Part shown: piece after piece, positions 1 through 64,000 of the stretch
Numbering within the stretch: the stretch's first letter is position 1
Layout of the letters: the number at the start of each line of letters is the position of its first letter
NCBI GenBank assembly: GCA_001725415.1
Contig: MEGH01000016.1
Coordinates: 17,721-81,720, forward strand
Origin: Pseudonocardia sp. SCN 73-27
Lineage (GTDB): Bacteria > Actinomycetota > Actinomycetes > Mycobacteriales > Pseudonocardiaceae
Length of the DNA stretch: 64,000 nucleotides
Direction: 5' to 3'
The notes under the pieces: model-generated
What the model saw: only the letters and a program-made list of their open reading frames with translations
Told to the model about the DNA's origin: nothing
Databases searched by the model: none
Made by a program: the position numbers and the translations under genes

Positions 1-43
1 GGGACCGGCCGCCGTCGTCGCTCACATGACGCCGTCGAGGGCG

Positions 44-199
44 TCACAACCAGACTTTTCGTCCACCAACCGGGCGGCCGACGCTACCGAGCACGAGCAA
101 CACGATGCCGATCAACAGCAGGATTCCGCCGATGTAGTACAGCACCGGGATGCCGACGATCAGACCGATGACCAGGAGAATGAGTCCGAGAATGATCAT
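44..199 (-). CDS. Small two-helix membrane protein (DUF6131-like)
   Basis: A 51-residue protein that is almost entirely hydrophobic: two membrane segments (about residues 2-20 and 22-42) end in a basic tail (GRPVGGRKVWL). I chose the ATG at 199 because an AAGGAAG ribosome site lies about 9 nt upstream; a longer reading from 331 adds 44 polar residues with no such site. It resembles the tiny actinobacterial membrane proteins annotated as DUF6131. No function is known. It is divergent from the catalase gene, so the two may share the 277-bp region between them. Confidence 0.7.
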   Translation of the reverse strand: MIILGLILLVIGLIVGIPVLYYIGGILLLIGIVLLVLGSVGRPVGGRKVWL

Positions 200-476
200 T
201 CTTCCCACTTCCTTTCCGGGGGCCGGGACGAACTGATCGAGAGTGCGCAGCGCAGCGATCCGCCAAACCAGGGAATCTTTTTTCACACCGTTCGTCGTAA
301 CCGCGAGGACCGGTCGCCTCGTGCGCGTCACCCGAAAGGCGGCGAATTGGTCACGAAATTGTCACGGTGGTGCGGGGTTTGAACTCGTCGAGAACGGTGA
401 CCCCGCCGGAGTCCCCGGCGTGTGCCCGGGCACCGGAGCCGACGCGCGGCCCCACCACCACGAGGAGATGACGCAC

Positions 477-1994
477 GTGACCGACCAGCGGGTCCCCCCG
501 ACGACGACCGACGCCGGCATCCCCGTCGAGAGCGACGAGCACTCGCTGACCGTCGGCGCCGGCGGCCCTATCCTGTTGCAGGACAGCTATCTCATCGAGC
601 AGATGGCCCAGTTCAACCGCGAGCGCATCCCGGAGCGGCAGCCGCACGCGAAGGGCAGTGGGGCCTTCGGCCGGTTCGAGGTCACGGCCGACGTCTCGCA
701 GTACACGAAGGCGGCTCTCTTCCAGCCCGGTGCCACGACCGACCTCGCCGTGCGATTCTCCACCGTCGCCGGGGAGCGCGGCAGCCCCGACACCTGGCGC
801 GACCCCCGCGGTTTCGCGGTGAAGTTCTACACGCCCGAGGGCAACTACGACATGGTCGGCAACAACACGCCGGTCTTCTTCATCAAGGACCCGATGAAGT
901 TCCAGCACTTCATCCGGTCCCAAAAACGGCGTGCCGACAACAACCTGCGTGACCACGACATGCAGTGGGACTTCTGGACGCTGTCTCCGGAGTCGGCGCA
1001 CCAGGTGACGTGGCTGATGGGTGACCGCGGCATTCCGCGCACCTGGCGGCACATGAACGGCTACACGTCCCACACCTACATGTGGATCAACGCCCAGGGC
1101 GAGGAGTTCTGGGTCAAGTACCACTTCAAGACCGACCAGGGCGCTGAGTTCTTCACCCAGCACGAGGCCGACCAGATGGCCGCCGTCGACACCGACTACC
1201 ACACCCGCGACCTGTTCGAGCACATCCGCGACGGCGAGCACCCCAGCTGGACGCTCTACGTACAGGTCATGCCCTACGCCGACGCCGAGTCCTACCGGTT
1301 CAACCCCTTCGACCTGACGAAGGTCTGGCCGCACGGCGACTACCCGCTGCAGGAGGTCGGGCGCATGACGCTCGACCGGAACCCCACCGACAACCACAGC
1401 GAGATCGAGCAGCTCGCGTTCCAGCCCAACAACCTCGTGCCCGGCATCGGCCCGAGCCCCGACCGCATGCTGCTCGCCCGGCTGTTCTCCTACGCCGACG
1501 CCCACCGCCACCGCCTCGGCGCCAACTACACCCAGATCCCGGTGAACACGCCGGTCTGCCCCGTGCACTCCTACTCCAAGGACGGCGCGATGCGGATCCA
1601 GAAGGTGTCCGACCCGGTGTACGCGCCCAACTCCTACGGCGGGCCCGCCGCCGACACGTCCCAGCACGTCCCGACGTGGCAGGCCGACGGCGCGATCATG
1701 CGCAGCGCCTACGTCGACCACGCCGAGGACGACGACTGGGGCCAGGCCGGGACGCTCGTGCGCGAGGTCCTCGACGACGAGCAGCGCGAACGGCTCGTCG
1801 ACAACATCGTCGGGCACCTGCTCAACGGCGTCAGCGAGCCGATCCTGGAGCGCGCCTTCGAGTACTGGCGCAACGTCGACAAGGACCTCGGCAGCAAGGT
1901 CGAGGCCGGGGTCCGGGAGAAGGCCACGGAGAAGGACCCGAAGGCCGACGACCAGGGCAACCCCGCCCGGAGCTCGATGCAGGCGAAGGCCTGA
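477..1994 (+). CDS. katA: Haem catalase
   Basis: Monofunctional haem catalase, converting hydrogen peroxide to water and oxygen in the cytoplasm. From the GTG at 477 it is 505 residues, normal for small-subunit catalases. The distal histidine is H57 ([13 protein letters not shown]), the distal asparagine N130 (VGNNTPVFF), and the proximal haem-ligand tyrosine Y339 ([14 protein letters not shown]). I chose GTG 477 because GAGGAG at 462-467 stands 9 nt upstream; the in-frame ATG at 468 directly abuts that site and is too close. The stop codon directly abuts the stop of the convergent AhpD-like gene. The call is very secure; the symbol is by family only. Confidence 0.96.
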
Positions 1995-2606
1995 TCAGAC
2001 GCCTGCCCGCAGGGCGGCGTGCCGGCACTTGAGCGCGCCGTCCTTGTTGAGGGGGTTCTGCGCCTCGTCGGGCTCGACACCCGCCGTCGTGGCGATGGAG
2101 TTCATCTCCGACACCATCGTCACGACGTGCGCGAGCCGCGCCTCCGACGCGTCGACAGGCTGCTGACCCCGCAGGATGTCCAGCGTGCGGTCGACCCACA
2201 GCATCTCGGCGTGCATGCCGGCCGTGTGCAGCACGTCGCGCATCCGGTCGGCCAGCTCCCGCGGCTCGAGGCCCAGCCAGCCGTCCAAGGTGCGCGCGTC
2301 GAGCGGGAAGAGCTTGTCGTGCCCGCGCAGGTACACCAGCTCGAGGGCGTAGGCGTTGCCGAACGCGCAGTAGATGCAGCCGTTGTGCAGGGAGACGACC
2401 ACCGCCGCCAGGTGCGTCCGCGCCGGGCCGAGCACCTGCATCGTCGTGAGGTAACGGGGCATGTTGGCGGCGAACCAGCGCAACGCACCCCCGGCGCCCT
2501 TGCGCGCCACGATGTGCGGGATCATCCGCGGGGCGAAGCCCCACATCTGACGGCATCCCCACTGGAGCAGACCGGTGACGGTCCGGTCGACCGCGCGGCC
2601 GCCCAT
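1995..2606 (-). CDS. AhpD-like / carboxymuconolactone decarboxylase-family protein
   Basis: A 203-residue all-helical protein with a redox CxxC motif (NGCIYCAFGNAYALE), the signature of the AhpD/carboxymuconolactone decarboxylase fold. Members reduce lipoamide-linked peroxidase systems or act as peroxidase-like proteins. An AGGAG site stands 6 nt before the ATG at 2606. It is convergent with the catalase gene with no bases between the stop codons, which fits a peroxide-defence role, but this is inference. The substrate and redox partner cannot be read from the sequence. Confidence 0.8.
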   Translation of the reverse strand: MGGRAVDRTVTGLLQWGCRQMWGFAPRMIPHIVARKGAGGALRWFAANMPRYLTTMQVLGPARTHLAAVVVSLHNGCIYCAFGNAYALELVYLRGHDKLFPLDARTLDGWLGLEPRELADRMRDVLHTAGMHAEMLWVDRTLDILRGQQPVDASEARLAHVVTMVSEMNSIATTAGVEPDEAQNPLNKDGALKCRHAALRAGV

Positions 2607-2823
2607 GGTCGACTCCTTGCTCTCAGTGAGTGAGAGATTACGCGGCGAACACCATTCCTGGTGGGTTTCCGATGAACCGCCCCTCCTGCGACACGGAGAG
2701 TGCGCCGAACGGCCGCGTCCCGCTCGACCGAATGACGTCTGCTCCGACTGACCGTTCGGCGCCGATCACCACCGCACTCCCGATCACGGCTTGCAGCGGA
2801 GCTCACGATGTGCCGGGAGCGGC

Positions 2824-3591
2824 TCAGTCCAGCAGGTCGGACACCTGGTCGGCCGCGGCGACGGCGAGGGCGCCGAGACGGGGGGCGTCGGCGGAATCGA
2901 AGCGGACCGTCGGGATGGAGAGCGCGAAGGCGGCGAGCGGCCGGCCGATGGAGTCGGTGATCGCGGCGCCGATGGCGGCGACGTGGGGCCGCCACCAGCT
3001 GGCGGCATTGACCGCGTAGCCGCGGTCGCGGGTGGCGGCGACCTCGGCGCGCAGGGCGTCGGCATCGACGATCGTGCTGTCGGTGTGGCTCGCGAGCCCG
3101 GCGGCGATGACGGCCTCGACCTCGGCGTCGGGGAGCTTCGCGAGGATCGACAGGCCGCTGGCGGTGCCGTGGATGGGCGCGACGGTGCCCAGTTCGACGT
3201 AGGTGCGAACCGTCTGGGTCCCGTCGCGGCGGGCGACGATGACGAGTGAGTTCTCGTCGCGCATGGCCAGGTGGACGGTCTCGTCGGTCTCCCGGGACAG
3301 CGCCCGCATGGCCGGCAGCGCGGCTTCCCGGAGCCCACCCTCCCCCGCGGCGCGCAGGCCGATGCCGATGGGTTTGGCGGTCAGGCCCCAGCGGGCGCGT
3401 TCGGGGTCCACGATGCGCAGCCAGCCGGCTTGTTGCAGGGTGGCGAGGTAGCGCTGGACGGAGCTCTTGGGCATCTCGGCGACCCGGGCCAGCTCGGAGA
3501 CGCCGACGGGCTGGCGGCGCGCGACCTCCTCGAGGATGCGCAGCGTGCTGAGGGCGCTCTGAACGCCTGTCTCCCCGGCTGCGCGTGACAT
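2824..3591 (-). CDS. IclR-family transcriptional regulator
   Basis: A 255-residue IclR-type regulator. An N-terminal winged helix-turn-helix (about 10-75; VGVSELARVAEMPKSSVQRY) is followed by the IclR effector-binding domain (about 90-250; ALSRETDETVHLAM). The ATG at 3591 is preceded by GGAGGGG; a longer reading upstream lacks such a site. It is divergent from the CitE / PrpD / CoA-transferase / acyl-CoA dehydrogenase / MaoC operon, and a perfect 8-bp inverted repeat lies between the two starts. By position it is the local regulator of that operon, probably responding to the pathway acid or its CoA ester (inference). Confidence 0.92.
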   Translation of the reverse strand: MSRAAGETGVQSALSTLRILEEVARRQPVGVSELARVAEMPKSSVQRYLATLQQAGWLRIVDPERARWGLTAKPIGIGLRAAGEGGLREAALPAMRALSRETDETVHLAMRDENSLVIVARRDGTQTVRTYVELGTVAPIHGTASGLSILAKLPDAEVEAVIAAGLASHTDSTIVDADALRAEVAATRDRGYAVNAASWWRPHVAAIGAAITDSIGRPLAAFALSIPTVRFDSADAPRLGALAVAAADQVSDLLD

Positions 3592-3653
3592 GAGCCCCTC
3601 CCGCCTTGACGCCTCTCGGGCGCCGTGCCGAGAATCGTACGCACAGCCGATAC

Positions 3654-3676
3654 GTCGTTCCAACCGTCGGAACGAC
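3654..3676. promoter_or_regulatory. Inverted repeat, probable IclR operator
   Basis: GTCGTTCC (3654-3661), a 7-nt spacer, then GGAACGAC (3669-3676): both arms match perfectly. It lies between the divergent IclR gene (start 3591) and the CitE-like gene (start 3690), 13 nt upstream of the latter. Size and placement suit an IclR-family operator; binding is inferred. Confidence 0.6.
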
Positions 3677-3689
3677 AGGAAGGGGCATC

Positions 3690-4550
3690 GTGGCCCTCCG
3701 CCGGAGCTACCGGAGCGTCCTGTTCGTCCCCGCGGACCGCACCGACCGGGTGCTGTCCGCACCGTCCCGCGGTGCCGACGCGATCGTCGCCGACCTGGAG
3801 GACGCCGTCGCCCCGGACACGAAGGCCGGGGCCCGCACGTCATTGTCGGAGCTGCTGGTCACCGGCCGGGTCGAGGGCCGGGCACTGGTCCGGGTCAACG
3901 CCGCGGGCACCCCGTACATCGCCGACGACGTCGCTGCCCTCGCGCCCGCGTTCGGGTCGCTCGAGGCGCTGGTACTTCCCATGTCCTCGCCCGACGGTGT
4001 CGCCGAGCTGCACCGGCTGCTCGACGAGCACGGCGCCCCGGACGACCTCGCGATCGTCGCGATCGCGGAGACCGCGGCCGGCATCCTCGACGCCCGCGAG
4101 ATCGCCGCCGCCTCGCCGCGGGTGACGCAGATGCTGTTCGGTCCGGCCGACCTGTCGGCGGAGCTGGGTGTCACCGTCACCGCCGGCGGCGCCGAGCTCT
4201 CGCACGCCCGCGCGCACCTGGTGCTGGCGTCGGCGGCGGCGGGCCTGCTGCCGCCGGTCGACGGGCCGTACCTCAACGTCGACGACGCCGCCGGCCTGGT
4301 CAGATCGGTGCGCGTGGCGCGGACGCTGGGCTTCGGCGGAAAGGCCGCGATCCATCCGGCGCAGCTCGGCGCGATCCACGCCGAGTTCGCCGCCGACGAG
4401 GCCACACTCGACTGGGCACGTGAGGTCGTCGCCGCCGCGGAGGCGGCCGCTGCCTGCGGTTCCGGTGTGGCACGGCTGGCCGACGGCACGTTCGTCGACG
4501 AGCCGATCACCCGGAGAGCCCGCGCGCTGCTCGCGGGAGCGGGCTCGTGA
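3690..4550 (+). CDS. HpcH/HpaI-CitE-type CoA-ester lyase (citramalyl-CoA lyase-like)
   Basis: A 286-residue TIM-barrel lyase of the CitE family. The N-terminus (YRSVLFVPADRTDRVL), the acidic metal motif (ADLEDAVAP) and the later QMLFGPADLSAELG and KAAIHPAQL stretches are typical. Family members cleave malyl-, citramalyl- or related CoA esters by retro-Claisen chemistry. The GTG at 3690 has an AGGAAGGGG site upstream. It is the first gene of an operon whose enzyme set (CoA-transferase, MaoC hydratase, CitE lyase) matches itaconate degradation, where this step would release acetyl-CoA and pyruvate from citramalyl-CoA. The exact substrate is inference. Confidence 0.85.
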   Translation: MALRRSYRSVLFVPADRTDRVLSAPSRGADAIVADLEDAVAPDTKAGARTSLSELLVTGRVEGRALVRVNAAGTPYIADDVAALAPAFGSLEALVLPMSSPDGVAELHRLLDEHGAPDDLAIVAIAETAAGILDAREIAAASPRVTQMLFGPADLSAELGVTVTAGGAELSHARAHLVLASAAAGLLPPVDGPYLNVDDAAGLVRSVRVARTLGFGGKAAIHPAQLGAIHAEFAADEATLDWAREVVAAAEAAAACGSGVARLADGTFVDEPITRRARALLAGAGS

Positions 4551-5887
4551 GCGCCCGGCTGACGCCCGCCCTGGCGGAGTTCGTCGCCGACCCGGCGCGG
4601 CACGCGACCGACGAGATCGCCGCGCTCGCGACGGCGGCGGTGCTCGACACCGTGGGGTGTGCGCTGGCGGCGACGTCGGAACCCGCGGTGACGCGGCTGC
4701 TCGACGCGCTCGGCCCGCTGCCCGACGGCCCGTCCCGGGTGCTCGGCGCGAAGGACACCCGTACCGACGAGCGGACCGCCGCGCTGGTGAACGGCACGGC
4801 CGGGCACGCGCTCGACTTCGACGACGTCGACGACGCCCTCACCGGCCACCCGAGCACGGTGCTGGTACCGGCGCTGCTGGCGGTCGCGGAGTCGCTCGGC
4901 TCGCCCGGCCCGGACGTCGTGGAGGCGTACTGGCGCGGGCTCGTCGTGGAGCGGGCACTCGCGGCGGGGCTCGGGATCGGTCCGCACTACGCGCGAGGCT
5001 GGCACTCGACCGCCACGCTCGGGGTGCCCGGCGCGGCGGCGGTCGCCGCGGTGCTGCTGGGGCTCGACGCGGCGACGACGCGGCACGCGCTCGGGATCGC
5101 GGCGTCACGGTCGGCGGGCAGCCGTCGCAACTTCGGGTCGATGACCAAGCCGCTGCACGCCGGCGCGGCCGCGGCCGACGGGGTGTTCGCGGCCCGGCTC
5201 GCGGCGGCCGGCTTCACCGCCGATGCCGACCAGCTCGACAGCCCGCTCGGCTACCTGGCGCTGTTCTCCGACGACGGTCTCGACCTCGCGGCTGCGTCCG
5301 CTCGCGCCGAGGCGGTGCTCACCGATCCCGGCCCCGCGGCGGTCAACGTCAAGCTGCACGCCTGCTGCTACGCCACCCACGCCCCCGCCGACGCCGCGCT
5401 CGACCTTGCGGCACAAGGGATCCGGGCCGGCGACGTCGAGTCCGTCGCGGTGCGGGTGCCCCCGGGCGGGCTGCGGCCGCTCATCACCCGGGCGCCGACG
5501 ACCGAGCTGGAGGGCAAGTTCTCGATGGGCTATGTCGTGGCGGCGTGCCTGTCCGACGGTGAGCTGCGGCTGTCGTCGTTCACCGACGAGGCGGTCACCC
5601 GGCCCGCGGTCTCCGACCTGGCGGCACGGGTCGCCTCGGAGGAGTCGTTGCCGCTCAGCGGGTCCGGTGACGGGTTGGAGTTCAGCGCGGAGGTCATCGT
5701 CCGGACGAGGGACGGCGCGGCGCACACCGCGCACTGCTCCGCGCCGCGCGGGCACGCGACCCGACCGGCCGGGACCGACGCGGTGCGCGCCAAGTTCGAC
5801 GACTGCCTCGCCCGCGGCGGCCACGCCGCCGACGCCGACGCGTTGTGGGACAGCCTGTCCGACCTCGCCCGGACGGGTCTGCGATGA
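4547..5887 (+). CDS. MmgE/PrpD-family protein
   Basis: A 446-residue protein of the MmgE/PrpD fold (2-methylcitrate dehydratase, cis-aconitate decarboxylase and relatives), with GHALDFDDVDDALTGHPS near residue 85 and KLHACCYATHAP further on, both typical. The GTG start overlaps the upstream stop (GTGA), so translation is coupled. In the Pseudomonas itaconate operon a PrpD-like gene also accompanies the CoA-transferase, hydratase and lyase, but its reaction there is not firmly known to me. Isomerisation or dehydration of a branched C5/C6 acid is the likely role. Confidence 0.88.
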   Translation: MSARLTPALAEFVADPARHATDEIAALATAAVLDTVGCALAATSEPAVTRLLDALGPLPDGPSRVLGAKDTRTDERTAALVNGTAGHALDFDDVDDALTGHPSTVLVPALLAVAESLGSPGPDVVEAYWRGLVVERALAAGLGIGPHYARGWHSTATLGVPGAAAVAAVLLGLDAATTRHALGIAASRSAGSRRNFGSMTKPLHAGAAAADGVFAARLAAAGFTADADQLDSPLGYLALFSDDGLDLAAASARAEAVLTDPGPAAVNVKLHACCYATHAPADAALDLAAQGIRAGDVESVAVRVPPGGLRPLITRAPTTELEGKFSMGYVVAACLSDGELRLSSFTDEAVTRPAVSDLAARVASEESLPLSGSGDGLEFSAEVIVRTRDGAAHTAHCSAPRGHATRPAGTDAVRAKFDDCLARGGHAADADALWDSLSDLARTGLR

Positions 5888-7074
5888 CGGTCCGCCCGCT
5901 CGCCGGGGTCACCGTCGTGACGGTGGAGCAGGCTGTCGCGGCACCGTTCGCGACGCGGCAACTCGCCGACCTGGGCGCCCGCGTCGTGAAGATCGAGCGG
6001 CCGGGTACCGGCGACTTCGCCCGGGCCTACGACCGCACCGTGGGCGGCACGTCGAGCGTCTTCCTGTGGCTCAACCGCGGGAAGGAGTCGCTGACGCTCG
6101 ACCTGAAGTCCGCCGAGGGCCAGGACGTCCTGGAACGGCTGCTCGCCGACGCCGACGTGTTCGTCCAGAACCTCGCGCCCGCCGCGGCCCAGCGGGCCGG
6201 GCTCGACACCGCGGCGGTGCAGGCGCGGCACCCGCAGGTCATCGCATGCGGGCTGTCGGGCTACGGCACGGGCGGCCCGATGCGCGACGCCAAGGCCTAC
6301 GACCTGCTCGTCCAGGGCGAGACCGGGATGATCTCGATCAACGGTGTCCCCGACCAGATGGCCAAGGTGGGCATCTCGATCGCCGACATCTCCGCCGGTA
6401 TGTACGCCTACTCCGGCATCCTCGCCGCGCTCGTGCACCGCGACCGCACCGGCCAGGCCCTGCCCGTCGACGTCGCGCTGTTCGACTCGCTGTCGGAGTG
6501 GCTGGCCTATCCCCTGTACTACGCGATGTACGGCGGGAGGACGCCGCCGCGGATGGGCACCACGCACCCGACGATCGCCCCCTACGGCGCCTTCCCGACG
6601 GCTGACGGCACCCCGGTGCTGGTCGCGGTGCAGAACGACCGGGAGTGGCGACGGCTGTGCGAGATCGTGCTCGGCGACCCCGCGGTCGCCGACGACCCGC
6701 GCTTCGCGAGCAACCACGACCGCATCGGCAACCGCTCCGAGCTCGACGCCCTGATCGGCGCCCGGTTCGCCGCGCTGCCCACCGCGGACGCGCAGGCGTT
6801 GCTGGACAAGGCGGGCATCGCGCAGTCACGGCTCAACGACCTCGCCGACCTGCCGACGCACCCGCAGCTCGTCGAACGTGACCGCTGGGTCGACACCGAC
6901 ACCCCCACCGGGCCGGCGCGCACGCTGTTCCCGCCCGGCCTGCCCGGCGGCGCCGACGAGCGGCCCGACCTCGGCTCCGTCCCCGCCCTCGGCGCGCACA
7001 CCGACACGGTGCTCGATCGCCTGGGCCTCACCCCAGACGAGATCGCGGCCCTGCGCGACCGCGGCGTCGTCTGA
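5884..7074 (+). CDS. Family III CoA-transferase (CaiB/BaiF), itaconate CoA-transferase-like
   Basis: A 396-residue family III CoA-transferase, which moves CoA from a donor thioester to an organic acid. The N-terminal half has the usual [18 protein letters not shown] stretch; D168 (ISIADISAGMYA) is the expected catalytic aspartate. The ATG at 5884 overlaps the previous stop (ATGA). Within this operon it would make the CoA ester that the MaoC hydratase and CitE lyase then process, as succinyl-CoA:itaconate CoA-transferase does elsewhere. The acid acceptor is inferred from neighbours, not from active-site residues. Confidence 0.9.
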   Translation: MTVRPLAGVTVVTVEQAVAAPFATRQLADLGARVVKIERPGTGDFARAYDRTVGGTSSVFLWLNRGKESLTLDLKSAEGQDVLERLLADADVFVQNLAPAAAQRAGLDTAAVQARHPQVIACGLSGYGTGGPMRDAKAYDLLVQGETGMISINGVPDQMAKVGISIADISAGMYAYSGILAALVHRDRTGQALPVDVALFDSLSEWLAYPLYYAMYGGRTPPRMGTTHPTIAPYGAFPTADGTPVLVAVQNDREWRRLCEIVLGDPAVADDPRFASNHDRIGNRSELDALIGARFAALPTADAQALLDKAGIAQSRLNDLADLPTHPQLVERDRWVDTDTPTGPARTLFPPGLPGGADERPDLGSVPALGAHTDTVLDRLGLTPDEIAALRDRGVV

Positions 7075-7103
7075 CGACCTCACCGGAAGGGAACCCGACC
7101 GCC

Positions 7104-8276
7104 ATGACCGCCACCGACTCACTCACCACCGAGAGCGAGGTCCGCCGGGACCTGCGCGAGCTGATCGACCGCGTCTGCCGCGACCACCCCGACGCCTACT
7201 GGCGCGAGCTCGAGGAGACGCACTCCTACCCGGAGGCGTTCGTCGACGCGCTGACCGGCACCGGCGTGCTCGGCGCGCTCATCCCCGAGGAGTACGGCGG
7301 CCTCGGGCTCGGGCTCGGCGACGCGACCGTCATCGTCGAGCAGATCAACCGCAACGGCGGCAACTCCGCGGCGGTGCACGCCCAGCTCTACACGATGGGT
7401 GCGGTGCTGCGGCACGGCAGCCGCGAGCAGCGCGAGAAGTACCTGCCGGGCATCGCGAACGGCTCGATCCGCCTGCAGGCCTTCGGCGTCACCGAGCCCG
7501 GCGCCGGCACCGACACCACCAAGATCCGGACGTTCGCGCGCCGCGACGGCGACTCCTACGTCGTCAACGGGCAGAAGGTGTGGACGTCGCGGGTCCAGCA
7601 CTCCGACCTGATGCTGCTCCTCGCCCGCACCACCCCGCTCGACCAGGTGCAGAAGCGCTCCGACGGCATGTCGATGTTCCTGATCGACATGCGAGAGGTC
7701 GAGGGCATCACCGTCAAGCCCATCCGCGCCATGGTCAACCACGAGACCAACGAGGTGTTCTTCGACGACGCCCGCATCCCGGCGAGCTCCCTGGTCGGGG
7801 AGGAGGGCAAGGGCTTCCGCTACATCCTCGACGGCATGAACGCCGAGCGGATCCTGATCGCCGCGGAGTGCATCGGCGACGGCCGCTGGTTCGTCGAACG
7901 GGCCTCGAGGTACGCCACCGAGCGCGTCGTGTTCGACCGGCCGATCGGGCAGAACCAGGGCATCCAGTTCCCCATCGCCCGCGCCCACGTGCACGTCGAG
8001 GCCGCCGACCTGATGCGCTGGAAGGCCGCCGACCTGTTCGACGCCGGGCAGCCCTGCGGCGCCGAGGCCAACATGGCGAAGCTGCTGGGCGCCGACGCGT
8101 CGTGGGAGGCCGCCAACGCCGCCCTGCAGACCCACGGCGGGTTCGGCATGGCCACCGAGTACGACATCGAGCGCAAGTTCCGCGAGACCCGGCTGTACCA
8201 GATCGCACCGATCTCGACGAACCTCATCCTCGCCCACGTCGGCCAGCACGTCCTGGGCATGCCGCGCTCGTTCTGA
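7104..8276 (+). CDS. Acyl-CoA dehydrogenase
   Basis: A 390-residue FAD acyl-CoA dehydrogenase. N-terminal helical, beta (AFGVTEPGAGTD, about 126-137) and C-terminal helical domains (THGGFGMATEYDIERKF) are complete. The usual C-terminal catalytic Glu of the YEG motif is missing: the region reads LYQIAPISTN. A glutamate is present at E248 (DGMNAERIL), the helix-G position that serves as base in isovaleryl-CoA dehydrogenase. The ATG at 7104 follows a GGAAGGGAA site 30 nt after the CoA-transferase stop. It may oxidise a methylsuccinyl- or related branched CoA ester feeding the same pathway (inference). Confidence 0.92.
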   Translation: MTATDSLTTESEVRRDLRELIDRVCRDHPDAYWRELEETHSYPEAFVDALTGTGVLGALIPEEYGGLGLGLGDATVIVEQINRNGGNSAAVHAQLYTMGAVLRHGSREQREKYLPGIANGSIRLQAFGVTEPGAGTDTTKIRTFARRDGDSYVVNGQKVWTSRVQHSDLMLLLARTTPLDQVQKRSDGMSMFLIDMREVEGITVKPIRAMVNHETNEVFFDDARIPASSLVGEEGKGFRYILDGMNAERILIAAECIGDGRWFVERASRYATERVVFDRPIGQNQGIQFPIARAHVHVEAADLMRWKAADLFDAGQPCGAEANMAKLLGADASWEAANAALQTHGGFGMATEYDIERKFRETRLYQIAPISTNLILAHVGQHVLGMPRSF

Positions 8277-8309
8277 CCCCGTTCCCCGAGCCCCAGGAGG
8301 GCGCTTCCC

Positions 8310-8819
8310 GTGACCGTGCACCACACCTCGACCGGCCACTTCTTCGAGGACTTCGTGAAGGGCGACGTCTACGAGCACGGCGTCGGCCGCACCATCACCA
8401 CGACCGACAACATCTGGTTCACCCTGCTCACCCAGAACACCGCGGCCGCGCACCTCGACCACCACTTCGCCGCGCAGACCGAGTTCGGCAAGCCGCTGGT
8501 CAACTCGACGCTCACGTTCGCACTGGTCAACGGCCAGAGTGTCCGCGACATCTCGCACAACGTCATCGCCAACCTGGGCTGGGACGACGTCAAGATCCCC
8601 AACCCGGTCTTCGAGGGCGACACCGTCTACTCGCGCACGGAGATCGTCGACAAGCGGGAGTCGAAGTCGCGGCCGCACGCGGGGCTGCTCACCGTCCGCA
8701 CCGAGGGCTTCAACCAGGACGGCACGACGATCATGACGTTCCAGCGGACCGTGATGGTCTACAAGAAGGGTCAGCGGCCCAGCACCGCGGGCGACGCCGG
8801 CTCCGACGGGACGACCTGA
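8310..8819 (+). CDS. MaoC-family hydratase (itaconyl-CoA hydratase-like)
   Basis: A 169-residue single hot-dog MaoC-type protein, starting GTG 8310 after CCAGGAGGG. The stretch HLDHHFAAQTEFGKPLVN is typical of MaoC hydratases acting on mesaconyl-, itaconyl- or similar CoA esters, followed by VFEGDTVYSRTEI of the hot-dog sheet. In the operon it would hydrate the CoA ester made by the CoA-transferase to give the substrate of the CitE lyase. It is the last intact gene of the operon; a hairpin-forming 40-bp repeat begins 6 bp past its stop. Confidence 0.88.
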   Translation: MTVHHTSTGHFFEDFVKGDVYEHGVGRTITTTDNIWFTLLTQNTAAAHLDHHFAAQTEFGKPLVNSTLTFALVNGQSVRDISHNVIANLGWDDVKIPNPVFEGDTVYSRTEIVDKRESKSRPHAGLLTVRTEGFNQDGTTIMTFQRTVMVYKKGQRPSTAGDAGSDGTT

Positions 8820-8825
8820 CCCCCT

Positions 8826-8865
8826 GTGAGTGGCAATGGTCGCTGTAGCGACCATTGCCACTCAC
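8826..8865. repeat. 40-bp palindromic repeat, copy 1 (core type AATGGTCGC)
   Basis: Arms GTGAGTGGC...GCCACTCAC with core AATGGTCGC / GCGACCATT: a perfect 18-bp stem around a TGTA loop. It starts 6 bp after the MaoC stop codon. Five related copies occur in the window. It may act as a terminator here. Confidence 0.9.
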
Positions 8866-8966
8866 GACCCCGTCAGGCGGGCTCGTTGTCCTCGGCGAGG
8901 GTGTGGGCGACGAGCGCGTCGGCGTGGCCGTGGCACCCGACCGCCGCCGCGTCGAGCGGGCGCGCG

Positions 8967-9140
8967 GAGCTGTACCTGATGTGCGACGACGTGACCGCGA
9001 CCGTGGCCGAGCCGGCGGGCAAGGGCGTGGAGTTCACCTCGCCGGTGGCCGACCGCGGCTGGGGCCTGGTGACGTCGTTGCGGGTCCCGGATGCGGGCGA
9101 GATCGGCCTCTGCGAACCCCGCCATCCGACGGCCCTGTGA
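8967..9140 (+). pseudogene. C-terminal remnant of a VOC/glyoxalase-family gene
   Basis: The frame ending at 9140 reads ELYLMCDDVTATVAE, then GKGVEFTSPVADRGWG and EIGLCEPRHPTAL, which is the C-terminal half of a vicinal-oxygen-chelate (glyoxalase/bleomycin-resistance type) protein. No matching N-terminal half or start exists upstream: bases 8866-8966 carry no VOC-like reading in any frame, and repeat copy 1 lies just before them. I read this as a 5'-truncated gene. A glyoxalase-like gene belongs to the Pseudomonas itaconate operon, so this could be the relic of an operon member, but the fragment is too short to prove it. Confidence 0.6.
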
Positions 9141-9171
9141 CCGGCAGTCAGCCCTGTGAGCGGCGGAGGTG

Positions 9172-9993
9172 TCAGGCGCTCCCGGCGGCCTTGACCAGCC
9201 GGCGGGCCTCCTGGATCTCCGGTGGCGCCGGGATGTCGGGCAGCACCCGGGTCGCGGTGCGGAGGGTGCGCAGGGCCGCGGCCGTTGCGAGGTCCGTGGT
9301 CGGCAGGCCCGGCAGACCGTAGAGCCGGCGGGCCCAGCGGGGCAGGGTCGCGACGGCGAGCGTCGACACCGTCGAGATCGCGGCCTTCGTCCACCGCGGC
9401 GCCTCACCGCGCGGGGCGAGCAGGTTCGCGACGCCGCGGGTGGCCTCCTCGGTGAGCCGCAACGTGGGGCGCACCGAGGTGAAGTAGTCGTCGAGCTCGG
9501 CGCGCGAGCGCGGCGCGAGATCCGGGTCGATTCCGATCACCTCGGCGGCGCGGACGCTCTCCGCGATGTAGGTGTCGACCTCCGCGGCGTCGAGCATGCC
9601 GGAGCGGCGGGCGATGTCGACGTAGGAGTCGATCTCCGCGCAGTGCACCCACAGCAGGCCCGCGGGCGCGTCGACACGGAAGCGGCGGCCGGTGTCGGGG
9701 TCGTAGCCGGTGAGCGACGAGTGCAGCCTGCGCACCCGGGACGCGGCGGCCTCGACCTCGGCGACGCTGCCGAACGTGCGGGTGCCGACGAACTCGACGG
9801 TCCGCTGGAACCGCGGGTAGGCCTTCTTGGGGTCGAACAGTGCGGAGTTCTGCCAGGTCGCACGCATGACGTCGGGCTGCAACGACTGCAGCAGCAGCGC
9901 CCGCATCCCGGCGATCCACATGACCGGTTCCAGGTGCACCCTCCACGTCACCGACGTGGGGCCGAACAGGCCGTGGTCCGTGAGGTCGTGCAT
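9172..9993 (-). CDS. MpaB/latex-clearing-protein-type oxygenase (DUF2236)
   Basis: A 273-residue helical protein opening LFGPTSVTWRVHLEPVMW and carrying SRVRRLHSSLTGYDPDTG and LLWVHCAEIDSYV, the pattern of the DUF2236 / MpaB oxygenase family, whose studied members (Lcp, MpaB) bind haem b through conserved His. It would oxidise an unknown, probably hydrophobic, substrate. Start choice is uncertain: GGAGG lies 13 nt before the ATG at 9993 and only 1 nt before an alternative ATG at 10005. It is last in a minus-strand run after the ArsR and SRPBCC-fusion genes. Confidence 0.85.
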   Translation of the reverse strand: MHDLTDHGLFGPTSVTWRVHLEPVMWIAGMRALLLQSLQPDVMRATWQNSALFDPKKAYPRFQRTVEFVGTRTFGSVAEVEAAASRVRRLHSSLTGYDPDTGRRFRVDAPAGLLWVHCAEIDSYVDIARRSGMLDAAEVDTYIAESVRAAEVIGIDPDLAPRSRAELDDYFTSVRPTLRLTEEATRGVANLLAPRGEAPRWTKAAISTVSTLAVATLPRWARRLYGLPGLPTTDLATAAALRTLRTATRVLPDIPAPPEIQEARRLVKAAGSA

Positions 9994-10061
9994 GGGATCC
10001 AGCATGCCTCCAGGACACCACTGCGCGCCGCGCCCGGCGACCGGAGCGCCCCCGATGTGAC

Positions 10062-11504
10062 TCAGCCCGCCTCGTCGACGACGCGCAGCCCGTCGGGACC
10101 GGCTTCGGCGAGGTAGAGGTGGCGGCCGAGCAGGTCCCGTTCGCCGATCGCCGAACCGGAGCCGTCGGGCGCCAGCAGGGCGCGACCCTGGTGTGCCGCA
10201 TCGGCGTCGGGGTCGTGGCGGACCGCGCGGGCGTAGCGCAGCACGGCCTCGTAGACCGTCTCGGACAACGACGAGATCGGCGGCGCCCACGGCCCGAACC
10301 GGTCGCGGTAGCGGCGGACCAGGTCGACGTTGCCGGCGGCGGGGTCGTCCTGGAAGTAGCCGAGCGCGGTGACGACACCCTCGGCCGCGGCGGCGCCGAT
10401 GTGCTCCCACGTCGACTCGTCCATCACCAGCGACATCGCCTTCGTCGACGCCCGGAGCCCGGCGGCGGCGCACTGGCGCTGGAACGCGACCTCGTCGGCA
10501 CCGACGAGCGACGACATGACGATGTCGGCGCGGGAGGCGGCGACCCGCTCGACGACGCCGGCGAAGTCGGTGGTGCCCAACGGGACGCACGCCTCCCCGA
10601 CGACGCTGCCACCGACCCCGCCGAGGACGCGGCGCGCGGCGTGGTGGGCTCCGAACGACCAGCTGTAGCGCTGCCCGACGAGGAACCAGCGACGGCCCCC
10701 GGCGGCCCGCATGAGCGGGCGGGCCAGCGCGGCGACCTGGGCGCCGGGACGTTCGCCGAACCGGACGACCGACGCCGTGCGCGAGACGCCGCCCTCGTTG
10801 ATGACCGAGTGCACGAGCAGGACGTCGTCGCCGCGAACGGCATGGCGCAGCGCGTCGAAACTGCTGGAGGTGGTGCAGGCGAAGATCGCGCGGCAGCCGG
10901 CGCGGACCAGCCGGGCACCCTCGGCGGCGGCGAGCGCGGGGTCGGTGGCGTCGTCGGCGACCATCAGCTCCATCCGCCTGCCGCCGACCCCGCCGAGCGC
11001 CTCGACCTCGGCGACGGCGAGCTCGGCGAGGTACTGCGTCGCCGACGCGTAGACCGCACCGGGCCCGGACTTGGTGGTGAGCAGCCCGATGCGCACGGCG
11101 TCGGTGGGTGCGGGGTCGGGCAGGGCGATGCCGCCGCGGCGGATGAGCCAGTCGACGCCGGAGGCGGTGACGTCGGCCCGCACCCGGATGCGGGTGCGGT
11201 GGGGGCCGTCGGCGTCGAACGCGAGCCGGATCCGGCCCCGCCACGGCTGGTCGTGCTCGACGACGATCCGCGAGTTGGGGCGGACCGCCGAGATGCGCCC
11301 GAGCAGTTCGACGCCGTGCCGGCCGGAGCGGCGGTCGTCGCCGTCGATGGGCAGTCGCATGCGGACGACGCTGCCCGCCGCGACGCGTTCACAGCGCGCG
11401 TCGAACAGCCATGCCTCGGCGCGGCCGCTTCCGAACAGGGCGAAGGTGTCGGCGACCGGGAGGTCGACGACGGACTCGGCGCTCAGGGTGGCGGTCGAGT
11501 CCAC
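10062..11504 (-). CDS. SRPBCC domain fused to a type-I periplasmic-binding-protein domain
   Basis: A 480-residue two-domain protein. Residues 1 to about 130 look like an SRPBCC/START-type ligand pocket (VVDLPVADTFALF at the start; WRGRIRLAFDADGPHRTRIRV later). From about 135 on it is a type-I binding-protein fold of the amide/branched-chain amino-acid class (VRIGLLTTKSGPGAVY, AIFACTTSSSFDALRH). No signal peptide or lipobox is present, so it should stay in the cytoplasm, like the amide sensor AmiC rather than an importer subunit. No ABC genes adjoin it. It lies 6 bp downstream of the ArsR gene, so a sensing role is plausible (inference). Confidence 0.75.
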   Translation of the reverse strand: MDSTATLSAESVVDLPVADTFALFGSGRAEAWLFDARCERVAAGSVVRMRLPIDGDDRRSGRHGVELLGRISAVRPNSRIVVEHDQPWRGRIRLAFDADGPHRTRIRVRADVTASGVDWLIRRGGIALPDPAPTDAVRIGLLTTKSGPGAVYASATQYLAELAVAEVEALGGVGGRRMELMVADDATDPALAAAEGARLVRAGCRAIFACTTSSSFDALRHAVRGDDVLLVHSVINEGGVSRTASVVRFGERPGAQVAALARPLMRAAGGRRWFLVGQRYSWSFGAHHAARRVLGGVGGSVVGEACVPLGTTDFAGVVERVAASRADIVMSSLVGADEVAFQRQCAAAGLRASTKAMSLVMDESTWEHIGAAAAEGVVTALGYFQDDPAAGNVDLVRRYRDRFGPWAPPISSLSETVYEAVLRYARAVRHDPDADAAHQGRALLAPDGSGSAIGERDLLGRHLYLAEAGPDGLRVVDEAG

Positions 11505-11510
11505 GGCGGG

Positions 11511-11849
11511 TCAGCCGGCTTCACGCCTGGACGTGTCCGGCCGGTCCTGCTCCCGGCCGGGGACCCGGACGCTGCTCTCCAGGAGCGCCTGCAGGAAGTT
11601 GAAGGCGTCGCGGACCGAGCCCTCCGCGTCGAGCGAGTAGTAGCGCAGCCGGCCGTCGCGGCGCTCGGTGACGATCCCGGACGTCCGAAGCACCCGCAGG
11701 TGGCTGGAGACGGTGGTGCGGCCGACGACGCCGACGCGGTCGGCGATCTCGGTGACGGTGAACTCCCCCTCGCCGAGGATCGACAGGATCCGCCGGCGCA
11801 CCCGGTCGGACAGGGCGTCGAACGCGAGGTTCTCGTTGGCCGAGGTCAC
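11511..11849 (-). CDS. ArsR-family winged-helix regulator
   Basis: A 112-residue ArsR/SmtB-type regulator: winged helix with FTVTEIADRVGVVGRTTVSSHLRVL (recognition region about 30-54) and RDGRLRYYSLD wing. No cysteine-rich metal motif is present, so it is probably a non-metal ArsR member. It starts at GTG 11849 and ends 6 bp before the SRPBCC-fusion gene, so both form one transcript. It is divergent from the Clp-type ATPase gene, with a repeated GTCGACAT motif in the 89-bp gap that may be its operator. Confidence 0.9.
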   Translation of the reverse strand: MTSANENLAFDALSDRVRRRILSILGEGEFTVTEIADRVGVVGRTTVSSHLRVLRTSGIVTERRDGRLRYYSLDAEGSVRDAFNFLQALLESSVRVPGREQDRPDTSRREAG

Positions 11850-11867
11850 GCGGCCAGGCTAGCACCC

Positions 11868-11888
11868 GTCGACATCTGTCGACATGTC
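11868..11888. promoter_or_regulatory. Repeated GTCGACAT motif, candidate ArsR operator
   Basis: GTCGACAT occurs at 11868 and again at 11878, exactly one helical turn apart, and includes the palindromes TGTCGACA (11877-11884) and GACATGTC (11881-11888). It lies in the short divergent region between the ArsR and Clp-type genes. Binding is inferred. Confidence 0.45.
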
Positions 11889-11938
11889 ACATCCTCCGAG
11901 GACGTGCCGAATCGCCCGGATCGGAGCACCCTGGAGGT

Positions 11939-13984
<2,046 letters not shown>

Positions 13985-14030
13985 CTCGTGAGTGGCGTTA
14001 CCGGTCATGGCCGGTAACGCCACTCACGAG
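13985..14030. repeat. 40-bp palindromic repeat, copy 2 (core type GTTACCGG)
   Basis: Core copy at 13988-14027, extended by 3 paired bases on each side. Arms GTGAGTGGCGTTACCGG / CCGGTAACGCCACTCAC are perfect over 17 bp, with one further G-T pair near the CATG centre. It fills the 48-bp gap between the convergent Clp and VIT1/CCC1 genes and could terminate both. Confidence 0.9.
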
Positions 14031-14032
14031 GC

Positions 14033-15136
14033 TCAGCCCAGCACCGTCCCGAACAGCAGGCCGAGGCCGTAGGTGACGCCCGCGGCGACGGCGCCGATCA
14101 GCAGCTGACGCAGCCCGCGGCGCAGGGGTGGGCCGCCCGAGAGGAGCCCGACGATCGCGCCCGTCGCGAGCAGCGCCAGGCCCACGAGGACCGCCGAGAC
14201 GACGTAGGCGATCGCCCCCGAGCCGCCGAACACGAACGGCAGGATCGGGATCGCCGCCCCTGAGGCGAAGAACGCGAAGCTCGACGACGCCGCCGCCAGC
14301 GCGGTCCCGATCGTCTCGTGCTCGTCGTCGGCCCCCGTCCCGCCGCCGCGCAGCCCGACGGCCGGGTCGAACGTCCGCAGCATCTCTCGCGAGCGGACGA
14401 CGGCCTCGTCCTCCGAGAGCCCCCGCGCCCGCATCACCAGCGCGAGCTCGTTCTCGTCGATGTCGAGGTGCGGCAGCACCTGCGGGGCGTCGGACAGCTC
14501 CGGGGCCGACACCTCCAGCAGCTCGCGCTGCGAACGCACCGACACGTACTCCCCCGCGCCCATCGACAGCGCGCCGGCCAGCAGCCCGGCGATGCCGGTC
14601 AGCAGGACGGTCCGCGCGGTCGCGCCGCCACCGGAGACGCCCAGGACGAGCGCCAGGTTGCTGACGAGCCCGTCGTTGGCCCCGAACACCGCGGCCCGGA
14701 ACGTCCCCGACACCCGGGCCCGGCCCCGCGCCGCCAGCCCGCGCAGGACCTCTTCGTGGATACGTTCGTCGGCGGCCATCGTGGCGGTCGCCTCGGGGTC
14801 GGTCGCGTACGGCGAGCGGCTCTCCGCGCGCTGGGCCAGCGCCAACACGAACACCGACCCGAATCGCCGGGCCAGTACGGCGAGGACGCGGCTGCGCGGG
14901 CCCGGTCGTGGGATGCGTCCGACGTCCGGGCCGAGCATGCGTTCCCAGTGCGCCGCATGGCGTTCCTCGGCCTGAGCGAGGCCGAGGAGGATCGCGCGGT
15001 CCTCGCCGGTGCGCCGCTCGGCGAGGTCGCGGTAGAGCCGCGACTCGGCCCGCTCGTCGGCGAGCATCCGTCGCCACCGCCGTACCGAGGCCTTCGACGG
15101 TGCCCCACCTGCGCCGGGCATCCGATCGACCGTCAT
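14033..15136 (-). CDS. VIT1/CCC1 transporter with N-terminal ferritin-like domain
   Basis: A 367-residue membrane protein. Residues about 15-135 form a ferritin-like helical bundle with metal-type Glu/His spacing (DERAESRLYRDLAE, AEERHAAHWERML, ADERIHEEVL). The rest is a VIT1/CCC1 iron-manganese transporter with about five membrane helices (FRAAVFGANDGLVSNLALVL; LSMGAGEYVSVRSQREL). Such proteins move Fe2+ or Mn2+ out of the cytoplasm, the soluble domain binding the metal. The ATG at 15136 has GGAAGGTGG 6 nt upstream. It is convergent with the Clp-type gene. Confidence 0.92.
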   Translation of the reverse strand: MTVDRMPGAGGAPSKASVRRWRRMLADERAESRLYRDLAERRTGEDRAILLGLAQAEERHAAHWERMLGPDVGRIPRPGPRSRVLAVLARRFGSVFVLALAQRAESRSPYATDPEATATMAADERIHEEVLRGLAARGRARVSGTFRAAVFGANDGLVSNLALVLGVSGGGATARTVLLTGIAGLLAGALSMGAGEYVSVRSQRELLEVSAPELSDAPQVLPHLDIDENELALVMRARGLSEDEAVVRSREMLRTFDPAVGLRGGGTGADDEHETIGTALAAASSSFAFFASGAAIPILPFVFGGSGAIAYVVSAVLVGLALLATGAIVGLLSGGPPLRRGLRQLLIGAVAAGVTYGLGLLFGTVLG

Positions 15137-15327
15137 CGCGCACCACCTTCCAGCGCCCCGCAGCGATCTGGCCGGGCGCCGGTCAGCAGGCTGCCACCAC
15201 GCGGCCCCGACCGCGATCTCCGGGCGGTGTGGCGCGCTGCTCCTCACATCGGGAACGGCACGAAAGGGTCAACCGGGGCGGGACCGAAGAGGTGCACAGC
15301 GAGGTGCGCCACGCGGAGGGAGCCGGG

Positions 15328-15417
15328 ATGCGGGTTCTCGCCGGCTACGACGGCGCGCTCGACAGCTCCCGCGCGGCCGCCGACCTGGGCTGGTCGGCGC
15401 AGTACCCGCTGTCACGG
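15328..15417 (+). pseudogene. Possible C-terminal remnant of an extended SDR/epimerase gene
   Basis: The 343-bp stretch between the VIT1 and lactate-permease genes holds no convincing intact gene. A short reading MRVLAGYDGALDSSRAAADL followed by GWSAQYPLS resembles the C-terminal region of NAD-dependent epimerases (DSSRA...LGW...YPL), then turns into unrelated residues that overlap the permease end. I treat it as a possible gene relic; it may be chance. Confidence 0.3.
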
Positions 15418-15479
15418 GCGGTGCCCACTACCTGGACGCGCTGGCGCGCTTCGAGCTGGTCGCGGCGAGCAGCTGAACC

Positions 15480-17231
15480 TCAGGCGACCACCATCCACGA
15501 CAGGACGGGTGTCGACTGCAGGTAGACGAGCACACACATGAACACCAGGAACGCGATACTCCACCACAGGACGCGCCGGAAGATCTCGCCCTCGCGCCCG
15601 CCGAGCCCGACGGCGCCCGCCGCGATCGCGAGGTTCTGTGGGGAGATCATCTTGCCGAGGACACCGCCGGAGGAGTTCGCGGCGGCCATGAGCGTCGGTG
15701 ACAGATGGGCCGACGTCGCCGCGCTGACCTGCAGCGCCCCGAACAGCGAGTTCGACGACGTGTCCGACCCCGTCACGGCGGTACCGAACCAGCCGAGGAT
15801 CGGCGACAGCAGCGCGAAGAGCGCGCCCGCGCCGGCCAGCCACAGGCCGAGGGTCTGGGTCTGTCCGGACTCGTTCATGACGAACCCCAGCGCGAGCACC
15901 GCCATGACGGTGACGATCGCCGCCCGCAGCTGGACGAGGGTGCGCCAGTAGGTGCGCACGGCGTGCCCGAGACCGATCTTCAGCACGGGCAGGGTGAGCA
16001 GCCCGGAGATCAGCAGGAGGGTCCCGGCGGCCGAGAGCACGTTGAGCTTGAACGTCGTCGTCACGGGTGTGCCCTTCTCGCTGACGACGTGCAGGCCCGG
16101 CCAGTTGTAGATCCACGTCGCGGCCTCGAGACCGGTGCCGGTCTGCCCGGGTTTGGTGGGCGCGACGCCGGTGATGAACGGGACGCGCGTCGCCAGCACG
16201 AAGACCACGATGATGATCAGATAGGGGGCATAGGCGCGGAACACCTCGGACCGACTGTCGGCGACTCGTTCCTCGACCGCGGTCGCCCGTCCTCCACCGG
16301 TCGGCGACGGCGACGTGGTCGTGTCGGTGGGCGGAGTCACGCCACCGCCGGCGGACTCGGTGTCGGGGGCGGCGTCGGCGTCGGGCGCGTCGACCGCCGG
16401 CTTCCAGACGCGCGTGAACGCCAGCACCGCGAACGCCGAGGCGAGGGCCGCGATGACGTCGGTCAGCGGGATCGACAGGAAGTTGGACGCGACGTACTGC
16501 GCGATGCCGAACGTCAGCCCGCACACCAGCGCGGCCGGCCACACCTGCCGCAACCCGCGCCTTCCGTCGACGATGAACACCAGCGCGAGCGGCACGATCA
16601 CCGACAGGACCGGGGTCTGCCGGCCGACCATCGCACCGAGGTCGTCGACGGGCAGCTTGGTGACGGTCGCGAGCGTCGTGATCGGCACCGCCAGCGCCCC
16701 GAAGGCGACAGGCGCGGTGTTGGCGACCAGCGCGATCGCCGCCGCCTTGAGGGGTCGGAACCCGAGCGCCAGCAGCATGACCGAACTGATCGCGACCGGG
16801 GTGCCGAACCCGGCCAGCGCCTCCATGAGCGCACCGAAGCAGAACGCGATGATGATCGCCTGGATGCGTTGGTCGTCGCTGATCGAGGCGAAGGAGCGGC
16901 GCAGGACGTCGAAGTGCCCGGTGTCGACGGTGAGGTTGTAGACCCAGATCGCGTTGATGACGATCCACATGATCGGGAAGAACCCGAACGCGGCGCCGAG
17001 CAGGCCGCTGTTCAGCGCGTCACCGATCCCCATCCCGTAGACGGCGATCGCGACGACCAGTGACACGGCCAGGCCGATGGCCGACGCCAGCCACGCCCGC
17101 ATCTTCACGACGCCGAGCAACAGGAACAGCACGACGAGCGGGAGCACCGCGAAGATCGACGACAGCCCGAGCGAGCCGCCGACGGGGTCGTAGTTCTGGG
17201 TGTAGGCGGCGAGCACGATTCCGCTGGTCAC
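15480..17231 (-). CDS. L-lactate permease (LctP family)
   Basis: A 583-residue membrane protein of the LctP family, which imports lactate or glycolate with protons. About 13 membrane segments are visible, with the family stretches CFGALMEALAGFGTPVA, LVANTAPVAFGALAVPI, FGWFGTAVTGSDTSSN-like (here ILGWFGTAVTGSDTSSN) and SGGVLGKMISPQNLAIAAG. I chose GTG 17231, about 9 nt after a run of Gs; an in-frame GTG at 17240 abuts that run. A hydrophilic insert around 300-345 is rich in Thr/Pro/Asp. No lactate dehydrogenase gene adjoins it. Confidence 0.94.
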   Translation of the reverse strand: MTSGIVLAAYTQNYDPVGGSLGLSSIFAVLPLVVLFLLLGVVKMRAWLASAIGLAVSLVVAIAVYGMGIGDALNSGLLGAAFGFFPIMWIVINAIWVYNLTVDTGHFDVLRRSFASISDDQRIQAIIIAFCFGALMEALAGFGTPVAISSVMLLALGFRPLKAAAIALVANTAPVAFGALAVPITTLATVTKLPVDDLGAMVGRQTPVLSVIVPLALVFIVDGRRGLRQVWPAALVCGLTFGIAQYVASNFLSIPLTDVIAALASAFAVLAFTRVWKPAVDAPDADAAPDTESAGGGVTPPTDTTTSPSPTGGGRATAVEERVADSRSEVFRAYAPYLIIIVVFVLATRVPFITGVAPTKPGQTGTGLEAATWIYNWPGLHVVSEKGTPVTTTFKLNVLSAAGTLLLISGLLTLPVLKIGLGHAVRTYWRTLVQLRAAIVTVMAVLALGFVMNESGQTQTLGLWLAGAGALFALLSPILGWFGTAVTGSDTSSNSLFGALQVSAATSAHLSPTLMAAANSSGGVLGKMISPQNLAIAAGAVGLGGREGEIFRRVLWWSIAFLVFMCVLVYLQSTPVLSWMVVA

Positions 17232-17419
17232 AGCGACCACCCCCTACCGGCGGCGACGCTGCCGCCGGGTCACCGGTGTGTCGGCCGCGGGGATCCGTCG
17301 GCCGCGCCGGGGAGGATCCGCCCGTTCGCACCGCTCCGCACGACGGAGCGGGCCCGGCCACCCGAACGGCCCAGGCGTCGGGCCCCGGCGGCGTCCGTGT
17401 CGCGGGTGCGGGTGGCATC

Positions 17420-17650
17420 CCAGCGGTCCCGGTGCACGATCTCCTCGACGGGCCGGCGACGCGGCTGGGCCCAGCGGCCGCGGGTGGGCCATCCGATCGG
17501 GATGAGCGCCATGGTGAGGGCGTCGCCGGGCAGGCCGATGAGCTCGCGCAGCTCGTCCTGGTGGCCCCGGTGGAGGGTGGTGAGCGAGGTGCCGAGGCCG
17601 GGGGGGCGGGCGGCGAGGCACTCCTCGTGGACCACGACAACCGTGCCGGG
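17420..17650 (-). pseudogene. C-terminal remnant of a nitroreductase-family gene
   Basis: The minus frame reads GTVVVVHEECLAARPPGLGT, then SLTTLHRGHQDELRELIGLP and TMALIPIGWPTRGRWAQPRR, ending PVEEIVHRDRW: the C-terminal third of an FMN nitroreductase of the actinobacterial type. No FMN-binding N-terminal half occurs upstream in any frame, and the frame runs on past the normal end. I read it as a decayed, 5'-truncated gene between the lactate permease and the small hypothetical gene at 17694. Confidence 0.65.
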
Positions 17651-17693
17651 GCCGGGTTCGCGTGCTCGGGTTCCTGGACCTGCTCGGCCCCCG

Positions 17694-17996
17694 TCAGAGG
17701 GTGCCGGCCCTGCGCGGCGGCGCCACGACGTGCGGGGTGCGGCGCAGCGCGCTGCGGGCCACCGACAGCTCGTGCGCCACCTCGGCCGCGACCAGCTCGG
17801 CGTGCAGCGCGTCGTGCAGACCCGGCTCGTGCGGGGCGAGGGCACGGTGCCGCTCGACCAGGGCCTCCAGCCGGTCGAGCAGGTCGTCGGCGATCTGCAG
17901 CCGACGTGCCGTGCGGCTGTCGTGGTGCGGGCCCGCGGGATGCGGGCTGGGGGTCCGAGGACGGTCGTTGCGGGTCGAACGGTCGAGCGGGGACAT
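17694..17996 (-). CDS. Small hypothetical helical protein
   Basis: A 100-residue protein with a disordered basic N-terminus and a helical region with heptad-like spacing (ADDLLDRLEALVERHRALA, then LHDALHAELVAAEVAHELSV). GGAG stands 7 nt before the ATG at 17996, which supports translation. I do not recognise a family. It is followed at once by the nitroreductase remnant on the same strand, so it could once have been part of a longer transcript. Confidence 0.45.
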   Translation of the reverse strand: MSPLDRSTRNDRPRTPSPHPAGPHHDSRTARRLQIADDLLDRLEALVERHRALAPHEPGLHDALHAELVAAEVAHELSVARSALRRTPHVVAPPRRAGTL

Positions 17997-18365
17997 GCGT
18001 GTTCTCCGGGATGATCGAGGTGCGCGCGAGCGCGGAGGAACGGGACGTGGACGTGCCGGGGGAACGGCGGGTCAGCGACAGAGCGCGCCCTGCGTCCGGC
18101 ACAGGTCGACGTGGCGTCGGCGCGACCACGCCGCGGCGGGCGGGGCGTCGGCGGTACTCGGCCTCACGGTGTGTTCCTCCCCCATCGGTCCCGGCGGAAG
18201 CACCCCGCCCGAAAACCGGACGTGGTTGCTGCGGCGTCGACGAGCCAGGTCTCTCGGCCGCTCTGGATGGCACGACCAGTGAACCGGGCGGCCGCGCCGC
18301 GGGTCAAGCCGGCGCAGCGCCCGTCACACCCGCCCCGGGTCGCGCACTCCCTGTACCCGGTGCGC
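17997..18365. other. 369-bp gap with no recognisable gene
   Basis: GC-rich, non-repetitive sequence between the small hypothetical gene (minus) and the LLM-class enzyme (plus). Open frames here give only Arg/Pro-rich readings typical of GC-rich chance frames. I see no hairpin, repeat or RNA gene in it; it probably holds both divergent promoters. Confidence 0.5.
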
Positions 18366-18371
18366 TACGTT
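18366..18371 (+). promoter_or_regulatory. -10 box of a probable leaderless promoter
   Basis: TACGTT ends 6 nt before the ATG at 18378, and no ribosome-binding site precedes that ATG. This is the spacing expected for a leaderless transcript starting at the ATG. Confidence 0.5.
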
Positions 18372-18377
18372 CCGCGC

Positions 18378-19247
18378 ATGCGGCTCGGGTACCTCACACA
18401 CGTCACCGGGCCCGCCGGCCCGGCCGCCGCCTACCGCGACACCGTCGCCGCGGCCGTCGCCGCCGAGGAACACGGCTTCGACACGTTCTGGGTCGCCCAG
18501 CACCACGCCGACGAGGCCCGCGGCCTCCTGCCGTCACCGCTGGTACTGCTCGCCGCGGTCGCCACCGCGACGTCACGGCTCCGGCTGGGCACCGGCGTCG
18601 TCGCCGCCCCGCTGGAGGACCCGATGCGCCTGGCCGAGGACGCCGCGGTCGTCGACGCGCTCAGCGGCGGCCGCCTCGAGCTCGGCGTCGGCGCAGGTGC
18701 CGACGCCGCGGCCTCGGCAGCGTTCGGGCGTGTCCACACCGACCGCCACGACGACACCGTCGCGCTCCTCGACACCCTGCGCACGATCCTGCGCGGCCCG
18801 CGGCTCGTACCCGCCGCACCCGACGTGGCGCACCGGCTCTGGTGGGCGACGGGATCCACGCCGTCCGTCGACGCCGCCGCCGCGCGCGGAATGGGCCTGA
18901 TCACCGGGCGGCCCACCGACGTCCCCGGCTCTCCCGTCGCTGCCGACCTCGCCCGCTACTGGTCCCGCGCCGTCGGCGTACCCCGGGTCGCGGTGTCGCG
19001 CATCGTCTCCGCGGGCGAGCCGGCCGCCGACGTCGTCGCCCGGCTGCGCCGCGATCCTGCGCTCGGCTGGGCCACCGAGCTCGTCGTGCAGACGACACCC
19101 GGCGGTGCAGGCCTTACGACGCATGTCGCCACCATGCGCGCCGTCGCCGACGTCGTCGCCCCGGCCCTCGGAGCCCGCCGTGCCGACCGTCGGACGGACC
19201 GCCGACCGGCCCCGGCGGCACCCGCATCGGCCGCCGGGAGGCCCTGA
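18378..19247 (+). CDS. LLM-class (luciferase-like) flavin-dependent oxidoreductase
   Basis: A 289-residue TIM-barrel protein of the luciferase-like monooxygenase family, using reduced FMN or F420. It shows the N-terminal MRLGYLTHVTGP, the EHGFDTFWVAQHHADEARG stretch and RLRLGTGVVAAPLEDPMRLAEDAAVVDALSG split across residues about 65-95, followed by GRLELGVGAG, all standard. It is somewhat shorter than typical members (about 330) and has a degenerate Arg/Pro-rich tail. It starts directly after a leaderless-type -10 box and is followed by a TetR gene on the same strand. Confidence 0.88.
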   Translation: MRLGYLTHVTGPAGPAAAYRDTVAAAVAAEEHGFDTFWVAQHHADEARGLLPSPLVLLAAVATATSRLRLGTGVVAAPLEDPMRLAEDAAVVDALSGGRLELGVGAGADAAASAAFGRVHTDRHDDTVALLDTLRTILRGPRLVPAAPDVAHRLWWATGSTPSVDAAAARGMGLITGRPTDVPGSPVAADLARYWSRAVGVPRVAVSRIVSAGEPAADVVARLRRDPALGWATELVVQTTPGGAGLTTHVATMRAVADVVAPALGARRADRRTDRRPAPAAPASAAGRP

Positions 19248-19303
19248 GCCGCAGCGCGAACGGACGATTCGTCCGGCCCCGTCCGAAGGAGAGTCGTTAG
19301 GCC

Positions 19304-19333
19304 TTTCCCGACGCATCTGTCGTGGCCGTACGA
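19304..19333 (+). promoter_or_regulatory. Probable leaderless promoter of the TetR gene
   Basis: TACGAT at 19328-19333 lies 7 nt before the GTG at 19341, with a weak -35 (TTTCCC, 19304-19309) 18 bp upstream and no ribosome-binding site. Transcription would begin at or next to the start codon. Confidence 0.5.
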
Positions 19334-19340
19334 TGCCCTC

Positions 19341-19934
19341 GTGGAGCGGGTGCTGACGGCCAAGGGGACGGCGACTCGTCGTCGGATCCTCGAGGGTGCC
19401 GCCGAACTGCTCCGCCGCAACGGCACCGCCGGCGTGAGCCTCGACCTGATCTGCAAGGACACCGGCTCGAGCAAGAGCCAGCTCTTCCACTACTTCCCGG
19501 CCGGCCGCGCCGAGCTGTTCGCGGCCATCGCCCGCTTCGAGGCCGACCGGGTCATCTCCGACCAGCAGCCGCACATCCAGGACCTGTCCACAGCGGAGTC
19601 CTGGCAGGCCTGGCGGGCCGCGGTGATCGCGCGCTACGTCGAGATCGGCCGTTACTGCCCGGTCACCGCGCTGGTCGTCGAGCTGTCCCGGACGGGCCCT
19701 GTCGCCGAGGGCATCGTCATCGACATGCAGACACGCTGGCACGCGCTGATGACGCAGGCGGTCGCCCGGCTGCAGGCCTCCGGCGGGGGCTGCCGCGACG
19801 TCGAGCCGGAGGCCGCCGCGTCGGTCGTGCTGGCCGCGGTGCAGGGCGGGGCGTCGATCTACCAGGCCACGGGCGACTTCGTGCACCTCGAGCGCGCGCT
19901 CGACGGCGTCCTGTCCTACGTCGGCGTCGCCTGA
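19341..19934 (+). CDS. TetR-family transcriptional regulator
   Basis: A 197-residue TetR regulator: N-terminal helix-turn-helix (about 8-55; RRRILEGAAELLRRNGTAG, then KDTGSSKSQLFHYFP) and a helical ligand domain with the QGGASIYQATGDFVHLERAL C-terminal region seen in many TetR members. It has its own leaderless-type promoter 94 bp after the LLM-class gene. Its target may be that flavin enzyme or itself; no palindrome in the gap is strong enough to name as operator. Confidence 0.92.
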   Translation: MERVLTAKGTATRRRILEGAAELLRRNGTAGVSLDLICKDTGSSKSQLFHYFPAGRAELFAAIARFEADRVISDQQPHIQDLSTAESWQAWRAAVIARYVEIGRYCPVTALVVELSRTGPVAEGIVIDMQTRWHALMTQAVARLQASGGGCRDVEPEAAASVVLAAVQGGASIYQATGDFVHLERALDGVLSYVGVA

Positions 19935-19955
19935 CCTCGGTCCAGGCGCGCGCTT

Positions 19956-21164
19956 CTACGCCCGGCCGCGGTGAGGCGATCCGTGCGGTCCGCCCTCGGT
20001 TGCGCCGCACGTCCACGGCGTGAACGCCTGCAGCGGACTGCCGGGCGGCGACTCGCCCCGGTAGACGAGCGGCTCCAGCCGCACCGCGGCCGCCGTCTCG
20101 TTGCGGGTGCCGAGCCACAGGTCGATGTACTGGTACGCCTGCCCGGACAGCGTGACGACGGTGCGGGCCTGCCCGCCGCACGACGTCGCCGAGATCGCCC
20201 GGCGTCCCGACGGTGGCGCACCCCAGTCGGGGTTGGTGTTGGGCGGGGCGGTCCAGGGTCCGGCGAGCGAGGTCGCCGTCGCGTAGCCGGTCGGGGCGCC
20301 CGCGCAGTAGCCGCAGTTGGGGTCGCTGTAGGTCATGATCCAGATGCCCGTCGACGGATCGCGGTAGGCGCCCGGCGCCTCGGTGTTCGTGAGTCCCGCG
20401 AGCCGGCGCGCCCCACCCCCGGCACCGGCTGTCCCGGCCGGGGTGAGCCGTTCCGACGCGAGCGTCTGGTCGGCCATCGTGCACAGCATCATCGGCGGCC
20501 GTGGCGCATCGACGACGATCGAGAAGTCGCCGTTGTCGGTGCAGTCGTACATCGACGGCTTCGTCGTCGCCCGCCCGGGCCCGCCGCACGGGCCGGTCGG
20601 GCCCGCGCACTCCATGGAGTAGTAGGCGTTGGCGCGGGACCGGTTGAAGTCGTCGGGGGCGTTGAACCACAGGATCCAGGCGCCGTCGTCGGCACCCCAG
20701 CCGCTGCGCTGCACCATCCGCGGGTTGAAGCAGCCGGCCCCCGAGTCGCCGCAGATCGTCTGCCACACCGCACCCCGGAACGGGCTCACCGAGGTGGGCG
20801 CGAACAGCCGCGTCGGCGCCGACCACGGTCCGGACAGGCTCGTCGCCTGCGAGACCCCGAACCCGCACCACGGCGATGCCACGCCCCACGCGAACCCGCA
20901 GCCGTACATCGTCCCGTAGAGCAGGTGGACGCCGTCGGCCTGCAGGATCATGCCGTCGTGCAGGTCGACCCCGGCGATGGTGGCACCGTGCTGCGTGGTC
21001 GATCCGGCAACCGGGGACGGTGTGGTGGTCGCGAGCGGAAGCGGGACCTCCGGCGCCGCCGATGCCGCCGGTGCCGTGGCCACGAGGATCCCCGCCGCCA
21101 CGAGCCCGGCCAGGACCGCCGCGACGACCCGCCCGACAACCGACGTACCCCTCCCGGCCCCCAT
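19956..21164 (-). CDS. Secreted beta-propeller protein, GH43-like
   Basis: A 402-residue exported protein: a long n-region, hydrophobic core (VVAAVLAGLVAAGILVATA) and ASA-AP cleavage site near residue 36. The mature part resembles five-bladed beta-propellers of glycoside hydrolase family 43: GVDLHDGMILQADGVHLLYG, repeated SLSGPWSAPT / SLAGPWTAPP blade motifs, and GAYRDPSTGIWIMTYSDPN. It has about a dozen cysteines, unusual for GH43 and probably disulfide-bonded outside the cell. AGGGTGG precedes the ATG at 21164. The catalytic acidic triad cannot be assigned with certainty; substrate unknown. Confidence 0.7.
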   Translation of the reverse strand: MGAGRGTSVVGRVVAAVLAGLVAAGILVATAPAASAAPEVPLPLATTTPSPVAGSTTQHGATIAGVDLHDGMILQADGVHLLYGTMYGCGFAWGVASPWCGFGVSQATSLSGPWSAPTRLFAPTSVSPFRGAVWQTICGDSGAGCFNPRMVQRSGWGADDGAWILWFNAPDDFNRSRANAYYSMECAGPTGPCGGPGRATTKPSMYDCTDNGDFSIVVDAPRPPMMLCTMADQTLASERLTPAGTAGAGGGARRLAGLTNTEAPGAYRDPSTGIWIMTYSDPNCGYCAGAPTGYATATSLAGPWTAPPNTNPDWGAPPSGRRAISATSCGGQARTVVTLSGQAYQYIDLWLGTRNETAAAVRLEPLVYRGESPPGSPLQAFTPWTCGATEGGPHGSPHRGRA

Positions 21165-21280
21165 GGGCGACCACCCTGGCAGCCCCTCGCCCCCGGGCCC
21201 GGCACCTCACCCGATCGAGGGCGACGCCCGGGACTCCGGAGAACCCGGCGCAGCGCGGTGTCATCGGCTAGGAAGAGAAC

Positions 21281-22390
21281 GTGACCGACGCCAGAGCAGC
21301 CGTCCTCACCGAGTACCGCGCCCCCTTCACCGTCGAGACGTTCCCGCGCCCCGAACCCGAACCCGGGGCGCTGGTCGTCGACATCGAGGCCGCCACCGTC
21401 TGCGGCTCCGACGTGCACGTGTGGGCCGGTGACCTCGAAGGACGCCTCCCCATCTCCCTGCCCCTCATCCTCGGCCACGAGATGGCCGGCCGCGTCACCG
21501 CCATCGGCGCGGGGGCCGAGGTCGACAGCCTCGGCAACCCCGTGCGCATCGGCGACCGGGTCGTCTGGGCGCACACCCCGTGCGGGCGCTGCCGGCAGTG
21601 CACGCTCGACAAGGAACCGACGCTGTGCCCGCAGCGCTACATCGGCTACATGTCCGACTGCAGCCGCCCGCCCCATTTCACCGGCACCTTCGCCGAGGTC
21701 GGCTACGTCGTCCCCCGCGCCGGGCGCCTCGTCGTCCCCGACGGCGTCGAGAGCACCTGGGCCGCCGCGGGCAGCTGCGCGGTCCGCACCGTCGTCCGGG
21801 CCATGGACGTCATGGGGCGCATCGACTTCTCCGACACCGTCCTCGTCCAGGGCGCGGGGCCGGTCGGTCTCTTCACGACGGCGCTGGCCTCGCTGCACCA
21901 GCCCCGCACGCTGGTCGTCGTGGGCGGGCCCGCCGACCGGCTCGCCGTCGCGCAGGAGTGGGGCGCCACCGACGTCGTGTCGGTAGAGGAGCACCCCGAC
22001 CCCGCTGCCCGGGTCGAACTGGTCCGCGACCTCACCGGCGGCGGCCCGAGCGTCGCGTTCGAGATGGCGGGCGCACCCGGCGCCGCGGCCGAGGGCGTCG
22101 ACATGATGGGGCGCAACGGCCGCTACGTCCTCATGGGCACCCTCGGCGGCGCGCGCCAGCAGGTCGACGTCGCCCGCATCGTCGGGTACGGGCTGCGGCT
22201 GCGCGGCTCGATGAGCGGCGACATCGGCGACTACGCCGTCGCCCTCGACGCGCTCGACCGCTTCTCCGACCGCTTCGACTGGAACCGCATCCTCGGCACG
22301 ACCTACGGCCTGTCCGAGCTCGACCGCGCGATGGACGCCATGCGCGCCATGACCGAGATCAAGCCCGTCCTCGACCCCCGGCTCCCGTGA
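21281..22390 (+). CDS. Zinc-dependent medium-chain dehydrogenase
   Basis: A 369-residue alcohol dehydrogenase of the MDR superfamily. Catalytic zinc ligands C41 (TVCGSDVH), H66 and E67 (GHEMAG) and structural zinc cysteines C101, C104, C107 and C116 are present; the NAD-binding turn is [10 protein letters not shown]. The GTG at 21281 follows GGAAGAG. It overlaps the next gene, a CoA-transferase, by GTGA, so the pair should act in one pathway, for example oxidising an alcohol or hydroxy acid before CoA activation (inference). Confidence 0.92.
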
Positions 22391-23538
22391 CCGCTTTCGT
22401 GAACGCGCAGGGCTCCACGTACGCCGGCCTGCGGGTCGTCGACTTCACCGCCATGATCGCCGGGCCCTTCGCCGCGATGATCCTGGCCGACCAGGGCGCG
22501 GACGTCGTCAAGATCGAACGGCCCGGCGGCGACGACTCGCGTCGCCTCGCGCCGTTCGCCGACGACGGCATCTCCACGATCTTCACGACGTTCAACCGCA
22601 ACAAACGCAGCGTCGTCCTCGACCTGACCACCCCCTCCGGGCGGGAGACCGCGCTGCGGTTGTGCGACAGCGCCGACGTCGTGATGGAGAGCTACCGGCC
22701 CGGGAAGTTCGACAAGCTCGGGCTGTCGTGGGAGACGCTCTCGGCCCGCAACCCGCGGCTCGTCTACTGCTCGGTGTCGGCGTTCGGGCGCGGCCCGCTC
22801 GGCGCCGAGCTGCCCGGCTACGACCCCGTCGTCCAGGCGTTCACCGGGATCGTCGACGCCACCGGCCACCCCGGTGGGCCGTCCGCGCGGGTGCCGGCGT
22901 CGGTCGTCGACATCACGACGGGCATGTGGGCCGCGATGGGCATCATGGCCGCGCTGGCCCGCCGCTCACGGTCCGGCCGCGGTGAGCGGGTCGAGGTCGC
23001 GCTCGTCGACTCCGGGTTCGCGCTCATGTGCCACCAGATGGTCAACCTCGTCGCCACGGGCCGCCCGCCCGTCAAGACCGGCGCCGTCACGCCCATGGCC
23101 GCCCCCTACGAGACCTTCCGATCCTCCGACGGCGAGCTGATGGTGGCCGCGGGCAACGACGCCATCTTCCGACGCATGTGCGTCGCCCTCGACGTCCCCG
23201 AGGTCGCCGACGATCCGCGGTTCGGGTCCGTCGGCGAACGCGTCAGCAACCGGGAGGCACTGCACGCGCTGATGGAGGCCCGCACGTCGCTGCACACGCG
23301 GCGCGACCTGGAGAAACTGCTCGGCGACGCCAAGGTCCCGGTGTCGGCGGTCAACCGGCTCGACGAAGCGTTGGCGACGCCGGTGGCGCAGGAGCGCCGG
23401 ATGCTGGTCGACCCGGTCGACGCCCCGACCGGCGCCCCCGCCCTGCCGCGGCTGCCGTTCCTCTCCCCCGACGTCGTGCTCCGCAACCCGCCGACGCTGG
23501 GCGAGCACACCGAGGAGGTGCTGCGCGAGCTCGGTTAG
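22387..23538 (+). CDS. Family III CoA-transferase (CaiB/BaiF)
   Basis: A 383-residue family III CoA-transferase with [20 protein letters not shown] near residue 30-49 and the expected catalytic aspartate D175 ([10 protein letters not shown]). GTG 22387 overlaps the upstream dehydrogenase stop; a second in-frame GTG 12 nt later is possible. The stop overlaps the stop of the convergent gene at 23535. Acceptor acid unknown; it is distinct from the closely related pair at 34.1 and 59.2 kb. Confidence 0.9.
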
Positions 23539-23885
23539 GAGGTGGCGGCGTCGAGGTACTGCAGCAGCTCGTGCGCGGCGAGCTCGATGTCCTTGTGCCG
23601 CCACTCCGCGGCCCGGTAGTGGCAGGCGATGATGCCCATCCGGTGGATGCGCCGGAAGTCGCCGAACACGAACGCGTACCGCGCCTTCGTCCCGTCGGCG
23701 GCGCCCTCGGTGAGGCCCAGGTGCCAGCAGGCGTACTCCTCCCAGGAGTGCCGGTCGAGGTAGTCGTTCTCCTGCTCGGCGCCCGGCTGCACGTCGCCCC
23801 AGCGGCTGGTCAGCACGTACTGCCGCGAGTCGATCAGCCGCCGCGCATACGCCGGCGCATCCGGGTTGACCGTGTACGACGCCAT
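23535..23885 (-). CDS. Conserved actinobacterial protein of unknown function
   Basis: A 116-residue soluble protein ([72 protein letters not shown]). I recognise the pattern as a small conserved actinobacterial hypothetical protein but know of no function. AGGAGG stands about 5 nt before the ATG at 23885. Copy 3 of the 40-bp palindrome begins right behind that ribosome site, so the hairpin would form in its 5' leader. Confidence 0.85.
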
Positions 23886-23896
23886 CACGTCCTCCT

Positions 23897-23936
23897 GTGA
23901 GCGGCAATGGTCGCTGTAGCGACTGTTGCCGCTCAC
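23897..23936. repeat. 40-bp palindromic repeat, copy 3 (core type AATGGTCGC)
   Basis: Arms GTGAGCGGC / GCCGCTCAC; the 18-bp stem has two G-T pairs on the plus strand around a TGTA loop. It is identical base for base to copy 5. It is the only copy lying between divergent genes, immediately next to the ribosome site of the minus-strand gene at 23885. Confidence 0.9.
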
Positions 23937-23966
23937 GACCCCGGGCAACCCTGCCCCACATCCGCA

Positions 23967-24076
23967 CGCAACCCCACTGCTGCTTCGGCGCCGATCCGCG
24001 ACCGTGAGGTTGCGCGCGGCAGCTCGCGCGCAACCTCGTTGCTGTTGTGCGGCCGGAGGACAGCAATGAGGTTGCG
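23967..24076. promoter_or_regulatory. Iterated GAGGTTGCG inverted repeats upstream of the AfsR-type gene
   Basis: A perfect 13-bp inverted repeat GAGGTTGCGCGCG / CGCGCGCAACCTC (24006-24018, 24025-24037) shares its right arm with a second one, CGCAACCTCGTTGCTGT / ACAGCAATGAGGTTGCG (24029-24045, 24060-24076; 16 of 17 bases pair). A weaker version of the same motif starts at 23967. The array ends 19 nt before the start of the AfsR-type gene. It looks like a multi-site operator; which protein binds is unknown. Confidence 0.55.
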
Positions 24077-24095
24077 GCCGGAGCCGTGGGGCAGG

Positions 24096-27038
24096 ATGCG
24101 GGAGGTGCAGTTCGGCATCCTCGGACCGCTGCAGGTCCGGACCTCCTCGGGTGAGGACGTCGCCGTCGGCGGTCCCCGCCCGCGGGCGTTGCTGACGATG
24201 CTGTTGCTGCAGGCGGGCCGGGTCGTGAGCGTGGACGCGCTGGTCGACGGTCAGTACGGCGAGGACCTCCCCGCCGACGCGGCCAACGCCGTGCAGGCGC
24301 AGGTGTCGCGGCTGCGACGGGCGTTGCCGCCGGGGACGATCGAGTTCGCCGGCGGCGGGTACCGGGTCGTCGCCGAGCCCGACGACGTCGACGCGCTGCG
24401 GTTCACCCGCCTCGCCGCCACCGGTCGACACCTGGTCAGGAACGTGCGCGCCGCCGACGCCGCCGCCGTCCTGCGGGAGGCGCTCGCGATGTGGCGCGGC
24501 CCGGCGCTGCCCGACCTCCCGCCCGGCCCCGAGACGACGCGGCTCGACGGGCTGCGCCTCGACGCCCAGGAGGATCTCGCCGAGGCCGAACTGGCGCTCC
24601 CCGGCGGCACGACCGTCGCGACCCTGGAGGCGCTCGCGGCGGAGCACCCGTTGCGGGAACACCTGCGCGGCCTGCTGATGCGCGCCCTGCACGCCGCGGG
24701 CCGCCCGGCGGAGGCACTCGAGGAGTACGAGAAGGTCCGCAGGCTGCTGCGCGCCGAGCTGGGGGCCGATCCGTCGCCCGAGCTGGCCGACGTCCACACC
24801 GCGATCCTGCGCGCCGAGCACCCCGCCCCACCCCGGCGACGGACGGCTCCGGCGCAGCTGACGTCGTTCGTGGGACGGGCGGCGGAGCTCGACCGGCTCG
24901 CCGCGCTCGACGCCACGCGGCTCGTGACGATCCTCGGCCCCGGCGGCATGGGGAAGACGCGGCTGGCCGCCGAGTACGTGGCCGGTGACGGTTGCTGGGT
25001 CGAGCTCGCCCCGCTCGGGCCGTCGGCCGACCGCGACGCTGTCGCCACCGCCGTCCTCGCCGCGCTCGGGGCCCGTGACTCGCCCACCGGCCCCACGTCA
25101 CCCCTCGACCGGCTCGTCGTCGTGCTCGGCGAGCAGCAGGACGTGCTGTTGGTGCTCGACAACTGCGAGCAGGTCGTCGGCGCGGCGGCCGCCGTCGTGC
25201 GGGACGTGCTGGCGGCGTGCCCGGGCGTGCGGGTCGTCGCGACCAGCCGCGAGCCGCTGGCGATCACCGGCGAGACCCTGCTGCCCCTCGCTCCTCTCCC
25301 CGACGCGGTGCGGTTGTTCGCCGAACGCGCCGCCGCGGTCCGACCGGGTTTCGTCGTCGAGTCCACGAATGCGGCGACGGTCGAGACGATCTGCGCGGAC
25401 CTCGACGGCCTGCCGCTGGCCATCGAGCTGGCGGCGGCGCGGCTGCGGCAGTTCGGCGTCGACACCCTGGCGCGCAGGCTCTCCGAGCACGACCGGTTCC
25501 GGGTGCTCTCCCGCGGCGACCCCACCGCCGACGCCCGGCACCGCACCCTGGAAGCCGTCGTCGCGTGGAGCTGGGACCTGCTCAGCGACGAGGAGCGGAC
25601 GCTCGCGCGCCGGTTCGCGGTCTTCGCCGGCGGGGCTCCGGCCGAGGCGGTCGAGCCGGTGTGCGGGGTGCCCGAGGACGTCCTCGACGACCTCGTCGAC
25701 CGATCGCTCGTCGAGACCGACGGCGAGCGCTACCGGATGCTGGAGACGGTCCGGCTGTTCTGCCTGGCCCGGCTCGACGAGGCCGGTGAGCACGAGGCCA
25801 CCGCCGCCGCCCACGCCCGCTACCACCTGGGGCTGGCCCGCGAGGCCGATCCGGAGCTGCGCAGAGCCGAGCAGCTGCAGTGGCTGGCCCGTCTGGAAGC
25901 CGAGGACGGGAACCTCACGGCTGCCCTCGGTTGGTCGGCCCGACACGACCGGCCGACGGCGTTCGCGCTGGTCGCGGCCCTGGCGGCGTACTGGTGGCTG
26001 TCCGGCCGGCACAGCCGACCCGGTCCGGTCGCGGCGTCACTGCTACGAGAAGGCGAACCACCCGACGGGATGGAGGAGGAGTACGCGGCCGTCGTCGCCC
26101 ATGCCGTCCCGCGGGCGGCGCCGGAGCACTGGGAACGTGGCGAGGCGATCATGCGCACCCACGGCCGCGCGCTGCGGCACCCGTTCGGCGCGGCGCTGTG
26201 GGGCATGGCGGCGGGACCGCCCGCGGACGAACCGGACCCCCGGCTGATCGGCACCGATCCGTGGAGCATCGCGCTGGACCGGCTCAGCTCCGCCCTTCTC
26301 GACCTCCTCCACGGCCGGCCCTCCGACACGAGGCTCGTCGCGGCCCGGGACGCGTTCGGTGAGCTGGGCGAACGCTGGGGAGGGGCGCAGGCGCTCGACT
26401 GGCTGGCGCTGACCGCGAGCCGCCGGGGCGAGTGGGCGCGGGCGCACGAGCTGTGGTCGGAGGCGCTGCGGCTGCAGGACGAGCTGGGCGCGCTCGACGA
26501 GTGCGCCGAGGTGCTGTGCCACCGGGCGATGGGACTGCTGCGCCGGGGTGACGTGGACGCCGCGGCGGCCGACGTCGCGCACGCCCGCGACCTCTGGACC
26601 GCCGCCGGTCGTTCCCCGCTGCCCGCGGAGGAGCACCTCGCGGAGGCGGAGATCGCGATGGCGCGCGGCGACGACACCGCCGCCCGCGCGGCACTGGCCG
26701 GCGCCGGTGAGGGTGCCGCCGCGCTGACGGCCCGCGGCCGCGTCGCCGAGGATCCCGAGGAGGCCCGGCGGTTCCACACGGAGGCGATGAAGGCGGCACC
26801 CCCGCTGGCCTCCGCGCGCGCCGACGCCCTCGAGGGCCTGGCGTCGACGGTCGCCCCCGAGCGGGCCGCGTTCCTGCTCGGCGTCGCCGTCGCGCTCCGC
26901 GGGACGACCGTCGCGGGCGACCCGCACGTCGCCCGCGTGGCGGCGAGAGCCCGCGACGCCCTCGGCCCCGACGCCTTCTCCGCCGCCTGGTCCCGCGGCG
27001 CCGCCCTCCCCCGCGCCGAGGCCCTCACCACCCTGTGA
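24096..27038 (+). CDS. AfsR/SARP-family regulator with BTAD and NB-ARC-type ATPase domains
   Basis: A 980-residue multidomain regulator. Residues 1-90: OmpR-like winged helix (VQFGILGPLQVRT, NAVQAQVSRLRRALP). About 95-240: BTAD domain (EHPLREHLRGLLMRALHAAG, RPAEALEEYEKVRRLL). From about 265: ATPase with Walker A GPGGMGKT (281-288), VLLVLDNCEQV and GLPLAIELAAARL. The C-terminal 400 residues are helical TPR-like repeats. ATG 24096 follows GTGGGGCAGG; GTG 24105 is an alternative. The stop codon overlaps the start of repeat copy 4. SARP-type regulators often control secondary metabolism, but no such genes are next to it. Confidence 0.9.
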   Translation: MREVQFGILGPLQVRTSSGEDVAVGGPRPRALLTMLLLQAGRVVSVDALVDGQYGEDLPADAANAVQAQVSRLRRALPPGTIEFAGGGYRVVAEPDDVDALRFTRLAATGRHLVRNVRAADAAAVLREALAMWRGPALPDLPPGPETTRLDGLRLDAQEDLAEAELALPGGTTVATLEALAAEHPLREHLRGLLMRALHAAGRPAEALEEYEKVRRLLRAELGADPSPELADVHTAILRAEHPAPPRRRTAPAQLTSFVGRAAELDRLAALDATRLVTILGPGGMGKTRLAAEYVAGDGCWVELAPLGPSADRDAVATAVLAALGARDSPTGPTSPLDRLVVVLGEQQDVLLVLDNCEQVVGAAAAVVRDVLAACPGVRVVATSREPLAITGETLLPLAPLPDAVRLFAERAAAVRPGFVVESTNAATVETICADLDGLPLAIELAAARLRQFGVDTLARRLSEHDRFRVLSRGDPTADARHRTLEAVVAWSWDLLSDEERTLARRFAVFAGGAPAEAVEPVCGVPEDVLDDLVDRSLVETDGERYRMLETVRLFCLARLDEAGEHEATAAAHARYHLGLAREADPELRRAEQLQWLARLEAEDGNLTAALGWSARHDRPTAFALVAALAAYWWLSGRHSRPGPVAASLLREGEPPDGMEEEYAAVVAHAVPRAAPEHWERGEAIMRTHGRALRHPFGAALWGMAAGPPADEPDPRLIGTDPWSIALDRLSSALLDLLHGRPSDTRLVAARDAFGELGERWGGAQALDWLALTASRRGEWARAHELWSEALRLQDELGALDECAEVLCHRAMGLLRRGDVDAAAADVAHARDLWTAAGRSPLPAEEHLAEAEIAMARGDDTAARAALAGAGEGAAALTARGRVAEDPEEARRFHTEAMKAAPPLASARADALEGLASTVAPERAAFLLGVAVALRGTTVAGDPHVARVAARARDALGPDAFSAAWSRGAALPRAEALTTL

Positions 27039-27074
27039 GTGCCGTTATTGGCTATGGCCAGTAACGGCACTCAC
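27035..27074. repeat. 40-bp palindromic repeat, copy 4 (core type GTTATTGG)
   Basis: Arms GTGAGTGCC / GGCACTCAC: the seventh-to-ninth bases differ from other copies but both arms changed together. The TGA stop codon of the AfsR-type gene (27036-27038) lies inside its first bases. Two G-T pairs (plus strand) near the centre keep the stem closed. Confidence 0.88.
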
Positions 27075-27183
27075 GACCCCTGACCTGCGGCTCGCCCCCT
27101 CGCTCACGGGCTTCGACCTGCGCAGACGGCGGCTGTCAGCGGACTGCCGGCCGGTTGTCAGCGACGGCCGCGACCTTCGGGGC

Positions 27184-28377
27184 ATGACGAACACCGACCT
27201 GACCGGCACCACCGTCCTGATCTCCGGCGCCAGCATCGCCGGCCCGGCCCTCGCCTGGTGGCTCACCCGCTACGGCGCGACCGTCACCGTCGTGGAGCGG
27301 GCGCCCGGGCTGCGGACCGGCGGGCAGGCCGTCGACTTCAAAGGTGCGGTCCACCGCGCGGTCCTCGACCGGATGGGGCTCTGGGACGAGATCGAGCGCC
27401 GCTCCACGGGCGGCCACGACCAGACCGTCATCGACGCCGACGGCCGCCCGATCACGGTCATCCCCGGCGACTTCACCGGCGGCGACGTCGAGATCCGGCG
27501 CGGCGACCTGGCCGCGATCCTCTACGAGCGGACCGTCGAGGACTGCGCGTACCTCTTCGGCGACACCGTCACCTCGCTCACCGAGACCGCCGGCGGCGTG
27601 CACGTCACCTTCCGCGACGCCGCGCCGCGCACGTTCGACCTCGTCGTCGGCGCCGACGGCATCCACTCCGCGGTCCGCCGCGTCACGTTCGGCCCCGAGG
27701 CCGACTACGTCCGCCACCTGGGGTTCCACTACGCCCTGGCCGACGTGGGCGAGATCGAGGGCACCGCGGGCGCCGTCATGTACAACGAGCGCGGCCGGAT
27801 GTGCGCGGTCGGCGGCCCGAAGGCGCCCGCGTTCTTCGTCTTCGCGACGACGGACACCGCGGCACAGCTCGACGCCGTGCGCGACGACGCCCCCGCGCAG
27901 CAGCGGATGCTCGCCGACGCGTACCAGGGCGCCGGCTGGCGGGTCGGTGACGTCGTCGAGAAGCTGCCGGGGTCGGCGGGCTTCTACCTCGACTCGATCA
28001 GCCAGGTCCGGATCGACCGCTGGTCGTCGGGGCGGATCGTGCTGCTCGGCGACTCGGCGTGGGGCAACACGTTGGGCGGCTTCGGGACGGGCCTCGCGGT
28101 CGTCGGCGCGTACGTGCTCGCCGGCGAGCTGTCCGCCGCCCGAGGTGACCACGAGGTGGCGTTCGCGGAGTACGAAGAGGTCATGCGCCGCTACGCGAAG
28201 ATCGCGAAGAAGGGCAACGCCGGCCCGTTCCTCGCGCCGCGGACCCGCCACGGGATGTGGGTGCGCAACGCCCTGTTCCGGTTCCGGCCCATGCTCTGGC
28301 TCATGATGCGGATGACCGACGACTTCGCCACCGACGTCGACCTGCGCGACTACCCGGCGCCGCGGACCGCCGCGTGA
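27184..28377 (+). CDS. FAD-dependent monooxygenase (PHBH/TetX-like)
   Basis: A 397-residue class A flavoprotein hydroxylase. The FAD dinucleotide fold is near the N-terminus (VLISGASIAGPALAWWL, the glycine motif here with Ser/Ala substitutions), the DG motif is VGADGIHSAVRR, and the GD motif is VLLGDSAWGNTLGGFGTGLA. It uses NAD(P)H and O2 to hydroxylate a small molecule. No clear ribosome site precedes the ATG at 27184. It overlaps the methyltransferase gene by GTGA, which suggests a two-step hydroxylation/methylation of one substrate, or drug modification; substrate unknown. Confidence 0.92.
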   Translation: MTNTDLTGTTVLISGASIAGPALAWWLTRYGATVTVVERAPGLRTGGQAVDFKGAVHRAVLDRMGLWDEIERRSTGGHDQTVIDADGRPITVIPGDFTGGDVEIRRGDLAAILYERTVEDCAYLFGDTVTSLTETAGGVHVTFRDAAPRTFDLVVGADGIHSAVRRVTFGPEADYVRHLGFHYALADVGEIEGTAGAVMYNERGRMCAVGGPKAPAFFVFATTDTAAQLDAVRDDAPAQQRMLADAYQGAGWRVGDVVEKLPGSAGFYLDSISQVRIDRWSSGRIVLLGDSAWGNTLGGFGTGLAVVGAYVLAGELSAARGDHEVAFAEYEEVMRRYAKIAKKGNAGPFLAPRTRHGMWVRNALFRFRPMLWLMMRMTDDFATDVDLRDYPAPRTAA

Positions 28378-29159
28378 GCGGGCCGGAGGGCGTCGCCCGC
28401 ACCTACGGGCGGCGCTGGTCGACGGGCTCGGGGGCCCGGGCCGAGCACTACGCGCTGATGAGCGCGCCGGCCTGGGAGGTGGTCGCCGACGCAACCGGGA
28501 TCGGCGACGGCATCGCGGTGCTCGACGTGTGCTGCGGCAGCGGGGAGTTCCTGACCCTCGTGAGGGAGCGCGGCGCGCATGTCGCCGGGATCGACGCCGC
28601 CGAGGGCATGGTCGCGCTCGCCCGGCGGGTGGACAGCGCTGACGTGCGGCTCGGCTCCCTGGAGGCGCTGCCCTGGCCGGACGCGACGTTCGACGTCGTC
28701 ACCGGGTTCAACGGCTTCCAGTTCGCTCCCGACATGGGCGACGCGCTCGCCGAGGCGGCACGCGTCGTCCGCGAGGGCGGGCAGGTGGCCGTCTGCAACT
28801 GGGGTGGCGACGGCCCGCAGGAGCTCATGGCGGTCACCGAGGCCGCGCGATCGCTCGGCGAGGACACGACGCTCGTGCCACGTCTGCCCATCGGCGAGCC
28901 CGGCGTCGTCGAGGCGATGCTCACCGCGGCGGGCCTCACCCCGACCGCGGCGGGGGACGTCGCCGTCCCGTGGGCCCCGCCCGACGACGCGACCCTGCTG
29001 CGGGGGCTGATGTCGGCGGGCAGCCTCGTCCCGACGATCGAGCAGATCGGCGCCGACGCCGTCCGCGCCGCGATCCTCGACGCCGCCGCACCCCATCGCG
29101 CCGCCGACGGGTCCTACCTGTTCGCGAGCACCTTCCGGTGGGTCGTCGGCCGGTACTGA
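28374..29159 (+). CDS. SAM-dependent class I methyltransferase
   Basis: A 261-residue methyltransferase of the Methyltransf_11/25 type. Motif I is VLDVCCGSGEFL (about 51-62), followed by VAGIDAAEGMVALAR and the motif IV region ATFDVVTGFNGFQFAP. GTG 28374 overlaps the stop of the FAD monooxygenase gene, so the two are co-translated. Its stop is 4 bp from the stop of the convergent zinc-ribbon gene. Substrate unknown. Confidence 0.9.
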   Translation: MSGPEGVARTYGRRWSTGSGARAEHYALMSAPAWEVVADATGIGDGIAVLDVCCGSGEFLTLVRERGAHVAGIDAAEGMVALARRVDSADVRLGSLEALPWPDATFDVVTGFNGFQFAPDMGDALAEAARVVREGGQVAVCNWGGDGPQELMAVTEAARSLGEDTTLVPRLPIGEPGVVEAMLTAAGLTPTAAGDVAVPWAPPDDATLLRGLMSAGSLVPTIEQIGADAVRAAILDAAAPHRAADGSYLFASTFRWVVGRY

Positions 29160-29163
29160 CCCG

Positions 29164-29736
29164 TCAGGCGGGCGTGCCGCAGTTCCCGCAGAACCGGGTG
29201 CCCTGCGACGGGGCGCCGCAGCCCCGGCAGTTCGGCGGCGCGAACGCGGTGCCGCAGTGACCACAGAACCGGCCCGAGCCCGGTGCGCCGCAGGTGGTGC
29301 ACGTCTGGCCGCCGGCGGGCGCGCCGTAGGAGTGGTACCCCGGCGCGGCGTTGTACGAGGGGACGCATGTCGTGCAGGTGTTGGCCCGGTTGTCCCAGCA
29401 CTGGTGCCGGCACACCCAGTCCGTGCAGGTCAGGCACTGCCGGAACTCCCCCGCGACGTCCTCCGACGCCTCGAGCAGCCGCTTGTCGTTGGTGACGCCG
29501 CGCGTGCCAGAGCGGTCCCACTGCGCGATGTAGCCGACCTCCTGGATCTTGTTGCCGACCTCCCCGCCCAGGATGCTGCCGCCCAGTGCGGCGAGCCGGC
29601 CCCCGAACCCGGTGACCGACGGCCGGAACCGCGACCGGAAGCCGTTGCCGCAGCGTTGGCAGCGGAACTCGAACTGGTACCCCTCGTTCGTACTCATGTC
29701 GGAGAAGTTGCTGGTGAAGGGAATCAGCTCGGTCAT
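29164..29736 (-). CDS. Multi-zinc-ribbon protein
   Basis: A 190-residue cysteine-rich protein. An N-terminal ribbon (FRCQRCGNGFRSRF, about 24-37) is followed by a glycine-rich stretch, CLTCTDWVCRHQCWDNRANT and CTTCVPSY, then two C-terminal double-ribbon units (CTTCGAPG...FCGHCGTAF; CRGCGAPS...FCGNCGTPA). The paired CxxC motifs should bind four or more zinc ions. GGGACGAG precedes the ATG at 29736. Such proteins often serve as adaptors; no partner is evident nearby. Confidence 0.82.
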   Translation of the reverse strand: MTELIPFTSNFSDMSTNEGYQFEFRCQRCGNGFRSRFRPSVTGFGGRLAALGGSILGGEVGNKIQEVGYIAQWDRSGTRGVTNDKRLLEASEDVAGEFRQCLTCTDWVCRHQCWDNRANTCTTCVPSYNAAPGYHSYGAPAGGQTCTTCGAPGSGRFCGHCGTAFAPPNCRGCGAPSQGTRFCGNCGTPA

Positions 29737-29871
29737 CTCGTCCCGTTTCGCTCGGCGGTCTGACGAGTAGTCGCGCGACGCGGGCCCGGCGCTACCGACC
29801 CACGTTCGTTTCGCCCGGAATCGGCATGAACATCCGGAGATCGGCGACGGGCGCCGAGATGGAGCGGATGG

Positions 29872-30543
29872 TTGGCTGTCGGCGTGGATCCGATCGAGGA
29901 GTGGACGAACGCGCAGCGCCGCGTCGTCGAGTTGATGTCGGGGCTCACCGCGGAGCAGGCGGAGACGACCGTCCCGGCGTGCCCGGACTGGACGGTGCGC
30001 GACCTGTTCTCGCACATGGTGGGCCTGGGTGTCGATGTCGTCGCCGGCGACGAGCCCGACGACCACAACGCGACCTGGACGCAGGCGCAGGTCGTGGCGC
30101 GCCGCGGCCGGGACGTGGCGTCGCTCGTCGCGGAGTGGGACGAGGTCGCCGAGCCGCTGCGGGCGTGGATGCGTGCCAACGGCCCCCGCCCCCTGGGCGA
30201 CGTGATCATCCACGAGCAGGACCTGCGTGGTGCGGTCGGTGTCCCGGGCGGCCGGGACACTCCGGGCCTGTTCGCGATCCGCGACCGCTTCCTCCCCCGC
30301 TTCGCCGCGGCGATCGAGGGCATGCCGCCGGTCGCGCTGGCGGGACAGACGTGGTCGTGGGAGTCGGGTGTCGACGCGAGCGTCGTCGTCGAGGCCTCCG
30401 ACTTCGACCTGGCCCGCGCGCTGGTGAGCCGCCGGTCTGCGGCGCAGCTGCGGTCATGGACGACCCGCGGTGACGTCGAGCCCTACCTGTTCGCCTTCGC
30501 CACACTGGGTGGCCTGCCCGGCCGTGACCTGACGGAGTCCTGA
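29872..30543 (+). CDS. Mycothiol-dependent maleylpyruvate isomerase-family protein
   Basis: A 223-residue DinB-like protein of the TIGR03083 / maleylpyruvate-isomerase mycothiol-binding family: VPACPDWTVRDLFSHMVGLG (about 35-54) carries the metal-site histidine, with a later histidine in GDVIIHEQDLRGAVG. Members are metal-dependent thiol transferases using mycothiol, supporting an actinobacterial host. The TTG at 29872 has GGAG 7 nt upstream, while an in-frame GTG at 29884 has nothing at proper distance. The reaction of this member is unknown. Confidence 0.85.
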   Translation: MAVGVDPIEEWTNAQRRVVELMSGLTAEQAETTVPACPDWTVRDLFSHMVGLGVDVVAGDEPDDHNATWTQAQVVARRGRDVASLVAEWDEVAEPLRAWMRANGPRPLGDVIIHEQDLRGAVGVPGGRDTPGLFAIRDRFLPRFAAAIEGMPPVALAGQTWSWESGVDASVVVEASDFDLARALVSRRSAAQLRSWTTRGDVEPYLFAFATLGGLPGRDLTES

Positions 30544-30577
30544 CCGGGGTCCGACCGATCGCACTTGGTCAGAGGTC

Positions 30578-30617
30578 GTGAGCGGCAATGGTCGCTGTAG
30601 CGACTGTTGCCGCTCAC
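30578..30617. repeat. 40-bp palindromic repeat, copy 5 (core type AATGGTCGC)
   Basis: Identical over all 40 bases to copy 3 at 23897. It sits between two convergent genes (stops at 30543 and 30633), where a bidirectional terminator would be expected. Confidence 0.9.
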
Positions 30618-30632
30618 AGGAGCCGAGCGGGC

Positions 30633-31715
30633 TCACAGCTCCGCGACGACCGCCTCGGTGAACGACGTCGTGGCGGCGGTGCCGCCGACGTCACGGGTGC
30701 GGGTGCCGGCGGCGAGGGTGGCGTCGACACCCGCGCGGACCCGGCGGGCGGCGTCGGTGCAGCGGGTGTCGCTGTGCCGCTCGCCGAGCCAGTCGAGCAT
30801 CATCGCGACCGACAGGATCATGCCGACCGGGTTGGCGAGGTCGCGGCCGGCGATGTCGGGGGCGCTGCCGTGGCAGGGCTGGAAGACGGCGTGCTCGCGG
30901 CCGATGTCGGCCGAGGGGGCGAGGCCCAGTCCGCCGGTGATGCCCGCGGCGAGGTCGGAGACGATGTCGCCGAACATGTTCTCCATGACGACGACGTCGA
31001 ACCGCTCGGGTTCGCGGACCATCATCATGACGCCGGCGTCGACGTAGACGCGTTCGGTCTCGATGCCGGGGTGGCGCTCGGCGACCTCGTCGAAGATCCG
31101 GCGCAGGAACGCCTGGCTCTTGAGGACGTTGGCCTTGTCGAACAGCGTGACCCGCCCCGGTCCGCCTGCGCGGCGGCGGGCCGCGGCGAGGGAGAAGGAG
31201 ACCTCGAACAGCGTCTCGCTGGCCGCGCGCGTGATGGTCATGCGGTCGTGCTCGACGTCGGGGTCGTTCGACGGCGGGTCGGTGCGGCCGGCGAACAGCC
31301 CTTCGGTGCTCTCCCGCACGGTGACGAAGTCAACCTTCGGTGCATACAACACCGGGTCGATGCCGGGGAGCAGGGTTGCGGGGCGGACGCCGGCGACGAG
31401 GCCGAAGCGTTCGCGGAGGTCGAGCTGCGGGGCGATCTCGGTCCCGTCGTCGCGACGGACGTCGGGCAGGCCCATGGCGCCGAACAGGATGGCGTCGGCG
31501 TTGCCGGCCGCGGTCATCACCGACTCGGCGATCGCCACGCCCGTCTCCTTGTAGGCCCCGGCTCCGGCCTGGTGGAAGTCCAGGTCGAAGCGCAGGCCCA
31601 GCGGCTCGGCGACGGCGCGGAGGACGGCGACGCCCGCGTCCATGACCTCGACCCCGATGCCGTCACCGGGCAGGACGACGACCTCGTAGGAGGCAGGGGC
31701 AGGCGTCGTGGCCAT
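30633..31715 (-). CDS. Isopropylmalate/tartrate dehydrogenase-family oxidative decarboxylase
   Basis: A 360-residue NAD-dependent beta-hydroxyacid dehydrogenase of the IPMDH/ICDH family. It has the N-terminal VVVLPGDGIGVEVMDAG, the substrate arginine region VTVRESTEGLFAGR, the Lys of TLFDKANVLK, and the metal/acid motif VVMENMFGDIVSDLAAG. It oxidises a 2-hydroxy acid and may decarboxylate it. As leuB is normally beside leuC/D, this isolated copy next to a GntR gene and catabolic genes looks more like tartrate/malate-type enzymes. ATG 31715 has GGAG 7 nt upstream; a TGCATACA promoter box lies 60 nt upstream. Confidence 0.88.
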   Translation of the reverse strand: MATTPAPASYEVVVLPGDGIGVEVMDAGVAVLRAVAEPLGLRFDLDFHQAGAGAYKETGVAIAESVMTAAGNADAILFGAMGLPDVRRDDGTEIAPQLDLRERFGLVAGVRPATLLPGIDPVLYAPKVDFVTVRESTEGLFAGRTDPPSNDPDVEHDRMTITRAASETLFEVSFSLAAARRRAGGPGRVTLFDKANVLKSQAFLRRIFDEVAERHPGIETERVYVDAGVMMMVREPERFDVVVMENMFGDIVSDLAAGITGGLGLAPSADIGREHAVFQPCHGSAPDIAGRDLANPVGMILSVAMMLDWLGERHSDTRCTDAARRVRAGVDATLAAGTRTRDVGGTAATTSFTEAVVAEL

Positions 31716-31773
31716 GCGGGCTCCGTTCGCGATGAACGCGCGGGACGCGCGGGAAAACGGGAGGAGAGCCCGC

Positions 31774-31787
31774 GGATTGTATGCAGT
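31774..31787 (-). promoter_or_regulatory. TGCATACA box with -10, upstream of the IPMDH-family gene
   Basis: Read on the minus strand it is TGCATACAAT (31785-31776); TACAAT is a near-consensus -10 and transcription would run toward the ATG at 31715. TGCATACA is one base from the palindrome TGTATACA, a shape common for FCD-type GntR operators. Four other units in 32-48 kb carry the same box in the same orientation. Confidence 0.6.
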
Positions 31788-32482
31788 CAGCTCGCTTCGA
31801 CGGAAGCAGGACCGAGCAGCTGCTCCCGCCCCTCGAGCAGCCGGGACTTCGCCGAGTAGACGTGGGCGAGCATCACGGACTCGGCCCACTCGGGGCTGCG
31901 CGCCCGGAACGCGGCGAGGATCTCGCGGTGGTGGCGGTTGCTGCGCTGCTGGTCCTCGCGGGTGTAGTCGTGCACGGTGCGCAGCACCAGCGGGCCGATG
32001 ACGACGCTGCCCCGTACCGCCGCGAAGATCTCCCCGCCCGCGGCACGGGCGATGGAGCCGTGGAACTCGCGGTTGAACTCCGCGGTCAGGTCGATGAGCT
32101 CGGGGTCCCCGAGCGCGAGCTCGGCGGTGCTGCGTTCGACGGTGTCGCACAGCCCTGACAACCGGTCGATCTCGGCGTCGGGCATCGTGACCGCGGCCCG
32201 GCGCACGAAGAAGCCCTCGACGACGGCGCGGAGGTCGTAGATCGCGGCGATGTCGAGGGAGCGCCAGTCGACCACGCGGGCGCCGCGGTGCGGCAGCGCC
32301 TCGATGAGCCCTTCGGACTGCAAGCGGCGCAACGCCTCTCGGACCGGGGTGCGGGACAGGCCGTAGCGCTCGGCCATGTTGGCCTCGCCCAGCCGGGAGC
32401 CGCCCTCCAGGTCACCGGACATGATGTCCGCCCGGATCATGCGGTACGCCCGGTCGGCCGCCCGTTCGTTACTCGACGTCAC
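31787..32482 (-). CDS. GntR-family regulator, FCD type (module A)
   Basis: A 231-residue FadR-subfamily regulator. The winged helix (about 8-70) has GGSRLGEANMAERYGLSRTP and VREALRRLQSEGLIEALPH; the FCD ligand domain (about 90-215) shows the metal-binding residues in FNREFHGSIARAAGG and HHREILAAF. It starts at GTG 32482 with no clear ribosome site, possibly leaderless. It lies between the IPMDH-family gene and the divergent amidase operon, both of which carry a TGCATACA box, so it is the natural candidate for the protein binding those boxes (inference). Confidence 0.9.
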   Translation of the reverse strand: MTSSNERAADRAYRMIRADIMSGDLEGGSRLGEANMAERYGLSRTPVREALRRLQSEGLIEALPHRGARVVDWRSLDIAAIYDLRAVVEGFFVRRAAVTMPDAEIDRLSGLCDTVERSTAELALGDPELIDLTAEFNREFHGSIARAAGGEIFAAVRGSVVIGPLVLRTVHDYTREDQQRSNRHHREILAAFRARSPEWAESVMLAHVYSAKSRLLEGREQLLGPASVEAS

Positions 32483-32660
32483 CCGGCGAGACGGTACAGG
32501 TCGGATCGGCCAACACCACCCACTCGGGCTCCGAATCCCCGAAAATCGCCGAACTTTGTGCACAGTTCGCGGCACCCGATCCACACGACTGTTTCCGGAG
32601 GGTTACGCGCGGCTGGGGCTGCTGGCTGCGGATTCGGGGCCAGAAGGGTCCTTCCGGCCG

Positions 32661-32690
32661 TTGACGCCATGAGCGCGGGTTGCATACAGT
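32661..32690 (+). promoter_or_regulatory. Promoter with TGCATACA box, amidase operon
   Basis: TTGACG (-35, 32661-32666), 18 bp, TACAGT (-10, 32685-32690); the box TTGCATACAG overlaps the -10. The amidase start is 52 nt downstream. This is the best-formed promoter of the set. Confidence 0.65.
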
Positions 32691-32742
32691 TTGCGACGGC
32701 CGCGCCGGGTCGGCGGCTCCCCTCGACGACAGGAGGTCGGGC

Positions 32743-34107
32743 GTGCAGCTCCCCGATGACCGTGCACCGCTCGGTGGTCCGCAGGGCTGGGACACCGCGC
32801 ACGCGCGGTATCAGGAGGTCGACGACCGGGTCCGGGCCGTCATCACCTGGGTGGACTCCTCCCGTGCCGACGCCGAGGCCGCCGCGCAGCGCCGCGCCGA
32901 CGGGGCGTCGCTGGGCCCGCTCGACGGGGTGCTGGTCGCGCTGAAGGACAACATCGACGTCGCGGGCGTGCACACCACCGCGGGCGCTTCCTTCCTGTCC
33001 GACAACGTCGCGACCGACGACGCGACCGTCGTCCGACGGTTGCGCGCGGCCGGGGCGGTCGTCAACGCCAAGCTGAACATGGCCGAGCTGGCCTGGGGCG
33101 CGACCACGCAGAACCTGACCTACGGCGCCTGCCGCAACCCGTGGGACCTCGACCGCATCCCCGGCGGCTCGTCCGGCGGTTCCGGCGCGGCGATCGCCGC
33201 CGGCTACTGCGACCTCGCCCTGGGCACCGACACCGGCGCGTCGGTCCGCATCCCCGCCGCGCTCAACGGCGTCGTCGGGCTGCGGCCCAGCGTCGGCGCC
33301 ATCTCCATCGACGGCGTGCTGCCGGCCGCGAAGACGCAGGACACCGTCGGCCCGATGGCCCGGTACGCGGTCGACGCCGCCCGGCTGACCGAAGCGCTCA
33401 TCGGGTTCGACCCGGCCGACCCCTACTCGGTGGCGTCGACGGGCGCCCCCGCCACGTCGGCGATCGGCAAGCCGCTCGACGGCCTCACCGTCGGCGTCGC
33501 GCGCGCGTTCTTCTTCGACGACCTCGACGACGGCGTCGGCGAGCGCATCGAGACGTTCCTCGGCTGGCTGTCCGACCAGGGCACCACCACCGCCGACGTC
33601 CCCGACTTCGGCGCGACCGGCGCGCACGAGCACTGGACGCGCATCGTCGGCTGCGAGGGTGCGTCGTTCCACCAGGAGCGGCTGCTCGCCCATCCCGACC
33701 ACTTCTCCCCCGACGTGTTCGGCCGCGTCACCGCCGGGCTCGACATCCCGGCCGTGGACCTCGTCCGCTCGCTGGCGTTCCGGGCCGAGTACCGGACCCG
33801 GCTCGCCCGGGTGTTCGCCGACCTCGACGTCATCGTCACGCCGGTCGTTCCCGTCGACGTCCCGATGGCCGGCGGTCCCGACTCCCGCGCACAGACGTTG
33901 CAGCTCGGCCGGATCACCTACCCGTGGGCCCTGCACGACGGGCCGACGCTGAGCCTGCCGATCGGCTTCCACCCGCGTAGCGGCCTGCCCGTCGGGATCG
34001 CGATCACCGCACCCCGCTTCGGCGAGGCCGTCCTGTTCCAGATCGCGTGCGCGTATCAGGACGTCACCGACTGGCACACCGCCCGCGCCGTCGTCCCCAC
34101 CCGCTGA
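32743..34107 (+). CDS. Amidase-signature-family hydrolase
   Basis: A 454-residue amidase-signature enzyme, hydrolysing a carboxamide to acid and ammonia. The Ser-cisSer-Lys triad is visible: K68 (LKDNIDVAG), S144 (GGSSGGSG, 141-148) and nucleophile S167 (GTDTGASVRIPAALNG). GTG 32743 has AGGAGG 6 nt upstream. It opens an operon with CoA-transferase, hydantoinase, isochorismatase-family hydrolase and MDR enzyme. In this company it may open a half-amide or carbamoyl intermediate (inference); aryl and aliphatic amides cannot be separated by sequence. Confidence 0.92.
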   Translation: MQLPDDRAPLGGPQGWDTAHARYQEVDDRVRAVITWVDSSRADAEAAAQRRADGASLGPLDGVLVALKDNIDVAGVHTTAGASFLSDNVATDDATVVRRLRAAGAVVNAKLNMAELAWGATTQNLTYGACRNPWDLDRIPGGSSGGSGAAIAAGYCDLALGTDTGASVRIPAALNGVVGLRPSVGAISIDGVLPAAKTQDTVGPMARYAVDAARLTEALIGFDPADPYSVASTGAPATSAIGKPLDGLTVGVARAFFFDDLDDGVGERIETFLGWLSDQGTTTADVPDFGATGAHEHWTRIVGCEGASFHQERLLAHPDHFSPDVFGRVTAGLDIPAVDLVRSLAFRAEYRTRLARVFADLDVIVTPVVPVDVPMAGGPDSRAQTLQLGRITYPWALHDGPTLSLPIGFHPRSGLPVGIAITAPRFGEAVLFQIACAYQDVTDWHTARAVVPTR

Positions 34108-34146
34108 CCAGCGCCCACGCCCGCCAGGGCAGACCGGAAGGTTGTC

Positions 34147-35388
34147 ATGACAGAGCACACCGTCGACGTCTCGGCGCTCACGCCCGTCGAGAAGGGCCGC
34201 GGCGCGCTCGAGGGCCTGCGGGTCCTCGACCTGGCCACGATGATGGCGGCGCCCTGGGCCGCGACGTACCTCGCCGACTACGGCGCCGACGTCGTCAAGG
34301 CGGAGCTGCCGGGTACCGGTGACCCGGTCCGCAAGTGGGGCACGCAGTTCGAGGGCATCTCGCTGGCGTGGAAGACGTTGGCGCGCAACAAGCGCCTCAT
34401 CACCTTGGCGATGAACAAGCCCGAGGGCCAGGAGCTGGTGCGGCGGCTGGTCAAGGACTTCGACATCCTCATCGAGAACTTCCGGCCCGGTGTCATGGAG
34501 CGGTGGGGGCTGGGCCCCGAGGTCCTCCAGGAGATCAACCCGAAGCTGATCATCCTGCGTACCTCCGGCTACGGGCAGACCGGCCCGTACGCCGAACGCC
34601 CCGGGTTCGGCACGCTGGCCGAGGGGTTCTCAGGCCTGGCCTACATCACCGGTGCCGACGACCGGCCGCCGTCGATCGCGGGCTACCCGCTGGCCGACGG
34701 TGTCGCCGCCCTGACCGGCGCGATGGCCGTCCTCGCCGCTGTCTACTGGCGTGATGTCAACGGCGGCAAGGGCCAGGTCATCGACAACGCGATCACCGAG
34801 GCCACCTACCGGCTCATCGACTACACGATGCTCGACTGGGAGAAGCGCGGCGTCGTCCGCCAGCGTTCCGGGAACCGGCTGGCCGACCTCGCGCCGCGCA
34901 ACACCTACCAGTGCTCCGACGGGCACTGGATCTCGATCTCCGGCGGGACCCAGGCCATCGTGGAGCGCATGTTCCGGGTCATGGACCGCCCCGAGCTCAT
35001 CACCGACCCGCGGTTCCTCGACAACGAGACGCGGCTGCGCAACGTCGCCGACCTCGACGAGGCGATCGCGGAGTTCGTGGCGAAGCACCCGCAGGAGGAG
35101 GTGCTGCGCCGCTTCGAGGAGGCCCGGGTCGCCGCCGCGGCGGTGCACGACATCAAGCAGGTCGCCGAGCACCCGCACTTCCAGGCCCGCGAGCTGCTGC
35201 AGCGCATCGACGACCCGGAGCTCGGCCCGACGTCGGTGACCCACGTGCACCCGCGGCTGTCGGAGACGCCGGGCGGGGTCAGCCACCTCGGTGGCGTGAT
35301 GGGGCAGGACAACGAGAGCTTCTACCTCGACGAGGTGGGGCTGTCGCAGGAGGAGTACCAGAAGCTCAAGGACGTCGGGGCCATCTGA
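34147..35388 (+). CDS. Family III CoA-transferase (module A)
   Basis: A 413-residue CaiB/BaiF-type transferase with YLADYGADVVKAELPGTGD and the expected catalytic D184 (GYPLADGVAALTG). GGAAGG precedes ATG 34147. It is strikingly like the module B transferase at 59196: both have ILRT-GxGQTGPYA and RPGFGTLAE at matching places and EEVLA/RRFE-type C-termini. It should make the CoA thioester of the acid released by the amidase and hydantoinase-type enzymes of the operon (inference). Subsequent genes follow after a 32-bp gap. Confidence 0.92.
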   Translation: MTEHTVDVSALTPVEKGRGALEGLRVLDLATMMAAPWAATYLADYGADVVKAELPGTGDPVRKWGTQFEGISLAWKTLARNKRLITLAMNKPEGQELVRRLVKDFDILIENFRPGVMERWGLGPEVLQEINPKLIILRTSGYGQTGPYAERPGFGTLAEGFSGLAYITGADDRPPSIAGYPLADGVAALTGAMAVLAAVYWRDVNGGKGQVIDNAITEATYRLIDYTMLDWEKRGVVRQRSGNRLADLAPRNTYQCSDGHWISISGGTQAIVERMFRVMDRPELITDPRFLDNETRLRNVADLDEAIAEFVAKHPQEEVLRRFEEARVAAAAVHDIKQVAEHPHFQARELLQRIDDPELGPTSVTHVHPRLSETPGGVSHLGGVMGQDNESFYLDEVGLSQEEYQKLKDVGAI

Positions 35389-35420
35389 GCTACAACCCAC
35401 CGCAGGGCAAGGGAGCGAGA

Positions 35421-36827
35421 ATGTACGACCTCATCGTCACCAACGGGCTGGTCGCCGACGACCGCACGGTGCAGCCCCTCGACATCGCCGTCAAGGACGA
35501 GAAGATCGTCGCGGTCGGCACCCACGGCCAGTTCACCGACACCGGTGCGGCGACGGTCGTCGACGCGGCCGGCAAGTACGTGCTGCCGGGCGGTATCGAC
35601 AGCCACGTGCACTACGACCTGCAGATCTCCGAGGCCATGAAGGCGCAGTCCTCGGAGGCCGGCTCCCGCGCGGGCCTGTGGGGCGGCACGACCACCTACA
35701 TCGACTTCTCGATCTCCTGGGGCGAGGAGGACCTCGTCGAGTCCATCCAGTCGAAGATGGAGAAGACGAACTCGCAGAACCTGTACAGCGACTACGCCCT
35801 GCACGCGATCATGACCGGCAACTGGCCGCAGTCCAACGCCGACCGGATCCGCGAGGCCATCAGCGGTGGCGTCACGTCGTTCAAGTTCTTCACGACGTTC
35901 GCGGGGTCCGAGGCCATCGGCGGCATGATGACCGACGACGGCCGTATCTACTCGGCGATGCTGGAGACCGAGAAGCACGGCGGCATCGTGATGGTGCACT
36001 GCGAGGACGACTGCGTCATCGACTACAACGTCCGCAAGCTCTACAGCCAGGGCCGCGAGCACTTCTCCAACATCGGCGAGGCCCGTCCCCCGCTGGCGGA
36101 GGAGGCAGCGGTACGCCGCATGCTGCTGCTGTCGCAGCGCACCGACTCACCGCTCTACATCGTCCACGTCTCGGCCAAGGAGTCGGTCGACGCGATCGGC
36201 GAGTTCCGTGAGAAGGGCACGCACGCGTTCGGCGAGGTCCTGCACCCCAACCTCGTGTTCGACCCCGAGCTCTACAAGCGGCCCAACGGCCAGCGCTACA
36301 TGAACTACCCGCCCAACAAGACGGTCGAGCACCGCGACGCGCTGTGGGCGGCGTGCGAGTCGGGCGACCTGCACACGCTGGCCAGCGACGACTACACCAT
36401 CCCGTGGGACAACAAGATGATGGGCGACACCGTCGACAACGTCACCGGCGGGACGAACTCCGTCGAGACGCGCATGTCGGTGTTCTGGTCCGAGGGTGTG
36501 CGGGCCCGCAAGCTGTCGGTCCCCCGCTTCGTCGAGCTGACCGCGGCCAACCCGGCGCGCCTGTTCGGCATCTACGGCACCAAGGGCGTGCTGCGCCCGG
36601 GCGCCGACGCCGACATCGTGATCATGGACGACGGCTTCACCCACACCTACAAGCAGGGCGAGAACCTGCACTCGGACTGCGACTACAGCAACTGGGACGG
36701 CTGGGACGTCAACGGCATGCCCGTGACGACGATCCTGCGCGGCAACGTCATGATCGACAAGGGCGCGTTCGTGGGCCCGCAGAACGTCGGCAGGTTCGTG
36801 CCGGCGACCACGCCCGAGACGTTCTGA
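35421..36827 (+). CDS. Hydantoinase/dihydropyrimidinase-family amidohydrolase (module A)
   Basis: A 468-residue cyclic amidohydrolase, opening a ring amide or imide with two metal ions. Metal residues: H62 and H64 (GGIDSHVHYD), carbamylated K155 (SFKFFTTFAG), H193 (VHCEDD), H249 (YIVHVSAKE) and D323. The next residue is D324 where dihydropyrimidinases usually have His (TDHCPF; here ASDDYTIPW), so it is a divergent subgroup. GGGAGCGAGA precedes ATG 35421; its stop overlaps the next start (TGATG). The ring substrate could be a hydantoin, dihydropyrimidine or cyclic imide. Confidence 0.9.
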   Translation: MYDLIVTNGLVADDRTVQPLDIAVKDEKIVAVGTHGQFTDTGAATVVDAAGKYVLPGGIDSHVHYDLQISEAMKAQSSEAGSRAGLWGGTTTYIDFSISWGEEDLVESIQSKMEKTNSQNLYSDYALHAIMTGNWPQSNADRIREAISGGVTSFKFFTTFAGSEAIGGMMTDDGRIYSAMLETEKHGGIVMVHCEDDCVIDYNVRKLYSQGREHFSNIGEARPPLAEEAAVRRMLLLSQRTDSPLYIVHVSAKESVDAIGEFREKGTHAFGEVLHPNLVFDPELYKRPNGQRYMNYPPNKTVEHRDALWAACESGDLHTLASDDYTIPWDNKMMGDTVDNVTGGTNSVETRMSVFWSEGVRARKLSVPRFVELTAANPARLFGIYGTKGVLRPGADADIVIMDDGFTHTYKQGENLHSDCDYSNWDGWDVNGMPVTTILRGNVMIDKGAFVGPQNVGRFVPATTPETF

Positions 36828-37504
36828 TGACGGTGACCGAGAGCGGGCGGGCCGCGATCGACGACGCCACACTCGACGACTACGCCTCCCGCGGAATGCG
36901 GCAGCGCACCGGCTTCGGCAACTCGCCCTGCGTACTGGTGATCGACTTCCAGTACGGCATGACCGACCCGGAGTGCCCGCTCGGCTCGGCCAACCAGGAC
37001 GCGCCGATCGAGGTCACGAGGACGATCCTCGCGGCGGCCCGCGAGGCCGGCGTGCCGATCATCTACACCCGGGTCGCCTACCGCCCCGACCTCGCCGACG
37101 GCGGGCTCTTCGTCGAGAAGTGCCCGGCGCTGGGCGCGCTCACCCTCGGCAGCCGCTGGGTGGAGATCGACGAGCGCGTCGCGATGCAGGAGGGCGACTA
37201 CCTGCTGACCAAGCGGCACAGCAGCTCCTTCATCGGCACCGAGCTGCAGCAGGTGCTGCAGCGCCGCGGGATCGACACGGTCATCAACGTCGGCTGCTCG
37301 ACGTCGGGCTGCGTCCGCCAGACCGCCGTCGACGCGCAGGCCTACGGGTTCCGCTCGGTCGTCGTCGCGGACGCCGTCGGTGACCGCAGCCCCGAGCAGC
37401 ACCGCGCCAACCTGATCGACCTCGACGGCAAGTACGCCGACGTCGTCAGCAGCGAGGAGGCGATCACCGCGATCTCCTCCGTGACCGCGGGGGCGTACCG
37501 GTGA
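36827..37504 (+). CDS. Isochorismatase-family amidohydrolase (N-carbamoylsarcosine/maleamate amidase type)
   Basis: A 225-residue cysteine hydrolase. The Asp-Lys-Cys triad is D40 (VLVIDFQYG), K129 (LLTKRHSSSF) and C162 (GCSTSGCVRQT). The CSTSGC motif points to the N-carbamoylsarcosine amidase / maleamate amidohydrolase side of the family. Start overlaps the hydantoinase stop by one base and its stop overlaps the MDR start (GTGA). Coupling to a ring-opening amidohydrolase suggests it removes the amide or carbamoyl group of the opened product. The module B protein at 58540 is its counterpart. Confidence 0.9.
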   Translation: MTVTESGRAAIDDATLDDYASRGMRQRTGFGNSPCVLVIDFQYGMTDPECPLGSANQDAPIEVTRTILAAAREAGVPIIYTRVAYRPDLADGGLFVEKCPALGALTLGSRWVEIDERVAMQEGDYLLTKRHSSSFIGTELQQVLQRRGIDTVINVGCSTSGCVRQTAVDAQAYGFRSVVVADAVGDRSPEQHRANLIDLDGKYADVVSSEEAITAISSVTAGAYR

Positions 37505-38541
37505 AGGCCGTCGTGTTCGACACCTTCGGCGGCCCGGAGGTCCTGCGCTACACCGACATGCCCGACCCGGTCGCAGGACCGGGCGAGGTCGTCGTGGACG
37601 TGAGGTTCACGGCGCTCAACCACGTCGACATCGACATCCGCGAGGGGGTGTCGCGCTTCGACTTCGAGATGCCGCACATCCTCGGGCTCGAGTGCGCGGG
37701 CGTCGTGTCGTCGGTCGGTGAGGGTGTCGAGTCGCCGAAGGTCGGCGACCGCGTCGCCGTCTCCTACATCCGCACCTGCGGGTACTGCGAGTGGTGCAAG
37801 CGCGGACAGGACAACCTGTGCGAGAACCGCAAGCTCTACGGCGAGCACATCCGCGGCGCCTACGCCGAGAAGCTGCTCACGCCGGCGAACCACTGCCTGC
37901 CGCTTCCCGACGGGCTGTCGTTCGCCGACGCCGCCGCCTCCCTGACGGCGTTCGGCACCGCCTACCACGCTCTCATCCCGCGTGGTGACCTCAAGCTCGG
38001 CGAGACGGTGCTGATCCACTCGATCGGCTCCGGCGTCGCGTCGGCGGCCCTGCAGATCTGCAAGTCCGCGGGTGCGACGGTCATCGGCACGGCGAGCCAG
38101 GACGCGACGCTCGAGCGGGCCAAAGCAGACGGCGCCGACCACGTCATCAACTACAGGACCTCCCCCGACCTCTACGCCGAGGTGCTCGACGCCACCGGCG
38201 GCCGTGGGGTGGACCTGGTGTTCGACGTGGTCGGCGGCGAGGCGTTCGGCAAGTCGATGCAGGTCATGCGGCCCTACGCCCGCCTGATCAGCATCGGCGC
38301 CCACGCCGGTGAGGTCGTGCCGTTCGACATCATCGAGTTCTTCCGGCGGCACATCTCCTACATCTCCTCACACACGCAGACGCGCGACGAGATGACCAAC
38401 GTGCTGCGGCTCGTCGCCAACGGGACGTTCTCGCCGCGGGTGCACTCGGTGTACCCGCTGGCCGAGGCGGCCAAGGCGCAGGAAGAGCTCGTGGCGCGCA
38501 AGCACTACGGGAAGATCCTTCTGGACGTGGGCGGCGAGTAG
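37501..38541 (+). CDS. MDR-superfamily oxidoreductase with structural zinc only
   Basis: A 346-residue medium-chain dehydrogenase/reductase. Structural zinc cysteines C93, C96, C99 and C107 (TCGYCEWCKRGQDNLC) are intact, but the catalytic-zinc GHE motif reads GLE (ILGLECAGV) and the first ligand position is ALNHVD, so a catalytic zinc is unlikely; it is more like the quinone-reductase branch. Dinucleotide turn IHSIGSGVASAA. Last gene of the amidase operon; 68 bp after its stop begins the 52-bp palindrome. Confidence 0.88.
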   Translation: MKAVVFDTFGGPEVLRYTDMPDPVAGPGEVVVDVRFTALNHVDIDIREGVSRFDFEMPHILGLECAGVVSSVGEGVESPKVGDRVAVSYIRTCGYCEWCKRGQDNLCENRKLYGEHIRGAYAEKLLTPANHCLPLPDGLSFADAAASLTAFGTAYHALIPRGDLKLGETVLIHSIGSGVASAALQICKSAGATVIGTASQDATLERAKADGADHVINYRTSPDLYAEVLDATGGRGVDLVFDVVGGEAFGKSMQVMRPYARLISIGAHAGEVVPFDIIEFFRRHISYISSHTQTRDEMTNVLRLVANGTFSPRVHSVYPLAEAAKAQEELVARKHYGKILLDVGGE

Positions 38542-38609
38542 CCGCCCTGCCGGTGCCCGGGCCCTCGCGGTGGGGGGGTCCGGGCACTCCCATGTCCGTC
38601 CCAGCTCAA

Positions 38610-38661
38610 GCCCTCGTGAGTGGCGTTACTGGCTATAGCCAGTAACGCCACTCACGAGGGC
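38610..38661. repeat. Palindromic repeat, copy 6: perfect 52-bp palindrome (core type GTTACTGG)
   Basis: The 40-bp unit at 38616-38655 is a perfect palindrome (TATA centre) and the match extends six bases further on each side (GCCCTC-like left flank pairs with GAGGGC), 52 bp in all. It lies between convergent genes (stops at 38541 and 38685), fitting a bidirectional terminator. It is the largest copy of the family in the window. Confidence 0.92.
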
Positions 38662-38684
38662 CGATGCGTGCAGCCCCACACCGC

Positions 38685-39863
38685 TCACAGGGGTTGGAGC
38701 ACGCGGCGGCGGGCCTCGCGCACAGCCAGGACCGACGCCGCCAGCACCAGGGCTGCACCCGCGCAGAGCCAGGCCACGGTGTAGCCGGCGCCGGTCGCGA
38801 CCAGGCCGAACAGCACCGGGCCGGCGACGCCCCCGGACGCGGCGCCGACCATGATCGCGGCGGAGGCACGGGCGGTGGCCTCGGGGTGCGAAGCGACGAC
38901 GTCCTGGGTGAGCAGCCCGTTCCAGCCCCAGCCCGCGCCGCAGGCCAGGACGGTGGCGGCGGCGAGGCCCGCGGTCGCGCCGGTCAGCGCGAGGCCCGCG
39001 GTGCCGATGCCACCGGCGGCCATGAGCCCGGCACAGACGAGCAGCGGACGCCGGGCCGTCCCGAACCGCCAGGACGCGATGAACCGGCCGCCGATCCCGC
39101 AGACGCCGCCGAGGGCGAGCAGGAACCCCGCGGTCGGGGCAGGCGTCCCGCCGGCGACGGCGGCGACGACGTAGAACCCGCCCGTCGCCGACACGGCCGC
39201 CATGGCGAGACCGACGGCGACGGAGACGGGCACGAGCCCACGCGGCTTCACCGCGCGCCGCGGCGCCGGATCGGTGGCGGTCGCGGCGACGGGAGTGTGC
39301 GACCGGGGAAGTTTGCGCGGCAACGCGATCGCCGCCGGGATCGCGAGCAGCGCGGCGACGGCGAACGCCCAGCGCCACCCGACGGTCAGCACCACGAGCG
39401 GGACGCCGAGCCCGGCCAGCAGCGACGCAGCGGGCAGCGACGCCTGCTTGACGCCGTAGGCGAGGCCACGCCGGTTCGCGGGCACGACGGCGAAGATGGC
39501 CATGTCGCCCGCGGGGGTGGCCAGCGCCGTCGCGATGCCGCCGACGACGGCGAACACCACGAGCAACGGGAACGATCCGGAGGTTGCGAGGCCGGCGAGC
39601 GAGACGACGCCGATCCCGATGCCGATCAGCGTCGTCGGTCGGGCGCCGAGGGTGTGGGCGACGTGCCCGCCGGCGAGCCCGGCGACGGCCATGGCGATCC
39701 AGAACGCGGAGACGGCGAGGCCGAGGCGGCCGGCGTCGAAGTGCAGGTCGGCGGCGAGGCCGGGTGCGGCGGCGCCGAGGAGGAAGACCGGCAGCATCGT
39801 CAGCGTGGCCGAGCAGGTGACGGCCGTGAGCACCCGGCCCCATCCCACGCGCACTTCCGTCAC
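38685..39863 (-). CDS. MFS transporter (module A)
   Basis: A 392-residue major facilitator protein with about 12 membrane helices and the loop 2-3 / 4-5 family motifs (HVAHTLGARPTTLIG; FAVVPANRRGLAYGVKQASLP). GTG 39863 has GGAG 5 nt upstream. Its promoter carries the TGCATACA box and is divergent from that of the DRE-TIM lyase gene, so it belongs to the module A regulon. It may import or export a pathway acid. It resembles the second MFS protein at 42.1 kb (both have GVKQA/SVKQAG-type motifs). Confidence 0.88.
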   Translation of the reverse strand: MTEVRVGWGRVLTAVTCSATLTMLPVFLLGAAAPGLAADLHFDAGRLGLAVSAFWIAMAVAGLAGGHVAHTLGARPTTLIGIGIGVVSLAGLATSGSFPLLVVFAVVGGIATALATPAGDMAIFAVVPANRRGLAYGVKQASLPAASLLAGLGVPLVVLTVGWRWAFAVAALLAIPAAIALPRKLPRSHTPVAATATDPAPRRAVKPRGLVPVSVAVGLAMAAVSATGGFYVVAAVAGGTPAPTAGFLLALGGVCGIGGRFIASWRFGTARRPLLVCAGLMAAGGIGTAGLALTGATAGLAAATVLACGAGWGWNGLLTQDVVASHPEATARASAAIMVGAASGGVAGPVLFGLVATGAGYTVAWLCAGAALVLAASVLAVREARRRVLQPL

Positions 39864-39873
39864 GAACGCTCCA

Positions 39874-39901
39874 ATTGTATGCGAGTTCGACTGCCTGACC
39901 A
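39874..39901 (-). promoter_or_regulatory. Promoter with TGCATACA-type box, MFS gene
   Basis: Read on the minus strand: TGGTCA (-35, 39901-39896), 16 bp, TACAAT (-10, 39879-39874), within CGCATACAAT. Only 10 nt separate it from the GTG at 39863, so the leader is very short. Confidence 0.6.
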
Positions 39902-39992
39902 TGGCTGCAGGCCCACCCTCGCACATCGGCGCACGTTGAGAAAAGCCTGATCTACAGGCCGTTTCAGCAACCAGGACCACGCCTGGAAAGCA

Positions 39993-40021
39993 TGGTCACG
40001 GGCGCCCGGATCGTATACATT
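39993..40021 (+). promoter_or_regulatory. Promoter with TGTATACA-type box, DRE-TIM lyase gene
   Basis: TGGTCA (-35, 39993-39998), 17 bp, TACATT (-10, 40016-40021), within CGTATACATT. The ATG is 35 nt downstream. It mirrors the MFS promoter across a 193-bp divergent region. Confidence 0.58.
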
Positions 40022-40056
40022 CAGCGGGAATCACATCCCACCGAGAGGACGCCCGC

Positions 40057-41049
40057 ATGGCCGAGGAGCCCCAGGCCCGCATCGTCGAGGTCCTGCTGCG
40101 CGACGGGCTGCAGACGATGGTCTACGAGTCGGACTGGCACGTCCCGACGACCGAGGAGAAGCTCGAGCTCATCGAGATGCTCGCCGACGCGGGCATCCCG
40201 GAGCTGGAGGTCACGGGCTTCGTCCACCCGAAGGTCATCCCCATGCTGGCCGACGCGAGCGAGGTCGTGCAGCGGCTGCCCGACCGTCCGGGCACGGTCT
40301 ACCGGGCGCTCGTCCCCAACCTGCGCGGGGCCCAGCGCGCGATCGCGGCGGGCTGCACCAAGCTGTCGGCGCTGATCGTCGCGAGCGAGACGTACAACAA
40401 GAAGAACTCGAACATGACGCTCGCCGAGAACGTCGAGCAGATCCGGCTGATCACCGAGCTGGCGAAGTCCGAGAAGGACGTCGTCGTCAACGTCAGCATG
40501 GGCTGCTGCTTCCTGTGCCCGTACGAGGGCGAGCAGACCGAGGAGCACATCCTCGGCCTGATCGAGACGTTCGTGGGCTTCGGGATCACCGAGATCAGCA
40601 TCGCGGACAGCATCGGGATGGCGAACCCGCGGATGGTCGGCACGCGGGTCAAGGCGATCACGTCGCGCTGGCCGGAGCTGACGCTGGGCATGCACATGCA
40701 CGACCGGACGGGCATGGCGCTGGCCAACATCGTGGCCGCGTTCGACAACGGCGCCACCCTGTTCGAGACGTGCGCGGGCGGCTACGGCGGCGGCATCTCG
40801 ATGCCGGTCTCGGTGCTGGGCATGGGCAACGTGCCGACCGAGGACGTCGTCAACATGTTCGACGAGATGGGCATCTCGACCGGCGTCGACCTGGGCGCGG
40901 TGCGCAAGGCCGCCGAGCGGACGGCCGAGATCATCGGCCTGCCCACCTACGGCCGGGTGTCCAAGTACGGCACCTACCAGGAGTTCCACGAGCTGGCCCT
41001 GCAGCACATCGACGCGCCGGCCCGCGGGAACTCCGCCCTGCAGAAGTAG
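40057..41049 (+). CDS. DRE-TIM metallolyase, HMG-CoA lyase-like
   Basis: A 330-residue TIM-barrel enzyme of the pyruvate-carboxyltransferase / HMG-CoA lyase superfamily. R15-D16 (LLRDGLQT) and metal ligands H213 and H215 (GMHMHDRTG) are present. The HMG-CoA lyase catalytic cysteine loop (GGCPYA) is replaced by GGYGGGISMP, so it is probably not a true HMG-CoA lyase; another aldol-type cleavage is likely. The stretch VSMGCCFLCPYEGEQ is cysteine-rich and unusual. AGAGGAC precedes ATG 40057. In module A it would be the carbon-carbon bond cleaving step, the counterpart of CitE in module B (inference). Confidence 0.85.
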   Translation: MAEEPQARIVEVLLRDGLQTMVYESDWHVPTTEEKLELIEMLADAGIPELEVTGFVHPKVIPMLADASEVVQRLPDRPGTVYRALVPNLRGAQRAIAAGCTKLSALIVASETYNKKNSNMTLAENVEQIRLITELAKSEKDVVVNVSMGCCFLCPYEGEQTEEHILGLIETFVGFGITEISIADSIGMANPRMVGTRVKAITSRWPELTLGMHMHDRTGMALANIVAAFDNGATLFETCAGGYGGGISMPVSVLGMGNVPTEDVVNMFDEMGISTGVDLGAVRKAAERTAEIIGLPTYGRVSKYGTYQEFHELALQHIDAPARGNSALQK

Positions 41050-41065
41050 CCCGGCCGACACGAGA

Positions 41066-42100
41066 TCACTGGATCGCGTCGCCGGTCCGGAACCGCGCGG
41101 TCAGGGCGTCGAGCTCGGCGAGCAACGACTCGTCGAGCTCGGCGAGCAACGACTCGTCGAGCTCGACGTCCGCGGCCGCGGCGGCGAGGTCGAGCTGGTC
41201 GGGGCGGGTGGCGCCGAGGATCACCGACGTCACGCCGGGCCGCGACCGCAGCCACGCCGTCGCCAGCACGGGCATCGTCAGACCCGCGGCCTCAGCCAGC
41301 TCCCGGATGCGGTCGACGGCGTCGAAGGCGTCGTCGTGCCAGTACCGGCCGCGATAGAGCGCGCCCGCGCCGGCGTCGGCGAAGCGGGTTCCGTCGGCAG
41401 TGCCGCCCTCGCGGCGGTGTTTGCCCGTGAGCATCCCGCCCGCCAGCGCGTTGTACGCCAGCACGCCCAGGCCGTCCTCGCGGCACAACGGGAACAGCTC
41501 GCGCTCGTGCTCGCGGAACAGCAGGTTGTAGCGCGCCTGCACCGACACGAACGTCGCCCAGCCGTGCAACGCGCTGCGCCCCGACGCCCGCGCCACCTGG
41601 TAGGCGAGGAAGTTCGAGCACCCGACGTAGCGGACCTTCCCCGCGGTGACGAGGTCGTCGAGCGCGTGCAGGGTCTCCTCGATCGGCGTCGCCGGGTCGG
41701 GGCGGTGCAGCTGGTAGAGGTCGATTCGGTCGGTGCGCAGCCGCCGCAGCGACGCCTCCGCGGCCTCGACGACGTGCTTGCGCGACAGGCCGCCGTCCCA
41801 CGGCCGCGGGCCGGTGCGCCCGTGCAGCTTCGTGGCCAGCAGGAACCGGTCGCGGCGGCCGTCGGCGAGCCAGCTCCCGACGATCTCCTCGGTGACGCCG
41901 GCACGGTCCCAGTCGCTGCCGATGGGGTACTTGTCGGCGGTGTCGAGGACGGCGATGCCGAGGTCGTCGGCACGGTCGAGGATGGCGTGCGACTCCTTCT
42001 CGTCGCACTGCCCGCCGAAGGTCGCGGTGCCGAGGGTGAAGCGGGTGATCGGCAGTCCGGTACGGCCCAGCAGGGCCCAGTCCCGGTCGACGACGGTCAT
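41066..42100 (-). CDS. Aldo-keto reductase
   Basis: A 344-residue NADPH aldo-keto reductase. The tetrad is D53, Y58 (LDTADKYP), K91 (LLATKLHG) and H132 (YQLHRPD). Near the C-terminus an eight-residue unit (LAELDESL) is repeated exactly because of a 24-bp tandem duplication. GGAGAAGAC precedes ATG 42100, which overlaps the MFS stop (ATGA), so it is the last gene of the ABC importer operon running down from 47249. It would reduce or oxidise a carbonyl of the imported compound (inference). Confidence 0.92.
   Translation of the reverse strand: MTVVDRDWALLGRTGLPITRFTLGTATFGGQCDEKESHAILDRADDLGIAVLDTADKYPIGSDWDRAGVTEEIVGSWLADGRRDRFLLATKLHGRTGPRPWDGGLSRKHVVEAAEASLRRLRTDRIDLYQLHRPDPATPIEETLHALDDLVTAGKVRYVGCSNFLAYQVARASGRSALHGWATFVSVQARYNLLFREHERELFPLCREDGLGVLAYNALAGGMLTGKHRREGGTADGTRFADAGAGALYRGRYWHDDAFDAVDRIRELAEAAGLTMPVLATAWLRSRPGVTSVILGATRPDQLDLAAAAADVELDESLLAELDESLLAELDALTARFRTGDAIQ
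41108..41165. repeat. In-frame 24-bp tandem duplication
   Basis: The unit starting GTCGAGCTCGGCGAGCAACG occurs at 41108-41131 and 41132-41155 without a difference, followed by 10 bases of a third. It adds eight residues to the aldo-keto reductase and keeps the frame. Lack of divergence suggests a recent slippage event. Confidence 0.95.
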
Positions 42101-43287
42101 GTCTTCTCCGCAGGTTCGAGATCGGTGACGGGGACGGCACGCGAGGCCGCGACGATGCCCGCCCCGGCCAGGTTCAGCACCGCGCAGACGGCCCAGCCCC
42201 AGGCCCAGTGGCCGGCCAGCGACACGACGAACCCGATGAGCAGCGGGCACGCGACGGCACCGAGGTTGATCAGCACGAGCGAGGCGCCGGTGGTGCTGCC
42301 GACCTCGCCCGGTTCGGCGGCCTCGGCGATCGCGGCGACGTAGACGCCGTTCCAGCCGACGGCGCACAGCCCGACGACGAGCAGCGCGACCGGCAGTAGG
42401 GCTGCGGGCACGACCCAGAGCAGGGTGACGGCGACGGCTCCGAGCACGGACACCACCTGCAGGTGGCGCAGCCGCAGCTCGGGGTGCAGGTCGGAGAACC
42501 AGCCCCACAGCGGGCGCCCGCACACCCCGCCGACGAGCAGCAGCGCCACCCCGAGCCCGGACTCGGCGACCGAGAGGCCGCGGTCGGCGACGAGATAGAC
42601 GGTGGTGAAGGCGAAGATGCTGACCTGCGCCCCTGCCATCACGAACCCGTAGCCGTAGCCGTGGGGCAGACGCATCCGCAGGTCGGGACGCAGCAGCGTC
42701 GCACCGGACCCTCGTGCCGAGGACCGCACCCGGCCGCGCGCGGCGATGAGCAGCCCGGCCAGCGCGCAGGTCGCGAGGGGGACGACGGCGGCCCAGCGCC
42801 ACCCGTGCACCGAGCCGATCGCCGGGAGCACCGCACCGGCGAGGATGCCGCCGAGCGGCACGCCCGCCTGCTTGACGCTCATGACGAGGCCCCGGCGTTG
42901 CGCACGGCCGGGGTTGGCGAGGACGTTCGTCGGCGGGTTCACGATGCCGTAGCCGAGCCCGGCGACGGCGATACCGGCGTAGAACATCGCGGCGGCGGGC
43001 GCGGTGGCGACGACGGTGACGCCGGCGGCCAGGACGAGCAGGCCCGTCGCGAGGACGAGCGTGGGCCCGAACCGGTCGGTGGCCCGGCCGGCGGGGCGCG
43101 CGGTGAGCATGGCGCCGAGGTAGGCGACCGACGCGATCGCGCCGACCCCCACCTCGGACAGCCCGAGGTCGGCCTGGATCAGTGGTGCGTTGGCCGAGGC
43201 GCCGACGACCGCGAAGCCGCCGGCAGCCAGGGCCAGCACCGAGAGGGCGACGCCCTCACGTAGTGCGAAAGGTGGACGTTCCGGCAC
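42097..43287 (-). CDS. MFS transporter in the ABC importer operon
   Basis: A 396-residue major facilitator protein, 12 predicted helices, with loop motif ARPAGRATDRFGPTLVLATG and SVKQAGVPLGG. The GTG at 43287 is 4 bp after the permease stop; GACGAG runs directly into it, so the ribosome site is weak and translation is probably coupled. Its stop overlaps the aldo-keto reductase start. A second carrier inside an ABC importer operon is unusual and may export a product or take up a related acid. Confidence 0.88.
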   Translation of the reverse strand: MPERPPFALREGVALSVLALAAGGFAVVGASANAPLIQADLGLSEVGVGAIASVAYLGAMLTARPAGRATDRFGPTLVLATGLLVLAAGVTVVATAPAAAMFYAGIAVAGLGYGIVNPPTNVLANPGRAQRRGLVMSVKQAGVPLGGILAGAVLPAIGSVHGWRWAAVVPLATCALAGLLIAARGRVRSSARGSGATLLRPDLRMRLPHGYGYGFVMAGAQVSIFAFTTVYLVADRGLSVAESGLGVALLLVGGVCGRPLWGWFSDLHPELRLRHLQVVSVLGAVAVTLLWVVPAALLPVALLVVGLCAVGWNGVYVAAIAEAAEPGEVGSTTGASLVLINLGAVACPLLIGFVVSLAGHWAWGWAVCAVLNLAGAGIVAASRAVPVTDLEPAEKT

Positions 43288-43291
43288 CTCG

Positions 43292-44347
43292 TCAGATGCC
43301 GCGCTTCATCCGGCGGCGCCGGATGATCTGCGAGAACGACACGGCGAGGATGAGCGCGCCACCGTAGAAGATGTTCTGCACGAACGACTGCAGGCCCAGC
43401 AGCTGCAGGCCGGTGATGCCGGTGACGAGGAAGTACACCGCGATCACCGTGCCCCACGGGTTGAACCGGCCGGGCTTGATCGTCGTCGACCCGAGGAACG
43501 CCGCCGCGAACGCCGGCAGCAGCAGGTCCAGACCGGTGGTCGGGCCCGCGGAGCCGGAGGTGCCCGCGATCAGCACGCCACCCAGCGCAGCGACGAACGC
43601 CGACGTGACGAGCGCACCGATGCGCAGCGTCGACACCCGCATGCCCGAGAGCCGGGCGACCTCGCGGTTGCGGCCGACGACGAGCAGCCGCTGGCCGAGC
43701 GGGGTGAACGCGAAGACGTACCAGAGCACCAGCGCGAAGATCATCGCGTAGTAGAACTCGAGCGGGATGCCGAACAGGCGGTAGGAGATCACGATGTCGA
43801 TCAGGGTCTGGTCGACGCCGGTGATGGTGTTCGCGCCGCTGATCCACAGCGCCACGCCGGCGAGCAGCGTGCTCATGCCGAGGGTGACGATGAGGCTGTC
43901 GATGCCGAGCAGCACCGTCAGCGCACCGTTGATCAACCCGACGATGATGCCCGCGACCAGCGCGACGAGGATCGCCGCCCAGATGTTCCAGCCGTGTTGG
44001 ACGTTGAGGATCGCGATGATCAGCGCCGACATGCCGACGACGGCGCCGATCGACAGGTCGAAGTCACCCGCGATGAGCGGCACGATCAGGCCGAGCGTCA
44101 CCACGACGAGCACTGCCTGCGAGGCCAGGATCGACGCGGCGTTGGCCGAGGTGAAGAACGTGTCGGTCTCGACGATGCTGAAGACGATGATCACGGCGAG
44201 CCACGTGAGCGGCAGCGCCATCGCCTCGAGCCGGCCGGTTGGCCGGCGCCTGGCCGCCTTCTCGGCGGGGTCGGCCACCGTGGTGGTGTCGGCCGTGGGG
44301 GGCCCCGCGGCCTCCGGGGTCTCGACGTCCTTGCGCGCGGTCGTCAT
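43292..44347 (-). CDS. Ribose-type ABC transporter permease (module A)
   Basis: A 351-residue permease of the RbsC/BPD_transp_2 family with about 9-10 membrane helices and the conserved LIVPLIAGDFDLSIGAVVG stretch and [21 protein letters not shown] chose ATG 44347, with AAAGG 8 nt upstream; an ATG at 44392 would overlap the ATPase stop (ATGA) and add 15 residues. It forms the membrane channel of the importer with the ATPase (44389) and binding protein (46068). Ribose-type importers carry sugars, autoinducer-2, purines and other small polar molecules. Confidence 0.93.
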   Translation of the reverse strand: MTTARKDVETPEAAGPPTADTTTVADPAEKAARRRPTGRLEAMALPLTWLAVIIVFSIVETDTFFTSANAASILASQAVLVVVTLGLIVPLIAGDFDLSIGAVVGMSALIIAILNVQHGWNIWAAILVALVAGIIVGLINGALTVLLGIDSLIVTLGMSTLLAGVALWISGANTITGVDQTLIDIVISYRLFGIPLEFYYAMIFALVLWYVFAFTPLGQRLLVVGRNREVARLSGMRVSTLRIGALVTSAFVAALGGVLIAGTSGSAGPTTGLDLLLPAFAAAFLGSTTIKPGRFNPWGTVIAVYFLVTGITGLQLLGLQSFVQNIFYGGALILAVSFSQIIRRRRMKRGI

Positions 44348-44388
44348 GTCGGCGCCTTTCTCCTCGTTCACGGGGCCGGTGTCGGCGT

Positions 44389-45954
44389 TCATGAGGCCGC
44401 GACAGGTGCCGAGGCCTGTCCGTGGCACAGGTCGGCGATGCGGGCCTTGGTGATGTCAGCGCCCGTCACGAAGGTGACGAGCCGGCCGCGCACGAAGATG
44501 CCGACGCGGTCGCAGATGGTCTCGAGCTGCTCGTACTCGGAGCTGGCGCAGATCGTGGCGCTGGTGGCCGTGCTGCCGCGGATCATGTCGAAGATCTGCT
44601 GGCGCGCACCGACGTCGACGCCCTGGGTCGGTTCGTGCAGCAGCAGCACCTTCGGCTGGATCTGCTGCCACTTGGCCATCAGAGCCTTCTGCTGGTTGCC
44701 GCCCGACAGCGAGCCGTACTCGAGTTCGGGGACGGCGGGACGGACGTCGAACTCGCCGATGAGCTGGCGGACGTTGTCGCGCATCTTGCCGTGCCGCAGC
44801 CGCCAGCCGCGGAAGTAGCGGTCGAGCACCGTCAGGTTCATGTTCTCGCCGAGCGACAGGGTGCCGACGCTGCCGGCGTTCTTGCGGTCGCCGGGGACGA
44901 GCGCCATGCCCAGCGACATCGCGCGCCGCGGGGTCAGGTGGGCGACGTCGATCGTGCGGTCGCCCGCGCTGATCGTGCCGGTCGCTCCGGGCGAGGCACC
45001 GAACAGCGAGTAGACGACCTCCTCGTACCCGGAGCCGACGAGCCCGGCGAAGCCGAGCACCTCGCCCTCGTGCAGGTCGAAGGACACGTCCTGCAGCGGT
45101 CCGTGCGACAGCCCGCGCACCGACAGCACGACGTCACGGCCGACGGCGGTGGTGTTCGCGGTCTCGTGCGGGTGTTCGGCGAGCTCGCGGCCGATGATCA
45201 TCGTGACGAGCTCCCGACCGGTGGTCTCGCTGGTGACGGCGCTGCCGGACGTACGGCCGTCGCGCAGGACGGTCACACGGTCGGTGATCTCGCGGACCTC
45301 GTCGAGGTCGTGGGAGACGAACAGAACGCTGGAGCCGTCGGCGGTGATGCGCTTGACCAGGGTGAACAGCTGGCCGACCTCCTGCTTGGGCAGGAAGACG
45401 GTCGGCTCGTCGAGGACGAGCATGTTGGCCCCGGCCTCGCCGGAGGCGGCGGCGCCGTCGCGGATGCTCTCCACGGCGCGCACGATCGCGAGCATCGCCC
45501 GGTCGACCGGGCGGATGCGTTCGACCGTGGCGTCCGGGTCGATGTCGACGTCGTAGCGGGCGAACATCTTCGCGGCGCGTTCGCGGGCGGCGCGCCAGGA
45601 GTAGGCGGCCTTCCGGGACGCGGCGATCTCGCCCAGCATCAAGTTCTCGGTGACCGACAGCGACGGCACGAGCCCGAGGTCCTGGTGGACGAACTCGAAG
45701 CCGAGACTGCGGTGCTGGCCCGGGAGCAGCGGCAGCGGGACGTCGCGGCCGGCGACCTCGAGCGTGCCCTCGTCCGGGACGTGGAACCCGGACAGGATCT
45801 TGATCAGGGTCGACTTGCCCGACCCGTTCTCCCCCAGCAGCCCGTGCACCTCGCCCGGCATGATCGTGAGGTCGACGCCGTCGAGGGCACGCTGGCCACC
45901 GAAGATCTTGGTGAGCCCGCGGATCCGGACGAGTGGGGTCGTCGGATTCGTCAT
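44389..45954 (-). CDS. Ribose-type ABC ATPase, two nucleotide-binding domains (module A)
   Basis: A 521-residue RbsA-type ATPase. Domain 1: Walker A GENGSGKST (41-49), Walker B MLVLDEPTVFLP, H-loop FVSHDLDEV, but no LSGGQ (the place reads RIRPVDRAMLAIVRAV). Domain 2: Walker A degenerate (GLVGSGYEE), signature LSGGNQQK intact, Walker B VLLLHEPTQGVDVG with His in place of the usual Asp. The composite site built from domain 2 Walkers and domain 1 signature is thus degraded on both sides, the other intact. AGGAGG precedes ATG 45954. The module B ATPase has the same pattern. Confidence 0.94.
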   Translation of the reverse strand: MTNPTTPLVRIRGLTKIFGGQRALDGVDLTIMPGEVHGLLGENGSGKSTLIKILSGFHVPDEGTLEVAGRDVPLPLLPGQHRSLGFEFVHQDLGLVPSLSVTENLMLGEIAASRKAAYSWRAARERAAKMFARYDVDIDPDATVERIRPVDRAMLAIVRAVESIRDGAAASGEAGANMLVLDEPTVFLPKQEVGQLFTLVKRITADGSSVLFVSHDLDEVREITDRVTVLRDGRTSGSAVTSETTGRELVTMIIGRELAEHPHETANTTAVGRDVVLSVRGLSHGPLQDVSFDLHEGEVLGFAGLVGSGYEEVVYSLFGASPGATGTISAGDRTIDVAHLTPRRAMSLGMALVPGDRKNAGSVGTLSLGENMNLTVLDRYFRGWRLRHGKMRDNVRQLIGEFDVRPAVPELEYGSLSGGNQQKALMAKWQQIQPKVLLLHEPTQGVDVGARQQIFDMIRGSTATSATICASSEYEQLETICDRVGIFVRGRLVTFVTGADITKARIADLCHGQASAPVAAS

Positions 45955-46067
45955 GTCTGGCCTCCTCGGCAGGTACGCGGTGGAAAGGGGGCTGCTCACC
46001 CGAGTCCCGGGCCGGCCGCGTGGAGCGGCCGGCCCGGGATCGTCAGGGAGCGGTTCTCACACGACGG

Positions 46068-47249
46068 TCAGGCGCCGCCGCCCAGGCCCCACAGCTTGAG
46101 GAACCCGGAGGTGTAGGCGTTTCCGTAGCCGACGCCGGCCTTGGCCGGGGTGCCGGCCTCGGCGACGTTGGTCTTGTCCCAGATGCGGATCGGCGTGCGC
46201 TCCGCGACCGGCTGCTGCCCGAGCAGGACCCGGAAGACCTGGTCCATCGTCGCGTAGCCGATACCGGGGGTGTCCTCGCCTACGTTCATGGCGACGAGGT
46301 CACCGTTGGACTGGCGGATCGCGTCGAGTGCGAACGGCGAGCCGTTGTAGCTCGCGATCTTGACCTGGCCGGTCTTGGCCAACGTCTGCACCGCGGGGAT
46401 CGCACCGGCGACCATGGCGTCGTAGAGCACGTAGACGTAGTTGACCTTGGGGTTGGCCTGCAGGGCCGACTGCACGACACCCTGGGTCTTGGTGTTCCAG
46501 TCCGCCACCGGGATGTTGATGACGGTGTTGGAGCAGCCGGAGCAGTTCGCGGCGAACTCGTCCTGCATCGCCTTGATGGTGCCGGGGCTGGGGAGGATGT
46601 CGCTTCCGCCGACGATCAGCACGTTCGCCGTGCCACCGGAGTCCTTGATCATCCACGCGGCCGCGGCCTTGCCGGCCTCGTTGAACGGCGCCGTCACCGT
46701 GGCGGTGATGTCGGTGCAGCCCTCACAGGAGGGCACGGCGGGCATGTCGTTGTCGTGGAAGTGCATCACGATGACGGGGATGCCGGCGGCCTTCGCGGCC
46801 TGCAGCTGCGGGCCGAGCGCGCGGGGGTCGGGCGCGCCGTTGAGGACGATGATGTCCTGCTTGGACGCGATCGCCTGGTTGATGCCCTGGACCCACTGGG
46901 AGACCTGGGCCTGGTTGTCGAACTTCGTGTAGGTCATGCCCGCCTTCTCGGCCGCCTCCTTCATGGAGGCCGAGATCGACTGCACGAACGGGTTCGGGAC
47001 CGACGGGATGTCGAAGATCTTCTTGCCCTTGAGCGGCGTGACGTCGATCGGCGGGCCGGGCGGGGTGAACGTCGACGGACCGCTGTACTTCGCGATCAGG
47101 TCGGTCACCGCCTGCGGCACGGCCGCCGCGGACGCACTGGAGTCGGTCGACGTCGACGTGGACCCGCCCTTGGAGCAGGCGGCAAGTGCCACCACGGCGA
47201 CGGCGGCGATGGCTCCCGCCACCCAGCGCCGGGCTCTACGTGTATACAT
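46068..47249 (-). CDS. Ribose-type ABC substrate-binding lipoprotein (module A)
   Basis: A 393-residue binding protein. Lipoprotein signal: RRARRWVAGAIAAVAVVALA then the lipobox AAC at about residue 25, followed by a Ser/Thr linker. The mature part is a type-I binding fold (KIFDIPSVPNPFVQSI; QAAKAAGIPVIVMHF). Extra cysteines in CEGC and CSGC may form disulfides near the pocket. GAGGG stands 6 nt before ATG 47249. Clearly paralogous to the module B binding protein, sharing VAEAGTP...GYG near the C-terminus. The ligand is unknown. Confidence 0.93.
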   Translation of the reverse strand: MYTRRARRWVAGAIAAVAVVALAACSKGGSTSTSTDSSASAAAVPQAVTDLIAKYSGPSTFTPPGPPIDVTPLKGKKIFDIPSVPNPFVQSISASMKEAAEKAGMTYTKFDNQAQVSQWVQGINQAIASKQDIIVLNGAPDPRALGPQLQAAKAAGIPVIVMHFHDNDMPAVPSCEGCTDITATVTAPFNEAGKAAAAWMIKDSGGTANVLIVGGSDILPSPGTIKAMQDEFAANCSGCSNTVINIPVADWNTKTQGVVQSALQANPKVNYVYVLYDAMVAGAIPAVQTLAKTGQVKIASYNGSPFALDAIRQSNGDLVAMNVGEDTPGIGYATMDQVFRVLLGQQPVAERTPIRIWDKTNVAEAGTPAKAGVGYGNAYTSGFLKLWGLGGGA

Positions 47250-47392
47250 GTGCTGCCCTCTTCTCGGACCAGATTCAGTCCCCCGATCGGCCAATCGAAG
47301 CGGGTTTCCCCTCATCAGTCAACAGATCTGGCGCCTGGTTTGTAACTGTTGAGTTTCGTAAGCGCCCGGTGACTGCGCTCAATCGGTATGCA
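47241..47392 (-). promoter_or_regulatory. Two TGTATACA-type boxes upstream of the ABC importer operon
   Basis: TTGCATACCGAT on the minus strand (about 47393-47382) lies 133 nt upstream of the start, with TACCGA as a weak -10. A perfect TGTATACA palindrome at 47241-47248 covers the start codon itself. Two sites about 140 bp apart could allow looping by a GntR repressor; binding is inferred. Confidence 0.5.
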
Positions 47393-47885
47393 ATCTTGAA
47401 CCGCTACAGCGCGCAGCCGCTCGACATCCCGGCGTGGTGGGTCCGGCGTGCAGCGCCGTTCCGCGGGCGTCGCCGAACCGTCCGCGGGTGTCGGGATGTC
47501 GTCTCCGGCCGGCGCCACGACGGCGTCGTGACGGCGGGACCGCTCCCCCGTGGAGCGACCGTCCGCTCAGACCCGGCCGGTCCCGGTGAACTCGGTCATC
47601 TCGTCGGGCGAGCTGCCCCGTCTGGGTCCGGAGAGGACCGCCGCCGTCGCGGCCTCAGCCACGGCGCCGACCATCGTGAACGTGCCGGTCGCGCCCGCAC
47701 CCGCGGGCGCACGCATCATCGCCGGACCGCCACCGGGGCCGGTCGAGCAGGAGGGCCCGATCTCCGCGCACGAGCGGGCGCCGGCGGACCTCGGTCCTGG
47801 CCGGGGTGGTGCGGCCGAGCTGCTCATGTCGGGCTCCGAACGGTTCGCGCGCGTGCCTTCCTGATGACGGCGGGTCGGTGGTGCG
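47250..47885. other. 636-bp region between the two modules
   Basis: It holds the promoter and box of the ABC importer operon (47250-47400) and, on the minus strand, one low-confidence small frame (47567-47827). 47400-47560 shows no gene, hairpin or repeat that I can support. Module A's importer operon and module B's hydantoinase gene both run leftward, so this gap also holds the end of the module B transcript. Confidence 0.5.
47567..47827 (-). CDS. Possible small hypothetical protein
   Basis: An 86-residue frame with ATG 47827 preceded by GGAG at 6 nt. The product is rich in Gly, Pro and Ala with a mildly hydrophobic centre (GTFTMVGAVAEAATAAVL) and three or four membrane-neutral Met residues; no family is recognised. 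It starts 58 bp after the hydantoinase stop on the same strand, so it could be the last gene of the module B operon. Composition is also what a chance GC-rich frame would give. Confidence 0.25.
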   Translation of the reverse strand: MSSSAAPPRPGPRSAGARSCAEIGPSCSTGPGGGPAMMRAPAGAGATGTFTMVGAVAEAATAAVLSGPRRGSSPDEMTEFTGTGRV

Positions 47886-49286
47886 TCAGGTGATGAGGTG
47901 GTCGGGCATCGGGTCGGCCTCGAGCGCGCGACCGACGGGGCCCGGGTCGTGGAAGCCGTCGGAGTCGAGCACCACGCGGCCCCCGCTCACGACGACCGAC
48001 GGCCAGCCGGCCAGCTCCTCGCCCTCGTAGGGCGTGTAGTCGGTGGCCATGTGCAGGTCGCCGCTGCGGGCGCTGCGACGCGCGGCCGGGTCGACGACGA
48101 CGAGGTCGGCGTCGTGACCCGCGGCGATGACGCCCTTGGTGGTGAGGCCGTTGAGCCGGGCCGGGTTCGTCGCGAACATGCCGACGAACCGCTCGACCGG
48201 CATCCCGCCGCGCACGACGAGCTGGGTGAACGTGACCGCCAGCCGGGTCTCGACGCCCGGCAGCCCGTTGGGCATGACCCGCACGTCGTGGGAGTGCTCG
48301 GTCTTCTGGCTCGTCGAGTAGCAGCAGTGGTCCGAGCCGAGGGTGTCGATGTCGCCCACGAGCGCGCGCGACCGCAGCGCCGCGACCGTCTCCGGAGCGC
48401 GCAGCGGCGGGCAGCAGACGAACCGCTCGGGGTGCTCGGAGGAGTAGGTTCGCTCGTCGAGGTAGAGGTAGTGCGGGCAGGTCTCGGTGTAGGCGCGCAC
48501 CCCGCGGCGCCGCGCGGCGCGCACCAGGTCGACGGCCTCGGCGGTGGTCTGGTGGACGAAGTAGACGGGCGCGTCGACGTGCTCGGCCGTGGCCAGCACC
48601 TGCGACACCGCCGACGCCTCCGCCAGCTCGGGCCGGGTGCGCGGCATGTGGCCGGCCGCCGCCTCCCCCGCCGCGACCGCGAGCGCCTGCGCGTCCTCGA
48701 TGACGTGGTTGGCCTCGGCGTGCACGTAGGCGATGCCGCCCTGCGCGTGGAGGGTGCGCAGCACCTCCAGCACCGTGTCGGGACCGGCCATGACGACGTC
48801 CTTGTACGTCGTGAACAGCTTGATCGTCCGCACGCCGGTGTTGGCCATCTCGGCGATCTGAGCCGACGTCGAGTCGTCCCAGTCGATGACGCAGCCGTGC
48901 AGCGCGGTGTCGCAGCGGGAGATCTCGGCGAGCTTGCGCCGCTCGTGAACGGCGTCGATCGGGCGCTGGCCGGGGTCCGGGATCGCGAAGTCGATGACGG
49001 TCGTCGTGCCACCCCACAGCGCCGCGATGCTGGCCGACTCGTAGTCGTCGAGCTGGGCGTACTCGCCGAGGCGCTGCCCGATGTGGCAGTGCGGGTCGAC
49101 CCCGCCGGGGACGACGAGCGAGCCGGTGGCGTCGATCGCCCGGTCGTGCGGGGGCAGCGGCAGCGACGGGTCCTGGACCGCGACGATCCGCCCGCCGCTG
49201 ACGACGACCGTCGCCGGTCCGCTGCCGCCGGCGTTGACGACGGTGCCGCCGTGGACGACCAGATCGGCGTACGTGGGCGCGCTCAT
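47886..49286 (-). CDS. Hydantoinase/dihydropyrimidinase-family amidohydrolase (module B)
   Basis: A 466-residue cyclic amidohydrolase with all canonical metal residues: H66 and H68 (GGVDPHCHIG), K156 (TIKLFTTYK), H189 (YVHAEANH), H245 (YFVHQTTAE), D319 followed by H320 (GSDHC). It would open a ring such as hydantoin, dihydropyrimidine, allantoin or cyclic imide. GAGGAG precedes ATG 49286, 28 bp after the GntR stop, so it shares that transcript. Compared with the module A enzyme it keeps the normal DH pair, so the two differ in the active site. Confidence 0.92.
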   Translation of the reverse strand: MSAPTYADLVVHGGTVVNAGGSGPATVVVSGGRIVAVQDPSLPLPPHDRAIDATGSLVVPGGVDPHCHIGQRLGEYAQLDDYESASIAALWGGTTTVIDFAIPDPGQRPIDAVHERRKLAEISRCDTALHGCVIDWDDSTSAQIAEMANTGVRTIKLFTTYKDVVMAGPDTVLEVLRTLHAQGGIAYVHAEANHVIEDAQALAVAAGEAAAGHMPRTRPELAEASAVSQVLATAEHVDAPVYFVHQTTAEAVDLVRAARRRGVRAYTETCPHYLYLDERTYSSEHPERFVCCPPLRAPETVAALRSRALVGDIDTLGSDHCCYSTSQKTEHSHDVRVMPNGLPGVETRLAVTFTQLVVRGGMPVERFVGMFATNPARLNGLTTKGVIAAGHDADLVVVDPAARRSARSGDLHMATDYTPYEGEELAGWPSVVVSGGRVVLDSDGFHDPGPVGRALEADPMPDHLIT

Positions 49287-49314
49287 GGGTGACTCTCCTC
49301 GGCTCTGGGGCGAA

Positions 49315-50043
49315 TCAGCTGGTGGGTGGGGCGGCCTCGCTCGCCGCGGGATGGAAGATCACGGTGTCGACGGCCGCGAGATGGTCCGTCATGACCCGCG
49401 ACGCTTCGGCTGTGTCGCCCGCGCGGATGGCGGCGACGATCAGCCGGTGGTCGTCGAGCTGGCCCTGACGGGCGGCCATGGAGCTGACGGCGAGCTGGTT
49501 GATCAGCACCCACAGCGGGTGCGACTCGGCGCTGACGAACTGGCCGACGATCCCGGACAGGATGGTGTTGCCGCAGCCCAGCGCCAGCTCGGCATGGAAG
49601 CGCAAGCCCAGCTCCAGGAACCGTGACAGCGCGGCCGGGTCGGCCACGAGCTCGCCGGACTCGTCGACGATGCGCTGCAGCCGGGTGATCGTGTCGGGAT
49701 CGACCCGCGTCGCGACCAGGGCCGCGACCGCGGGCTCGACGGAGCGGCGGGCCTCGATCAGCTCGCGTGGCGCGACGTCGAGTGCCGTCTCCTCGATCGC
49801 CTCGACCGCGGGGTGGGCGCGGACGTAGGTGCCATCACCGTGGCGGACCTCGACCGCACCGACGAGCTCCAGCGCGAGGATCGCCTCACGCGCGGTGGTG
49901 CGGGAGACGTCCAGACGTTCGGCCAGGTCACGGTCGCCCGGCAGCCGGGTCCCCGGCAGGTACTCCCCTGTGGCGATGGCCGTGAGCAGCTGCTGGGCCA
50001 CGGCGATGTACAACCGCGTGCGAGATTGGCCCGGCCTCTGCAT
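49315..50043 (-). CDS. GntR-family regulator, FadR/FCD type (module B, internal)
   Basis: A 242-residue regulator. Winged helix at about 8-75 (YLPGTRLPGDRDLAERLDVS, RTTAREAILALELVGAVEV) and FCD domain (LGLRFHAELALGCGNTILS; DDHRLIVAAIRAGDT). It starts at ATG 50043 without a ribosome site; a -35/-10 pair and a perfect AGAGGT-TAG-ACCTCT inverted repeat lie directly in front, so the transcript may be leaderless and self-controlled. It is placed inside the long module B run, between the PuuE-cupin gene and the hydantoinase gene. Confidence 0.92.
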   Translation of the reverse strand: MQRPGQSRTRLYIAVAQQLLTAIATGEYLPGTRLPGDRDLAERLDVSRTTAREAILALELVGAVEVRHGDGTYVRAHPAVEAIEETALDVAPRELIEARRSVEPAVAALVATRVDPDTITRLQRIVDESGELVADPAALSRFLELGLRFHAELALGCGNTILSGIVGQFVSAESHPLWVLINQLAVSSMAARQGQLDDHRLIVAAIRAGDTAEASRVMTDHLAAVDTVIFHPAASEAAPPTS

Positions 50044-50047
50044 GGCG

Positions 50048-50090
50048 AGAGGTTAGACCTCTGTGCGTGGGCACGACAAGAGGTCTAGTC
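50048..50090. promoter_or_regulatory. GntR operator overlapping a leaderless-type promoter
   Basis: AGAGGT TAG ACCTCT (50048-50062) is a perfect inverted repeat 5 nt upstream of the ATG at 50043. A second AGAGGT with TCTAGTC follows at 50079-50090, 31 bp (three turns) away. On the minus strand TTGTCG and TAACCT, 18 bp apart, would serve as -35 and -10 and lie inside the repeat. Autoregulation by the GntR protein is inferred. Confidence 0.6.
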
Positions 50091-50094
50091 GTCG

Positions 50095-51354
50095 TCATTC
50101 GGGACACTCTTCCGTTCGCGGTCGCCGCGCCCCCGGGAACGAGAACACCATGCCTGCCGGGACGTCCCCGGTGTTGACGATCGCGTGCGGCCGACCGGCC
50201 GGGATGTGCAGCGCGTCGCCCACCGTGAACGCGACGTCGCCCAGGTCGGTGCGCAGCACCCCGGACCCCTCCACGACCAGGCAGACCTCCTCGGTCGTGT
50301 GCCTGATCATCGGCGTCCGTTCCCCCGGCAGCACGTGCGAGATACCGAGCGTCGCGGCCGCGCCGGGCACCGAGTCGGCGTCGACGAGCATCCGCGCCCA
50401 CGAGCCCTCGCCCGCAGGCCCGGCGGGAACCACGGTCACCGGCGGCGGGACGGACTCCCCGGCGGCGCGCCAGCCGCGTGCGATCCGCTCACGCGTCGTG
50501 AAGACGACACCGTCGAACCCCGACGCGTACTCGACGAACCGTTCCAGCCCCGCGATCCGCGCGGGCCGGCCGATGATCCGGCAGTGCAGGCCCACCGACA
50601 TCATCCGCGGCGCCTGTGCCGACTCCCGGTACAGCGTGTCGAAGGCGTCCTTGAGGTAGGTGAAGAACTGCTCCGACGTCGCCAACGGGTCGGCGAGCCA
50701 GAACTGGATGTCGTTGGTGTCGGCCGTGTAGGGCACGACCAGGTGCGACGTGCCGGCGACGTCGACCTCGAAGGGCACGTCGTCGGCGTAGGAGTCGGAG
50801 TCGTAGAGGAACCCGCCCTCCTCGACGACGAGCCGCCGCGTCCGCTCGCTCGGCCCGTACCGGCAGTACCAGCCGACCGGCCGCGACCCGGTGGTGCGTT
50901 CCAGCGACTCGACGGCCATCCGGATGTGCTCGCGCTCCTCGTCCTCGGTGAGCGCCCACACCTCCTCCCAGCGCCAGCCGTGGCTGCACACCTCGTGACC
51001 TGCGGCGACGACCGCCTCGGCGACCGCGGGTGCCATCTCGAACGCCTGCGCGCACGCGAAGAACGTCGCGGGCACGCCGTGGCGGCGCAGGACATCGAGG
51101 ATCCGCCAGACGCCGACGCGGGAGCCGTAGTCGTACATCGACTCCATCGCGAGGTTCCGCACGCCGTCGGGGAACGGGTAGGCGCCCCACTCGGTCAGCG
51201 CCTCCTGGGTGGAGTCCCCGGCGGGCAGCGAGCGCTCCGACCCCTCCTCGTAGTTGACGACGAGCGAGATGGCGAGCCGGTCGTCGCCGAGCCAGCGCCG
51301 CGTCGGCGGGTTCGGCCCGTACCCGATGACGTCGCGCCCGCCGGGGCCCGTCAT
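50095..51354 (-). CDS. PuuE-type polysaccharide-deacetylase-fold hydrolase fused to a cupin
   Basis: A 419-residue two-domain enzyme. Residues 1 to about 295 are a NodB/PuuE-type domain: SLVVNYEEGSERS, GHEVCSHGWRWEE, RPVGWYCRYGPSERTRRL and GGFLYDSDSYADD, the pattern of allantoinase PuuE. Residues about 310-410 form a cupin barrel (ISHVLPGERTPMIRHTTEEV, GDALHIPAGRPHAIVN). PuuE-like enzymes hydrolyse ureide or amide rings; cupins occur in ureidoglycine and ureidoglycolate enzymes, so the fusion hints at two steps of one ureide-like route. Its start overlaps the alpha/beta hydrolase stop (ATGA). A separate deacetylase-type gene without cupin lies at 60413. Confidence 0.88.
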   Translation of the reverse strand: MTGPGGRDVIGYGPNPPTRRWLGDDRLAISLVVNYEEGSERSLPAGDSTQEALTEWGAYPFPDGVRNLAMESMYDYGSRVGVWRILDVLRRHGVPATFFACAQAFEMAPAVAEAVVAAGHEVCSHGWRWEEVWALTEDEEREHIRMAVESLERTTGSRPVGWYCRYGPSERTRRLVVEEGGFLYDSDSYADDVPFEVDVAGTSHLVVPYTADTNDIQFWLADPLATSEQFFTYLKDAFDTLYRESAQAPRMMSVGLHCRIIGRPARIAGLERFVEYASGFDGVVFTTRERIARGWRAAGESVPPPVTVVPAGPAGEGSWARMLVDADSVPGAAATLGISHVLPGERTPMIRHTTEEVCLVVEGSGVLRTDLGDVAFTVGDALHIPAGRPHAIVNTGDVPAGMVFSFPGARRPRTEECPE

Positions 51355-52142
51355 GCCTCGTCCCCCAGGAATCCGCGGAGAGCCTCGTCGAACTCCCGCG
51401 GGGTGTCGACCATCGGCGAGTGCCCGGCGAGGGGGATCTCGACGGCCCGGCAGTCCGGGATCCCCGCCATCAGTGTCGCGACGTGCTCCTCGGTGCGGGC
51501 GGCGTCCTCGGCCCCGCGGACGACGAGCGTCGGCACGGAGATCTGCGGCAGCTCGTCGACGACGTCGCCCCCGAGCACCCCGCGCAGCACGGCGGAGAGG
51601 AACGGGTAGTCGGCGGTCTCGACGGCCTCGGCGTAGAGCGCCATGTCCTCGGCAGACGGGTCACGGTACACCAGCGACCGCACGACGGCGGCGGTCGAGG
51701 CCGGTGCCGCGGTGCCGCCCGCGTCCAGCCACTCCCCCAGCGTCGCCCGGAACGGCGCCTTCACCCCCGCGGCCGTGGCCCCGGTGCCGACGAGCACCAG
51801 CGAGTCGAGCGCCGGGCGGCCGGCGATGGCGATGACCTGCGCGAGCAGCCCGCCCGTCGAATTGCCCATGAGCACGACGGGCTGGTCGGTGTACTCCTCG
51901 ATCGCCGACGTGATCGCCGCGGCGAGGGCGTCGAACGCCCCGTCGTCGGCAGGGATCGTGCCCGCGCCGGAGTACATGTCGACCAGCACCCAGTCGCGTT
52001 CGGGCATGAGCTCGACGACGGGCAGCCAGAACTGCCAGCAGCCGAACCACGGGTGCAGCGCGACGATCGGCGCCGCGGCGGAGCCGTCGCCGGCGTGGAC
52101 GTGCAGGTCGAGGCCCGACGCCGACCGCCTGAGGACCGTCAC
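51351..52142 (-). CDS. Alpha/beta hydrolase
   Basis: A 263-residue alpha/beta hydrolase. Oxyanion-side motif ALHPWFGCWQFW, nucleophile S95 in GNSTGG, acid in VVRGAEDAARTEEH and catalytic His in PLAGHSPMVD. Probably hydrolyses an ester, lactone or carbon-carbon bond in the module B pathway, for example an enol-lactone (inference). GTG 52142 overlaps the CitE stop and its stop overlaps the PuuE-cupin start, so it is tightly coupled with both. Confidence 0.9.
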   Translation of the reverse strand: MTVLRRSASGLDLHVHAGDGSAAAPIVALHPWFGCWQFWLPVVELMPERDWVLVDMYSGAGTIPADDGAFDALAAAITSAIEEYTDQPVVLMGNSTGGLLAQVIAIAGRPALDSLVLVGTGATAAGVKAPFRATLGEWLDAGGTAAPASTAAVVRSLVYRDPSAEDMALYAEAVETADYPFLSAVLRGVLGGDVVDELPQISVPTLVVRGAEDAARTEEHVATLMAGIPDCRAVEIPLAGHSPMVDTPREFDEALRGFLGDEA

Positions 52143-52987
52143 GACGCCACCAGCCCGAACTGCGCCGCCCGCTCCAGCGTGGCCTGCGCGCGCTGCGCGA
52201 TGGGGTAGTCCACGAGCTTGTCGTCGACGGTGATGGCCGCGATCCCGTCGCGCTCGGCCTCGTCGAAGGCGGCCACGATGCGTTGCGCGACATCGATCTC
52301 GGCGGGGCTCGGGGAGAGCACCTCGTTGACGATCGGCACCTGGCCGGGATGGATCGTGAACTTGCCGGTGAACCCCATGCCGTGGGCCTCCTCGGTCTGC
52401 CGGCGCATGGCGTCGGGGTCGCGGACATCGGCGAACGCGGTGTCGATCGGCTGCACCCCGGCGGCGACGGCGGCCATCGCGACATGGATGCGCGAGGACG
52501 TCATCAGCGGGTGTGCCTGCTCGGGGACGACGCCCATGTCGAGCGCGAAGTCGTAGGCGCCGAAGGAGATCCGGCGGACCCGGTCGGTCGGGCGGGCCAG
52601 CGTGACGGCGTTGAGCACCCCGGCGGCGGTCTCGAGGATGAGCACCAGCTCGAGGCCGGCGGCCAGGTCACGGTCGATGCCGGCGACGACGTCGGCGTCC
52701 TCGCACTTGGGGACGATGACGCCGCGCGCGCCGATCCGGGCCGCGGCGGCGACGTCCTCGGTGTGCCACTCGGTGTCGACGGGGTTGACCCGCACGTACA
52801 CCGACTGGCCCGCGGCGACGGCGAGGTCGGCGGCGGCCTGCAGGTTGTCACGCGCGGCCGCCTTCTGGCTCACCCCGACCGAGTCCTCCAGGTCGAGGAT
52901 CACCGCGTCGGCTCCGCTGCGGGAGGCCTTCTCGAACCGGTCGGGCCGGTTGGACGGCACGAACAGCAGTGAGCGGGGGTCGGTCAT
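52139..52987 (-). CDS. HpcH/HpaI-CitE-type CoA-ester lyase (module B)
   Basis: A 282-residue CitE-family lyase: [16 protein letters not shown], metal motif [42 protein letters not shown] and [15 protein letters not shown]. It would cleave a beta-hydroxyacyl-CoA (malyl-, citramalyl- or similar) to acetyl- or propionyl-CoA and an oxoacid, the carbon-releasing step of module B. ATG 52987 overlaps the IlvD stop. It is related to but distinct from the CitE gene at 3690. Confidence 0.9.
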
Positions 52988-54663
52988 GCGGGGGCTCCGT
53001 TCCAGGGAGAGGTCGTCGCGCCGGTCGCCGCCGACCCGACCGTGGCGGCGTACTTGGCGAAGACTCCAGAGGTGAACTCCGGTGCGGCGGGCGGCGGCGG
53101 TGTGCGGGCCGACAGCTCCGCGTCGACGGCGATCGTGCGGGTGTCGGCGTCGAGGACGATCCGGTCGCCGTCGCGCAGCAGGCCGATCGGCCCGCCCGCC
53201 GCGGCCTCGGGGGCGACGTGCCCGACCATGAGACCACGGGTGGCGCCGCTGAACCGGCCGTCGGTGACGAGTGCGACCGTCTCGCCCAGCCCGCGGCCGA
53301 CGATCGCCGACGTCACCTGGAGCATCTCCGGCATGCCCGGCCCGCCGCGCGGTCCGACGTTGCGGATGACGACGGTGTCGCCCGGCCCGACCCCGCCACC
53401 GAGGACGGCGTCGAGCGCGGCACGTTCGCCGTCGAAGACCCGCGCGGTGCCGGTGTGGGAGCGCGGGGTGTGCGCGGTGATCTTGACGACGGCACCGTCC
53501 GGCGCGAGGTTGCCGCGCAGCACGACGAGTCCGCCCTCGGTCGCGAACGGCTCACCGAGCGCGGACACGACGCGCTGACCAGGGGTCTCCGCGGCCGCGG
53601 CCGCCTCCTCGGCGAGCGTCCGGCCGGTCACGGTGAGCGTCGAGCCGTCGACGAGCCCGCTCTCGACGAGCCGGCTGACCAGCAGCATCGTGCCGCCCGC
53701 GGCGTGCAGGTCGGCGGCGCTGTAGGTGCCGCCGGGCATGAGGTCGCACAGCAGCGGGGTGCGCCGGGAGATGCGGTCGATGTCGTCGAGGGACAGTGGC
53801 ACCCCGACCTCGGACGCCAGCGCGATCAGGTGCAGGACCGCGTTGGTCGAGCCGCCCGAGGCGGCGACCGCGGCGACGGCGTTCTCGAAGGCGGGCCGGG
53901 TGAGCAACGTGCTGGGGCGCAGATCCTTCGTCGCCACGGTCTCGACGAGTGCGGCCGCCTCCGCCACCGCGGCCGGCTTGGCCGCGTCGACGGCGGGGAT
54001 GCCGTTGACCCGCGCCGGCGACAGCCCCAGGACCTCCATGACCATCGCCATGGTGTTGGCGGTGTACTGCCCGCCGCATGCACCCGCGCCGGGGCAGGCG
54101 GCGGCCTCGATCTCGTCGAGGTCGTCGTCGGTGATCGTTCCCGCGGCGTGCGCGCCGATCGCCTCGAACACGTCGTGCACCGCGACGACCCGGCCGCGGT
54201 ACCGCCCGGTCAGGATGGTGCCGCCGTAGAGCAGCACCGACGGCCGGTCGACGCGCGCCATACCCATCGCCATGGCGGGCACCGTCTTGTCGCACGACGC
54301 GATGCCGACGATCCCGTCGAACATGTGGCCCCGGGCGACCAGCTCGACCGAGTCCGCGATGAGCTCGCGGCTCACCAGCGACGCCCGCATCCCCGGCGTA
54401 CCCATCGTGATCCCGTCGGAGATCGCGATGGTGTTGACCTCCATCGGCGTGCAGCCGATGGCGCGCAACCCTTCCGACGCGTGCGCGGCGAGGTCGCGGT
54501 GGTTGAGGTTGCACGGCATCGTGCCCGTCCAGCTGTGGACGACCCCGACGACCGGCTTGCGCAGATCGTCCGGGCTGAAGCCGATGTTGCGCAGGTAGGA
54601 GCGTGCCGCGGCGCGCTCCGGACCCTCGTACAGCGCCCGGCTGGGGCGCTCCTGGAACGGCAT
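52984..54663 (-). CDS. IlvD/Edd-family dehydratase
   Basis: A 559-residue iron-sulfur dehydratase of the dihydroxyacid / sugar-acid dehydratase family. Cluster cysteines lie in [21 protein letters not shown] and [15 protein letters not shown]; the C-terminal domain shows [22 protein letters not shown] (catalytic serine region). It removes water from a 2,3-dihydroxy acid. Isolated from other branched-chain amino acid genes and coupled to CitE by ATGA, it is probably a catabolic enzyme and not the biosynthetic IlvD. AGGAAG precedes ATG 54663, 13 bp after the permease stop. Confidence 0.92.
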
Positions 54664-54676
54664 GGTCTTCCTTATC

Positions 54677-55708
54677 TCAGAGAGAGCCGGACTCGCGGAC
54701 CTCCTTGCGCCTGCTGTAGCGCGAGGCGCAGACCGCGACGACGAGCGCGCCGCCGTAGAAGAGGTCCGAGACGTAGGACTGGGCGCCGAGCATCGTGAGG
54801 CCCGTGGTGCCCGCGACCAGGAAGTACACGGCGATGAACGAGCCCCACGAGTTGAACTTGCCGGGCAGGATCGCCGTGGAGCCGAGGAACGCGGCGGCGA
54901 ACGTCGGCAGGAGGAACGCCTCGCCCGAGACCGGGTCGGCCGCCCCCGTCGTGCCGGCGTAGAGGATGCCGGCGAGCGAGGCGAGCGTCGCCGAGGCGAC
55001 CAGCGCGGCCCACCGGATCCGGGTGACGCGCAGCCCCGAGAGCCGCGACACCGCGCGTCCACGGCCGACGAACAGCAGCCGCCGCCCCGCTGCGGTGTAC
55101 TCCAGGAAGTACCAGAGCCCGGCGGTGATGATCAGGCCGTACCAGAACGCGAGCGGGACGCCGAGGAACCGGTTGACGATGACCCAGTTGGTGAGGCCCG
55201 TCGAGATGCCGCTGATCGTCGTCGAGTCGCCCATCCAGAGCACGAGGCCCGAGAGGATCGTCCCCGTTCCCAGCGTGACGATGAACGGGTCGACCCCGAA
55301 CAGCAGCACGAACCAGCCGTTGAGGAAGCCGATGACCGCGCCCGCCACCAGGCACAGCACGATGACCAGCCAGATGTTCATGCCTTGTTGGGCGTTGAGG
55401 ACGCCGATCATCATCTGCGACGTCATCAGCACGCCGGCGACCGACAGGTCGTAGTCGCCGGCGGTCAGTGGGATCAGCAGCGCGCAGGTGAGCACGACGA
55501 GGACGGCCTGCGAGCCGAGGATGCCCTGCAGCGTCGACGTCGTGAGGAACGTGTCGGGCCGCAGCGACCCGAACACCGCGATCACGACGACCAAGGCGAT
55601 CACGATGGAGAACCGCTGCGCGAGCGAGCGGGCGACCGTGCCGCCCGCCGACCTCCCGGACGCGACGTCGACGTCGGTCACCGGTTCGGAGTTCTTCGTC
55701 CGGGTCAT
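54677..55708 (-). CDS. Ribose-type ABC transporter permease (module B)
   Basis: A 343-residue RbsC-type permease with about 9-10 helices, [40 protein letters not shown] and a basic C-terminus. It parallels the module A permease along its whole length (compare FLGSTTIKPGRFNPWG). ATG 55708 overlaps the ATPase stop (ATGA). It is followed after 13 bp by the IlvD gene, tying transport and enzymes into one transcript. Confidence 0.93.
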
Positions 55709-57330
55709 CGCCCGTCACCTTCACCTTCGGTCGGGCCTGCGGGGACCGCACGGTCGGCGAGCGTGTAGCACTCGTGGGCGATGCGGTCCTTCGTGATGTC
55801 GGCGCCCCGCAGCTCCCGGGCCACCCGGCCCCGGTCGAAGATCAGGACGCGGTCGCAGATGGCAGCCAGCTGCTCGTAGTCCGAGCTCGCGCACAGCACC
55901 GCGCAGCCCGACCGGGCCGCGTCGTGGACGACCTCGTAGATCTGGGCGCGGGCGCCGATGTCGACGCCCTGCGTCGGCTCGTGCAGCAGCAGCACCCGCG
56001 GGTCGGCGCCGAGCCACTTGGCCAGCAGCACCTTCTGCTGGTTGCCGCCCGACAACGACTGGTAGGCGATCCCCGGGATCGGGGGCCGCACGTCGAACCG
56101 GTCGAGGGTCTCCTGGCAGTCGCGGGCGAGCTGCGGCCGGGAGAGCCCCCGCCACGTCGTGTAGCGGTCGATGATCTGCAGCATCGCGTTGTCCCGCACG
56201 CTGATGCTGCCGACGCTCCCGTTGTTCTGCCGGTCGGCGGGGATGAGCGCCATCCGGTGCGCGATCGCCTTGACGGGGTCCATCGCCGGCAGCGACAGCG
56301 TCTCGTCGCCGGTGCGCAACGTCCCGGTCGCAGCCGGGAACGCCCCGAACAGCAGGTACGGGATGCGTTCGAAGCCCGACCCGAGCAGCCCTGTCATGCC
56401 GAGCACCTCGCCCTCGCCGAGCGCGAACGACACCGACGCCACCCGCTCGTCGGCCAGGTCCTCGACGACGACGGCCGCGTCCGCCGCGGTGGGCGCCACG
56501 TCCTCGCGCTCGCCGCCGTGCTCGGGCAGCTCGCGGCCGATGATCAGCTCGACCAGCTCGGTGTCGGACACCGACCGGGTCTCGACGGTCGCCCGCAGCC
56601 TGCCGTCGCGGAAGATCGTCGCCCGGTCGGTGATCTCGCGGACCTCGTCGAGGTCGTGGGAGACGAACAATACGGCCGCGCCACCGCCCGCGATCTCGCG
56701 CATCAGCGAGAACAGCTGGCGACGGCCCGTCTCCGGCAGGAACACCGTCGGCTCGTCGAGGATCAGCATCCCGGGCCCGGTGCGGGTGCTGCCGCGCAGT
56801 GTCCGCATCTCGTGGACGGCACGCACGATCGCGAGCAGGGCCCGCTGCGTGCCGTCGAGATCGGCGACGCGTGCCGTCGGGTCGAGGTCGACGGAGAACT
56901 CGTCGAACAACGACCGCGCCTCGGCGCGCTGCCGCCGCCAACCGATCGCCCAGTCACGGGCCCTGCTGAACGTCCCGATCCGCAGGTTCTCCAGCACCGA
57001 CAGGCTGGTGATCAGCCCGAGGTCCTGGTGGACGAAGCTCATCCCGTAGTCGCGGAACGCCCCCGGGGGCAGCGGCAGCGGAACGTCCTCGCCGTTGATC
57101 CGCAGAGCGCTGCCCGGGTCGGGGTCGTGGAAGCCGGCGAGGACCTTGATGAACGTCGACTTGCCCGAGCCGTTCTCGCCGAGCAGGCCGTGGATCTCGC
57201 CGGGCAGGACGTCGAGGTCGACGGAGTCGAGGACCCGCACCCCGGCGAAGGACTTGGAGACGCCACGCGCCTCGACGACCGGCGGAGCGCCCGCGAGGGA
57301 CGCTCCGCCGGCCTGCGCCGGAACCGCCAT
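55705..57330 (-). CDS. Ribose-type ABC ATPase, two nucleotide-binding domains (module B)
   Basis: A 541-residue RbsA-type ATPase. Domain 1: Walker A GENGSGKST, Walker B MLILDEPTVFLP, signature region degenerate (VADLDGTQRALLAIVRAV). Domain 2: Walker A degenerate (GLLGSGFERIP), signature LSGGNQQK intact, Walker B VLLLHEPTQGVDIG with His for Asp. This is the same one-sided loss as in the module A ATPase. I chose ATG 57330, whose A is shared with the binding-protein stop (TGATG); a start at 57348 would lie further inside that gene. Confidence 0.94.
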   Translation of the reverse strand: MAVPAQAGGASLAGAPPVVEARGVSKSFAGVRVLDSVDLDVLPGEIHGLLGENGSGKSTFIKVLAGFHDPDPGSALRINGEDVPLPLPPGAFRDYGMSFVHQDLGLITSLSVLENLRIGTFSRARDWAIGWRRQRAEARSLFDEFSVDLDPTARVADLDGTQRALLAIVRAVHEMRTLRGSTRTGPGMLILDEPTVFLPETGRRQLFSLMREIAGGGAAVLFVSHDLDEVREITDRATIFRDGRLRATVETRSVSDTELVELIIGRELPEHGGEREDVAPTAADAAVVVEDLADERVASVSFALGEGEVLGMTGLLGSGFERIPYLLFGAFPAATGTLRTGDETLSLPAMDPVKAIAHRMALIPADRQNNGSVGSISVRDNAMLQIIDRYTTWRGLSRPQLARDCQETLDRFDVRPPIPGIAYQSLSGGNQQKVLLAKWLGADPRVLLLHEPTQGVDIGARAQIYEVVHDAARSGCAVLCASSDYEQLAAICDRVLIFDRGRVARELRGADITKDRIAHECYTLADRAVPAGPTEGEGDGR

Positions 57331-58502
57331 CAGGACGCCTTGCCCCACAGCTTCATGTAGTTCTGGACGAAGGAGTCGCCGTAGCCCTTGCCCAGTTCCG
57401 GCGGGGTGCCGGCCTCGGTCACGTTGGCCTTCGTGAACACCCGCAGCTGGATGCCCTCGTCACCGGAGGCGATGGGGCCCTGGCCGGACAGGATGCGCCC
57501 GATCTGGTCGACGACCGCGTACCCGACCTGCGACGGGTTCTCCCCGACGTCCATCTTCACCACGTCCGCGTCCTGCATCATCTTCAGGACGAACGGGGTG
57601 CCGTTGAAGGTGGAGATGTGCACCTTGCCGGTCGCGCCCGCGAGCTGGATGCCCGGCACGACGAACTGCGACATGGAGTCGTAGAGCGGCATGATGTAGT
57701 TGATGTTCGGGTCGGACTGGATGGCCGACCGCGTGATGTTGGTGATCTGCGTCGACCAGTCCGGCACCGACACGTTCTGGAAGGTGAGCTTGCAGTTCGG
57801 GCAGTACTTCTTGAACTCGTCGTTGGTCGCGTCGATCGACGCGGGGCTGCCGATGACCTCCTTCGACGTCAGGACCAGCACGTTCGCCGCACAGTTGGTG
57901 TCCTTGATGATGAAGTCCGCCGACAGCCGCGCGGCCAGGTCGTAGGGCTGCGCGACGCGGGCCGTGACCTCGGGGCCCTGCGGCTGGGTGAGGTCCTCGT
58001 TGAGCACCGTGATGATCGGGATGCCCGCCGCCTTCGCGGCCGCGGCCTGCGGCTGGAAGTACGTCGGGCTGATCGTGCCGCCCGTGAGCGTGATCGCGGC
58101 GGGCTTCTGCGCGATCGCCGCGTTCATGCCCTGGATCCACTGGGTGCGGTCACCCTGGTTCGGGTAGTCGACGACCTTCATCCCGACCTTGCCCGCGGCC
58201 TCGGTCATCGAGGTCGTGAGCGCCTGGGTGAAGGGGTTGGCGCTCGACTCCTGGATGTTGAAGATCGTCTTGCCCTCGGCCGCCGACATGTCGACGGGCG
58301 GGCCCGGGTCGGTGTAGGTCGGGACCTTCGAGTACTTGTCGAGCGCGGCGTTGACCTGCGAGAGGTCGCAGTTCGCGCCGCCACCGCCGCCCGCCGCGGT
58401 GCCCGACCCCGAACCGCCCGACGAACAGGCGGCCACCAGGCCGAACATCACGACGGCCGTGGCGGCCGTCGCCACCCGTCTCTTCGTAGTGCTGGACAGC
58501 AT
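57330..58502 (-). CDS. Ribose-type ABC substrate-binding lipoprotein (module B)
   Basis: A 390-residue binding protein with lipoprotein signal (KRRVATAATAVVMFGLVAAC) and Gly/Ser linker, then a type-I binding fold (TIFNIQESSANPFTQALT; QAAAAKAAGIPIITVLNED). Three or four further cysteines (GANCDL, DTNCAAN, YCPNCK) recall those of the module A protein and may form disulfides. AGGAGG stands about 4 nt before ATG 58502. Shared C-terminus NVTEAGTP...GYG...MKLWG with module A. Ligand unknown. Confidence 0.93.
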   Translation of the reverse strand: MLSSTTKRRVATAATAVVMFGLVAACSSGGSGSGTAAGGGGGANCDLSQVNAALDKYSKVPTYTDPGPPVDMSAAEGKTIFNIQESSANPFTQALTTSMTEAAGKVGMKVVDYPNQGDRTQWIQGMNAAIAQKPAAITLTGGTISPTYFQPQAAAAKAAGIPIITVLNEDLTQPQGPEVTARVAQPYDLAARLSADFIIKDTNCAANVLVLTSKEVIGSPASIDATNDEFKKYCPNCKLTFQNVSVPDWSTQITNITRSAIQSDPNINYIMPLYDSMSQFVVPGIQLAGATGKVHISTFNGTPFVLKMMQDADVVKMDVGENPSQVGYAVVDQIGRILSGQGPIASGDEGIQLRVFTKANVTEAGTPPELGKGYGDSFVQNYMKLWGKAS

Positions 58503-58539
58503 CTCTCCTCCTCGGGAGCGCACGGGTCCGGCGGCCGGT

Positions 58540-59184
58540 CTACCGGCCGCCGTCGGCGATGGACGCCAGGTACTTCTCCACCTCGTCCTGCGGCACCACG
58601 TCGGCGTACTTCGAACCGATGTCGAAGAGGTTCGCGCGGTGCGGCTCCTCGGCCCGGTCGAAGACGCACTCCTCGGGGACCACGACGCGAAACCCGTAGG
58701 ACACCGCGTCGATCACGCTCGCCCGGATGCACCCGGACGTCGAACACCCCGTCACGACCACGGTGTCGACCCCACGTTGGACCAGGTACGACGTGAGGTG
58801 CGTCCCGAAGAACGCCGACGGGAACTTCTTGACCAGCACCAGCTCGTCGGGCCGGCGGGCCAGCTCGGGGTGGATCTCCACCGCCGCGGGGTCGTCGGTG
58901 CGCAGCTCGCGCAGCGCCGGGACCTTCGCGGCGAACGACGCCCCGTCCTCCCCCGGCGCGTACGCGATCGTCGTGAACACGATCGGCAGCCCGGCCTCCC
59001 GGGCGTGCCCCAGCAGTCCCGCGATGTGCGGGACCGCGGGCGCGTCGTCGGCACCGACGCCGTAGGCACTGGACGTGAACGCCCGCGAGACGTCCACGAC
59101 CAGCACCGCGGGCCTGCTCCCCGTGCCCCCGGTGGCGCCGATGCCACGCTGCGCGTAGAACTCGCCGACCTCCTCGAAGCCCAT
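58540..59184 (-). CDS. Isochorismatase-family amidohydrolase (module B)
   Basis: A 214-residue cysteine hydrolase. Triad D31 (VLVVDVSRAF), K119 (LVLVKKFPSAFFGT) and C152 (GCSTSGCIRASV), the N-carbamoylsarcosine/maleamate amidase type, like the module A protein at 36827. It lies 11 bp after the CoA-transferase and 37 bp before the importer genes. It probably hydrolyses a carbamoyl or amide group on the intermediate released by the ring-opening enzymes (inference). Confidence 0.9.
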   Translation of the reverse strand: MGFEEVGEFYAQRGIGATGGTGSRPAVLVVDVSRAFTSSAYGVGADDAPAVPHIAGLLGHAREAGLPIVFTTIAYAPGEDGASFAAKVPALRELRTDDPAAVEIHPELARRPDELVLVKKFPSAFFGTHLTSYLVQRGVDTVVVTGCSTSGCIRASVIDAVSYGFRVVVPEECVFDRAEEPHRANLFDIGSKYADVVPQDEVEKYLASIADGGR

Positions 59185-59195
59185 GTGCCCGCCCG

Positions 59196-60416
59196 TCAGA
59201 TCACGCCGTCGGCCTCGAGGGCCGCCAGCTGCTCGTCGGTCATCCCCAGCTGATCGCGGTAGACCTCGTGGTTGCTCGACCCCTTCGGGGCGCCCGCGTG
59301 CCGGACCTTGCCCGGGGTGTCGGAGAGGACCGGGACGACGTTCTGCATCAGCACGTCGCCCAGCCCCTCGTGCGGGACCCGCACGATCGTCTCCCGCGCC
59401 AGGTACTGCGGGTCCTCGACGATGTCCGCCGCGGTGTAGGCCGGGGCGATGGCGCCCTCCGCGGTCTCGAACTCCGCCAGCACCTCCTCGGCGGTGCGTT
59501 CGGCGATCCAGCCACCGATCGCGTCGTCCAGCTCCTCGGTGTGCGCGATCCGGCCGGGGTTGCCCGTGAACCACGGTTGCTCGGCGAGATCGGGCCGCCC
59601 GACCAGTTTCACGACCCGGTCCGCGATCGACTGCGCCGTCGCCGAGAGGGCGAGCCAGCGACCGTCCTTGGTCTGGTAGGCGTTGCGCGGCGCGCTGTAG
59701 GGCGTGTGGTTGCCCGACCGTCCGACGACCTCACCGGTCTTGTCGTAGAGGATCGTCTGCGGGCCGAGCATCCAGAACATCGGCTCGTAGATCGACAGGT
59801 CGATGACCTGACCCTTGCCGTCGCCGCCGTGCTCACGCCACCACAGCGCGAACATGATCGCGAAGCAGCCGGTGAACCCCGCGATGCAGTCGCCGAGGGC
59901 GAACGGCGGCAGCGCCGGCGGCTTGTCGGGCCAGCCGTTGATGTGGGCGAACCCCGACATCGCCTCGGCGAGCGTCCCGAACCCGGGCCGGTTCGCATAG
60001 GGGCCGGTCTGGCCGAACCCGGTGGTGCGCAGGATGACCAGGCCCGGGTTGATCTCGTGCAGCACGTCGGGGCCCAGGCCCCAGCGCTCCAGCGTTCCGG
60101 GCCGGAAGTTCTCGACGAGCACGTCGGCGTCGGCGATGATCTTCTTCAGGATCTCGGCGCCCTCGGGGGCCGAGAGCTTCAGCGTGATGCACCGCTTGTT
60201 GCGCGACACCAGGGCCCAGAACAGCGACTCGCCCTCGACGTTCCAGCCCATCGACCGCAGGCTGTCGCCGCGCGGGTGCTCGACCTTGAGCACGTCGGCG
60301 CCGAAGTCCGCCAGGAGGGTCGCCGCGACGGGGCCCGCGAAGATCGACGCCGCGTCGACGACCTTGAGGCCCTGCAGCGGGCCACCGGCCGGCTCGGTCC
60401 CGGGGGTGGCACTCAT
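59196..60416 (-). CDS. Family III CoA-transferase (module B)
   Basis: A 406-residue CaiB/BaiF-type transferase with LLADFGADVLKVEHPRGD and the expected catalytic D176 (PPFALGDCIAGFTG). It matches the module A transferase (34147) in several long stretches, for example VENFRPGTLERWGLGP against IENFRPGVMERWGLGP, so the two are close paralogues. ATG 60416 overlaps the stop of the deacetylase-type gene. It would activate the free acid before dehydration and CitE cleavage. Confidence 0.93.
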   Translation of the reverse strand: MSATPGTEPAGGPLQGLKVVDAASIFAGPVAATLLADFGADVLKVEHPRGDSLRSMGWNVEGESLFWALVSRNKRCITLKLSAPEGAEILKKIIADADVLVENFRPGTLERWGLGPDVLHEINPGLVILRTTGFGQTGPYANRPGFGTLAEAMSGFAHINGWPDKPPALPPFALGDCIAGFTGCFAIMFALWWREHGGDGKGQVIDLSIYEPMFWMLGPQTILYDKTGEVVGRSGNHTPYSAPRNAYQTKDGRWLALSATAQSIADRVVKLVGRPDLAEQPWFTGNPGRIAHTEELDDAIGGWIAERTAEEVLAEFETAEGAIAPAYTAADIVEDPQYLARETIVRVPHEGLGDVLMQNVVPVLSDTPGKVRHAGAPKGSSNHEVYRDQLGMTDEQLAALEADGVI

Positions 60417-61354
60417 GCGGCGCCCTCGTCGGGGTGGTTCTCCAACCAGAACCGCGCGATCTGCTCGCGGGTCGCGAACCACACGTCGGACTGCTGCTGG
60501 GCGTGCTCGATGAACTCCCGCAACGCCGACGTCCGCCCCGCCTGACCGGCCCACCGCGGGTGCAGACCGATCGACATCATCCGCGGATGCCCGCCCCGAC
60601 CCTCGCGCAACAACTCGTCGAAACCACGGGCGCAGACGTCGAAGAAGTCGGTCGGGCTGGCCATCCCGGGCGGCATCGCGTACTTCACGTCGTTGTAGAC
60701 CATCGTGTACGGCACCACGAGCTGGCGCTTGTCACCGACGCTGACGTAGTACGGCAGGTCGTCGTTGTAGGCGTCGGAGTCGTAGAGGAATCCGCCCTCC
60801 TCCACGAGCAGCTCACGGGTGTGCACGCTCGGGCCGTAGCGGCAGTACCAGCCGACGGGCCGCGTCCCGCACGTCCGCTCGAACGACGCGATCGCCTCGA
60901 GCATGTGCTCGCGCTCCTCGTCGCGGCTCAGCGTCCAGGGCTCCTCCCAGCGCCAACCGTGGCTGCAGACCTCGTGCCCGCCCGCGACCACCGCCTTGGC
61001 CAGCTCGGGGTTCTGCTCGAACGCGACCGCCGCGGCGTAGAACGTCGTCGGGACCCGGTACTCGGAGAACAGGCGCAGCAGCCGCCACACACCGGCGCGC
61101 GCGCCGTACTCGTAGATCGACTCGACGCACAGGTCCCGGTACTCCGCCGGCATTCCGTACGGAATCTCGCCGAGGCCCTCGTTGCGCGCGTCGCCCGCGG
61201 CCCACGAGACCTCCGAGCCCTCCTCCGCGTTCACCACGATGTTGACGGCGATCTTCGCCCCACCCGGCCAGTGGACGGCCGGTGGCGTCGCGCCGTACCC
61301 GATGAGATCGCGCCGGGGGCCGGGCACGTCGGCTTCGGTGAACTGCAGGGTCAT
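60413..61354 (-). CDS. PuuE-type polysaccharide-deacetylase-fold hydrolase
   Basis: A 313-residue single-domain protein: NIVVNAEEGSEVSW, GGHEVCSHGWRWEE, GTRPVGWYCRYGPSVHTREL, GGFLYDSDAYNDDLPYY and MMSIGLHPRWAGQAGR. It is closely related to the hydrolase domain of the PuuE-cupin fusion at 50095 but lacks the cupin. PuuE itself is a metal-independent allantoinase; this enzyme may hydrolyse a different ureide or amide. Start ATG 61354, 25 bp after the GntR stop; overlap with the CoA-transferase. Confidence 0.88.
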   Translation of the reverse strand: MTLQFTEADVPGPRRDLIGYGATPPAVHWPGGAKIAVNIVVNAEEGSEVSWAAGDARNEGLGEIPYGMPAEYRDLCVESIYEYGARAGVWRLLRLFSEYRVPTTFYAAAVAFEQNPELAKAVVAGGHEVCSHGWRWEEPWTLSRDEEREHMLEAIASFERTCGTRPVGWYCRYGPSVHTRELLVEEGGFLYDSDAYNDDLPYYVSVGDKRQLVVPYTMVYNDVKYAMPPGMASPTDFFDVCARGFDELLREGRGGHPRMMSIGLHPRWAGQAGRTSALREFIEHAQQQSDVWFATREQIARFWLENHPDEGAA

Positions 61355-61379
61355 CAGGTCCTCACTGCGTCGTAAAGAG

Positions 61380-62051
61380 CTACTGCGTCGTCGGTTCCGC
61401 GTCTCCCAGCTCCGGCTGCTCGGACGCCGCTCCCGCGCCGATGTGCACGTACATCGCGTCCGCACCAGCCTGAGGGTCGCCCGCCTCGACGGCGGCCATC
61501 ACCTCGTCGTGCTCGCGCATGCTGTCGGCCGTTCGCTGCTCGACGGCCCAGTTGGTCCGCCACGGGAACACGTCCCAGAGCGTTCCGGTGAACTGCTGGA
61601 GCATGTCCGAGCCGGCCGCCTGGTAGATCGCCAGGTGCCACGCGGAGTTGAGCTGGGCCATCCGCTTCCCGCGCCCGGCGCGACCGGCCGCGAGGAAGTT
61701 CTCGTGGATCGTCTGCAGCTCCTCCTTCTGGGCATCGGTCATGCGCTCGATCGCCAGCCGGGTCGCCAGCGGCTCGAGCGCCATACGCATTGCATACACA
61801 TCGGACAACTTCTCGGGCGAGTGACGAGCCACCACGACGCCCCGGTGGGCCTCGTAGTGCACGAGCCGGTCGGCCTGCAGCAGACGCAGGGCCTCCCGGA
61901 TCGGCGTGGGGCTCATCCCCAGCTCGCGCGCCAGCTCGTCGACCTGGAGGCGATACCCCACCTCCAGCTGCCCGCTGCGGATCCGTTCGCGTAGGACCCG
62001 CAGGGCGAGCTCCGACTTCGTCTGGTGGGTCGGAACCTCAGGATCGGTCAC
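61380..62051 (-). CDS. GntR-family regulator, FCD type (head of module B)
   Basis: A 223-residue regulator, winged helix about 8-70 (GYRLQVDELARELGMSPTPI, REALRLLQADRLVHYEAH) and FCD domain (LNSAWHLAIYQAAGSDMLQQ; REHDEVMAAVEAGDPQAG). Start GTG 62051 lacks a clear ribosome site; a longer reading upstream contains unlikely sequence. It is first in the thirteen-gene module B run and therefore the likely main regulator. A TTGCACACAA element about 95 nt upstream may be its site. Confidence 0.9.
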   Translation of the reverse strand: MTDPEVPTHQTKSELALRVLRERIRSGQLEVGYRLQVDELARELGMSPTPIREALRLLQADRLVHYEAHRGVVVARHSPEKLSDVYAMRMALEPLATRLAIERMTDAQKEELQTIHENFLAAGRAGRGKRMAQLNSAWHLAIYQAAGSDMLQQFTGTLWDVFPWRTNWAVEQRTADSMREHDEVMAAVEAGDPQAGADAMYVHIGAGAASEQPELGDAEPTTQ

Positions 62052-62144
62052 AGGGCAAATCTTGCAGGTACCACCGTCGACGACGTCCCACGGGAGGCTC
62101 CCTTCGTTGGGTCCTGCAATGAATAGAAAATATCCTGTAGCCGA

Positions 62145-62156
62145 ATTGCACACAAG
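62145..62156. promoter_or_regulatory. TTGCACACAA element, candidate operator upstream of module B
   Basis: TTGCACACAA (62146-62155) has TTG/CAA arms, like the GntR-type boxes of module A (TTGCATACA). It lies in the AT-richer leader 94 nt before the GTG at 62051, near GATATTTTCTATTC on the minus strand, which could supply a -10. Evidence is weak. Confidence 0.35.
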
Positions 62157-62237
62157 AGCTTCTGGCTGGAAGCGACACACCGATACATCGTCGACACGTC
62201 ACCGACATGCCGCGGGCACGACGGCGGGCGTCCGTCG

Positions 62238-63008
62238 TCAGCGGGCCGCCAGGGCGCGGGTGAGGCCCAGGGCGGCGGTGCGGACGGCCGGGGCGAGGCG
62301 CTCGGGATCGAACCGGTTGACCCATCCCGTGATCGACAGCGCGGCGACGGCGTGCCCGTCGGCATCCAGGACCGGGGCGGCCACGCAGGTGACGCCGATC
62401 CCGGACTCCTCACGCTCGTAGGCGACGCCGCGCTCGTGGATGCGTTCCAGCTCGGCCGACAACAGGCCGGGGGCGATGATCGTCCGCGGGGCGCGGCGGG
62501 CAAGGCCGGCGCGCAGGACCTCGTCGACGAGCTCCTGTGGCGCGAACGCGAGCATGGCCTTGCCGACGCCGGTGCAGTGCATCGGCATCCGCCCACCCAC
62601 CCGCGACGGCACCCGTGGCCCGGCGCGCCCCTCCAGCTTCTGGACGTAGACGACCTCGGTGCCGTCCGGCGTCGCCAGGTGGACGGTCTCGTGGGTGGCC
62701 TCGAACAGGTCGGCCAGGAACGGGGCGGCGGCCTCGCGCAGGCCGTGCTGGCGTGGCACGAGCTGGCCGAGCTCGAAGAGCCGGATGCCCAGGCGCACCC
62801 CGCCGCCGGGGGTGCGTTCGACGACGCGCCACTCGGCCAGCTCGGTCACGAGCCGGTGCACGGTGGCCTTCGCGACCCCGGTGCGGCGCACCAGTTCGGC
62901 CAGCGAGAGCTCGTCGTCGCCCAGCTCGAAGGCGGTCAGCACGGTGAGGGCGCGCCCGAGGACGGAGTTGGGTACCTCGTGAGAGGTGTTCCGTTGAGTG
63001 GACCGCAC
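62238..63008 (-). CDS. IclR-family transcriptional regulator
   Basis: A 256-residue IclR regulator with winged helix ([20 protein letters not shown], about 34-53) and effector domain ([50 protein letters not shown]). Start uncertain: GTG 63008 has GGAAGG only 1 nt upstream, while an in-frame ATG at 63038 leaves only 9 bp to the divergent gene. It most likely controls the divergent acetaldehyde dehydrogenase / aldolase genes, as IclR members do in aromatic meta-cleavage pathways. Confidence 0.92.
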
Positions 63009-63047
63009 GCCTTCCAGCCTGCGGCATCCCGGTGTCATCGTCCAGGC

Positions 63048-63953
63048 ATGGACACCCCCAAGGTGCCGGTCGCCATCGTCGGGCCCGGCCACATCGGCAC
63101 CGACCTCCTGGTCAAGTTGCAGCGCAGCGACGTGCTGGACCTCCGCTACGTCGCCGGCATCGTCGAGTCCGAGGGTCTGACCCGGGCGCGGGAGGCGGGC
63201 GTCGAAGCGTCGGCGGGCGGCGTGGACTGGCTGCTGGAGCAGGACCCGCTGCCGCGCATCGTGTTCGAGGCGACGTCGGCCAAGGCGCACGCGGCCAACG
63301 CGCCCCGCTACGAGGCGGCGGGCATCCGCGCCGTCGACCTCACCCCCGCCCACCTCGGCCCGATGGTGTGCCCGGCCGTCAACGGCGAGGACCATCTCGA
63401 CGCCGTGAACGTCTCCATGATCACCTGCGGCGGACAGGCGACGATCCCGATGGTCGCGGCCGTCTCCCGGGTGACGAAGGTGCCGTACGCGGAGATCGTC
63501 GCGTCGATCTCGTCGCGGTCGGCGGGCCCGGGCACGCGCGCCAACATCGACGAGTTCACCCACACCACCGGCGGCGCGGTCGCCGAGGTCGGCGGAGCGG
63601 ACCGGGGCAAGGCGATCATCGTCCTCAACCCGGTCGAACCGCCGATGATCATGCGCGACACCGTCTACTGCATGATCGGTGCCGACGCCGACCGCACCGC
63701 GATCACGACCTCGGTGCACGAGATGGTCCTGCGGGTGCAGGAGTACGTGCCGGGCTACACGCTGCGCGCCGAGCCGCAGTTCGACGAGCCCACCGACGAG
63801 TGGGGCGGGCACGCCCGCGTCGCCGTGTTCCTGGAGGTCAAGGGCAACGGCGACCACCTGCCGCCCTACGCCGGCAACCTCGACATCATGACCGCGGCCG
63901 CAGCGCGCACCGGTGAGCTGATGGCCCGCGCCGAGCTGGGAGCTCTCGCATGA
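63048..63953 (+). CDS. Acylating acetaldehyde dehydrogenase (meta-cleavage pathway)
   Basis: A 301-residue acetaldehyde dehydrogenase of the MhpF/BphJ/HsaG type, oxidising acetaldehyde or propanal to the acyl-CoA with NAD. The dinucleotide motif is [14 protein letters not shown] and the catalytic cysteine is C127 ([12 protein letters not shown]). It works in a channelling complex with 4-hydroxy-2-oxovalerate aldolase, whose gene follows with an ATGA overlap. No ribosome site is evident before ATG 63048, so the transcript may be leaderless. Confidence 0.95.
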
Positions 63954-64000
63954 CCAAGCCCGCACTCCGCAACGACGTCCGGATCATCGACACCACCCTG
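63950..64000 (+). CDS. 4-hydroxy-2-oxovalerate aldolase, N-terminal part
   Basis: The first 17 codons before the window ends ([17 protein letters not shown]). The ending RIIDTTL is the start of the conserved RIIDTTLRDG motif of HOA/MhpE-type DRE-TIM aldolases. ATG overlaps the dehydrogenase stop (ATGA), the usual order of the pair. The enzyme splits 4-hydroxy-2-oxoacids to pyruvate and an aldehyde passed to the dehydrogenase. Confidence 0.85.

Follow-up and report, generated by a model that had tools for sequence, protein, structure and literature searches.

What is the function of a run of thirteen co-directional genes for an importer, hydrolases and enzymes of CoA-ester chemistry in Pseudonocardia sp. 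SCN 73-27, and does this run, module B, form a complete unit? The question was addressed in a 64,000-nucleotide stretch of DNA, referred to here as the window.

Extent and conservation of the gene block

As proposed in a first-pass annotation, module B consists of thirteen minus-strand genes, each open at the coordinates in Table 1, from the GTG start of a GntR regulator at 62051 to the stop of a hydantoinase-like enzyme at 47886. Its twelve junctions (from the low coordinate upwards 28, 51, -4, -4, -4, 13, -4, -19, 16, 11, -4 and 25 bp) include the six overlaps and the widest gap of 51 bp that had been claimed. Pfam and NCBIfam models agree with the families assigned, importer genes are interleaved with enzyme genes, and ring and amide hydrolases are encoded alongside a CoA transferase and a C-C lyase. 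All 13 genes are collinear in P. dioxanivorans, P. sulfidoxydans and strain N23, and this shared order in three other Pseudonocardia makes module B more than a chance assembly, namely a conserved catabolic run.

Thirteen genes nevertheless proved too few, since module B is one half of a 27-gene block (30633-62051), which continues past 47886 with importer A, adjoining module B in the three other species too, and then a further catabolic arm (30633-43287) that is paralogous to the first. All 27 genes are found at 76-99% identity in each of the three, with order and strands unchanged in P. dioxanivorans and P. sulfidoxydans and likewise in N23, where the block was read from two overlapping stretches and the PuuE-cupin gene is split over two frames, which may mean that the assembly is wrong there or that the gene is broken. 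Among 62 genomes of the genus, close orthologues of PuuE 1 (96-99% identity) occur in this genome and the three others, and orthologues of amidase 2 (89-93%) in the same four. The borders of conservation match the gene sets: the IclR gene that comes next in the window sits 17 kb further away in P. sulfidoxydans, and the 7.5 kb beyond 30633 in P. dioxanivorans contain no match to any window frame from 25-30.6 kb.

Judged by protein identity, the two arms of the block are paralogous. Both encode a hydantoinase-like enzyme for ring opening, an amidase of the isochorismatase family, a CoA transferase of class III and a lyase for C-C bonds, and both have a GntR regulator. Left-arm proteins are 45% (CaiB), 43% (amidase), 31% (hydantoinase) and 29% (first GntR of module B) identical to their counterparts, and the two importers 39-52%. 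The lyase differs in type, CitE-like in module B and HMG-CoA-lyase-like in the left arm, and module B has two PuuE-family proteins in addition.

Table 1. Genes and candidate regulatory sites of the 27-gene block (window coordinates)
Feature	Coordinates	Strand	Basis or remark
Isopropylmalate/isocitrate/tartrate dehydrogenase family enzyme	30633..31715	-	PF00180; all NCBIfam models listed under cut-offs
Operator-like site upstream of isopropylmalate-type dehydrogenase	31777..31786	+	TTGTATGCAG, identical in four species
GntR/FCD regulator, left arm	31787..32482	-	PF00392, PF07729
Operator-like site between left-arm GntR and amidase	32680..32689	+	TTGCATACAG, identical in four species
Amidase-signature amidase (start uncertain; several possible)	32743..34107	+	PF01425
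Class III CoA transferase CaiB 2	34147..35388	+	PF02515
Hydantoinase/dihydropyrimidinase-like amidohydrolase 2	35421..36827	+	PF01979; TIGR02033 350.9 bits (longer frame; cut-off 393.25)
Isochorismatase-family amidase 2	36827..37504	+	PF00857; biuret hydrolase and RutB models under cut-off
Zinc-type alcohol dehydrogenase/quinone reductase	37501..38541	+	PF08240, PF00107
MFS transporter 1 (start uncertain)	38685..39980	-	PF07690
HMG-CoA-lyase-like C-C lyase	40057..41049	+	PRK05692 256.2 bits (cut-off 246); PF00682
Aldo/keto reductase	41066..42100	-	PF00248
MFS transporter 2	42097..43287	-	PF07690
Importer A	43292..47315	-	PF13407, PF00005, PF02653
Importer A permease	43292..44428	-	
Importer A ATPase	44389..45999	-	
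Importer A lipoprotein	46068..47315	-	
Operator-like site upstream of importer A	47384..47393	-	TTGCATACCG, identical in four species
Hydantoinase/dihydropyrimidinase-like amidohydrolase 1	47886..49286	-	TIGR02033 388.2 bits (cut-off 393.25); 4/4 metal-ligand patterns
FadR-type GntR regulator	49315..50043	-	PF07729, PF00392
PuuE-family hydrolase 2 with fused cupin domain	50095..51354	-	PF01522, PF07883
Alpha/beta hydrolase, lactonase-like	51351..52142	-	PF12697; PcaD-type models under cut-off
CitE/citramalyl-CoA-lyase-like C-C lyase	52139..52987	-	PF03328; RipC model 165.7 bits (cut-off 375)
IlvD-type dihydroxy-acid dehydratase	52984..54663	-	NF002068 728.6 bits (cut-off 644); PCN, CDKT, GACGG, DGRFSG
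ABC permease, importer B	54677..55708	-	PF02653
ABC ATPase, importer B	55705..57348	-	PF00005, two stretches; 52% to importer A ATPase
Substrate-binding lipoprotein, importer B	57330..58523	-	PF13407
Isochorismatase-family amidase 1, N-carbamoylsarcosine/maleamate-amidase type	58540..59184	-	PF00857; solved-chain alignment
Class III CoA transferase CaiB 1	59196..60416	-	PF02515; 45% to CaiB 2
PuuE-family hydrolase 1 (proposed ring opener)	60413..61354	-	TIGR03212 332.8 bits (cut-off 424.6); GWYCRYGPS; tree
GntR/FCD regulator, module B first gene	61380..62051	-	PF07729, PF00392; GTG start 62051
27-bp conserved element upstream of module B	62114..62140	-	One variable base across four species
Operator-like site upstream of module B	62146..62155	-	TTGTGTGCAA here

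Operator-like sites

A putative operator motif, defined from two of its four sites after a longer first version had matched once, has four matches in the window, a number reached in 0 of 100 shuffles; the Poisson chance of two further sites in the block is about 0.02. All four sites precede predicted units of the block and are kept in the four species, the one upstream of module B reading TTGCATACAA, TTGCATACAA and TTGCATGCAA in the other three; the site at 32680 is intergenic only with the amidase start at 32743. In the 6.95-Mb genome the motif has 47 matches, four of them in the block, fewer than the 80 of its reversed control, with one palindromic place counted twice. The left arm of N23 has one additional match (L088, 14948), not common to the other species. 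The 27-bp element next to the module B site has a single match in the window at up to three mismatches and none in 100 shuffles.

A proposed route for cyclic amides

The reading preferred here, with a probability of roughly 0.5, is that the block encodes a two-armed catabolic regulon for cyclic amides, likeliest cyclic imides or close relatives. The two importers would take up related substrates, hydantoinase-like and PuuE-like enzymes would open the ring hydrolytically, and the isochorismatase-family amidases, with one amidase-signature enzyme, would release ammonia from the amide, so that a free dicarboxylic acid, probably a hydroxylated one, remains. Class III CoA transferases would convert this acid to a CoA ester, which the lyase of each arm would cleave to acetyl-CoA and an oxoacid, and GntR/FCD regulators acting on the shared TTGCATACAA-type operator would turn the units on together. 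The sequence itself shows the protein families, their order, conservation and paralogy, the catalytic residues of amidase 1 and the common motif; the reactions and their sequence, the imide character of the substrate, the transcription units and the role of the operator are inferred from it.

This scheme keeps most of the order first proposed. A dehydration placed between CoA activation and cleavage is not supported, since IlvD belongs with the dihydroxy-acid dehydratases and the 27 genes include no recognised hydratase of CoA esters. IlvD exceeds the NF002068 cut-off, lies just under that of TIGR00110 (611.5 versus 618.15 bits) and has what we take to be the dihydroxy-acid dehydratase motifs (Table 1); enzymes of this kind use 2,3-dihydroxy acids in free form. 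The simple scheme leaves IlvD without a step, which counts against the scheme; together with the isopropylmalate-type dehydrogenase, the reductase, the cupin and the alpha/beta hydrolase, it may be needed for the side chains, or for other hydroxy acids, of the same compounds. The CaiB proteins score 394.1 and 393.3 bits with the Pfam CoA_transf_3 model (cut-off 23.3), as class III enzymes do, and relatives at 55-58% identity adjoin CitE in 8 of 10 neighbourhoods elsewhere. The CitE-like lyase falls under the RipC cut-off, and Pfam and NCBIfam profiles recognised no MaoC/RipB itaconyl-CoA hydratase in 30633-62051. In a Woeseiaceae MAG (L035) a single run combines hydantoinase A and B, an isochorismatase (42%), CitE, three CaiB and an amidase, as well as a mesaconyl-CoA-hydratase-like protein. 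Elsewhere in the window, a separate gene set of the itaconate/methylsuccinate kind lies at 3606-8819.

Other points also weigh against the cyclic-imide reading: the importer B lipoprotein is modelled with a sugar-binding fold, and co-inheritance could be a single event if the four carriers are closely related, as they may be. A more elaborate version, in which bacteria mineralise cyclic imides via two parallel arms with different lyases, ring size or side chain deciding the arm, and PuuE-type proteins (metal-free if like PuuE itself) have been recruited as imidases, one of them cupin-fused, is tentative and rather doubtful.

Alternative readings

Since ureides are among the substrates that PuuE and hydantoinase relatives can take, the imide assignment is not proved, and a ureide, named in the first-pass annotation beside amides, is one option. 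In hydantoin or dihydropyrimidine catabolism, the hydantoinase would open the ring and an isochorismatase-family enzyme would remove the carbamoyl group in the manner of N-carbamoylsarcosine amidase, yielding an amino or hydroxy acid. Hydantoinase-like enzyme 1 comes close to the D-hydantoinase/dihydropyrimidinase cut-off of TIGR02033, which enzyme 2 also misses, and has all four patterns that presumably provide metal ligands, enzyme 2 having three and lacking the SDH pattern. N-carbamoylsarcosine amidohydrolase chains are nearest to amidase 1 (nearest solved chains 26st, 4l07, 3ot4 and 1nba), whose Asp, Lys and Cys align, with flanking sequence, with 1nba, 4l07 and 26st. We take these residues to be the catalytic triad of the isochorismatase-fold N-carbamoylsarcosine amidase type, to which amidase 1 would belong by this alignment, and 4l07 and 3uao to be maleamate amidase; the alignment is shared with the N-carbamoylsarcosine/maleamate amidase group. 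Amidase 2, whose catalytic residues were read by eye, matches biuret hydrolase and RutB models at scores under their cut-offs. Against a ureide, the presence of CoA transferases and lyases suggests an acid without nitrogen, and no aminotransferase, amine oxidase or ammonia lyase (Pfam/NCBIfam profiles), nor any amino-acid dehydrogenase, was recognised among the 27 genes. The nitrogen is therefore probably acyl-bound, as in a cyclic imide, which fits this absence better, and ureide catabolism appears unlikely.

Still less likely is an acid-sugar route, in which an amide or lactone resembling a sugar would enter by the importers, a sugar acid would be processed by IlvD and the alpha/beta hydrolase, and CaiB and CitE would split the hydroxy acid that results. 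It would accommodate the predicted structure of the importer B lipoprotein (pLDDT 75.2), whose closest folds are mostly sugar-binding proteins, the presence of IlvD and an isopropylmalate/tartrate-type dehydrogenase, and the neighbourhood of the nearest CitE found outside the genus (69%, in a Nocardiopsaceae MAG), which includes CaiB (54%), a RuBisCO-like protein and what is presumably an acid-sugar kinase, given its sugar-binding/nucleotide-binding domain pair. However, IlvD scores far better on branched-chain dehydratase models than on arabinonate/xylonate models, and four ring hydrolases and three amidases would be superfluous for a sugar acid.

Purine ureide salvage, with PuuE as allantoinase, the cupin freeing urea, and CitE and CaiB working in reverse to make malate from glyoxylate and acetyl-CoA, is improbable. 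The block proteins share a family with PuuE allantoinase, a name that PuuE-family members bear in many plasmid records among the matches listed, and the fused PuuE 2 aligns with 1z7a and 3cl6 over nearly the whole domain. The fusion recurs in locus L049, and in L068/L069 cupin similarity directly follows PuuE in another frame. A PuuE relative of the same wider tree group adjoins urate hydroxylase (L044), and the genome carries uricase on another contig (C8), so that the reported lack of uricase and of a standard purine or Rut set holds for the cluster, but "no uricase" does not hold for the genome. However, both PuuE domains fall below the TIGR03212 cut-off for PuuE allantoinase (353.1 bits in the fused protein), and both have GWYCRYGPS rather than the GWYTGR of the PuuE beside uraH/uraD/alc/PuuD in the P. 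aeruginosa urate cluster, a marker drawn from the present alignments to which exceptions exist. They also branch apart from urate-cluster PuuE (support 92/85), and profile searches recognised no urate or allantoin genes in the block, where allantoicase, ureidoglycolate lyase and OHCU decarboxylase were likewise not recognised. A chance neighbourhood of unrelated, separately regulated catabolic genes is barely credible, for although the families taken singly are widespread in actinomycetes (93 of 394 genomes of the class have CaiB relatives at E 1e-115), gene overlaps, one order in four species, paralogous arms and a conserved shared motif speak against it.

Comparison with known systems

If the cyclic-imide reading is right, ring and amide hydrolysis would be linked directly to CoA-ester cleavage in a testable, 27-gene, four-species regulon with a candidate operator, part of the PuuE family would be given a non-allantoinase role, and a role would also be assigned to hydratase-less CaiB-CitE pairs. 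Ring and amide hydrolysis combined with CoA-ester cleavage was not found in the literature searched, and it is to that extent, and no further, that the module deserves to be called undescribed.

In the fungal nicotinate pathway, as given in the available part of PMC9304392, the cyclic imidase HxnM stands closest to a cyclic imide hydrolase of Pseudomonas, and structurally to HpPgdA, while the amide hydrolase HxnN is FAAH-like. There, too, a hydrolase related to the polysaccharide-deacetylase fold opens a cyclic imide and the half-amide is then hydrolysed to a hydroxy-dicarboxylate, whereas neither a CoA transferase nor a lyase is described in that part of the source (PMC9304392). The latter two find their likeness in an itaconate/methylsuccinate cluster, which follows the same logic of CoA transferase and citramalyl-CoA lyase; in the part of that account available, a second lyase homologue adjoins a CoA transferase without a hydratase, as in the present block, and is suggested to be non-itaconate (PMC12290011). 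Compared with itaconate degradation (Ict/Ich/Ccl), the block has no recognised RipB/Ich hydratase and has ring and amide hydrolases added. It resembles imidase/half-amidase chemistry joined to itaconate-type CoA chemistry, both of which are known.

Extent and conservation of the gene block

The thirteen minus-strand genes of module B are present as the first-pass annotation described, with all twelve junctions at 51 bp or less and overlaps at six of them. They encode a GntR/FCD regulator, a PuuE-type hydrolase, a class III CoA transferase, an isochorismatase-type amidase, a sugar-type ABC importer (three genes), an IlvD protein, a CitE-type lyase, an alpha/beta hydrolase, a PuuE-cupin fusion, a FadR-type regulator and a hydantoinase-like enzyme. 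Scanning of 46000-63100 found no sigma-70-type promoter and six terminator-like sites, against 2.9 expected. The gene block is real, conserved and larger than first stated: the thirteen-gene unit stands, but was drawn too small, since the conserved run goes on leftward past 47886 through a paralogous importer (importer A) and then a second catabolic arm. This left arm encodes an isopropylmalate-type dehydrogenase, a GntR regulator, an amidase, a CoA transferase, a hydantoinase-like enzyme, an isochorismatase-type amidase, an alcohol dehydrogenase, two MFS transporters, an HMG-CoA-lyase-like enzyme and an aldo/keto reductase.

Coordinates of the features discussed, in the window
Feature	Position	Strand	Remark
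27-gene block	30633-62051		
Left arm	30633-43287		
Amidase	32743-34107		start uncertain
Hydantoinase 2	35421-36827		
Amidase 2	36827-37504		
Importer A	43292-47315		
Module B	47886-62051	-	thirteen genes
PuuE-cupin fusion	50095-51354		
CitE-type lyase	52139-52987		
Importer B lipoprotein	57330-58523		
Amidase 1	58540-59184		
PuuE 1	60413-61354		
Itaconate/methylsuccinate-type set	3606-8819	+	outside the block
Acetylating acetaldehyde dehydrogenase	63048-63953	+	adjoins IclR

Module B genes and their order are common to P. sulfidoxydans, P. dioxanivorans CB1190 and Pseudonocardia sp. N23, and all 27 block genes have counterparts at 76-99% identity in each of these three, with short alignments for MFS 2 in P. 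sulfidoxydans (cut by a locus end) and for MFS 1 and the PuuE-cupin fusion in N23. P. dioxanivorans and P. sulfidoxydans share the window's gene order and strands; for N23, one stretch carries 24 genes in order and an overlapping stretch the last three. The N23 copy of the fusion (L012, near 11646-11830) is in two frames, reflecting a sequencing error or a broken gene. Orthologues of PuuE 1 (96-100% identity) occur in four of 62 genus genomes, own genome counted, and those of amidase 2 (89-100%, next best match 47%) in the same four. PuuE-family matches at the search threshold extend to 10 of the 62, six having more distant members only, and the CitE search was positive in 3/60 genus genomes, a set without N23. 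The four carriers are perhaps one clade, so that the block's co-occurrence may reflect a single inheritance.

The module B GntR gene marks the end of the shared block, because in P. sulfidoxydans the window's next gene (IclR) sits about 17 kb further off. The intervening ~17 kb (G023:C1, about 39300-56300, the end of L009 and L067) is absent from that place in the window. The IclR regulator beside the acetaldehyde dehydrogenase matches BhcR below cut-off. On the other side, the 7.5 kb of P. dioxanivorans beyond 30633 holds no match to the window frames from 25 to 30.6 kb.

Paralogous arms

Identities between the arms are 45% for the CoA transferases, 43% for the isochorismatase-type amidases, 31% for the hydantoinases, 29% for the GntR regulators and 39-52% for the importers. 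The two PuuE domains (53% identical) are old paralogues and not a recent tandem copy, since the tree places them in separate, well-supported clades (100/100 and 100/99). The left arm is without outside context, because no relatives of hydantoinase 2 were found on plasmids at E 1e-70, and a search of 296 phylum genomes at 1e-110 returned its own copy alone.

A shared upstream motif

Upstream of the module B GntR gene and of importer A, the DNA is conserved in blocks across species. A pattern built from these two stretches, TTGYRTRCMR (a longer first version gave one match), has four matches in the window; 100 shuffles gave a mean of 0.83 and never four. All four sites precede a predicted unit, one being intergenic only with the amidase start at 32743, and each is kept in the three other species, N23 having one additional match not common to the others. 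The whole genome yields 47 matches, a count in which one palindromic place figures twice, and so stays below the reversed control's 80; at genome density 0.21 would be expected in the block, giving a P of about 0.02 for the two non-defining sites. The sites support, short of proof, a common control of the block's predicted units. Elsewhere in the genome, the operator-like pattern is closely matched twice at C19:45365-45436, and one of these matches is a perfect palindrome.

Substrate and reaction logic

The block is a probable two-armed cyclic-amide catabolic regulon. No gene breaking an amine C-N bond was recognised among its genes, which suggests that the substrate's nitrogen is all acyl-bound, in cyclic-imide fashion. 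In amidase 1, the Asp, Lys and Cys residues that align with N-carbamoylsarcosine amidase and its relatives are retained. With no CoA-ester hydratase recognised among the 27 genes, the acid reaching the CoA stage would already bear a hydroxyl group. CoA transferase and CitE-type lyase are a recurring pair, because a lyase adjoins in eight of the ten neighbourhoods read for the transferase's relatives (55-58% identity; exceptions L079 and L081). In a Woeseiaceae MAG (L035), a single run combines hydantoinase A and B and isochorismatase with CitE, a mesaconyl-CoA-hydratase-like protein, CoA transferases and an amidase. The genome itself has another set of CoA transferase (51%), hydantoinase-like protein and CitE 25 kb beyond the window (C16:98001-116000, L087), where frames resembling MmgE/PrpD and a peptidase were noted by eye. 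A genome-contig scan for close CitE relatives gave 31 loci, of which four reach at least 69% identity and none of the others exceeds 40%; among 397 order genomes, only the own genome matched at 1e-60.

A substrate linked to acid sugars is kept as a rival, because the modelled importer B lipoprotein has a sugar-binding fold, of a general kind only, and because the nearest CitE outside the genus (69%), in a Nocardiopsaceae MAG (L013), is accompanied by CaiB (54%), RuBisCO-like and acid-sugar-kinase-type proteins. Dehydrogenase-like frames also lie in that cluster.

An allantoin or purine route ranks low, because both PuuE domains fall below the curated cut-off, both carry GWYCRYGPS where the PuuE of the P. 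aeruginosa urate cluster has GWYTGR, and the tree splits them from that protein, although the dividing branch (92/85) has moderate rather than strong support. Two findings count against this ranking: L044, adjoining a urate hydroxylase, groups with the module PuuE proteins in the wider tree group, and L072, of TGR type, lies no more than about 5 kb from frames resembling a hydantoinase and an isochorismatase. The reported lack of a uricase holds for the gene cluster but not for the genome, which has one on contig C8. A clean context rule dividing the two PuuE groups was dropped (exceptions L044, L058, L061 and L072; annotation of surroundings covered loci other than L053-L055, L070, L071 and L073). 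The stretches read around the TGR-type loci L058 and L061 show no urate genes. Nine CRY-motif tree loci lie outside the four carriers; a dihydropyrimidinase or ureidoglycolate lyase is annotated nearby in five (L042, L043, L057, L059 and L062) and not in L041, L049, L068 and L069.

The PuuE-cupin fusion recurs in L049, where identity is 59% along the full length. In L068 and L069, from two other Pseudonocardia genomes, cupin similarity lies just downstream of PuuE in a different frame, which would be either a gene of its own or a shifted fusion; PuuE there is 63% identical to the block's fused PuuE, and a transporter-like frame adjoins. Structure modelling of the fusion gave a mean pLDDT of only 56, with most of the cupin part under 50, and this poor model was set aside. 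One study describes PuuE as acting naturally on a small cyclic imide, and contrasts it with HpPgdA, which binds a metal ion where PuuE does not (PMC3084791).

Comparison with known systems

An itaconate pathway was rejected for the block, with no hydratase recognised and a low RipC score. Genes described for itaconate/methylsuccinate use do lie in the window outside it, in a row: a CitE/RipC-like lyase, MmgE/PrpD, a CoA transferase, an acyl-CoA dehydrogenase and a RipB/Ich-like hydratase. A lyase homologue adjoining a CoA transferase without a hydratase has been suggested, in a passage of one paper, not to serve itaconate use (PMC12290011). For the block's enzyme combination, no description was found in the open-licence literature searched, among the matches listed, and PMC8508750 has no bearing on it; the closest described pair of imidase and amidase found, as extracts of the source present it, is HxnM/HxnN of Aspergillus nidulans (PMC9304392).
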